Shown here one piece after another: positions 1 to 34,177 of a DNA stretch of 34,177 bases (the first letter of the stretch is position 1; every line of letters begins with the position of its first letter). The position numbers and the translations under genes are program-made. Below the pieces are notes generated by a model that ran no database searches, had not been told where the DNA came from, and saw nothing but the letters and a program-made list of their open reading frames with translations. Source of the stretch: Frankia sp. R82 (GTDB lineage Bacteria; Actinomycetota; Actinomycetes; Frankiales; Frankiaceae); contig NZ_JAMQQG010000297.1 in NCBI RefSeq assembly GCF_023716925.1, positions 1-34,177 on the forward strand, written 5' to 3'.

Positions 1-233
1 GGATGATCCGTCGTCCCGCGCGCTCGGCTGGCGGTGCTGACCGGAGACGGCACGGGCCTCGGGCGCGCTGGGAGTCGCCCTCCACCGTCATGCGTCGAGA
101 GGTTCAGGGCCCGACCGCCGCCGGCGGAGGATCATGTGGGCCGTCTGTCGCTCGGACGCGGATCGCCCGTTCGAGAAGGGCCGCGGAGCGGGACCGAGTT
201 CGTTGTGGTCGCTTCTCTGCGATAACGGGAGCC

Positions 234-1115
234 CTACGGGTGTCCCGCATCGGCGCCGAATGCCGTGCGGTGGTGGTGAGCCCAGGCGCGGAACGCGTGG
301 GCCGGGTGGCCGAGGATGCGTTCGACATCGTTGGTGAGGACGGCGTTACCGCCGTCCCGGACGAGCTGGTAGCCGTCGACGGCGGAGTCCGCGATGGACG
401 GATCGAATCCGGCGTGGACCAGCTGCTGGCGGACCGCATGGGGAGGCACGTCAACCGTTGTGATGGTTCGTCCGAGCTCGGCGGCGAGCTGGGCGACCTG
501 GTCGGGAACGCTGAGAAGCTCGGGGCCGGTCAGGGTGTGGGTCGCGCCGTCGTGCTCGTCGGTCAGCAGGGCCTCGACCGCGACCGCCGCCACGTCGCGG
601 GGATCGACAACGCCCTGGGCGCCCGTCCCGGTCATGTTGGGAACCGGGTTGCCGGCTCGGATCGCGTCCGCCCAGGACAGCGTGTTGGAGGCGAACGCGC
701 TGGGCCGCAGCGCGGACCAGGTCAGCCCGCTGGCGACCAGCGCCTGTTCGCCGGCACGGTGCCTGGGCGAGGGCAGATCGTCGGCGTCATCTGCCTTCCC
801 GCCGATGGCGGACAGCTTGACCACCTTCCGGACGCCGTAGGCACGGGCCGCTTCGATCATGGCCAGGTCATGATCAGCGACCGAACCGCCAGAACCTGGC
901 GTGGTCAGCAGGAAGACGCTTTCAACACCGGCGACCGCGCTGTGGAGCGAGTCAGCGCGTTCGAAGTCGGCCTGCACGACATCGATCAGCGTGCCATCAG
1001 GAACACGGAGACGGGCCGGTTCTCGCGTCATCGCCCGAATCCGAGCGCCTCGGCCGACCAGGAGGCGCAGCACCTCGCGACCGACGGTGCCGGTCGCACC
1101 AGTAATCAAGATCAT
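234..1115 (-). CDS. NmrA-like NAD(P)-binding oxidoreductase (atypical SDR)
   Basis: The 293-residue product has a single Rossmann fold and probably acts as a cytosolic NAD(P)H-dependent reductase or redox sensor of the NmrA/atypical SDR group. The N-terminus MILITGATGTVG carries the glycine-rich dinucleotide motif, followed by an MTREP segment near residue 30 that typically contacts NADP. Later segments (VFLLTTPG, VVKLSAIGG, WSALRPSAFASN) follow the NmrA pattern, and there is no classical YxxxK catalytic pair. I chose the ATG at 1115 because the motif starts there; the open frame extends upstream to 1220 without family-like sequence, and no strong ribosome site is seen. It is divergent from an AraC-type gene at 1219, which probably regulates it. 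The substrate is unknown. Confidence 0.85.
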   Translation of the reverse strand: MILITGATGTVGREVLRLLVGRGARIRAMTREPARLRVPDGTLIDVVQADFERADSLHSAVAGVESVFLLTTPGSGGSVADHDLAMIEAARAYGVRKVVKLSAIGGKADDADDLPSPRHRAGEQALVASGLTWSALRPSAFASNTLSWADAIRAGNPVPNMTGTGAQGVVDPRDVAAVAVEALLTDEHDGATHTLTGPELLSVPDQVAQLAAELGRTITTVDVPPHAVRQQLVHAGFDPSIADSAVDGYQLVRDGGNAVLTNDVERILGHPAHAFRAWAHHHRTAFGADAGHP

Positions 1116-1218
1116 GGGGCCATCGTGGTGGCGACGGACCGCGGTTTCTAGGAAATTCCGGCACACCGGTACAGGAGTTGACCTGCGAGAAGCCCCGTCC
1201 CCAGCGACTACTGTGGTC

Positions 1219-1998
1219 ATGGTGGATAGGCGGCTGCCCGTGTCTGAGGCTGCCCGCCCGTGGGTCGGGCGGGTGAGCGTCGCGACCTATTCCAGCGAGG
1301 TTGACCCATACCCGTTTATTCACGCTCCCGATCCGGCAACCACCCTCGTGTGGCGGCGAACGGAGGACGGCGACGGCGCCCTGCGAGTCCTCGGGCCCCG
1401 CACCCGGGCCGCCTACCACCCGAGCAAGGCCATCCCTCTGTGCATCCAGGTGCGGATCACCATCGGCTTCGTGCCGACGGTGTTCGGGATCGCCGCGCGC
1501 GACCTGGTCGACCGAGCCCTGCCCCTCCACGAGCTGTGGGACAGGTCAGCCGACCAGCTCACGGACAAGCTGGCGGGGATCGGCGACGACCCGGCGCGCG
1601 CCGCGGCGGTCCTGATGGCAACGCTGGACTCGCGGGTCAGGGACGCCGAGCCGGATGGGTATTCGCGAGCCACCCTGGTTCAGGCGGCAGCTGTCAAGCT
1701 CTCGACCGGCAACAGCGGCGCACCGGCAACTGTCAGCGACGTAGCCCGCCAGGTCGGTGTCAGCGAAAGGCATCTGCGTAGCCTCTTCGCGCAGACCGTC
1801 GGACTCCCGCCCAAGCAGTTCGCCCGTCTCAACCGGATTCGCGCGGTCCTCGAGCGTACCGGTCACCAGCCGTGGGGCCGCCTGGCCAGCGACGCCGGCT
1901 ACTACGACCAGTCCCACATGACCGCGGATTTTCACCACGTCATGCGGGTGACGCCGGGTCAGTTCGCCGCTGGGAAGCTCCCCGTCGTGCCGTGCTGA
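1219..1998 (+). CDS. AraC-family transcriptional regulator
   Basis: The 259-residue protein is a DNA-binding regulator. The C-terminal part (about residues 170-255) is a two-helix-turn-helix AraC domain: VSDVARQVGVSERHLRSLF is the first HTH, and the segment containing YYDQSHMTADFHHVMRVTP is the second, with the usual Gly-Tyr-Tyr-Asp-Gln-Ser-His and Pro-x-x-Phe pattern. The N-terminal part resembles the ligand-sensing domain of actinobacterial AraC proteins that lack a clear cupin signature. The ATG at 1219 gives a normal length for this group; the frame is open further upstream but antisense to the neighbouring gene. It is transcribed away from the NmrA-like gene across a gap of about 100 bp, a classic regulator-target arrangement. 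The inducer cannot be told from sequence. Confidence 0.88.
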   Translation: MVDRRLPVSEAARPWVGRVSVATYSSEVDPYPFIHAPDPATTLVWRRTEDGDGALRVLGPRTRAAYHPSKAIPLCIQVRITIGFVPTVFGIAARDLVDRALPLHELWDRSADQLTDKLAGIGDDPARAAAVLMATLDSRVRDAEPDGYSRATLVQAAAVKLSTGNSGAPATVSDVARQVGVSERHLRSLFAQTVGLPPKQFARLNRIRAVLERTGHQPWGRLASDAGYYDQSHMTADFHHVMRVTPGQFAAGKLPVVPC

Positions 1999-2446
1999 GG
2001 ACAGCTCGACCCCTCGTTCACCAACACCGCTCCTCGACTGGCTCATATGGGTGGCGCGGCATCTGGCTGGAACTGCCCTGGAGGGAGACCCGCCACCGAG
2101 CGTCCGTCCTCGCCCGGAGCCACAGACCTCGTCGTCGTCGCCCCGGGCCGCTCGCGAGCCGGAGGTACGCGATGCGGGGCCGCCAACGACCCGTCCATCG
2201 ACACTCAGGACCTTCATCGTCAATCTTGATCAGCGCCGGTCGACACCTCGTGAACGTGACGCCACCATTACGGAGATCGGTAATTCTGGCACGAAAACCA
2301 CCGAACACCCAGGTCAAGCGGCATACGACACCCACCCAAGGCTCGACTGGTGGACCCCGTGTACCAGCATCCGAACCGTTCGATCATGGTGGTTAGCCCT
2401 GAAATCGCTGTCCGGCCGGTCGCCACACGTGCCCTGAACAGGGACG

Positions 2447-2501
2447 ATGCTCGATGACCGCGCCGACCGGTACATCGTCTACCGAGTAGAACAAGCGTTC
2501 C
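2447..2501 (-). repeat. 55-bp dispersed repeat, copy A
   Basis: Read on the minus strand, this 55-bp segment aligns without gaps to 6156-6210 on the plus strand. I count 40 of 55 identical bases, including a perfectly shared last 15 (GCGGTCATCGAGCAT). In one frame the two copies read FYSVDDVPVGAVIEH and FDSLDDVLVPAVIEH, and several differences are synonymous (GAC/GAT), so both may derive from a shared coding sequence. Copy B directly abuts the end of the IS6-like element. Confidence 0.55.
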
Positions 2502-2553
2502 GAACACCTGGCGGTCCGGGCACTTCCGGGCCGCCACGCAACCGTGATCGTGG

Positions 2554-2724
2554 TCAGTGCGGCTGGTCGAGTTGGCTGGCGACGAGCGGGAACTCGGCCT
2601 TGAGGAGCACCATCAGTTGTTCCTGGAGCTCGCGCAGCGCGGTCGTGGCGATGCGCCACACAATCGACCAGTCGACCTCGAAATATGCGTGAACGGCGAT
2701 GTTGCGGAAGCCCGTGACGGACCG
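2554..2724 (-). pseudogene. HepT-like (DUF86, HEPN) toxin, C-terminal remnant
   Basis: The minus-strand reading ends TGFRNIAVHAYFEVDW, then about 35 more residues to a stop at 2554. RNIAVHAY is the RX4HXY ribonuclease/substrate-binding motif of HepT-type HEPN toxins, and VDWSIVW is the usual following helix. Upstream, the frame meets a stop at 2725-2727, so only the last third of the roughly 110-140-residue family survives. No MntA/MNT nucleotidyltransferase antitoxin partner is visible. It is best read as a decayed toxin gene; a GTG or similar start inside the fragment is unlikely to give a folded protein. Confidence 0.7.
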
Positions 2725-3228
2725 CTACGGCACGTCGGGCCAGCACGCGCGGATCTCGATCGCCGAGGGGCAGCTCGGCGGTGTATGTGAAACTCATCGA
2801 AGCGCGGGGTTCCCTGGGGTTGATCTTTGGTCGGAGCAACCTTCCTATCGGAGCCCCGCGCCTTCGTCGTCCCAGCCCCAGGGACACTCACACTCCGTAA
2901 CGGTCACCGAACGTCACAAGTCGTTGCCGGGAATGGCTCACTGACCACCATGCGAACCACTACCCGATGCTGCGCGGCCAGTGATCAGCGTCGCAGGTGC
3001 GGGCGCCGGGACCGATCACTGCGCAGACATGTCGTCGTTAGCCGGCTGACCGCCCAACACACCGGTGCGCGCACCGACCGTCACGACGGTGTCAGCGGAA
3101 ACGTAACCTGGCAGCCTCTTCGCCGCGCTGACACCGGTCCACCCCGGCGGGGCGGCTCCCTTCGCCGCTGGTCGTCGCTCCAGCGGGCTGGCGGTCTCGG
3201 TGTGCCCGTCAGGGTGCGCAGGCGGCGG

Positions 3229-3927
3229 TCATCTCTCGCGCGCGGCAATGGCGCGGTCCAGCCACTCGACGACGAGTTGGCGTTCGGCGGCGCTGAGGGC
3301 GTCGATCGTGGGCGCGACGGCCCGGAACGCGACCATCACGCTGAGTTCGGATTGCTGGTCTGCGGAGATCGGATCCGTGAGAATCTGCGCCAGGACCGCG
3401 TCGTACAGGGCGGCGGCAAGTCCGGGGTCGCGTTCGTCCGCGGTGGTCGCGAGCAGTGTCTGGATGGCGCCGACGGCGGCCGCCACGATGAGGTCGCCGG
3501 CGCGCCGCTCGCTGACCTTTAGCCGGCCGGTGGCCGCGACGCGCCGGACGCGCGCGGCGAGGACGTCGCGTCCGGCGCGGGCCGCTGCCGATCCTCGGAC
3601 GCGATCAGGGTCACCGAGCAGCCAGAACAGGCTGGGGTTGGCGAGGCCGAAGGCGATTTGGGCATCCCAGCCGGCCCGCAGATCCTCCAGCGGATCGACA
3701 CCGGCGGCCCGGGCGCTCTGCACGACGGCGGCCTTGCCGGCGACGTAGCTGGTCATGACGTGTTCGGCGACCGCCTCGATCAGACCGTCCTTGTCACCGA
3801 AGAGCCGATAGATCGCCGGGGCCTGGACGCCCGCGGCCTCGGCGACGCCGCGCGTGGTGACGGCCGCCGGTCCACTCTCGCGGAGCAGGCGGGCCGCGAC
3901 CTCGACGACGCGGCTGCGGGTGTCCAT
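3229..3927 (-). CDS. TetR/AcrR-family transcriptional regulator
   Basis: This is a 232-residue repressor with an N-terminal TetR helix-turn-helix: MDTRSRVVEVAARLL, then TTRGVAEAAGVQAPAIYRLF and GDKDGLIEAV, about residues 1-55. An all-helical ligand-binding domain follows, with the pattern of actinobacterial TetR_C domains. I prefer the ATG at 3927 because GGACGAG lies a few bases upstream and family proteins begin close to the HTH. An alternative ATG at 3951 would add eight residues but has no ribosome site. The gene faces the NmrA-like gene at 4044 across a symmetric four-half-site operator (3954-4021). It therefore probably represses both itself and that reductase. The ligand is unknown, perhaps a quinone or electrophile by analogy with similar pairs. 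Confidence 0.88.
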   Translation of the reverse strand: MDTRSRVVEVAARLLRESGPAAVTTRGVAEAAGVQAPAIYRLFGDKDGLIEAVAEHVMTSYVAGKAAVVQSARAAGVDPLEDLRAGWDAQIAFGLANPSLFWLLGDPDRVRGSAAARAGRDVLAARVRRVAATGRLKVSERRAGDLIVAAAVGAIQTLLATTADERDPGLAAALYDAVLAQILTDPISADQQSELSVMVAFRAVAPTIDALSAAERQLVVEWLDRAIAARER

Positions 3928-3953
3928 GCGATCTCGTCCGACCTCGACCATGA

Positions 3954-4021
3954 AATCAACGATATCTCGAACTTGCTATCAACGATAAATCGCTGATACC
4001 GTTTCTCCGATATCGATGATA
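3954..4021. promoter_or_regulatory. Symmetric four-half-site operator between tetR and reductase
   Basis: Four related 10-mers occur: AATCAACGAT (3954-3963), TATCAACGAT (3977-3986), ATCGCTGATA (3989-3998) and ATCGATGATA (4012-4021). The last two are inverted copies. The inner pair forms a near-perfect 22-bp palindrome with 9 of 10 arm bases paired and a 2-bp centre. The outer copies sit exactly 23 bp outside the inner ones on each side, so the array is symmetric about 3987/3988. This is the expected form of a TetR operator serving divergent promoters. Confidence 0.8.
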
Positions 4022-4043
4022 CCGCGAGTACGACGGAAGGATC

Positions 4044-4904
4044 ATGCTGATCGTCGTCACCGGAGCCACGGGCGCACTCAACGGCGCCACCGCCGACCAC
4101 CTCCTCGCCCGCCTCCCCGCCAGCGAGCTCGCCGTCGTCACACGAGACCCGGCCAGGGCGCAGAGATTCGCCGACAACGGGGTGCAGGTACGCAAGGGCG
4201 ACTACGCACGCCCCGACTCGCTGCCCGCCGCCTTCGACGGCGCCGACCAACTGCTCCTCGTGTCGTCCAACGACCCCACGGCCGACGCGGTGTCACTGCA
4301 CCGCGCGGCGATCGATGCCGCGGCCGCGGTCGGTGTCGGCCGCATCCTGTACACAAGCCACCAAGGCGCCCACCCCGACAGCCCGTTCGGCCCCGGCCGC
4401 GACCACGCGCTCACCGAACAGGCGCTCGCCGACTCGGGCGTGCCCTGGACCGGCCTGCGCAACGGCTTCTACATGCACAGCCTCGCCTGGCTGCTCGGAC
4501 CATGGCGCGAGACCGGCGTCATCTGCATCCCGGGCGACGGGCCCGTGTCCTGGACCGCGCGTGCCGACGCAGCCGAGGCTGCCGCCGTCATCATCACCTC
4601 CGACGGCACCTATGACGGGCCGGTGACGCTGACCTCCAACGCGGCACCCACCTTCACCGAGATCGCCGAGATCGCCAGCGAGGTCGTCGGCCGCACCATC
4701 CACCTGCGGCTCCTCGACTCGGACACCTGGGTGGCCAGGCAGGTCGAAGCCGGGCAACCCGAACCCGTCGCACGATTCACCCTCGGCATGTACCAGGCGG
4801 CGCAGAGCGGCTACTTTGCCGGCACCGACCCACTGGTCACCGAACTCCTCGGCCGCCAGCCACGAGCAGTCCGCGACGAACTCGCCGCACCCTCCGGCCA
4901 CTGA
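4044..4904 (+). CDS. NmrA/QOR2-like NAD(P)H-binding reductase
   Basis: The 286-residue protein resembles QOR2/YtfG-type NAD(P)H:quinone oxidoreductases of the atypical SDR (NmrA) group. MLIVVTGATGALNGAT is the dinucleotide-binding start, VVTRDPARAQRFAD the NADP-contacting loop, and RILYTSHQGAHPDSPF plus WTGLRNGFYMHSL match the family's active-site region. GGAAGG just before the ATG at 4044 supports this start. It would act in the cytosol, probably on quinones or other electrophiles. Divergent from a TetR gene and preceded by that repressor's likely operator, it is probably induced by its own substrate. The gene ends at 4904 with no partner downstream. Confidence 0.86.
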   Translation: MLIVVTGATGALNGATADHLLARLPASELAVVTRDPARAQRFADNGVQVRKGDYARPDSLPAAFDGADQLLLVSSNDPTADAVSLHRAAIDAAAAVGVGRILYTSHQGAHPDSPFGPGRDHALTEQALADSGVPWTGLRNGFYMHSLAWLLGPWRETGVICIPGDGPVSWTARADAAEAAAVIITSDGTYDGPVTLTSNAAPTFTEIAEIASEVVGRTIHLRLLDSDTWVARQVEAGQPEPVARFTLGMYQAAQSGYFAGTDPLVTELLGRQPRAVRDELAAPSGH

Positions 4905-4965
4905 TCAGGTCACAGCACGACTCGATCGTCTCAAACGGACCGGTCTCCACCGGACCCGGGGCGGT

Positions 4966-5178
4966 TCACCGGTCCGCGTTGGAGCCGTCCGCAAGGTAGA
5001 GACGAACGGCGTGAACGACGGGCAGCCCGACCGCCCGGAACCCCGACACGACCCGGGCAATGGTCGGCACCAGTGCGTCGGTCCCGGGAACGGCATGCGG
5101 TGAGGATCCAAGACTGAAGTCGTTCTAGACATCGATGACGAGCAGTGCCGGCCGGTCCAACGAAGACGATTCGGCCAC
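4966..5178 (-). pseudogene. Isochorismatase-family hydrolase, N-terminal remnant with amber codon
   Basis: Starting at a GTG (5178) with an AGGGAG ribosome site just upstream, the minus strand reads VAESSSLDRPALLVIDV, stop, NDFSLGSSPHAVPGTDALV, then a stretch ending LPVVHAVRLYLADG and a stop at 4966. ALLVIDVxNDF is the signature strand and catalytic-Asp motif of isochorismatase-like cysteine hydrolases. The normal glutamine (or similar) before NDF is replaced by TAG at 5125-5127, a one-base change from CAG. The family needs about 180-200 residues including a catalytic Cys; only about 70 codons remain, so it is a truncated pseudogene. The rest of 4905-5392 holds no other gene. Confidence 0.72.
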
Positions 5179-5349
5179 GGGACACTCCCTTCGATCCAGT
5201 GAAGGACATGTGCACCTTGGGGTGAGCTCATCGTGGTCCACCCGCCATGAGGCCGATCAGCCTGTGTCGCGGCCTGGTCGACTCGTCGCCGGCAGAGCGG
5301 CCCGAGGGAGACTGGAGCACCGCGACTGGCCTGCGCATCAGCGGGATAG

Positions 5350-5367
5350 CAGTACACTCAGGTACTG
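5350..5367. promoter_or_regulatory. Inverted repeat upstream of toxin-antitoxin operon
   Basis: CAGTAC and GTACTG form a perfect inverted repeat with a 6-bp spacer (5350-5367), 25 bp before the toxin GTG. The position fits an operator bound by the downstream XRE antitoxin for autoregulation. Confidence 0.55.
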
Positions 5368-5392
5368 AACCCTAGGCCCCGAAGGGGATGTC

Positions 5393-5755
5393 GTGACCTA
5401 CCGCCTCGAGATCGTCAGCGAGGTCCGGGAGTGGCTGCATGACCTACGTCGAACGGACCGGAACACTGCGATCCTCGTCGGTCAGGCCGTGACCGCTCTT
5501 CTCGACGAGGGTCCGAGTCTGGGGCGGCCGCTTGTCGACCGGATCAAGGGCTCACGCCTGCACAACCTCAAGGAGCTCAGGCCCGCCTCGAGTGGCGCCA
5601 GCGAGGTCCGGATCCTGTTCGTCTTCGATCCCGAGCGCCGCGCGGTCCTGCTCGTCGCCGGAGACAAGGCCGGGCAGTGGTCGGCCTGGTATGACAGGGC
5701 GATCCCGCTGGCCGAAGCCCGCTACGCCCTCCATCTCAAGGAGCGTGACGCATGA
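5393..5755 (+). CDS. HigB-like type II toxin (RelE/ParE superfamily, Gp49-like)
   Basis: The 120-residue protein matches the Gp49-like/HigB group of RelE-fold mRNA interferases, which cleave mRNA at the ribosome. The reading VREWLHDLRRTD, then LDEGPSLGRPLVDRIKGS, LHNLKELRPASSG, EVRILFVFDPERRAVLLVAG and DKAGQWSAWYDRAIPLAEARY, follows this family from end to end, including the conserved R-I-L-F-x-F-D-P core. The start is GTG at 5393, preceded by AAGGGG. The stop overlaps the antitoxin start by four bases, so the two are translationally coupled. The toxin-first order is that of higBA. The gene is full length with no visible defect. Confidence 0.87.
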   Translation: MTYRLEIVSEVREWLHDLRRTDRNTAILVGQAVTALLDEGPSLGRPLVDRIKGSRLHNLKELRPASSGASEVRILFVFDPERRAVLLVAGDKAGQWSAWYDRAIPLAEARYALHLKERDA

Positions 5756-6078
5756 GCACCGCCCACGGGTATGACAGAGACGGCTTCCTGAAAGAGTTCT
5801 TCCCCGAGGAAGGCGACCGCCGCGAGGTCGAGGCGGGAGCGGGGCGGCTCGTGGCGGAGAACCGCGCCCATCGGCTCGCCGAGATGCGCCGGCGTCTGGG
5901 TCTCACCCAGGCCGACGTCGCCGATCGCATGCACGTTCGGCAGGAACGTGTCTCCGCCATCGAGCGGGCCAACGTCGATGCCAGTGAGCTGCGCACCCTG
6001 GCCGCCTACGTCACAGCGCTCGGGGGACACCTGGAGATCATCGCGGACTTCGGTGGAGAACGGCTCGTCATCGGCTGA
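5752..6078 (+). CDS. HigA-like XRE-family antitoxin
   Basis: The 108-residue protein contains a Cro/C1-type helix-turn-helix at about residues 45-95: EMRRRLGLTQADVADRMHV is the first part, and RQERVSAIERANVDASELRT contains the recognition helix and following turn. The sequence after this, LAAYVTALGGHLEIIADFG, is the typical end of HigA-type antitoxins. The N-terminal 40 residues probably wrap the toxin. It starts at the ATG overlapping the toxin stop (ATGA), which fixes the start and indicates an operon. By family knowledge it neutralises the toxin and represses the operon, most likely through the inverted repeat at 5350-5367. Confidence 0.87.
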   Translation: MSTAHGYDRDGFLKEFFPEEGDRREVEAGAGRLVAENRAHRLAEMRRRLGLTQADVADRMHVRQERVSAIERANVDASELRTLAAYVTALGGHLEIIADFGGERLVIG

Positions 6079-6155
6079 AAGCGGCCAACCCGACCGGCCC
6101 CCACGCACGATCACGGTGGGCGGGCGCGCCGTCCCTCTGGAATCACCAGGTACAT

Positions 6156-6210
6156 GGAACATCCGTTCGATTCTTTAGATGATGTTTTGGTGCCCGCGGT
6201 CATCGAGCAT
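6156..6210 (+). repeat. 55-bp dispersed repeat, copy B
   Basis: This is the plus-strand partner of 2447-2501 (40 of 55 bases identical, no gaps). It ends at exactly the base before the terminal repeat of the IS6-like element at 6211, so the element either inserted at its edge or deleted what followed. Confidence 0.55.
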
Positions 6211-7040
6211 GGCACTGTTGCGTTACGGGGAAGCTGGGCATGCCAGCGGCCGGAGCGTCTGCTGGTCAGACGGCTGCGGCGAGTTCGGCGAACGCGGCTG
6301 CCAGCCTCAGCTCCGGGTCGGTGTCGATCGCGAGTTCGTCGTGGCCGCGGCGGATGTTCTGCACCAGGGCGTGTCCGGCGCTGACGGTCTGGACGCACCG
6401 CAGGCGTTACAGCCCGCGCATCGGCCGGAGCCGTGCTTTCCACCGGCCATGGTCGGCTTCAAGGCGGTTGTTCTCTCGGGCGGCGTCGACGTGGCAGGCC
6501 TCGGGCAGGAGCTCGTCGAGGACCCGCGGGTAGACCGCGGCCTTGTCGGTCGTGACCTCGACCGGGCGGCGTTCATGCGTCAGTGCTCGGACGAAGAATC
6601 GCCGGGCGGCGGCCTGGTCGCGTCGTGCGCTGGCCAGGAGGTCGATGACCTGTCCGTGCTGGTCGACGGCCCGGTAGAGACGGGTCCACCGGCCGGAGAC
6701 CTTGACGTAGGTTTCGTCGACGAACCACCTCCCGCCGGGCCGGTGCCGGCACGGCCGGGCCGCCTCTCTGCCAGCCGGGGTGTGAAGCGCTGCACCCACC
6801 GGTAGATCGTGACGTGATCGACCTCGAGGCCGCGTTCGGCGAGCAGCTCCTCGACATCCCGGTACGACAACGAGAACCGCAGGTATCACCGCACCGGCAG
6901 GAGGATCACCCCGGGTGGAAACCGGAACCCGGCGAACTCCGACGCCAGAAGCGGTGGACAGGCACGACGTCGACGCATCATTCGATCATGACCGATCGAC
7001 GGCCGCGGAACGGCGGGCTCCGCTGAACCGCACCAGCACC
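6211..7040 (-). mobile_element. IS6/IS26-like insertion sequence, decayed
   Basis: The left end GGCACTGTTGCGTTAC (6211-6226) closely matches the IS6-family terminal repeat. The likely right end is GAACCGCACCAGCACC (7025-7040), whose reverse complement agrees with the left end at 11 of 16 positions. The resulting length of about 830 bp is what IS6-family elements have. Between the ends lies a single transposase on the minus strand, now broken. The 8 bp on each side (tcgagcat and agttctcc) do not match, so no target duplication remains. Confidence 0.75.
6266..6945 (-). pseudogene. IS6-family DDE transposase, inactivated
   Basis: Read through several frameshifts, the minus strand gives a nearly whole IS6 transposase: AGFRFPPGVILLPVR, a stop, YLRFSLSYRDVEELLAERGL, VDHVTIYRWVQRFTP, then ACRHRPGGRWFVDETYVKVSG-type sequence with YRAVDQHGQVIDLL, EVTTDKAAVYPRVLDELLP, NNRLEADHGRWKARLRPMRG and an end at 6266. 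WFVDETY and the later Asp and Glu positions are the DDE core. The stop at 6886-6888 is TGA where the family has TGG (Trp), a one-base nonsense change. At least three frame changes follow. It cannot make active transposase. Confidence 0.82.
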
Positions 7041-7133
7041 AGTTCTCCTCGTTCGCGGGCGGAGACGCTCCATGGCGTTCTCGTCGTACGATTCGGCAAG
7101 GTTGATCGAACCTCAGGCCGTACCTGTCATCGT

Positions 7134-7415
7134 TCAGCGGTGGTACACGTCCCGGCGGTGGTCGATATCGACGACGGTCACGTCCATGGTCTTGTCGTCG
7201 ACGCGGTAGATGATCCGGTAGGTTCCGCGCCGGGCACTGAACCGGTCGTCGAGCGGCGGCATCAGCCGTTTGCCGACTCGATAGGGGGCGTCGAGAAGCG
7301 GGCCGGCGATGAACTCGTACGCGGCCGTGGCGACCGGTTCCGACAGGGGCTCGCCGAGTGCGCGGCGGACCGTCGGCGTGGTCCGCAGGGTGTAGGGCCC
7401 GGCCGATCCGGTCAT
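7134..7415 (-). CDS. RelE/ParE-family toxin
   Basis: The 93-residue protein has the compact RelE fold pattern: YTLRTTPTVRRALGEPLSE at the start, LLDAPYRVGKRLMPPLDD in the middle, then SARRGTYRIIYRVDDKTMDV and VVDIDHRRDVYHR at the end. The last segment, with R-R-D-V-Y, is the standard RelE C-terminus carrying basic and tyrosine residues used in ribosome-dependent mRNA cleavage. Its ATG overlaps the antitoxin stop by four bases (7412-7415), so translation is coupled and the antitoxin comes first, as in relBE. It lies about 90 bp from the right end of the IS6-like element and appears intact. Confidence 0.87.
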   Translation of the reverse strand: MTGSAGPYTLRTTPTVRRALGEPLSEPVATAAYEFIAGPLLDAPYRVGKRLMPPLDDRFSARRGTYRIIYRVDDKTMDVTVVDIDHRRDVYHR

Positions 7416-7693
7416 GCGGTGCCGCGTCGGCGCCGCATCGTCTCGGCCAGCTCGTCCACGGTGACCTCTTCGCCGCGTGCGAGCTCCGCGTCGGACTGCG
7501 CGAGCCGGCGCATCGTGGCCGGATCGCTGAGGATCGCGAGTGTCTCCTCAAGCTGTTTGAGGTCCTCGACGGCCACGAGCACGGCCGACGGATGGCCGTG
7601 GACAGTGACGGTCACCCGCTCATGATGGTCGTGCACGCGGCCGACGAGTTCGGACAGGTGCGACTTCACCTCACCCAACGGCAACGTCGTCAT
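7412..7693 (-). CDS. Phd/YefM (RelB-type) antitoxin
   Basis: The 93-residue protein begins MTTLPLGEVKSHLSELVGRV, the canonical Phd/YefM DNA-binding start, followed by HHERVTVTVHGHPSAVLVAV and a C-terminal acidic helix region (LEETLAILSDPATMRRLAQS, then ELARGEEVTVDEL) that should bind the toxin. ATG 7693 is chosen because the family begins with this M-T-T-L-P-L pattern; the open frame continues upstream but is unrelated. It precedes and overlaps the RelE gene by four bases. Autoregulation is likely, and two direct TGACC-type sites overlap the start. No ribosome site is obvious, so the transcript may have a very short leader. Confidence 0.87.
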   Translation of the reverse strand: MTTLPLGEVKSHLSELVGRVHDHHERVTVTVHGHPSAVLVAVEDLKQLEETLAILSDPATMRRLAQSDAELARGEEVTVDELAETMRRRRGTA

Positions 7694-7709
7694 GACCAGA
7701 AATATGACC
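7692..7709. promoter_or_regulatory. Direct repeat at the antitoxin start
   Basis: ATGACC occurs at 7692-7697 and again at 7704-7709, 12 bp apart (about one helical turn), on the plus strand overlapping the antitoxin start codon. This is a possible operator for the Phd-type antitoxin; the motif is short. Confidence 0.3.
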
Positions 7710-7781
7710 AAACCTGGCGGCGATGTCGACCGTAGGCCAGACCTTGCAGGGTCGAGCCGACTGGAGCGTCCCGGGGGCTGA

Positions 7782-8918
<1,137 letters not shown>

Positions 8919-8940
8919 GAGCACTGCTCCTCAGCTGATT

Positions 8941-8991
8941 GATGTTACCGAGTCACATCACACTAGCATGGTGATGCGACTCGGTAACATC
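8941..8991. promoter_or_regulatory. Paired TetR operator sites in divergent promoter region
   Basis: GATGTTACCGAGTC (8941-8954) is repeated exactly as its reverse complement GACTCGGTAACATC (8978-8991). Each arm extends into a 19-bp imperfect palindrome of its own: GATGT...ACATC at 8941-8959 and GATGC...ACATC at 8973-8991. So two operator copies lie in opposite orientation, one towards each gene. TACACT at 8994-8999 could be the -10 of the tetR promoter; it lies 7 bp before the ATG, which would give a leaderless transcript. Confidence 0.8.
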
Positions 8992-9005
8992 ACTACACTG
9001 GCCGC

Positions 9006-9581
9006 ATGGCTCGGTGGGCGCCGAACGCGCGAATGCGACTGGTGGAGGCCGCCGTCGACCTCTTCACCGAGCAGGGGTATGACGCGACGACGGTCAGCCA
9101 GATCGCCGAGCGGGCTGGCGGGCTGACCAGGACGACGTTCTTCCGGCACTTCGCCGATAAGCGTGAGGTGCTCTTCGCCGGTCAGGACGTGCATCGCCAG
9201 GTGCTTGCCGACGCGATCGCCGCCGCGCCCGATTCGGCCACGCCGCTGGAGATGGTGGCGTCCGCCCTCGACGCGCTCACCGGCTGGTTCGGTGACGATC
9301 GGCGCGAGTTCAGCACCCGGGTCCGGGCGATCATGGATGCCAACAGCGAGCTGCGGGAGCGCGCCGTGTTCAAGCGGGTCGCGCTGGCCCAGTCGGTGAC
9401 CGACGCGCTGCACGAGCGGGGGGTACCGGATCCCGCCGCCGGGCTCGCCGCCGACCTCTGCGTCCGCGCGTTTTTCGAAGCGTACGAGCGGTGGGCCGAT
9501 CCGGCCGGTCCGGCGTCGTTCACCGATACGGCTCGGCAGGCGTTCGACGAGCTGCGGACCGCGCTGGCGACGCTTTCCTAG
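9006..9581 (+). CDS. TetR-family transcriptional regulator
   Basis: This is a 191-residue TetR repressor. MRLVEAAVDLFTEQGYDATT, VSQIAERAG, LTRTTFFRHFADKREVLFAG covers residues 10-58 and is a textbook TetR helix-turn-helix. The C-terminal helical domain (residues 70-190) contains the DALTGWFGDDRRE and FKRVALAQSVTDAL segments common in actinobacterial members. The start ATG at 9006 has no ribosome site and lies just after a possible -10 hexamer, so the mRNA may be leaderless. Paired inverted operators at 8941-8991 suggest it represses itself and the epimerase-like gene read in the other direction. Confidence 0.88.
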   Translation: MARWAPNARMRLVEAAVDLFTEQGYDATTVSQIAERAGGLTRTTFFRHFADKREVLFAGQDVHRQVLADAIAAAPDSATPLEMVASALDALTGWFGDDRREFSTRVRAIMDANSELRERAVFKRVALAQSVTDALHERGVPDPAAGLAADLCVRAFFEAYERWADPAGPASFTDTARQAFDELRTALATLS

Positions 9582-9603
9582 GCCAGACGGACTCCGGGCC
9601 TGA

Positions 9604-9664
9604 GCGCCCCGGCACTGATCCGACGGTGCGTGGACATCAGGTGCCTCGTCCGAGCTGGTGACGG
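9604..9664 (+). repeat. Degenerate repeat shared with 10701-10767
   Basis: This segment aligns to 10701-10767 with about 80% identity and one 6-bp gap that keeps frame. The two read APALIRRCVDIRCLVRAGDG and VPALVRRCAEAGRLAVVRAG in the same register, which suggests remnants of one duplicated coding sequence. I do not recognise the family. Confidence 0.45.
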
Positions 9665-9734
9665 GTGCGGGCCTCGGTCGGCGGATAGCCACCGGCAAGC
9701 GGCGGGCGTGGAGTCGAGCGGGCGCCGGCCGGCC

Positions 9735-9980
9735 GAGGCCACCACCGACAGGGCCCCTGGCTACCCAGGACTCCTCGACGAGCTACTCCCGAGGCCTGCC
9801 ACGTCGACGCCGCGCGGAAGAACAACCGGATCGAAACCGATCACGGCCGCCTGAAAGCCCGGCTCCGGCCCATGCGCGGCCTGAAACGGCTGCGCTTCGT
9901 CCAGACAATCAGCGCAGGGCACGCCTTCGTCCACAACATCCGCCGTGGCCACTACGAACTCGCTGGCGGCGCCGACCCGG
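9735..9980 (+). pseudogene. IS6-family transposase, C-terminal fragment
   Basis: The plus strand reads EATTDRAPGYPGLLDELLP, then after a frame change near 9785 CHVDAARKNNRIETDHGRLK, ARLRPMRGLKRLRFVQTISA, GHAFVHNIRRGHYELA. This matches the last 80 residues of the IS6 transposase family, including the final catalytic Glu region (NNRIETDHGR). It is closely similar in content to the minus-strand copy at 6266-6945 but in the opposite orientation. No terminal repeats are visible. The upstream part, 9582-9734, has no recognisable gene apart from the degenerate repeat at 9604-9664. Confidence 0.8.
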
Positions 9981-10001
9981 TGGGCATATCGCACAGCCTC
10001 C

Positions 10002-10427
10002 TCAGTGGGTGTGCGCGATGAGGATGTCGCAGGGGGCGTGATGGGCGACGTCCGCTGCGATGCTGCCCAGGACTCGGGTGACGCCTTGGACGCGTTTGTT
10101 GCCGACCACGATGATGCTCGCCCCGAGCTCCTCGGCGACACTGACGAGCACGTCGGCCGGCTTGCCGAACTCCGAGCGAGCAGTGGCCGTCAGGCCGGCG
10201 AGGTCGGCCGGGAGATCTTCGATCGCCTGTTCGGCCATCTTCAGTGCGGCATCGCTCGCGGACAGGTCGAGTTCATCGCCGGGCCGGCCCACCTGCAACC
10301 GGTCGGTTGAGCTGAAGGCACTCACGACGATCAGCTCATGCCCGAGGGCGAAGGCGAGCGCCGCCGCTCTGGCCGCGGCTTTGCTCGCCGTGTCACTTCC
10401 ATCGACGCCGACAACAATTTTGCCCAT
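10002..10427 (-). CDS. Universal stress protein (UspA family)
   Basis: The 141-residue single-domain protein starts MGKIVVGVDGSDTASKAAAR, the first strand and helix of the Usp alpha/beta fold, with the Asp that contacts nucleotide. It ends with the segment ELGASIIVVGNKRVQGVTRVLG, then SIAADVAHHAPCDILIAHTH. The phosphate-binding pattern G2xG9xGS is only partly kept (VGNKRVQGVTRVLGS), so ATP binding is uncertain. The ATG at 10427 is preceded by AGAGG at proper spacing. The gene directly follows a broken MaoC-like gene on the same strand (11-bp gap), suggesting it was once the second gene of an operon. A cytosolic stress role is inferred from family only. Confidence 0.87.
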   Translation of the reverse strand: MGKIVVGVDGSDTASKAAARAAALAFALGHELIVVSAFSSTDRLQVGRPGDELDLSASDAALKMAEQAIEDLPADLAGLTATARSEFGKPADVLVSVAEELGASIIVVGNKRVQGVTRVLGSIAADVAHHAPCDILIAHTH

Positions 10428-10437
10428 CTCGCACCTC

Positions 10438-10673
10438 TCATGGCCTGCGCGCAAGTGTGACGGTAGCCGTGCCCGGCATGACGTACCGTCCGTGCTGGTT
10501 GGTTACCCAGTCTCGATTCCGCCGACGCTATCGCCGTTCTGGTCGAGGTGCTTGCCGGTCACTCGTCCACTCGGCCGGACGACGTCAGAAAGGGTGATGT
10601 GGAAGAGGTACTGCCCGTGAACGCGCGGGAGAGTGCCGGCGTCGCCCATCCAGTTCGTGAGCGACTGCCGTAC
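10438..10673 (-). pseudogene. MaoC-like acyl dehydratase, C-terminal remnant
   Basis: The minus strand reads VRQSLTNWMGDAGTLPRVHG, QYLFHITLSDVVRPSGRVTG, KHLDQNGDSVGGIET. After a one-base frame change near 10505 it continues WVTNQHGRYVMPGTATVTLA, RRP and a stop at 10438. The LTNWMGD start, the GRVTGKHLDxNGD core and the final NQxGxxxMPGTATV are the typical end of MaoC-type (hot-dog) dehydratases that act on enoyl-thioesters. The N-terminal half with the catalytic Asp/His is missing. The universal stress gene starts 11 bp beyond its stop. Confidence 0.75.
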
Positions 10674-10700
10674 GCACCGGCGCCTGGGATCCACGCCCGA

Positions 10701-10767
10701 GTGTCCCGGCGCTGGTCCGACGGTGCGCGGAGGCCGGGCGCCTCGCCGTCGTCCGAGCTGGAGACGG
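10701..10767 (+). repeat. Degenerate repeat shared with 9604-9664
   Basis: This is the partner of 9604-9664. The frame VPALVRRCAEAGRLAVVRAG continues with GDGGVDTARTFVVDRAGL, which looks once-coding, but I recognise no family. The remaining stretch from 10768 to 11111 shows no gene; it ends in the leader of the small gene at 11112. Confidence 0.4.
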
Positions 10768-11111
10768 CGGCGTCGACACCGCGCGGACCTTCGTCGTCGA
10801 CCGGGCTGGCCTGGACCCCGCCGGCGGGACCTCGGAAGCACGGACCGGCAGTTCCCAACCGCGCTGGCCCGCACATCATCCGGCCGCGGAGTGGCACCAC
10901 ATGACATCTACCGCGGAGGGCATCCGCAGCTGCGGTTAGGCGGGATTTGGCCGCCATCGGTGTGGGATTGGCCTCGCGGGATGACCACGACACACCATAT
11001 GCCCGTGCGGCCTGACACCCCGGGAGGCGCGTGACTCGGGTCCACGGGGCTGCGTAAGGATTTTCCTCGCACGAATCAAACCGATCTCTTCCCTGTCCCA
11101 AGGAGGCTCCC

Positions 11112-11360
11112 TTGACCGACACGAACACCTACGCGTTCGTCGACGCTGACACCCTCGATGTCCGGATCATCCGTGGTGAGGCTGACACGGAGGGCACCAT
11201 CGTCGGCCGCCTCGACGCCGCCGGCCTCCCCGCCCTCAGCGAGGCCGCCGACAAGCTGCTCGCGACCCTCGGCGTCCGCTCCGTCAGCGACTGGCGCGAT
11301 GTTGAGGGTGGCCTGTTCGCCGTCGTCGAGGAGACCACGGCGGTGCCGACGGCCGGCTGA
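11112..11360 (+). CDS. Hypothetical 82-residue acidic protein
   Basis: This is an intact small gene of unknown function. It starts at TTG (11112) with a strong AAGGAGG ribosome site six or so bases upstream, and is followed three bases after its stop by a long hairpin, so it looks like a stand-alone transcription unit. The product is acidic, with no membrane segment or signal peptide. It reads DTNTYAFVDADTLDVRIIRG, then IVGRLDAAGLPALSEAADKL and SVSDWRDVEGGLFAVVEE. The pattern suggests a compact beta-rich first half and an amphipathic helix around residues 38-52. Short acidic actinobacterial proteins of this kind are sometimes regulators or toxin partners, but no such claim is supported here. 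Confidence 0.72.
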   Translation: MTDTNTYAFVDADTLDVRIIRGEADTEGTIVGRLDAAGLPALSEAADKLLATLGVRSVSDWRDVEGGLFAVVEETTAVPTAG

Positions 11361-11362
11361 CC

Positions 11363-11411
11363 GGCGACCATGAGTGCCCCGGCCCGGATCCAGGCCGGGG
11401 CACTCGTCGCC
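11363..11411 (+). terminator. Long hairpin after the small gene
   Basis: GAGTGCCCCGGCC (11372-11384) pairs perfectly with GGCCGGGGCACTC (11393-11405) around an 8-base loop. GGCGAC (11363-11368) pairs with GTCGCC (11406-11411) outside a 3-base bulge. There is no U-tract, as is usual for actinobacterial terminators. Confidence 0.75.
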
Positions 11412-11573
11412 CGGATATGGCGGTGGGGGCCGGCGGGTGCGATCGGGCGGCGAGCGGGATGTCCGCCGGGACTTCGAACCCGAGGCGGGTATGGCGGGGG
11501 CCTGTGCGGGATCGTCGACAACGGCACTGAGCCGGACCGGAACGCCGCGCCGCTGAGCGGCCCGAAGGGCCCG

Positions 11574-12190
11574 TCATGTCCCCGAGGCGATAGTGCGGAT
11601 CACCGAGGAGCTTGGGATCGGCTCCTACGTCACGACACGCACGCCGGACGCCGACGGTCAGCCTTATGGGCAGCTCGGCTGCCTCGCCCAACCACCCGAA
11701 CCCCTGGCCGCACGACCGCGATCACACATTCGTGGTCCTCGCGGCCGAGTTCCTGCGCGACGCGGTCATCGACCTGAAACGCGTGTGGGAGGCGCGGGGC
11801 CGGGTGTCACGGGCGGTCTGCGAGGTCGTCGATGACGGCGGTCCGAAGATTGCTTTCCGGTGATCATCCGGTTGGCGACCGGCGCCGTGGTCGGCGTGGC
11901 GGCGCTGTCACGTTTCCCCCTTTCTGCGACGGCCGGGCCTGCAACACCGAGGACTGGTTCGCGGCCGCCAGGGTCGTCGGCCTGGGCGCCAACCTGGAGA
12001 TGGCCGCGATCCACAATGCCCTGCCGGCCCTGTCCGATCTTCCCGACGACGTGACGCTCGCGATCAGCGCCTCCTCCGGCGCGGTCGTCGAGAAGCTGCT
12101 CGAGGTCGCCTGCTCCCTGCCCGATCGTGGCCGCCCCGTCGTGGAGATCACCGAACACGAGTACTGCGCCGCCCGCTCCGGCTTCCTCCT
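11574..12190 (+). pseudogene. GAF-EAL cyclic-di-GMP phosphodiesterase, decayed
   Basis: Across several frames the plus strand reads VPEAIVRITEELGIGSYV and later DGQPYGQLGCLAQPP (end of a GAF domain), then FVVLAAEFLRDAVIDLKRVW and EVVDDGGPKIAF. The EAL entry follows as IIRLATGAVVGVAALSRFP, then DGRACNTEDWFAAARVVGLG, ANLEMAAIHNALPAL, LPDDVTLAISAS and VVEITEHEY. These are the ordered motifs of an EAL phosphodiesterase (QPIVDLATGxVVGVEALxRF, then VEITEH). The E of the EAL signature is missing here (VAAL), and the frame breaks at least three times (near 11700, 11872 and 11925). The gene stops abruptly after the ITEH motif, so half the EAL domain is lost. Confidence 0.75.
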
Positions 12191-12775
12191 GACAGGGGGA
12201 CTCAACCGGTGCCCGGGGATGCGGACCCTTCGGTGCGGTGACGAACCACCGCACCACGGTGGATGATGTTCTGGCGGGCGTGCTTCTGACGCCTGAGATC
12301 GCCGGGGCGGCGTTGGTCGACCTGGCCCGGGCCGGCACAGCCACCGTCGTGCCCGAGCATCTGCTCACCGCCGAGGGCCTGCGAGAACTGCCGCGAGCCG
12401 ATGCGGCCGGTAGAGGCGACGAACCGGTGCGTCAGGAACCGCCCGGTATGCGAACCACGTGTTCGATTCGTCAGGTGATGTTCCTGGGGCGGGCGCCCTG
12501 TGGTTCGAGCCGGCGGACGACGGTGTCCCGGCGGGTGCCGTGGCCGTGTGTGGCGGCGTGCCAGAGTTTGCCAACTCGAACCCAATATCTCCCACGTTTT
12601 CTAAACGTACGGTCTCTTTTGTCGCGACACAATGACCGCGATCATCACAACCGGGTCCATGGCCGGCCCTGTCGCGTTCGTGGCGATCTCCGCCGGGCGA
12701 CTGTTCAACCGGGCGCGCGGACATCCGAGACGGTCCGACCGCATGATCGAGAATGGTTCCGGCTCCTGGTCCTTC
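12191..12775. other. Region without a recognised gene
   Basis: A short open stretch at about 12238-12420 (VDDVLAGVLLTPEIAGAALV, then TATVVPEHLLTAEGLRELP) looks once-coding but matches no family I know. ACGTTT and AAACGT form an inverted repeat with a 3-bp centre at 12594-12608. The rest has scrambled frames. Confidence 0.4.
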
Positions 12776-12804
12776 TTGACACGGAGCGGCGTAAGGACTA
12801 AAAG
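12776..12804 (+). promoter_or_regulatory. Predicted promoter for the secreted protein gene
   Basis: TTGACA (12776-12781) and TAAAAG (12799-12804) are separated by 17 bp, a good match to a housekeeping sigma-70-type promoter. It would start transcription near 12811 and leave a leader of about 145 bases before the GTG at 12956. Confidence 0.5.
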
Positions 12805-12813
12805 TTCGACGTG

Positions 12814-12932
12814 GATGCGGCTTGATAAGCGCTGATGCGGCCGCATCTGCGGACCTTGTGCAGCGTCGCACAACCTGCGTTTCCCCCTCGGACATGGTTC
12901 TTCTGGTGTGCATGGGCGCATCTGCCCGCATC
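12814..12932. promoter_or_regulatory. Cluster of GATGCGG half-sites in leader region
   Basis: GATGCGG occurs at 12814-12820 and 12834-12840, and its reverse complement CCGCATC at 12841-12847 and 12926-12932. The middle two form the 14-bp perfect palindrome GATGCGGCCGCATC. The cluster lies between the predicted promoter and the secreted protein gene and may bind a regulator. Confidence 0.45.
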
Positions 12933-12955
12933 ACACCCCTGACGCTAAGGTTGAC

Positions 12956-14026
12956 GTGAGAGCACATCTGTTCGTGCGTGCGCGCACAGCGGGAACCGGC
13001 CTCATCCTGGGTGCCGCGCTGGCCGTGGCCATACCGACTGCGGCCTACGCCAACACCGTGGCCGTCACGGTGAAGACACCCGGGGCTACCAGCGGCCCCT
13101 CGACCGCGAACTCCGAGATCTCGACCCACGCGGACTGCAGTAGCGGCCTGATCTCCGGTGGTGGAATCAACCAGGCCACCGGTACCGGCAACGGCAACCA
13201 TGTGATGGGTACCTCGCCCAGCTCGAACGGTACCTCCGAGTACACCGGTTCCACCGGGGTCGTCGGCACCGACGTGACCCACTGGCTCGGGATCGGTGGA
13301 AGTGGTGGCCAGGCTTCCAGCTCCTTCTCCACGACCCCCTTCGCGGTGTGCTTCACCAGCACTCTGATCAATCACACCCAGGTGGTCATGAACAAGGTCA
13401 ACGCACCCACCACGGCGACGACGGTGGGTCGGGTCACGGCCACCTGCCCGGCGAACACGATCCTGCTCGGCGGCGGTGCGCGGGCCACTCCGGCCAGCGC
13501 CGGTGACGTCAAGCCGATCGCCAGTTTTCCGACCTTCAACAACTCGGCGCATGACTTCGGTCTGAAGGCCGCGGCCGACGGCGAGACCAATCCCGACTCC
13601 TGGACCGCGGTCGGGTGGGCCAACGGCACCAACAGCACCACCGAGACCTATGCCTACGCGATCTGCAGCGGAAGCGGCATCAACATCAGTGGTGTCACCG
13701 TGAAGGTGCACTACAGCGAGGCGAGTGGTCCGACCACGGGAAGCACGGGCCAGAAGGTGACGGTCAACTGCCCCAGCGGGGACGGGAAACTGATCAGCGG
13801 GGGTGCCGCCATCAGCGGAGGCAGCGTGACCACGACCGACTTCGCCGGACCGGGCTCGGGCGGCGACCACCTCAACGGAAGCTTCCCCAGCGACTCGAGC
13901 GGTAATCCGGTCAGCGACGGGACCACCGCGGCGGCGTACTGGACTGCCTTCACCCACACGGGGGGCATGAGCTCACCGAGCACCTACTCCGACGCCTGGG
14001 CGCTGTGCGCCAACGACGGCGTCTGA
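12956..14026 (+). CDS. Secreted protein with three Cys/Gly/Trp repeats
   Basis: The 356-residue protein has a Sec signal peptide: MRAHLFVRARTAGTGL, a hydrophobic stretch LILGAALAVAIPTAAYA and probable cleavage before NTVAV. The mature part consists of three repeats of about 90-110 residues. Each has a Cys, then a Gly cluster (LISGGGI, ILLGGGA or LISGGAA), a central Trp region and a closing Cys (AVCF, AICS or ALCA), suggesting one disulfide per repeat. Serine, threonine, glycine and asparagine dominate. I chose GTG 12956 because AAGG lies just upstream and the signal peptide begins there; an ATG at 12908 would put an odd Cys/His-rich stretch before the signal. Its role outside the cell is unknown. 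It ends in a hairpin at 14051-14084. Confidence 0.85.
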   Translation: MRAHLFVRARTAGTGLILGAALAVAIPTAAYANTVAVTVKTPGATSGPSTANSEISTHADCSSGLISGGGINQATGTGNGNHVMGTSPSSNGTSEYTGSTGVVGTDVTHWLGIGGSGGQASSSFSTTPFAVCFTSTLINHTQVVMNKVNAPTTATTVGRVTATCPANTILLGGGARATPASAGDVKPIASFPTFNNSAHDFGLKAAADGETNPDSWTAVGWANGTNSTTETYAYAICSGSGINISGVTVKVHYSEASGPTTGSTGQKVTVNCPSGDGKLISGGAAISGGSVTTTDFAGPGSGGDHLNGSFPSDSSGNPVSDGTTAAAYWTAFTHTGGMSSPSTYSDAWALCANDGV

Positions 14027-14050
14027 GGACACACCCGACCTCGTGGTCCG

Positions 14051-14084
14051 CGGGCGGGCCCGGCACCGAAGCACGGCCCGCCCG
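14051..14084 (+). terminator. Hairpin terminator
   Basis: CGGGCGGGCC (14051-14060) pairs perfectly with GGCCCGCCCG (14075-14084) around a 14-base loop, 25 bp after the stop of the secreted protein gene. Confidence 0.65.
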
Positions 14085-14172
14085 AAACGTTGTCGCCTGA
14101 GGGCACCCGCGGTTCCGTAGCCGTGGAAAGGGCTCGTCCGACGACCTGAAACGGCTCCGCGCCGGGCAGCCG

Positions 14173-14236
14173 GCGCCGTGTCGGACCAGCGCCGTGTTGG
14201 ACCAGCGCCGTGTCGGACCGACGCCGTGTCGGACCG
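14173..14236. repeat. Four tandem 16-bp repeats
   Basis: Four head-to-tail 16-bp units occupy 14173-14188, 14189-14204, 14205-14220 and 14221-14236, each a close variant of GCGCCGTGTCGGACCA. The units differ at only one to three positions. They lie between two exported-protein genes, about 175 bp before the start at 14411. The surrounding stretch 14085-14410 has no gene but includes an unusual A-rich run at about 14348. Confidence 0.85.
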
Positions 14237-14410
14237 ACGATGTCCCAGCGAGGAACGCGGTGCACCGATCGGACCGCACCGTGTGCATACCCGGCTGGAC
14301 GGAGCCGGCAGGTCGCGCGTTTTCGTCGCGTTCGTCGACGGATCTGGAAAAAAACAATTCTGGGCCCTGGAGTCTTGTTTCGGGGTGCATAGCTAAGAGG
14401 GTGCTTGAAC

Positions 14411-17400
14411 GTGGCAGGTTTGTTTGATTCGCGAACACGCTGTCGGCGGGGGCGCAACGTCCTGCGACATCGTCATGTCGTCGCGTGGTCTGGTTCGGTG
14501 CTCGGCATGGTGCTCAGTCTGGGACTGGCCGGCTGCGAGCCCGCTTCGCCGTCGCCGTGTGGGAAGTCGGGTGTCCTCAGCGGGACGACGTGTACCTACA
14601 ACACGGTCGGGTCGGATACCTTCACGATGCCCACAGGTGCACGGTGGGTTCAGATCACGGCGGTCGGCGCCCAGGGTGGCCACTATTTCGTCGCCGGTGA
14701 CGCCGCGCATGGCGGCTCGCCGGTGGGGGATATCACCGGCCGCGCCGGTGGGGGCGGCGGCCAGGCATCCGGCACGGTCACGGGTCTGCCGTCGGGCCGG
14801 GTACTGCAGGTCGATGTCGCCGGTAAGGGCGCTGACGGCACTGCCGCCAGCCGCTCGGGTGGAAAGAACAACGGGCCGTCCGGCGGGCAGGGCGCCGGGG
14901 GAGGGTTCGGCGGCTCCAACGGTGGTGTGGCCGGCGGTAAGGGCGACGCCGGCGGATCCGCTGGTGGAACCGCGAGTAACAACGGTGGCAACGGCTCCGG
15001 CGGCGGCGGCTCCTCGGATGTGCGGATCGCTACTGCTGGCTGCGCGGCACTGACGTGTGGTCTGGCGGATCGGGCGCTGGTCGGCGCGGGCGGCGGCGGC
15101 GGTGGCGGCACCGGGGGTCAGGGCTACGCGCTGCCCGGCGGGGGCGGCGCCGGTGGCGGTGCTTCCGGCGCTTCGGGTGGTGCCCTCGTCGATGGTGGCC
15201 ATCCGGGGGCGCCTGGGGCCGGTGGCAGCCAGACCGTGGGCGGGGCCGCGGGCCTCAACCCCGGACGGCATGCGACGCCGCCTCCCCCCGATCCCAACGA
15301 TCCGCGCTTCGGCGGTGACGGCACGGATGGCGCCGTCGGTAAGGGCGGCGTCGGAGGGGTGGGAAACCAGGCCTGCCTCGGTGAGCACAACCCGCCCTGC
15401 CGCAACCCTGATGACACGGATTCGGGCGGTGGCGCCGGTGGTGGTGGCGGCGGCGGGTACTTCGGTGGCGGTGGCGGCTCGGGCGGTGGTGGCACCAGCA
15501 TCGGTGGTGGTGGCGCGGGTGCCGGTGGCGGTGGGGGCAGCTCCTTCACGTCCGCCGCAGTGACCTCCGCTGTTCTGACCACCGGTGTCAACACCGGGAC
15601 CATCAACAACGGGAACGGCCAGGTCACCATCTCCTGGGGTACCTCCGCGTCGCCCAGCCCCACGCCGTCGACCAGTCCCTCTGCGTCGCCGACATCGTCG
15701 ACCTCGCCGACCGCGACTCCGACATCGGGGCCGACGCAGGGCCCTGGCACGAAGCCGGCCCCGGCCACCGCATATGTGATCAACAACTTCGGTAACACGG
15801 TGACCCCGATTGACGTGACCACCAATACTGCGGGCGCCCCGATCCCGGTCGGAGCGAGCCCCCGGGGGCTTACGGTCACGCCCGACGGCAAAACCGTCTA
15901 TGTGACGAACCGGGCCGACAACACGGTGACGCCCATTGATGTGGCCACCAACACGCCCGGCACTCCGATCCCGGTCGGCCAGTTCCCGTTCGGGGTCGCC
16001 GTGACTCCCAATGGCAGGACCGCCTACGTCGTGGACAACGCCAGCGATGACGTGACGCCGATCGACGTCGCCACGGGCACTCCCGGCGCCCGTATTCCGG
16101 TGGGTGACGATGCGCACGGCATCGTGATCACGCCCGATGGTCGGACCGCCTACGTCGCCAACGCGGCAAGCAACACGGTGACGCCGATCGACGTGGCCAC
16201 CAACACCGCTGGCACGCCGATCCCCGCCGGGAACAACCCGCAGTGGGTTGTGATCACACCCGACGGAAAGACGGTGTACGTCACCGACAACGCCAACGCT
16301 GCCAGTGCCACGGTGACGCCGATCGACGTGGCCACCAACACTCCCGGAAAACCCATTCCGGTCAGTGACCGCCCGGTCGGCATCGCGATCACGCCCGATG
16401 GAAAGACCGTGTACGTCACCAACGAGCGCGACAACGTGGTGACGCCGATCGACGTGGCCACCAACACCCCCGGCGCCACTGTTGCGACGGGGGGCGTCGA
16501 GCCGTTCGCCATCGCGGTGACACCGGACGGCGTGGCCGCCTACGCGGTCAACCGCGACAGCAACTCGGTGACGCCGATCGACGTGGCCACCAACACCCCT
16601 GGGAGCCCCGTCTCCGTCGGTGACCGACCGGTGGGGATCGCGATCGCCCCGGCACGGACCGCACCACCAGCCGGGCCGGTGTGTGGAAGCACCGGTGCAC
16701 AGTCCGGTACGACGACGATGACCTGCACCTATCACACGGTCGGATCGGACACCTTCACCGTGCCCGCAGGTGTGGGCTCGGTCGAGATCACGGTGACCGG
16801 CGCCCAGGGTGGGCATTACTTCATCGCTGGTGACGCGGCACACCCGTCCCCGGCGGGGGACATCACCGGGCGTCCCGGCGGCAGCGGTGGCCGGGCATCC
16901 GGCACCCTGACGGGTCTGACCGGTGGCCAGGTCCTGCAGGTGGACGTGGCGGGTAAGGGCGCTGATGGAACCGGGGCATCACGCTCGGGCGGAATGAGTA
17001 ACGGCCCGTCCGGCGGATCGGGAGCACTCGGCGGGTTCGGTGGATCCAACGTCGGCGTGCCAGGTGGGTCCGGTGACGCCGCCGGCGCGAACGGTGGAAC
17101 CGCGTTCAACGGCGGTAACGGCTCCGGTGGTGGTGGCTCCTCCGACGTCCGTCTGGCCACGGCAGGGTGTGCCGCACGTGCCTGTCAGCTGTCCACCCGG
17201 GTGCTGGTCGCCGGCGGTGGCGGCGGTGCCGGCGGTGTCGGCGGTCAGGGCAACGCGCTCGGCGGGGCCGGGGGCGACGCCGGTGCCGACGGTGGGGCGC
17301 TCGTGGACGGTGGCAACGCCGGAGTCCCGGGCAAGGCCGGCACCCAGACCGTCGCCGGCACCGGAGGGCTGAACGCGTGCCGTCATGGTGCGGGAAACCC

Positions 17401-17854
17401 CCCGGTGAGTGACCCGTCGACCGATCCGCGCTGCGGCGGCGACGGTACTGACGGCACTTCCGGGACCGGCGGGACCGGCGGGGCCGGGAACCTGCCCTGC
17501 ACCGGGACACGCACCCCGGCCTGCGCGGACCCGAACGCGACCACGTCCGGTGGTGGCGCCGGTGGTGGCGCGGGTGGCGGCTACTTCGGCGGGGGTGGTG
17601 GCGCCGGTGGTGGCGGCACCTTCGGCGGCTATGGTGGCGCCGGTGGTGGAGGCGCTGGTGGGAGTTCGTTCGCCGCGTCGAGCATCGTGAACCCGGCTCT
17701 GACAAGCGGGGTCAACTCCGGCAGCGTCAACGGCGGCAACGGAGAGGTCACGATCACCTGGACCTCTGCTGGAACCTCGGCTCCGGTGCCGGCCCCGAGC
17801 CCGGCCCCGACTCCCGAGCCGTCCCCCACGCCCGCGCTGGCCACGAAGCCCTGA
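14411..17854 (+). CDS. Giant lipoprotein: two glycine-rich domains flanking a YVTN beta-propeller
   Basis: The 1,147-residue exported protein begins with a long, basic n-region, a hydrophobic segment and a lipobox LAGC with Cys about 42, so it should be lipid-anchored outside the membrane. Residues 45-405 are a glycine-rich domain, with GGGYFGGGGGSGGGG and a following GSSF as its clearest part, resembling the ALK/LTK-type glycine-rich fold. A Ser/Thr/Pro linker (410-450) follows. Residues 452-750 hold seven repeats with AYVxN and VTPIDVATNTPG motifs, a complete seven-blade YVTN propeller. Residues 757-1118 are a second copy of the glycine-rich domain, and the end is a short Pro-rich tail. GTG 14411 has AGAGGG nine bases upstream; a TTG at 14405 is too close to it. 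Scaffold, adhesion or ligand-binding roles are possible. Confidence 0.85.
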   Translation: MAGLFDSRTRCRRGRNVLRHRHVVAWSGSVLGMVLSLGLAGCEPASPSPCGKSGVLSGTTCTYNTVGSDTFTMPTGARWVQITAVGAQGGHYFVAGDAAHGGSPVGDITGRAGGGGGQASGTVTGLPSGRVLQVDVAGKGADGTAASRSGGKNNGPSGGQGAGGGFGGSNGGVAGGKGDAGGSAGGTASNNGGNGSGGGGSSDVRIATAGCAALTCGLADRALVGAGGGGGGGTGGQGYALPGGGGAGGGASGASGGALVDGGHPGAPGAGGSQTVGGAAGLNPGRHATPPPPDPNDPRFGGDGTDGAVGKGGVGGVGNQACLGEHNPPCRNPDDTDSGGGAGGGGGGGYFGGGGGSGGGGTSIGGGGAGAGGGGGSSFTSAAVTSAVLTTGVNTGTINNGNGQVTISWGTSASPSPTPSTSPSASPTSSTSPTATPTSGPTQGPGTKPAPATAYVINNFGNTVTPIDVTTNTAGAPIPVGASPRGLTVTPDGKTVYVTNRADNTVTPIDVATNTPGTPIPVGQFPFGVAVTPNGRTAYVVDNASDDVTPIDVATGTPGARIPVGDDAHGIVITPDGRTAYVANAASNTVTPIDVATNTAGTPIPAGNNPQWVVITPDGKTVYVTDNANAASATVTPIDVATNTPGKPIPVSDRPVGIAITPDGKTVYVTNERDNVVTPIDVATNTPGATVATGGVEPFAIAVTPDGVAAYAVNRDSNSVTPIDVATNTPGSPVSVGDRPVGIAIAPARTAPPAGPVCGSTGAQSGTTTMTCTYHTVGSDTFTVPAGVGSVEITVTGAQGGHYFIAGDAAHPSPAGDITGRPGGSGGRASGTLTGLTGGQVLQVDVAGKGADGTGASRSGGMSNGPSGGSGALGGFGGSNVGVPGGSGDAAGANGGTAFNGGNGSGGGGSSDVRLATAGCAARACQLSTRVLVAGGGGGAGGVGGQGNALGGAGGDAGADGGALVDGGNAGVPGKAGTQTVAGTGGLNACRHGAGNPPVSDPSTDPRCGGDGTDGTSGTGGTGGAGNLPCTGTRTPACADPNATTSGGGAGGGAGGGYFGGGGGAGGGGTFGGYGGAGGGGAGGSSFAASSIVNPALTSGVNSGSVNGGNGEVTITWTSAGTSAPVPAPSPAPTPEPSPTPALATKP
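15765..16665 (+). repeat. Seven propeller-blade repeats at DNA level
   Basis: Seven copies of a unit of about 126-135 bp share the core GTGACGCCGATCGACGTGGC (with variants). They encode blades one to seven of the lipoprotein's beta-propeller. The near-identical cores suggest recent expansion or gene conversion. Confidence 0.8.
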
Positions 17855-17910
17855 CCAGACGTAGGACAGACCCGCAGAAGTAACGCTCCACAACAGGCCA
17901 GGGCCCCGCG

Positions 17911-17945
17911 CTCGGCCCGGCGGCTGACACAGCCGCCGGGCCGAG
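17911..17945 (+). terminator. Strong hairpin terminator
   Basis: CTCGGCCCGGCGGCT (17911-17925) pairs perfectly over 15 bp with AGCCGCCGGGCCGAG (17931-17945) around the 5-base loop GACAC, about 55 bp after the lipoprotein gene. It separates that gene from the biosynthetic cluster. Confidence 0.8.
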
Positions 17946-18261
17946 CTGGCGGCCCGGCGGTGCCGTGCCCGGTGTGGCTGCCCGCGCTCGTCGCGGCTGG
18001 GCACTGGCCGGTGCGCATCGTCAGCAGCGGCGACCCGCTCCCCGCGAGCGCGGGCATTTCGCCTGTGGCGGCAGCGATCGCCCTGCTGGCCGCCGGCTTA
18101 TACCCGACACCGCCCCAACGATGGGCGTCGTTCGCGCCAGTGGCAGGTGTCAGCCTGTGGTCTCGTTGTAATCTCCGTCTGGCCACTCATGGCCACCATT
18201 CCCTCTGGAAAGCCAATGGGAAGCCGGTTACGTTGATTTCTCCGTCTACCGAGGAGAAGCA
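17946..18261. other. Leader region of the biosynthetic cluster
   Basis: No gene is recognised. TGGCCACTCATGGCCA (18180-18195) is a symmetric site of two self-complementary TGGCCA boxes 4 bp apart, about 65 bp before the first sulfotransferase gene. TCTCCGTCT occurs twice (near 18172 and 18238). These may be control sites. Confidence 0.4.
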
Positions 18262-18918
18262 TTGCTCGACGTGATCGGCGCTGGTTTCGGCCGCACCGGG
18301 ACTCTTTCGCTCAAAGCGGCGTTGGAAAGGCTCGGGTACGGTCCCTGCCATCACATGGACGAGGTCCTCGCGCACCGCGACACCATTTCTGACTGGACCC
18401 GGGCCGCCGACGGCGGGCCCGTGACCTGGGACTCTCTGTATGAGGGGTACCGCTCGACGGTCGACTGGCCGGGGGCGAGGTTCTGGCGGGAACTTGCCGC
18501 CCACTACCCGTCGGCGCGGGTCATCCTGACCGTCCGCGACCCCGAGAAGTGGTACGACAGCGTACGGAACACGCTGTTCCGCGCTATTTCCACTACTCCG
18601 GTCGGAATAAACGAGGAAGCGCTGCGGGTCATCACGATGATGAAGCGGATCGTATGGGACGGCGCGTTCGAGGGCCGTTTCGCCGACCGGGAGCACACCC
18701 TCGCGGTCTTCGCCGAGCATCTCGCCGCGGTGCAACGCGAGATCCCGGCCGAACGCCTGCTGGTCCTCGACGTCGCGCAGGGCTGGGAGCCGCTGTGCGA
18801 GTTCCTCGGCGTCGCGGTCCCCGACGAGCCGTTCCCCCAGGCCAACGACCAGGACACGTTCGCCGCGAAGCACCGCGAGCGCATCGCGGCGGCCCTGCGC
18901 AAGCCCGCCCTTCTCTGA
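18262..18918 (+). CDS. Sulfotransferase family protein (P-loop, Sulfotransfer_4-like)
   Basis: The 218-residue protein should transfer a sulfuryl group from PAPS to a hydroxyl or amine of a small molecule. The PAPS 5'-phosphosulfate-binding loop is at the start, GAGFGRTGTLSLKAALERLG, and the 3'-phosphate site is RVILTVRDPEKWYDSVRNTL at about residues 91-110. The length and the RTGTxSL pattern match the short Sulfotransfer_4-like group. The start is a TTG at 18262 with GAGGAG five bases upstream, which is convincing. It is the first gene of the plus-strand cluster and is followed by a 571-bp gap, so it may be transcribed separately. Which hydroxyl of the cluster's product it uses is unknown. 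Confidence 0.86.
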   Translation: MLDVIGAGFGRTGTLSLKAALERLGYGPCHHMDEVLAHRDTISDWTRAADGGPVTWDSLYEGYRSTVDWPGARFWRELAAHYPSARVILTVRDPEKWYDSVRNTLFRAISTTPVGINEEALRVITMMKRIVWDGAFEGRFADREHTLAVFAEHLAAVQREIPAERLLVLDVAQGWEPLCEFLGVAVPDEPFPQANDQDTFAAKHRERIAAALRKPALL

Positions 18919-19489
18919 CACCCCTGACACCGCGGCCGGTCGCGTCGTCAAACGGTCCCGGGACAACAGCCTCCGCAGCAGGAAGCACAACGAGCCCGCC
19001 TCGATCTGCCACCCGGCCCCGCCACGTTCCGGCTCCCCTCACTCGCCCACGCGCCGCGTGATCAACCAGAATTACTAAGATCGAAAACAGGTAAATGGCA
19101 TCGACCTCCTGGTCAGGGCCGGTGCGGCGATCAGTCATGATCCATCCGACCCGGTCGGATAACGTGAGCTGTCGATGTTCACGGCCGACGCATCGACAGA
19201 CGGGCAGTTCAGATGCCCGATTCGGTGGTTCGAGCCCCAGGCGGCAACGTCCTGCCGTGGGTTTTGGCTGCGTATACCGGCCACCCTGAGTGAGCCGACA
19301 CCGGATCCCGGAGAATACAGCGACGCGCCGGTCCGTCCGGTGACAGGTGAGCACAGTGGATTGGTCCATCGTGGCTGCAAATCGGTTCGGCGCGCCGGTT
19401 GCCTGCATTCTCGGCGCCTGCGAACATGGTCCGTGACTGATCGTCGCTTTTCGAGGAACGGCCACCGGTGAATAACGGGAGCGTCCGAA
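18919..19489. other. 571-bp non-coding region between two sulfotransferase genes
   Basis: No gene is supported. An AT-richer patch lies near 19065-19100, and ATCCGAC-CCG-GTCGGAT at 19144-19160 is a perfect 7-bp inverted repeat with a 3-bp centre, a possible operator. The second sulfotransferase gene and the operon after it probably have their promoter here. Confidence 0.45.
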
Positions 19490-20617
19490 GTGGACACGAT
19501 CGGAACAGTCAGTGACATTCACGCCGCCGCCACGGCCCTGACCGGGCTCACCGATTTCGGCCCACCCGACTATCATGAGGGGCTTGATGTCATCCTGGCC
19601 GCCTACCAGGACGAGGCCGACCTTACTCCGCTCGGCGTCGCGATGGCCCGCGACGAGTTGCGCGACATTCTGGTGGCCCGGCTGTTCAGCGAGGCCGGCT
19701 GGCAACGCTATCCGGAGTACGCCGAGGTTCCGGTCGAGCGGCCGGTGTTCATCGTCGGCATGCCCCGCACGGGCACGACCACGTTGCACCGGCTGCTGAC
19801 CGCCGATCCGGCCCACCAGGGCCTGGAACTGTGGCTGGGTGCGGCCCCGCAGCCCCGCCCGCCGCTTCCGACCTGGCCGAACGACCCGATCTTCCAGCTC
19901 GTCCAGGGGGCGATCCACGGATTCCTGGAGCGGAACCCGGGCTATCTCGGCATTCACAACCGGGACGCGGCGAAGGTCGAGGAATGCTGGCTGCTGACCC
20001 GTCAGTCGATGCTGTCGGCCTTCTTCGAGTTCACCGGGCACGTGCCGACCTACTCGAACTGGCTGGTGAAGCAGGACTGGACCGCCGCCTACGCGCGTCA
20101 TCGGCGCAACCTGCAGCTGATCGGGCTGCCCACGCCCGGTCGGACCTGGGTGCTCAAGTACTCCGGCCATCTGCTGTGCCTGGACGCCCTGCTGGCCACC
20201 TATCCGGACGCGCTGATCGTGCACACCCACCGCCGCCCGGCCAGCACCGTGCTCGGCTCGGCCTGCAGCATGGTGAGCAGGCTCGCGGCGGGCAAGTCCA
20301 CCAGTTTCCACGGCGACGCCATCGGCCCGGCCCTGCTGGAGCTGGCCGAGCGCGCCCTGACCCGCTTCGCGGCGGACCGTGCCCGCCACGACCAGGCCCA
20401 CTTCCACGACGTGGAGTTCGACGAGTTCACCGCCGACCCCCACGATGTCGTCGCCGGGATCTACGCCCGCCTCGGCCGCCCGGTGCCCGAGCCCGCCCGC
20501 GCCGCCATGGCCGAGGTACTCGCCGAGGACGACCGACTGCGGTCGCACCGTTACGACCTGGCCGAGTTCGGCGTCACCGCCGAACAGACCGACGCCCGCC
20601 TCGCGACTCTGCTCTGA
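19490..20617 (+). CDS. Sulfotransferase (Sulfotransfer_3-like)
   Basis: The 375-residue PAPS-dependent sulfotransferase has the P-loop region VFIVGMPRTGTTTLHRLLTA at about residues 84-103. The 3'-phosphate-binding segment is ALIVHTHRRPASTVLGSACS at about residue 240. The motif PRTGTTxLHRLL and the preceding helical N-terminal region are typical of the larger actinobacterial sulfotransferases, distinct from the shorter one at 18262. It starts at GTG 19490 with GGGAG eight bases upstream. It is followed 31 bp later by the alpha-oxoamine synthase gene, so it is probably in one operon with it. Two different sulfotransferases in one cluster suggest two sulfation steps, or one sulfation and one non-catalytic role. 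Confidence 0.87.
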   Translation: MDTIGTVSDIHAAATALTGLTDFGPPDYHEGLDVILAAYQDEADLTPLGVAMARDELRDILVARLFSEAGWQRYPEYAEVPVERPVFIVGMPRTGTTTLHRLLTADPAHQGLELWLGAAPQPRPPLPTWPNDPIFQLVQGAIHGFLERNPGYLGIHNRDAAKVEECWLLTRQSMLSAFFEFTGHVPTYSNWLVKQDWTAAYARHRRNLQLIGLPTPGRTWVLKYSGHLLCLDALLATYPDALIVHTHRRPASTVLGSACSMVSRLAAGKSTSFHGDAIGPALLELAERALTRFAADRARHDQAHFHDVEFDEFTADPHDVVAGIYARLGRPVPEPARAAMAEVLAEDDRLRSHRYDLAEFGVTAEQTDARLATLL

Positions 20618-20648
20618 CCGCCCACCACACCGAACCGAGGAGATCCCG

Positions 20649-21896
20649 ATGACCACGACGGCGCCCTCGGGAACGACGGACACGGCACTGTCTCGCTGGG
20701 GCTTCTCCGAGTGGGTCGCGCGAACCCGCCAGACCGGCGAGTTCATCGACACCCCTGAGCTGGACGGGGTCAACGACGCGGTCATCAGCGTCGACGGCCG
20801 CCCGGTGGTCAACTTCGCCGGCATCGGCATCCTGGGCTGGCAGCACGACCCGGAGGTCCGCCGGGTCTTCGCCACCGCGGCGGCCGAGTACGGCCTGGTC
20901 GTCGGCGGTTCGCGGCTGGTCCAGGGCCTGTCCCGGCCGCACCTGGAGCTCGAGACGCTCGTGGCCGAGCTCACCGGCCAGGACAGGGCGCTCACCTTCG
21001 CCACCGGTCTGTTGGCCAACCTCGGTTTCGTCCACGCGATGAGGGCCCGGTTCTCGTTCGCCGGCGAACCCGGGGTGAACAACGCCGACATGGTCCTGGT
21101 GCTCGACCGGGACAGCCACTGGAGCGTGTGGAAGGCCGCCGACGGGTTCAGGTACGGGCGCAACCTGTTTGCCTTCCCGCACAACGACGTCGCGGCGCTG
21201 CGAACTCTGCTGGCCGAGCTTGGCGACCGGCAGGTCGTGGTCGGCTTCGAGACGGTCTACTCGTCCGACGGCTCGATGGCCCCGGTGGGTGCGATCCTGG
21301 ATGCCTGCGAGGAGTTCGGGGCGATCAGTTTCGTCGACGACGCCAACGGCTTCATGGCCTACGGAAACGGAGGCCACCGGTTCGCCGAAGAATACGAGGC
21401 GCTACGCCGTGCCACCTTCCGGATGGTGTCGTTCGGAAAGGCCGTCGGACTTTCTGGCGGCGCCATCGCCGGGCCGGCGGACGCCATTGACGCCTTCCGT
21501 TTCCTGTCGGGCACGTCGATTTTCACGACGAACATCCAGCCGCCGACCGCCCAGGCCGTCACGTACGTGCTCGAGCGGATGCGCCGCGACCCGTCGCTGA
21601 TGGAGCGCTATCTCGACCGGATCGACCGGCTGCGCGGACGCCTGGCCGCGATCGGGTGCTCCATCAATCCCACGCCGACCTTCGTCACCTCGATAGCCAT
21701 CGGTTCCAACGAAACGGCCGTACGGGTGCGTCGGGACTTTCTCGAGCGCGGCTACCTGGTGCCGATCTTCGTCTATCCGGCGGTCCGGAAGAACGAGGCG
21801 GTCATCCGCCTGCTCGTGAACGATCGGCTGTCCGACGAGCAGCTCGACGGCTTCGTCGACACGCTGGCCGAACTCCGGACGATCCACGGCTTCTGA
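20649..21896 (+). CDS. Alpha-oxoamine synthase (PLP-dependent, BioF/KBL/SPT family)
   Basis: The 415-residue enzyme should join an acyl thioester to an amino acid with loss of CO2, giving an alpha-aminoketone, as serine palmitoyltransferase or BioF do. The PLP lysine is K264 in MVSFGKAVGLSGGAIAG; D230 in ISFVDDANGF should bind the pyridine nitrogen; H157 in LDRDSHWS should stack on the ring; FAFPHND matches the family. One oddity is that the conserved His three residues after D230 is Asn (N233). GAGGAG precedes the ATG at 20649. Genes for an FAAL and an ACP lie downstream, so the acyl donor may be acyl-ACP rather than acyl-CoA. The amino acid partner is unknown. Confidence 0.86.
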   Translation: MTTTAPSGTTDTALSRWGFSEWVARTRQTGEFIDTPELDGVNDAVISVDGRPVVNFAGIGILGWQHDPEVRRVFATAAAEYGLVVGGSRLVQGLSRPHLELETLVAELTGQDRALTFATGLLANLGFVHAMRARFSFAGEPGVNNADMVLVLDRDSHWSVWKAADGFRYGRNLFAFPHNDVAALRTLLAELGDRQVVVGFETVYSSDGSMAPVGAILDACEEFGAISFVDDANGFMAYGNGGHRFAEEYEALRRATFRMVSFGKAVGLSGGAIAGPADAIDAFRFLSGTSIFTTNIQPPTAQAVTYVLERMRRDPSLMERYLDRIDRLRGRLAAIGCSINPTPTFVTSIAIGSNETAVRVRRDFLERGYLVPIFVYPAVRKNEAVIRLLVNDRLSDEQLDGFVDTLAELRTIHGF

Positions 21897-21938
21897 CACC
21901 GCCCGGCCCGCCGCGGGCCGGCCCGAACGAGGGGCATC

Positions 21939-22838
21939 ATGGATTCCCAGTCACCGGATTCCCCGTCTCTGGCCGGGACGGCCGCTCGGCCCGTCACCCG
22001 GCCGACATCTCGGCCGGTCGCCCTGGTCACCGGGTGTTCGAGCGGCATCGGCGTGCGCTGTGTCCCGGCGCTGGTCCGGCGGGGGTTCCACGTCGTCGCC
22101 ACCCTGCGCGACCTGAGCCGCCGCGCCGTGCTCGACGAGGTCACCGACGAGCACGTCACGGTGCTTCGGCTGGACGTGACCGACCAGCGGACGATCGACG
22201 AGGCCGTCGCCGCCGTCCTGGCCGCGACCGGCCGTATCGACGTACTGGTCAACAACGCGGGGACGGCGCCGCCGAACTTCGTCGAGGAGGCACCGCTCGC
22301 GCAGTGGCGATCGGTGTTCGAGACCAACCTGTTCGGCCAGGTCGCGGTGACCAACGCCGTTCTGCCCACGATGCGGGCACAGGGGCGGGGCCGGGTGGTG
22401 ATGGTCTCCAGCGTCGGCGGGCGGGCGCCGACGCCACTGCTCGGCGTCTACTGCGCCTCGAAGTTCGCCCTCGAGGGGTACGCCGAGACGCTACGCCTGG
22501 AACTGCGACATTCGGGCATCGATGTCGCGCTGGTCGAACCGGGCTCCTACCGGACGCGTATCTACGACACGCCGCTGCTGCACGCGCCCGTCCCCGTCGA
22601 GTCGCCCTATGCGGACGACTTTGTCCGGCTGCGCGCGTTCTACCGCGACTACATCGCCCATCACCTGCGCGACCCCGACGAGGTCGCGGAACTGGTCGCG
22701 GCCCTCGCCGCCCGGCCGCGTCAGCGCCTGCGCCATCCGGTCGGCACCGACGCCTGGATCAAGCTCGCGCTGCACGCCCTGCTTCCCTGGCCGGCCTACG
22801 AGCGGCTGACCCGGCGACTGATCGGCCTGCGACCGTAG
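21939..22838 (+). CDS. Short-chain dehydrogenase/reductase (ketoreductase)
   Basis: The 299-residue classical SDR has an extra N-terminal extension of about 25 residues. The cofactor motif is VALVTGCSSGIGVRCV (near residue 28), then VLVNNAG, the catalytic Ser in VVMVSSVGGRAP and the catalytic pair in LGVYCASKFALEGYAETL (Y and K four apart). The overall pattern resembles 3-ketosphinganine reductase-type SDRs. In the cluster it would reduce the aminoketone made by the alpha-oxoamine synthase to an amino alcohol. The ATG at 21939 has GAGGGG upstream; the gap to the synthase is 42 bp. The C-terminal 60 residues (YADDFVRLRAFYRDYIAHHL, then WIKLALHALLPWPAYERLTR) contain an amphipathic, possibly membrane-associated part. 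Confidence 0.87.
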   Translation: MDSQSPDSPSLAGTAARPVTRPTSRPVALVTGCSSGIGVRCVPALVRRGFHVVATLRDLSRRAVLDEVTDEHVTVLRLDVTDQRTIDEAVAAVLAATGRIDVLVNNAGTAPPNFVEEAPLAQWRSVFETNLFGQVAVTNAVLPTMRAQGRGRVVMVSSVGGRAPTPLLGVYCASKFALEGYAETLRLELRHSGIDVALVEPGSYRTRIYDTPLLHAPVPVESPYADDFVRLRAFYRDYIAHHLRDPDEVAELVAALAARPRQRLRHPVGTDAWIKLALHALLPWPAYERLTRRLIGLRP

Positions 22839-22862
22839 CCGCCGCACGGATGAGGAGCGCCG

Positions 22863-24380
22863 ATGACATCGACGTCGCGGCCACCCGGCGTGGAAACGAC
22901 ACATGGTCCTGACCCGGTGACGTCGAACGGCCTGCCTGCCCGCCGGCGGCAGGTGGTGCTGGGGATCTGCTGTCTGAGTGTCTTCGTCGTCGCGATGGAT
23001 GCGACGATCCTCAACGTCGGCCTGCCGTCGATCAGAAGCGACCTGCACGCCACCGACGCCAGGCTGCAGTGGACGGTCGACGCCTACAGCCTGGTGCTGG
23101 CAAGCCTGTTACTCCTTGCCGGCTCGATGGGCGACCGGTTCGGACGACGGCGCGTTTTCCGGACCGGTCTGACGCTGTTCTCCGTGGGATCCCTGTTGTG
23201 CAGCCTCGCGCCCGGACTCGGCTGGCTGATCGTCTTCCGGATGATCCAGGCGGTCGGCGGATCCATGCTCAATCCCGTCGCCCTGGCGATCATCACGAAC
23301 ACCTTCACCGATCGTCGGGAGCGGGCCCGCGCGATCGGCCTGTGGGCCGCGGTGGTCGGGCTCAGCCTGGCGCTGGGGCCGGTGCTCGGCGGACTCCTGA
23401 TCGACACGGTCGGCTGGCGGTCGATCTTCTGGATCAACGTGCCGGTCGGAGTCCTCGCGGTGGCGCTCAGCGGCCGGTATGTGCCCGAGTCGAGGGCGCC
23501 GCGGGCCCGCCGCTTCGATCCCGCGGGTCAGGCGCTCGTTGCCAGCACCTTCGTCGCCCTCGTGTTCGCGATCATCGAGGCGCCGGACGCCGGCTGGACC
23601 GCCCCGCGGACGGGCGCCGCGTTCGGCGTCGCCGCGCTGGCCCTGGCCGGGCTGGTCTGGTGCGAGAAGCGACGTGCGGACCCGCTTCTCGATCCGCGGT
23701 TCTTTCGCAGCGCACCGTTCTGCGGGGCCACCGCCATCGCGGTCTGCGGCTACGCGACGATGGGCGGATTCCTCTTTCTGAACACCCTCTATCTCCAGGC
23801 GGTACGGGGCTACTCGGCCATGCACGCCGGCCTGCTCACGCTCCCGATGGCGGCGATCGCCGCGGCGACGTCGCCGTTCTCCGGACGACTGGTGGCCCGC
23901 CACGGCCCCCGCCCCGCCCTTGTCCTCGCCGGGATCGCGATACCGGCCAGCGGCGTCATCCTTCTCTCCTTCCTGGGCACCGGCTCGGGCCTCGCGCCGG
24001 TCATCTGCGCGTATGTGCTCTTCGGTGCCGGATTCGGGATGGTCAGTGCCCCCACCACGAACGTCGCCGTCTCCGGGATGCCGCTCGCCCAGGCCGGCGT
24101 CGCGGGGGCCCTCGCCGGTACCAGCCGACAGCTCGGCCTGTCGCTGGGCGTCGCCGTCTTCGGTTCGGTGGCCGCACACCACGGCGCGGGTGGTCCAGGG
24201 ACGGCCACCATCGACCCGACCAGCGGCGCCCCCTGGTGGATCATGATCTGCTGTGGGTTGGCCATCGCGGCACTGGGCGTTCTGACCACCGGCCGCTGGG
24301 CGCAGGACACCGCTGCCCGCACCGCGGCGCTTCTCACCGCCCATCCGGCACCGACGCGGCGACCACCGGGACCGTCATGA
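22863..24380 (+). CDS. MFS transporter, DHA2 (14-TM) drug-efflux type
   Basis: The 505-residue membrane protein of the EmrB/QacA group would export the cluster's product by proton exchange. The first helix carries the motif DATILNVGLPSI (motif D1), loop 2-3 has GSMGDRFGRRRVF (motif A), and ALGPVLGGLLIDTVGWRSIF is motif C of drug antiporters. The number of hydrophobic segments fits 14 helices. It starts at ATG 22863 with GAGGAG upstream, 24 bp after the SDR stop, and so is co-transcribed. It is the last gene before a 277-bp gap that holds a new promoter. Self-resistance as well as export is likely. Confidence 0.88.
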   Translation: MTSTSRPPGVETTHGPDPVTSNGLPARRRQVVLGICCLSVFVVAMDATILNVGLPSIRSDLHATDARLQWTVDAYSLVLASLLLLAGSMGDRFGRRRVFRTGLTLFSVGSLLCSLAPGLGWLIVFRMIQAVGGSMLNPVALAIITNTFTDRRERARAIGLWAAVVGLSLALGPVLGGLLIDTVGWRSIFWINVPVGVLAVALSGRYVPESRAPRARRFDPAGQALVASTFVALVFAIIEAPDAGWTAPRTGAAFGVAALALAGLVWCEKRRADPLLDPRFFRSAPFCGATAIAVCGYATMGGFLFLNTLYLQAVRGYSAMHAGLLTLPMAAIAAATSPFSGRLVARHGPRPALVLAGIAIPASGVILLSFLGTGSGLAPVICAYVLFGAGFGMVSAPTTNVAVSGMPLAQAGVAGALAGTSRQLGLSLGVAVFGSVAAHHGAGGPGTATIDPTSGAPWWIMICCGLAIAALGVLTTGRWAQDTAARTAALLTAHPAPTRRPPGPS

Positions 24381-24572
24381 TGGCGACGCGCGACCGCGGA
24401 CTCCGCGTCCTCCGGAGCGGATGAAGGTCGATCGATTGGAAGAATCTATTGTCGGTGCGGCCGAGCGAACCTGCACAGGCCTTCCGTGTAAAACACCGGC
24501 TGACCAGCGCAGTCGCATTTTTGATAGTCGAGGACAGATTCCTGTCGGCCGGTCGATGGCCAGTAGTCGAAC

Positions 24573-24602
24573 TTGACAGTGCCCACTCGGCAATTTGAGA
24601 AT
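24573..24602 (+). promoter_or_regulatory. Predicted promoter of the second cluster operon
   Basis: TTGACA (24573-24578), 18 bp, then GAGAAT (24597-24602, with A and T at the key -10 positions). It lies in an AT-richer 277-bp gap (24381-24657) that holds no gene, 56 bp before the carbamoyltransferase start. Confidence 0.5.
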
Positions 24603-24657
24603 GTGTAAAGACGCCAGTTCGGGCAGTCCCCCTCTTCAAAAGGGACGGACCTCTGTC

Positions 24658-26376
24658 ATGAATGACATCTTCTGTGGACTCAAGCTCACTCACGACGGCT
24701 GCATGGCCGTGATCAGGAAAAACGAGCTGATCTTCTCGATCGAGGCCGAGAAACTGGAGAACCGGCCGCGCTACTCCCCGTTGAACACGTGGCGTGATCT
24801 CGTCGCGGTGCTCGACGGGCAGGGACTGCGGCCGGATGACCTGACATCTGTGGCGGTGGACGGCTGGGGGCGCACCGGCGGAGCGGACGCGCCCACGCTG
24901 CACGTGGTCGACGATGCGGGAAACAGCAGGTCGGTGCCGGTCGCCGCCTACCGTGATCAGCCCGGTACGGGTGCCGATCCGCTCAGCCGGCCGTTCGAGG
25001 CCGCCGCGCTGTTCGGCGACGGGCTGGTGAAGTTCCGCAGCTTCAGCCACGCGACCGACCACGCGCTGGCGAGCTACTGCAGCAGCCCGTTCGCCGCCCG
25101 GAACCAGCCCGCGCTCATCGTGGTGTGGGACGGCGGAATGGCGCCCTGCCTCTACCACTACGACCCGGCCCACCGGACACTGCGACCGCTGCGGTGGCTG
25201 CTGGATGTCCTGGGCGGTCTCTATCCCGTGTTCGCCACCCACCTGGCGCCGTTCCGCACCGGCGAGACGGCCCTCGACACGGATGTCCAGAAGCTGGAAA
25301 CCGTGATCCTGCCGGTGTCCGGCAAGGCGATGGCCTACGCGGCGCTGGGAGCCCCGGACGACGAGGCCATGGCCGTCATGGCGGCCACCTCGGCCGCGCA
25401 CCGGCCGGCCGATCTGGTGCGCATGTACGTGTGGAGCCGCACCGTGCTGCGCGAGCTGGCGCCCCGGAAGCTCTCCGACGCCACGCTGATCGCCTCGCTG
25501 CAGAAATACCTCGGCGATCTCCTGGCCGAATCCCTGGGGCGGTTCCTGACCGAACACCAGGAGTTCCGCCGAACCCCGCTCTGCCTGTCCGGCGGCTGCG
25601 CCCTGAACATCAAGTGGAACGCCCGGATCCGGGACTCCGGCCTGTTTCCCGACGTCTGGGTTCCGCCCTTTCCCAACGATGCGGGTTCGGCCATCGGTGC
25701 CGCCTGCGCAGAAATGATCGACCGGACCGGAAGGAGCGATCTGCACTGGTCGGTGTTCGCCGGTCCGGAGGTGCCCCCCGCCGGGGACCTGCCCGCGGGC
25801 TGGGCGTCCCGGCCCTGCACGCTCGACGAGCTGGCCGAGCTGCTCGCCGTCGAGGGCGAGCCGGTGGTGGTGTTGACCGGACGGGCCGAGATCGGGCCTC
25901 GCGCACTCGGGCACCGCAGCATCATCGCCCCCGCGACGGACGCCGGCATGCGGGACCGGCTGAACGACCTGAAACAACGCGCGTACTACCGCCCGGTCGC
26001 GCCGATCTGCCTGCAGGAGTCGGCGCCCGAGGTGTTCTCGCCGGGCACCCGGGACCCCCACATGCTGTTCGAGCACCAGGTCCGTCCGCAGTGGCGGGAC
26101 CGGATTCCGGCGGTCGTCCACATCGACGCGAGCGCGCGGCTGCAGACGGTCGGCCCGGACAATCCCGCGATGTACGAGCTGCTGCTCGGCTACCAGCGGC
26201 GGACCGGGATACCGGTGCTGTGCAACACCAGTGCGAACCTCAACGGATCCGGGTTCTTTCCGGACGTCGCCTCAGCGCTGCGCTGGGGGAAGGTTCGGTA
26301 CGTCTGGTCGGAGGGAACTCTCCTGCACTCCTCGGCCGGTCGATTCTCGGCCGGTCGATCCTTGGCCGGTCGATGA
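24658..26376 (+). CDS. NodU/CmcH-type O-carbamoyltransferase
   Basis: The 572-residue enzyme should transfer a carbamoyl group from carbamoyl phosphate, through a carbamoyl-adenylate, to a hydroxyl. The N-terminal Kae1-like domain has LKLTHDGCMAV and FSIEAEKLENR, then the metal-binding pair in FSHATDHALASY (H131, H135), VVWDGGMAP, and LCLSGGCALNIKWN near residue 310. The C-terminal YrdC-like carbamoyltransferase half has GRAEIGPRALGHRSI (about 409) and NTSANLNGSGFFPD. ATG 24658 gives the family's normal start; an in-frame ATG at 24595 lies inside the promoter. Three 15-bp repeats form the last 15 codons, and the stop overlaps the P450 start (ATGA). It probably decorates the aminolipid. Confidence 0.87.
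   Translation: MNDIFCGLKLTHDGCMAVIRKNELIFSIEAEKLENRPRYSPLNTWRDLVAVLDGQGLRPDDLTSVAVDGWGRTGGADAPTLHVVDDAGNSRSVPVAAYRDQPGTGADPLSRPFEAAALFGDGLVKFRSFSHATDHALASYCSSPFAARNQPALIVVWDGGMAPCLYHYDPAHRTLRPLRWLLDVLGGLYPVFATHLAPFRTGETALDTDVQKLETVILPVSGKAMAYAALGAPDDEAMAVMAATSAAHRPADLVRMYVWSRTVLRELAPRKLSDATLIASLQKYLGDLLAESLGRFLTEHQEFRRTPLCLSGGCALNIKWNARIRDSGLFPDVWVPPFPNDAGSAIGAACAEMIDRTGRSDLHWSVFAGPEVPPAGDLPAGWASRPCTLDELAELLAVEGEPVVVLTGRAEIGPRALGHRSIIAPATDAGMRDRLNDLKQRAYYRPVAPICLQESAPEVFSPGTRDPHMLFEHQVRPQWRDRIPAVVHIDASARLQTVGPDNPAMYELLLGYQRRTGIPVLCNTSANLNGSGFFPDVASALRWGKVRYVWSEGTLLHSSAGRFSAGRSLAGR
26332..26376 (+). repeat. Three 15-bp tandem repeats at a gene junction
   Basis: Units at 26332-26346, 26347-26361 and 26362-26376 share the core TGGCCGGTCGAT or TCGGCCGGTCGAT. 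They encode the repeated SAGRF, SAGRS, LAGR end of the carbamoyltransferase. The third unit supplies the ATGA that overlaps stop and start of the next gene. Confidence 0.8.
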
Positions 26377-27644
26377 CCGATCTCGGCGGGGTCTTCACCA
26401 GGCTGCCGGAGGTCCTGCGCGAGCAGCAGCCCTATCCGAGGCTCGCGCAGCTGCGGCAGGCCTCGCCGTACCTGGCCGCCGACGGCGTTGTCGTGGTCGC
26501 CAGGCACGACCACTGCACGGCGATCCTGCGTGATCCCCGCACGAGCAGCGATCGGGGCCGGGCCCGCATCTTCCGCGCGGACGTACGGCCGCCGAGCCGC
26601 CAGCTCGTCGATCTCGATCCGCCGGATCACACGCGGATCCGCCGCCTGGTGTCCCGGTCCTTCACGGCGCGCGCGATGGCACCGCTGGCGGGACAGGTTC
26701 GCCGAACGGTCCACGAGCTGCTCGACGCGGTGCCCGCTGGCGGCCCGTTCGACGTCATCGCCGATCTCGCCTCGCCGCTGGCGCTGTCGACGGTCTGCAC
26801 CCTGATGGGAGTTCCCGCCGCGGACCACGAGCTGGTCGGCGGCTGGTCGCGCACGCTCTCGCGCGGGCTCTACCCGCTCCCGCTGGGCTCCGTCGACCCG
26901 GACACGACGAGGGCCGCCGCACGGGCCGGTGCGCGCATCCTCACCTACTTCAAGAAGCTGCTGGGCGAACCACGAGCGACGCCACCGGGGCCGGTACTCG
27001 CCGACCTGCTGGGCGTCGGTGAGCAGCGAACCCCGCTGGGTGAGAGCGACCTTCTGGGTGTCTGTGCGCTGCTGGTGAACGCCGGGTACGAGACGACGGT
27101 CGATCTCATCGGCAACGGCATCCGGGCGCTGCTGGAACATCCGGATCAGCTGGTCCGCCTCGCCCGCGACCCGAGCCTGGCGCCCGCCGTGGTGGACGAG
27201 GTACTGCGCTACGACTCGCCCGCGCAGATCACCACCCGGGTCGCCACCGCCGACCTGGACGTCGGCGGGCAGCAGATCGCCGCCGGTGACTTCCTGGTGC
27301 TCCTGCTCGGTGCGGCCAACCGCGATCCCGCGGTGTTCAGCCGGCCGGACGACTTCATCGTCGGGCGGCCGGAGCCCGCGGCGCACCTGGCGTTCGCGGC
27401 GGGCCCGCACTTCTGCCTCGGCGGCGGACTCGCGCGCCTCGAGGGCGCCGCCGCCTTCGAGGCGTTCGCCACCCGCGTGATCGAGCCGAGGCTGGCGTCG
27501 ACGCCGGTCGACTACAGACCGACCCCGAGCTTTCGCGGCCCGGAGAGCCTCCCGGTCGGGTGCCGCGGTGTTCGCGCGGCACCGCCCGGAGCGGACGACA
27601 TGGCGGCCGATCACCGGGTCGGCCCGGGAAGGAGACGAGGGTGA
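26373..27644 (+). CDS. Cytochrome P450 (first of two)
   Basis: The 423-residue soluble bacterial P450 has a complete catalytic set: I-helix LLVNAGYETTVDLIG (A237, G238, E240, T241, T242), ExxR in DEVLRYDSP (E276, R279) and heme loop FAAGPHFCLGGGLARLE with Cys348. PPDHTRIRRLVSRSFT near residue 83 is the usual C-helix region. It probably hydroxylates or otherwise oxidises the acyl chain or an intermediate, with external ferredoxin and reductase, as none is encoded here. Its ATG overlaps the carbamoyltransferase stop by four bases, and its own stop overlaps the FAAL start by four bases, so translation is coupled both ways. The last 30 residues are Pro/Arg/Gly-rich and probably disordered. Confidence 0.88.
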   Translation: MTDLGGVFTRLPEVLREQQPYPRLAQLRQASPYLAADGVVVVARHDHCTAILRDPRTSSDRGRARIFRADVRPPSRQLVDLDPPDHTRIRRLVSRSFTARAMAPLAGQVRRTVHELLDAVPAGGPFDVIADLASPLALSTVCTLMGVPAADHELVGGWSRTLSRGLYPLPLGSVDPDTTRAAARAGARILTYFKKLLGEPRATPPGPVLADLLGVGEQRTPLGESDLLGVCALLVNAGYETTVDLIGNGIRALLEHPDQLVRLARDPSLAPAVVDEVLRYDSPAQITTRVATADLDVGGQQIAAGDFLVLLLGAANRDPAVFSRPDDFIVGRPEPAAHLAFAAGPHFCLGGGLARLEGAAAFEAFATRVIEPRLASTPVDYRPTPSFRGPESLPVGCRGVRAAPPGADDMAADHRVGPGRRRG

Positions 27645-29377
27645 GCGCTGCGACCACGGCCACTGCGACCACGGCAAACAGCGTGGCGGGGGCCTTCCGG
27701 GAACGGGTTCGGGAGCACGGCGACCGACTGGCCGTCGCGCTCGTGCGTGACCCCGACGATCCGAGCACCACCGAGTCCTGGACCTACCGCCGCCTGCACG
27801 ACGAGGCGAGCGCCGTAGCCGCGCACCTCGGGTCGCGCAGCCGGCCGGGGGACCGGGTCCTGCTGACCTACCCGTCCGGACCGGACTTCGCCGCGGCGTT
27901 CCTCGGTTGCCTCTACGCGGGTGTCGTCGCCGTCCCGGCGCCGTTGCCCGTGCGGTCAGCGCAGCAGAAGCGGCGGGTGAGCGCCATCGCGACCGACGCC
28001 GGCGCGGCGGTGGTCCTGGCCCATTCCAGCGACCGCGACGTGGTTGCGCAGTGGCTGTCCGACGAGGAGCTCGCGGGGATCGTCCCCGTGTTCACCGACA
28101 TCCTGCCACCGGCTCCGGCGCACACCCCTGCCGCGCCGGAGCCCGGACCCGAATCCGTCGCCTTCCTGCAGTACACGTCGGGTTCCACCGGGGACGCGAA
28201 GGGGGTCGCGCTCACCCACGACAACATCCTGACCAATGCCCGGATCCTGTTCGAGATCACGGCGCTGCCGCCGGCGGAGATCCGCCTGGTCTGCTGGCTT
28301 CCGCTCTACCACGACATGGGGCTGATCGGGCAGCTTCTGAGCCCACTGCTCGTCGGCGGCACCACCTACCTCCTCGACCCCGCCACCTTCGTCCGCCGCC
28401 CCTACTCCTGGCTGCGCACCATCGACCGGTACCGGGCCACGGTGTCGGCCGCGCCGGACTTCGCCTTCGGCCTGTGCGTCGAGCGGATCAGCGACGAGGA
28501 CGTCGCCCGGCTCGACCTGTCGAGCTGGACGATGGCGACCAACGGCGCCGACTGGCTCAACCTGTCGACGATGCAACGTTTCATCGACCGGTTTTCCCCC
28601 GCCGGTTTCCGGGCCGAGCTGTGCCCGGCGTACGGCCTGGCGGAGGCCACGCTGATCGTGGCCAGCCGGCGGGCGGGCACGCTGCGGGTGCTCGACGCGG
28701 ACCGGGGTGCCCTCGACGCCGGTCGCTTCGAGCCCACCGGATCGGCCGAGGCCGCGAAAAAGATCGTCAGCTGCGGGCCGCCCCTCGAGATCGACCTGGA
28801 GCTCGTCGATCCGGACACGCTCACCCCGCTCCCGGACCACCAGGTCGGCGAGATCTGGCTGCGCGGGCGCAGCGTCGCCCTGGGGTACTGGGGGCGGCCC
28901 GACCAGACCCGCCAGCTGTTCCACGCGACGACGGCCGCGGGCGACGGGCCGTACCTGCGCACCGGCGATCTCGGTTTCCGCCACGACGGCGAGCTGTACG
29001 TCACCGGGCGGATCAAGGAGATCATCGTCGTGCGCGGACTGAAGATCTACCCACAGGACATCGAGTCGGCGCTGCGCGCGGAACTGCCCGACCTGGCGGG
29101 CGTCTCCGCCGCCTTCCGTCTGCCGGGCGCCGACGACGAACCGGACCGGGTCGTCCTCACCCACGAGATCAGGCAGGTCCCGACCGAACGTCTGCCGGAA
29201 CTGGCCCAGGACGTCGTGCACCTGGTGGCCCGCGAGTTCGGTGCCCAGGTCGCCGCGGTGCTGTTCCTGCGGCCGGGCCAGGTGCTGCGGACCACCAGCG
29301 GAAAAGTGAAGCGCGTCGAGATGCGCGAACACTTCCTCGCGGGCACGCTGCGGCCGATCTACCAGCACACCCGTTGA
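27641..29377 (+). CDS. Fatty acyl-AMP ligase (FAAL)
   Basis: The 578-residue adenylating enzyme of the FAAL group activates a fatty acid as acyl-AMP and loads an ACP rather than CoA. The P-loop is LQYTSGSTGDAKGVALTHDN (about 177-194), followed by WLPLYHDMGLIGQLLSP, a hallmark of FAALs. MATNGADWLN, AYGLAEATLI, LRTGDLGF, VTGRIKEIIVVRGLKIYPQD and TTSGKVKR (K555) follow. GLKIYPQDIE is the FAAL form of the hinge region. GTG 27641 overlaps the P450 stop and is preceded by GGAAGGAG; the frame continues upstream but is inside the P450 gene. An ACP gene begins 22 bp after its stop and is the obvious acceptor. Confidence 0.9.
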   Translation: MSAATTATATTANSVAGAFRERVREHGDRLAVALVRDPDDPSTTESWTYRRLHDEASAVAAHLGSRSRPGDRVLLTYPSGPDFAAAFLGCLYAGVVAVPAPLPVRSAQQKRRVSAIATDAGAAVVLAHSSDRDVVAQWLSDEELAGIVPVFTDILPPAPAHTPAAPEPGPESVAFLQYTSGSTGDAKGVALTHDNILTNARILFEITALPPAEIRLVCWLPLYHDMGLIGQLLSPLLVGGTTYLLDPATFVRRPYSWLRTIDRYRATVSAAPDFAFGLCVERISDEDVARLDLSSWTMATNGADWLNLSTMQRFIDRFSPAGFRAELCPAYGLAEATLIVASRRAGTLRVLDADRGALDAGRFEPTGSAEAAKKIVSCGPPLEIDLELVDPDTLTPLPDHQVGEIWLRGRSVALGYWGRPDQTRQLFHATTAAGDGPYLRTGDLGFRHDGELYVTGRIKEIIVVRGLKIYPQDIESALRAELPDLAGVSAAFRLPGADDEPDRVVLTHEIRQVPTERLPELAQDVVHLVAREFGAQVAAVLFLRPGQVLRTTSGKVKRVEMREHFLAGTLRPIYQHTR

Positions 29378-29399
29378 CCTCGATGACAGGAGACGACAG

Positions 29400-29705
29400 A
29401 TGAGCACCAGGAACGAGGCGCGTGGCCGGCAGCAGGTCGACGCGGAACAGCTGCGTGGGTGGCTGGTGGCCCGGGCCGCCAGATACGTGCGGATGGACGC
29501 CGCGGACGTCGACTGCGACCTGGCGTTGTCCCAGTACGGCATGGATTCGGTGAGCGCGGTCGCCATCGCCGTCGACCTCGAGGACACCTTCGGGGTCGTG
29601 CTCGACGTCGACACCCTGTGGAAGTACCCGACCGTGAACCAGGTGGTCGAGATGCTGCTGTCCCTCCGGCCGGGCGTGCGCGACCAGCGGGAGGAACTCC
29701 GGTGA
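29400..29705 (+). CDS. Acyl carrier protein
   Basis: This stand-alone 101-residue ACP has the phosphopantetheine site SQYGMDSVSAVAIAVDLED with Ser50 as the attachment residue. The helix order (QLRGWLVARAARYVRMD, then the DSVSA helix, then VVLDVDTLWKYPTVNQVVEM) is that of type II carriers linked to FAALs and to PKS or NRPS loading. It starts at ATG 29400, and its stop overlaps the second P450 start by four bases. A phosphopantetheinyl transferase must come from elsewhere. It should carry the acyl chain from the FAAL to the alpha-oxoamine synthase, and possibly to the P450s. Confidence 0.9.
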   Translation: MSTRNEARGRQQVDAEQLRGWLVARAARYVRMDAADVDCDLALSQYGMDSVSAVAIAVDLEDTFGVVLDVDTLWKYPTVNQVVEMLLSLRPGVRDQREELR

Positions 29706-30970
29706 GTGAACCTTCGACGGCCGGTGGCGTCGTTGCGCGGCAGTGCCCGGTCGACACCTCCCTGCACAGTCGGCTCAGGTCCCCGGATTTCGCGGCGAAT
29801 CCCTTCACCCCGCTCGGCGAGCTGCGCGAGCGCGGACCGGTGCACCGATGCGAGCCGCCCGGCTCATCGCCGATCTGGCTGATCACCCGGTACGCGGAGG
29901 GAGCCGCCGCGCTGCTCGACCGCCGGCTGGTGAAGGACCCGACGGCGGCCGGGCTGCCCGCGGGCTGGCAGCCCGGCGAGGGCACCTCCCAGCTCTGGTC
30001 ACGGGATCTGGCGAGCAACGACCCGCCGCACCACACCAGGCTGCGCCGGCTGGTCGCCCGCCCGTTCACGCCGCGCCGGGTCGAGTCGCTGCGGCCCGGG
30101 ATCGAGCAGGCAGCCCGGGACCTGCGTGAACGCATGGTGAAGCAGGACACCTTCGATCTGATCACCGATTTCGCCGGCGGCCTGACCACCGCCACGATCT
30201 GCGACCTGCTCGGTATCCCGGCCGGGGACCGGGAGCTGTTCCAGACCTGGGGAGACCGGTTCTTCACGGTCACCGTCCCGGGACAGGCCGACAACGACCT
30301 GTTCGTCGCGATCACCAAGTACTTCGCCAGGCTCATCGTCCGCCGGCGCGAGGAGCCGCAGGACGACCTGCTCAGCGCCCTGATCCGGGACACCGGCGAG
30401 GACAGGCTCGACGGCCACGAGCTGATCTCGATGGCGGCGTCGCTGCTGATCACCGGCCATGAACCGGGCGTCCGGCTGATCGGCAACGCGTTGTACCTCC
30501 TGCTGCGCCGGCCCGAGCAGGTGCAGGCGCTGCAGGAGGACCCGACCCGGATCCCGGCCACCATCCGGGAGGTTCTCCGGTTCGACAGTCCGGCCCTGAC
30601 CTCGCTCGTCCGGTTCGCCGCCGAGGACGTGGAGCTCGGCGACGTCGTGATCCGTCGCGGCGACGCGGTGCTGGTCTCCCTGGTCGCGGCCAACCGTGAC
30701 CCGGCCAGGTTCGCCGATCCCGACGAGTTCCGGCCGTCGCGCGACACCACCGGCCATCTCGGGTTCGGCCTTGGTATCCACTTCTGCATCGGCGCGCAGC
30801 TGGCCCAGCTGGAGGCGGAGGTCGCGCTGCGCGAGCTGCTGCCGCTGCTCCCTCATCTCCGCCTGGCCGTCCCGGTCGACGACCTGCGCTGGCACCCGGG
30901 TCTGCAGATGTACGGCATCCGCGACCTTCCGGTCCGGATGGCGGGCGCCGAGTCCGGCACACCCGGATAG
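29702..30970 (+). CDS. Cytochrome P450 (second of two) with altered I-helix
   Basis: This is a 422-residue P450. ExxR is EVLRFDSPAL (E290, R293), and the heme loop FGLGIHFCIGAQLAQLE carries Cys362. In the I-helix the usual acid-alcohol motif reads LLITGHEPGVRLIG: E254 is present but the conserved Thr is replaced by Pro255 and the next position is Gly. Loss of that Thr changes oxygen activation in known P450s, so substrate-assisted catalysis or unusual chemistry is possible. GTG 29702 overlaps the ACP stop, so it ends a tightly coupled set (P450, FAAL, ACP, P450). A carrier-bound substrate is plausible from this coupling, but is inference. Confidence 0.88.
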   Translation: MSEPSTAGGVVARQCPVDTSLHSRLRSPDFAANPFTPLGELRERGPVHRCEPPGSSPIWLITRYAEGAAALLDRRLVKDPTAAGLPAGWQPGEGTSQLWSRDLASNDPPHHTRLRRLVARPFTPRRVESLRPGIEQAARDLRERMVKQDTFDLITDFAGGLTTATICDLLGIPAGDRELFQTWGDRFFTVTVPGQADNDLFVAITKYFARLIVRRREEPQDDLLSALIRDTGEDRLDGHELISMAASLLITGHEPGVRLIGNALYLLLRRPEQVQALQEDPTRIPATIREVLRFDSPALTSLVRFAAEDVELGDVVIRRGDAVLVSLVAANRDPARFADPDEFRPSRDTTGHLGFGLGIHFCIGAQLAQLEAEVALRELLPLLPHLRLAVPVDDLRWHPGLQMYGIRDLPVRMAGAESGTPG

Positions 30971-31273
30971 CGCTCACCGGCCGCATCCGGAGCGGTCATC
31001 GTCGTCCGTCTGATGCCCGGGTCCCGGCTGAAACGGGTCCTCCGTGACCCTCGGGTGGTGCTTGCCAAGGCCCAGCGCGCCGAGCAGGCTCGCCAGGTCG
31101 TCAAACTCCGCCTACGTGACATCGAGTGGCCCGAGCACGACTGGCTCCAACCGCTCGTGTCGACCAGATCGAGGTGCGTGCATGTCACGCACGATAGACA
31201 ACACGCCGGACTGTTGGTGCAGGCCCGGACACGGTGTCAGGATGGTGACGAAACCATCCATACGGGGGACGCC
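30971..31273. other. Gap between cluster and TIR gene
   Basis: No separate gene is supported. The TIR frame stays open back to an ATG at 31013, reading LKRVLRDPRVVLAKAQRAEQ and RLRDIEWPEHDW. This looks like a coding remnant joined in frame rather than part of the TIR protein, since no ribosome site precedes 31013. Confidence 0.4.
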
Positions 31274-33946
31274 GTGCCTGCACCATACGTCGGATTCGTG
31301 AGCTATGCCCGTATTGACAACACTGCAGATAACGGCAGCATCACGAATTTCAGGGAGGCGCTCGAGAGGAAGATGAGCCAGCTGGCGACAAGGAAGGAGC
31401 GAGAGGCCTGGGAAAACTTCAAAATCTTCCAGGACATCAACATCGAAAGCGGAGCTGATTGGAGTGATGAGACCGACTCCGCACTGGACAAAGCGACCTT
31501 CCTGCTGCCCATAATCACGCACAACTTCTTCACCAGCGACTACTGCTGGCACGAGGTGAATCGCTTTCTCGACCGGATCACCACTACTGGCTCGGGCATT
31601 GTCGTCCCCATCGAATGGGAAAGTGATCTGGAGAGGCCCGCGGACCCGGAGCGGCGCATCCTTCTGGACAGGCTCTACGGGAGCCAGAAAGTGGAATGGG
31701 GTCATCACCGTTTCGACTTGACACGTCCCGGCGCGGTCGAGGCGCTTGAAGCGTTGGCCAGACGTCTCCTGCTGGAGATGAGACTCCCGGCCGCACAACC
31801 ACCCCGGTCCCTCGACGGCGACCTCGACGAGGTGATGCGGGAGACCGCGAGAAGTATCCGGATTCTTCCCACTGATACGGATGTGGTCGACCTGGCGAAC
31901 CTGCTCGTCGACGCGCTGCGCGACATGGCCTACCTGCCGGAGCAGGGCGACTCCAAGGAAGTCTCGGTCCTGCGAGAGATGACGCAGTTCCACCTGGGTC
32001 AGCCGTTCTCGCACCTGAGACAGTCGGCTACTGCCGACACGGTCTACCCGTCGAAGGTGGCTGCCGTGTTGCCGCCCTTCGTGGCGAACTTCCAGACCCG
32101 CACGCGCGAGGTTCTCCAGCAGACGGTCGGAAAGCTGACTCAGGCGAAGGACTCGAAGCAGGTCACGGCCTGCCTGTTGAAGGCGATCGACGATGTGTAC
32201 CGGCGGCGCCCTTTCCCCTTGTCGGAGGACGCACCTCCCGCCCTGCCGGATCTGCGGGACGCGGTCGAGGCGACGCTCGAGGGGCTGGCCTCGCCGCCGT
32301 CCCGCACATCGCCTCCCCCCCTCGACGGCTCTTACCTCTGGGTGTTGCTCCGCCCGGTCGGCGAGGCGGTCGAGAAGATCGGAGCGCGGCGAGAGGTAGA
32401 TCCCGGCGCCGCAGCGGACGCGCTGCGCAGGCTCGCCGTCGATCGCCCTTTCGAGGACCTCGTCGCCGAGATGGGTGGACTCGACGACGAGCGGGTCCGC
32501 GCCGAGATCCTTCTTGCCGCGGTGATGAAGCGCGAGCCCGCTGAGGTCGCCGAGTTGCTGGCGGGTCTGTGGGGAGACGGACCGGCGGCCCCGGACCACG
32601 CGGTCGCGGGAGCGTTGCAGACGTTCGTCCACCGGCAGCTGGCCGACGAGATCAATATCTTCCTGCGTGCGCTCCGCAACAGGAACGGCGCCACGGCCCT
32701 GGCCGACGAGGCCCTGGCCGAGTTCACCCGAAGGACGTTCTCGCCAACCTACAACGTCGAGACGGCCGAGCTCTACGTCCGCCTACGCGCCCCCGAAGGC
32801 GGGTCCACGGCAGAGGCCGTCATGCTGCTCTACCGAGCGCTGACTTTGGCGATCAAGCGGGACGGTGACCGCGAGGCGGGCAGCGCGCCGGCCGCGGTCA
32901 GGAATCTGGTCGACATCCTGCGCGACCGACACCCCGGCCCATCGGTTCTGGAGCACTGGGTCAGAAACCTGCCGAGCCTCACCGACGTCACACCGGGCGA
33001 CAAGGCGGCCGTCGTCGCCTACCTCATCGACAAACTGGGGGACACAGCCGGTTCGCTCACCAGGATCGTCGGTCAGGAGCTCCCGTTCGACCACATTCAC
33101 CAGATCTACGGCAGGTGCAATCTTGCGGAAAGGCGAGTGGAGATCCGCCGGTACGTCGCTTCCCGCGATGTCGGTGCAGAGGGAGCTGCCGCGGAACTGG
33201 CGTCCATAGCGACGGCCTGGAAGAAGGAGAAGGCCCTCGGAGATACCTGGGAGCTGCTGGTGCCGGATATTGCCAGGCTATGGTCTTTTCCTCCCCGTCC
33301 GGTCGCCGAACTTGTCGTTCTTTCGGACCTGGTGTCTGACCGGGAAATCAGGAAATCCCTGTGGGGCGCGGCCAGCGAGTCCACTGAGGGCCGTTCGCCC
33401 GAAGATCTCGCGATTATCCTGAAAAACCTCGCTGTCGCGCCGAAGAAAGCCGTCCAGGAAACCTTTGCTCGAGCCGTCGTCGATATTGCGGTGGAAACCG
33501 AGTCCGCCGACCCGCTGATGAGCTACTTCGCGACGCTTCGCGAGACTCCGGGAGTTGAACAGCGCAGATATGATAAGGCTCTCGATGCCGTCAGCGACGA
33601 GCTGGCGGCGGTCGGCGCCAGGCGGCACCTGTCGGCTCGGCGTGTCATCGGGATCGCCCTGCCGTTGTACGTCCCGAAGCGGCCGGGGATGACGAGGCTG
33701 GAGATAGTGAAACTCGGCGAGACCATGCTCCGGAAGTTCCTCGCCGCCGGTACTGGCAGGACCGCGGACGACGTTGTCGCCGTCGTTACGGCGCTCCAAT
33801 CCGAGGGCGTGGACGAGGGCGACCGGTGCCGCCTTCTCCGTTCGACGGTACGTGCCTGGGCTCAGGATGCACAACGCCAGGAGGTCGCAGGAAGCCTGCG
33901 CCCGAATTTCGATCGCGAGGCGGACGTCGTCGCCAGGATTCAGTGA
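31274..33946 (+). CDS. Large TIR-domain protein (candidate immune effector)
   Basis: The protein is 890 residues long. The N-terminal 150 or so are a TIR_2-like domain: YVGFVSYARIDNTADN (first strand and box 1), FQDINIESGADWSDETDSAL (box 2 region) and FLLPIITHNFFTSDYCWHEV, with Glu94 in the place of the catalytic Glu of TIR NADases. The remaining 700 residues have no family I recognise; they are helix-rich with LxxL-type spacing, as in HEAT- or TPR-like sensors. There is no NTPase motif, so it is not a STAND protein. GTG 31274 has GGGGGA just upstream and puts the domain at the start, as is usual. It stands alone between the cluster and an IS5-like element. A role in phage defence by NAD depletion is inferred, not shown. 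Confidence 0.82.
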   Translation: MPAPYVGFVSYARIDNTADNGSITNFREALERKMSQLATRKEREAWENFKIFQDINIESGADWSDETDSALDKATFLLPIITHNFFTSDYCWHEVNRFLDRITTTGSGIVVPIEWESDLERPADPERRILLDRLYGSQKVEWGHHRFDLTRPGAVEALEALARRLLLEMRLPAAQPPRSLDGDLDEVMRETARSIRILPTDTDVVDLANLLVDALRDMAYLPEQGDSKEVSVLREMTQFHLGQPFSHLRQSATADTVYPSKVAAVLPPFVANFQTRTREVLQQTVGKLTQAKDSKQVTACLLKAIDDVYRRRPFPLSEDAPPALPDLRDAVEATLEGLASPPSRTSPPPLDGSYLWVLLRPVGEAVEKIGARREVDPGAAADALRRLAVDRPFEDLVAEMGGLDDERVRAEILLAAVMKREPAEVAELLAGLWGDGPAAPDHAVAGALQTFVHRQLADEINIFLRALRNRNGATALADEALAEFTRRTFSPTYNVETAELYVRLRAPEGGSTAEAVMLLYRALTLAIKRDGDREAGSAPAAVRNLVDILRDRHPGPSVLEHWVRNLPSLTDVTPGDKAAVVAYLIDKLGDTAGSLTRIVGQELPFDHIHQIYGRCNLAERRVEIRRYVASRDVGAEGAAAELASIATAWKKEKALGDTWELLVPDIARLWSFPPRPVAELVVLSDLVSDREIRKSLWGAASESTEGRSPEDLAIILKNLAVAPKKAVQETFARAVVDIAVETESADPLMSYFATLRETPGVEQRRYDKALDAVSDELAAVGARRHLSARRVIGIALPLYVPKRPGMTRLEIVKLGETMLRKFLAAGTGRTADDVVAVVTALQSEGVDEGDRCRLLRSTVRAWAQDAQRQEVAGSLRPNFDREADVVARIQ

Positions 33947-34052
33947 TCGCGCAAATACGCCATTACTGTCGCCACCATCCTGCACCGACCGGCGCCACGA
34001 ACGTCGCCGCAGGGACCGGCCACCACGCCCACCGATCCGAACACCCACCAGA

Positions 34053-34073
34053 GACAATCAAGAAGATTGTCTG
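34053..34073 (+). terminator. Hairpin after the TIR gene
   Basis: AGACAATC (34053-34060) pairs with GATTGTCT (34066-34073) around the loop AAGAA, about 107 bp after the TIR stop. It is modest in strength and could also be a protein-binding site. The rest of 33947-34100 is otherwise empty. Confidence 0.4.
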
Positions 34074-34110
34074 CTAGCCGGTGGCTTTGCCGGAGTGCTC
34101 AGAGCTTGTC

Positions 34111-34177
34111 TCATGTGGGGTGTGGGAGTTTCTTCCAGCAGGTGATCGCGGCGGCCAGGCAGAGGAACCCGAGGAAG
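34111..34177 (-). CDS. IS5-like transposase, C-terminal end (partial)
   Basis: Only the last 21 codons lie in the window, reading FLGFLCLAAAITCWKKLPHP and T before a TGA at 34111. This hydrophobic L-x-L-A-A-x-x-x-C-W-K-x-L ending is typical of IS5-family (DDE_Tnp) transposases in actinobacteria. The sequence gagcttgtctc at 34102-34112 may be the element's end. The gene continues beyond position 34177, so its integrity cannot be judged. Confidence 0.5.
   Translation of the reverse strand, partial: FLGFLCLAAAITCWKKLPHPT

Follow-up and report, generated by a model that had tools for sequence, protein, structure and literature searches.

Gene content of the locus

The window, a contig of 34,177 nucleotides from the genome of a strain of Frankia, a plant-symbiont genus, carries ten plus-strand genes at 18262-30970. 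A Pfam scan recovered all ten with the families named in the initial annotation (best E-values from 1e-14 for the ACP to 1e-68 for the FAAL), and none of them showed a condensing domain of the PKS or NRPS type, in agreement with the earlier description. The genes, and two candidate signals, are as follows.

18262..18918, plus strand: ST4, Sulfotransfer_4 protein (Pfam); a neighbour, judged to lie outside the cluster
19490..20617, plus strand: ST3, PAPS-type sulfotransferase (PF13469, E 2.3e-46); first gene of the conserved pair
20649..21896, plus strand: AOS, PLP alpha-oxoamine synthase of the DDANGF clade (Aminotran_1_2; PLP lysine K264)
21939..22838, plus strand: SDR, proposed aminoketone reductase (Pfam E 1.3e-50)
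22863..24380, plus strand: MFS, predicted exporter of the EmrB/DHA2 type (Pfam E 2.1e-58; TIGR00711)
24497-24515, plus strand: possible terminator (consensus match), between the two gene runs
24573-24602, plus strand: possible sigma-70-like promoter (consensus match), between the two gene runs
24658..26376, plus strand: CbT, NodU-like carbamoyltransferase (PF02543, 3e-49; PF16861, 1.6e-44; scanned from 24595)
26373..27644, plus strand: P450a (Pfam; heme and I-helix motifs)
27641..29377, plus strand: FAAL, fatty acyl-AMP ligase (Pfam AMP-ligase; FAAL-specific insertion)
29400..29705, plus strand: free ACP (Pfam E 1.2e-14; attachment serine in GMDSVSA)
29702..30970, plus strand: P450b (Pfam; heme motif)

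The SDR carries the motifs TGCSSGIG, NNAG and YCASK. P450a has a heme motif (FAAGPHFCLG) and an I-helix motif (AGYETT), and P450b has an intact heme motif together with an I-helix sequence, TGHEPG, without the usual Thr. The MFS protein scored 262.6 bits with TIGR00711, above the cut-off of 230.2, and both Pfam domains of CbT exceeded their gathering scores (168.8 and 151.9 bits). ST3 scored 159 bits with PF13469 (gathering score 27), and its nearest solved chain was 2zq5_A (E 1e-114). Its 5'-phosphosulfate loop is present as PRTGTT, and one simple pattern for the 3'-phosphate-binding motif gave no match.

Two gene runs and a neighbouring sulfotransferase

The ten families are all present, yet they do not form one ten-gene unit, as had been claimed. 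A 277-bp gap splits ST3-AOS-SDR-MFS from CbT-P450-FAAL-ACP-P450b, which follows as a tight run. Inside the gap are terminator-like and promoter-like sites, weak consensus matches (promoters, 1 found against 0.4 expected; terminators, 2 against 3.4), and the two runs are possibly transcribed separately. Conservation in the close relatives G003 and G013 is confined to the first run. Orthologues of CbT, P450a, FAAL, ACP and P450b were found at none of the four closest ST3-AOS loci (G003, G013 and two in G019), so the ST3-AOS pair can work without the second run. The second run was not found at the other ST3-AOS loci.

ST4 was rejected as a cluster member, as a Frankiaceae gene located elsewhere in relatives. 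It lies 571 bp from ST3, and its homologues (59-72% identity), present in 12 of the 34 other genomes of the order, either belong to genomes that lack the pair or, in the five genomes with both (G003, G010, G013, G017 and G033), are separated from ST3-AOS by 100 kb or more or by being on a different contig. The presence of ST4 is weakly associated with that of AOS, which leans against exclusion (6/8 versus 7/27 genomes, own genome counted, Fisher p 0.019). With ST4 removed, the description of the product as doubly decorated draws on one linked sulfotransferase and on a CbT for which this genome was the only one returned.

A sulfotransferase paired with AOS

At all 11 loci where AOS identity was at least 71%, ST3 was located immediately upstream of AOS on the same strand, with a gap of about 11-168 bp. 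This adjacency ties sulfation to AOS, and upholds the sulfation step of the initial annotation. The wider search for AOS loci was seeded by short peptide patterns and misses some relatives. Among the 35 genomes of the order, ST3 and AOS co-occurred in the identical 8 (Fisher p 4e-8; genomes not independent). SDR and MFS come after ST3-AOS in the closest relatives, and their orthologues were present at 4/11 and 3/11 of the ST3-AOS loci, respectively, window counted. As a more tentative reading, ST3 might act on the hydroxyl in the side chain of the amino acid substrate, because some loci retain the pair with no SDR visible next to it. The pair is small, conserved and readily testable.

In azinomycin aziridine formation, sulfate serves as the leaving group for ring closure. 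ST3 could similarly activate a hydroxyl for ring closure, or for elimination in the manner of the olefin synthase ST-TE pair, giving a final product without sulfate. That ST3 is the invariant partner of AOS while other enzymes vary would suit a core step rather than tailoring, and activating sulfation is described for a FAAL-led olefin synthase (PMC11837247); however, no TE partner lies beside ST3 in the window, and sequence cannot tell decoration from activation. We consider this route unlikely, and retain sulfate as part of the proposed product.

A distinct AOS clade with an altered active site

By alignment and phylogeny, AOS belongs to a separate, well-supported clade, in which the conserved active-site His is replaced with Asn. 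The tree comprised 30 rows (L003, L018, L027 and L032, a copy of L013, were excluded) and carries long-branch and composition warnings. The His of the DE/DD-A-H motif was Asn in 25/25 clade rows of the alignment and His in 7/7 other AOS rows; because of this replacement, the AOS reaction itself is not assured. The PLP lysine, K264, is invariant. The Asn of the NDYLG motif was likewise replaced, with Ile or Val, in 25/25 clade rows, and was present in 6/7 others. Its loss as a clean mark of the clade is weakened by the one outsider that also lacks it, L076, and by the SPT chain 2w8t, which has Tyr at this column and Asn one column further, so that this Asn is not universal. L028 gave a 26% partial AOS match.

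The predicted fold of AOS gave its best Foldseek match with the SPT structure 8guh (TM 0.85), and the model tied with ALAS, KBL, SPT and AONS at Z of about 40-44, the fold search singling out no one AOS family. All of the NCBIfam SPT equivalog cut-offs were missed (165.4 vs 500, 146 vs 640 and 111.8 vs 670 bits). The earlier term "sphingoid-like" is therefore best treated as tentative, AOS being far below the SPT cut-offs (165 vs 500 bits) and carrying Asn for the conserved His. The sections on other AOS enzymes in PMC11906848 add nothing decisive. As the clade departs from the conserved active-site His, the question of the AOS substrate is an answerable one. Weak AOS matches also occur in 17 phage records.

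Acyl supply by FAAL and ACP

An insertion after YGLAE was present in 7/10 aligned ligases, including the FAAL of the window, and absent from the three non-FAAL controls (a CoA-ligase, L020 and CAR). The protein scored 394 bits with PRK05850 and 365 with PRK09192, versus 284 bits with the best acyl-CoA-ligase-named model, all under curated cut-offs. Judged from this insertion and these scores, the FAAL family call holds. The ACP gave a weak match (36 bits) to positions 1-85 of the Pks13 model NF040607.

Different AMP ligases with a free ACP were found at the ST3-AOS loci of G017, G033, G034 and Nocardia alba, in the same run as the pair in the first three and on the opposite strand in N. alba, so that ligase and ACP accompany the pair at 5/11 loci, window counted; ACPs other than that of G017 were recognised by eye. 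The FAAL insertion was present in each of the three ligases examined (G017, G033 and N. alba), including that of G017, which is classed by the insertion, its scores with FAAL- and CoA-ligase-named models being nearly equal (393 vs 383 bits). No FAAL and ACP were seen in the stretches around the remaining 6/11 loci (ACP judged by eye), and the window ACP as query matched no ACP at other ST3-AOS loci. Among 13 distant AOS-clade loci, which include both near-copies L017 and L018, an ACP, FAAL or PKS lies beside or around AOS at 6 (the PKS of L039 named by eye), with none nearby at 7. The bacterial SPT of Rhodobacteria is a proven case of an AOS that receives acyl-ACP from a dedicated acyl-ACP synthetase (PMC9386255). 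The initially suggested order FAAL to ACP to AOS is supported by this precedent and by the ligases and ACPs at other loci, and is by analogy the likeliest core; in relatives without a nearby FAAL and ACP, AOS must obtain its acyl group otherwise.

The two runs could instead serve separate pathways, with ST3-AOS-SDR-MFS using acyl-CoA or FAS acyl-ACP to make a small sulfated product, either an aminoketone or an amino alcohol, and the second run supplying an acyl group to an assembly line elsewhere. Retention of only the first run in G003 and G013, and the gap with its promoter- and terminator-like sites, are in keeping with this. The nearest CbT relative, in Streptomyces NBC_01237, adjoins ACP-like and NRPS-like genes (named by eye), and after a homologue of the gene at 14498-17854 in G011 come a further FAAL gene and one for a large ACP-headed protein, so that the present locus may be a stack of unrelated clusters. 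Arguing against separate pathways, the second run lacks any PKS, NRPS or thioesterase domain, and other genomes pair ST3-AOS with a different FAAL-type ligase and ACP. Separate pathways are a possibility that we rate as rather doubtful. Under the preferred FAAL to ACP to AOS order, the five-gene run, which has no condensing or releasing enzyme within it, would obtain both condensation and release from AOS.

The carbamoyltransferase

Among the matches listed, CbT was closest to a Streptomyces plasmid protein (48.9% identity), with NodU records at about 42-43%, and it scored 547.5 bits with the NCBIfam NodU model, under the cut-off of 1000. Searches for CbT in 295 relatives, and for CbT and AOS in 396 genomes of the phylum, returned only its own genome; three or four candidates were scored per genome, which makes these absences soft.

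Neither AOS nor FAAL is known to act in the Nod-factor pathway. A NodU-like CbT and a sulfotransferase in a Frankia symbiont could nonetheless decorate a Nod-factor-like lipochitooligosaccharide, given the 547 bits with the NodU model, the 42-43% identity to rhizobial NodU, and the grouping in Paraburkholderia of a sulfotransferase, a NodA-family gene, nodB, nodC and nodU. Set against this are the score below the NodU cut-off, the nearer Streptomyces protein, the lack of NodA, NodB or NodC families among the ten genes, and the two enzymes, AOS and FAAL, that would be left without a role. NodA was not found in this or 12 other genomes of the genus by family and protein searches run without a positive control. 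A Nod-factor role is highly improbable.

Proposed pathway

We propose, with a probability of about one half, that the nine genes from ST3 to P450b form a biosynthetic cluster, in which a conserved core is extended by strain-specific genes, and that its product is a sulfated amino alcohol or aminoketone derived from a fatty acid. The analysis shows the gene families, their key motifs, the insertion in FAAL, the predicted fold of AOS and the conserved pairing of ST3 with AOS. The cooperation of the second run with ST3-AOS-SDR-MFS is part of what we infer, as are each reaction, the reaction order, the amino acid, the chain length, and the sites of sulfation and carbamoylation. In this pathway, FAAL would adenylate a fatty acid and load it onto the adjacent ACP. 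AOS would join this acyl-ACP to an amino acid in a condensation that loses CO2 and frees the chain as an alpha-aminoketone. SDR would then reduce the ketone and ST3 would add sulfate, while one or both P450s may oxidise either the acyl chain or the lipid formed from it. CbT would carbamoylate a hydroxyl, which a P450 may have introduced, and the MFS protein would export the product.

Comparison with known systems

In the AasR-AcpR-SPT system of Caulobacter and other Rhodobacteria, a dedicated acyl-ACP synthetase and a free ACP likewise supply an enzyme of the AOS family, a keto-reductase acts next, and the ceramide N-acyltransferase gene is not clustered in every sphingolipid maker (PMC9386255). 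Here, in contrast, the ligase is a FAAL, AOS is far below the SPT cut-offs, and the host is actinobacterial; the sulfotransferase, CbT, P450s and MFS are extra, and the Pfam scan found no ceramide N-acyltransferase or other N-acyltransferase family among the ten genes. At the family level, the acyl-ACP ligase, ACP, AOS and keto-reductase types of the bacterial sphingolipid pathway are together at this locus.

In Alistipes sulfonolipid synthesis, sulfur reportedly enters as cysteate, not via a sulfotransferase. The cysteate acyl-ACP transferase of that pathway also has the AOS fold, uses acyl-ACP and leads to a sulfur-bearing lipid (PMC9304779; PDB 7u7h). In the SgaAB system of Pseudomonas fluorescens MYb115, the AOS of a secondary-metabolite cluster that makes sphingolipids links an amino acid to an acyl chain, with a reductase presumed to act next; the chain is made there by an iterative PKS rather than drawn from FAAL/ACP, and the available text gives no sulfo- or carbamoyl transfer (PMC12134224). 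Natural product clusters initiated by a stand-alone FAAL with a neighbouring ACP, as here, mostly hand the acyl group to a PKS or NRPS, unlike our proposal, and the text of a 2025 FAAL review has no mention of oxoamine, pyridoxal, PLP or carbamoyl (PMC11837247).

A literature search, confined to papers, found no publication with this gene combination, in line with the earlier statement that no described cluster with this exact set was known. Tentatively, the locus might represent a new class of actinobacterial sulfo-aminolipid made without PKS, NRPS or canonical SPT, in which FAAL/ACP feeds a DDANGF AOS with a fixed sulfotransferase, and which is here further oxidised and carbamoylated. The proposed pathway would mean that aminoketone lipids are made from carrier-bound acyl groups not only in Proteobacteria, where this is proven, but also in Frankia, Nocardia and Amycolatopsis, and that the condensing enzyme there has a fixed sulfotransferase partner. 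In a genus of plant symbionts, polar lipids with sulfate or carbamoyl groups might conceivably influence contact with the host.

Saxitoxin-type clusters combine an AOS-like part, an O-carbamoyltransferase and a sulfotransferase. Their similarity to the present locus is one of tool set and not necessarily of descent, and the locus differs in its FAAL-led lipid logic and in the lack of an amidinotransferase family among its ten genes. The AOS part of SxtA has been linked to the Frankia protein YP_482822 (PMC2684587), which we reckon to be approximately Francci3_3717, from the correspondence of Francci3_1756 with YP_480861 (PMC4257720). Kinship with the saxitoxin AOS was dropped on this reckoning of accession and position, the 2009 match being more likely a BioF-like gene. 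G010 contains a second AOS-family match, 32% identical, at 4.51 Mb, and its DDANGF enzyme is encoded at 2.37 Mb.

Gene content and conserved core

The initial annotation had read ten plus-strand genes (18262-30970) as one FAAL-ACP-AOS cluster with carbamoyl- and sulfotransferases. Pfam and NCBIfam searches bore out the families of all ten and, in agreement with the claimed absence of PKS and NRPS, found condensing domains of either kind in none (0/10). The gene order is ST4 and ST3 (sulfotransferases), AOS (alpha-oxoamine synthase), SDR, MFS, CbT (NodU-like carbamoyltransferase), P450a, FAAL (fatty acyl-AMP ligase), ACP and P450b, within a genome of 6.9 Mb of which the window is one contig. 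ST4 and ST3 lie 571 bp apart, ST3-AOS-SDR-MFS are spaced by 31, 42 and 24 bp and, beyond a 277-bp gap, CbT-P450a-FAAL-ACP-P450b by -4, -4, 22 and -4 bp. Within the 277-bp gap are sites resembling a sigma-70 promoter and a terminator, both consensus matches whose number is close to chance.

Among 295 relatives, AOS was found at ≥71% identity in 8 genomes including its own, all belonging to one taxonomic family and giving 9 loci, with a 40% match in one further genome. A pattern-led scan of 84,980 genomes added two loci at 71%, in Nocardia alba and Amycolatopsis sp. GM8, and also brought up twelve loci with 41-51% identity and a single partial match of 26%. Each of the 11 near loci (AOS ≥71%) has ST3 directly upstream of AOS and on the same strand, and an independent ST3 search of 35 genomes of the order returned the identical 8 genomes and 9 places. 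SDR orthologues (84-94%) come next after ST3-AOS in genomes G003 and G013 and at one G019 locus. The loci of G003 and G013 have an MFS orthologue as well (78-91%), which in G003 bears a glyoxalase-like tail. The G003 locus also has an MMPL transporter gene upstream of ST3.

Orthologues of CbT, P450a, FAAL, ACP and P450b were found at none of the other ST3-AOS loci, some of which have weaker P450 and ligase matches. Twelve other genomes of the order have ST4 homologues, in no case near ST3-AOS; ST4 was left out for this reason, although its presence across genomes shows a weak association with that of AOS. The cluster is real and sensible, but smaller and more composite than first described: ST3-AOS, with SDR and MFS, forms a conserved core, to which CbT-P450-FAAL-ACP-P450 is a strain-specific addition.

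In searches that scored few candidates in each genome, CbT was not found outside its own genome among the 295 relatives or 396 genomes of the phylum. Its nearest relative in a plasmid collection (48.9% identity, Streptomyces) adjoins ACP-like and NRPS-like genes, both named by eye; identity to NodU records is ~42-43% among the matches listed. The I-helix of P450b (29702-30970) reads TGHEPG and lacks the usual Thr, which 7 of 8 other P450s from related loci or the window show there (for locus L017, the pattern caught a different stretch). Judged from this motif, oxygen activation by P450b may be unusual or lost.

Phylogeny and predicted fold of AOS

AOS reached the cut-off of none of the NCBIfam AOS models it matched, the best being BioF (210 of 426 bits). 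It belongs to a clade with DDANGF in place of the conserved active-site His. In an alignment, the DEAH-motif His is Asn in 25/25 clade rows and His in 7/7 other AOS rows, while the NDYLG-motif Asn is Ile or Val in 25/25 clade rows and Asn in 6/7 others. One solved SPT likewise lacks this Asn at that column, which weakens its loss as a clade mark and leaves the His change as the one clean difference. Going by AONS and ALAS structures, both changed residues would contact PLP and the amino acid.

A 30-row tree separated 23 clade rows from the rest by a branch with 100/100 support and united the 11 ST3-linked AOS proteins in a subclade (100/100); deeper placement is uncertain owing to long branches in the seven outsiders. 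The predicted model (mean pLDDT 89) has an AOS fold, tied between ALAS, KBL, SPT and AONS. Sequence and predicted fold do not single out an amino-acid substrate.

Association of FAAL and ACP with AOS

ST3-AOS in G017, G033 and G034 belongs to a single gene run that also encodes an AMP ligase and a free ACP, together with a thioesterase-like protein, a CMAS-type methyltransferase and a carboxylic acid reductase; G017 and G034 have a desaturase-like protein in addition. A comparable set lies near ST3-AOS in N. alba, on the opposite strand, and in Amycolatopsis a similar reductase gene, seen by eye, adjoins the pair. Neighbour families were assigned by Pfam for G017 and the N. alba reductase, the remaining ones by similarity seen by eye; the G017 reductase scored 1584 (cut-off 1300). 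In G017, G033 and N. alba the ligase contains the FAAL insertion and shares 32-35% identity with the window FAAL, indicating that ST3-AOS is accompanied by more than one kind of FAAL-type ligase.

Larger cluster family in Frankiaceae and Nocardia (FAAL-type ligase, ACP, CMAS-type methyltransferase, ST3, AOS, carboxylic acid reductase; in some loci also a desaturase-like gene)
L036:2312-14770
L037
L038
L014

An ACP, FAAL or PKS lies beside or around AOS in six of the 13 distant loci (L016-L027, L039) and is absent from seven; ST3 was matched in 0/13.

Distant AOS loci with ACP, FAAL or PKS
L016
L019 (FAAL with a weak ACP domain)
L023
L026
L027
L039

The ligases and ACPs at other ST3-AOS loci, together with these six, make a FAAL/ACP-AOS link likely, and by this gene context FAAL and ACP of the window probably feed AOS. 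In Rhodobacteria, SPT preferentially uses acyl-ACP made by a dedicated synthetase (PMC9386255), and P. fluorescens makes sphingolipids with a PKS-AOS pair (PMC12134224). The terms oxoamine, pyridoxal, PLP, aminoketone and carbamoyl gave no hit in a 2025 FAAL review (PMC11837247). A search mostly outside subscription journals found no paper on the cluster combinations, nor, by title and abstract start among the matches listed, a cluster joining at least two of carboxylic acid reductase, sulfotransferase and FAAL. The cluster appears to be a new variation on the carrier-fed AOS lipid pathway, and its product is inferred.

Other features of the window and related clusters

5393-6078 and 7134-7693, two toxin-antitoxin-like pairs (Gp49/HTH and ParE/Phd-YefM)
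6407-6799, IS240-type transposase fragment between these pairs
14498-17854, glycine-rich beta-propeller protein (related locus L056:1464-4877)
31013-33946, TIR-domain protein of 882-977 aa, weakly matching a ThsB TIR model; its start, 42 bp past P450b or farther downstream, is uncertain

In G011, another FAAL gene and a large protein headed by an ACP lie ~3 kb after a 79% homologue of the beta-propeller protein, and this region may therefore be a variable site for FAAL-type clusters. AgB32 and G010 share another Frankia cluster.

Cluster shared by AgB32 and G010 (FAAL, P450s and ACP by tblastn; methyltransferase-like and membrane-protein-like genes by eye)
L057:7941-15756
L060:7656-15245
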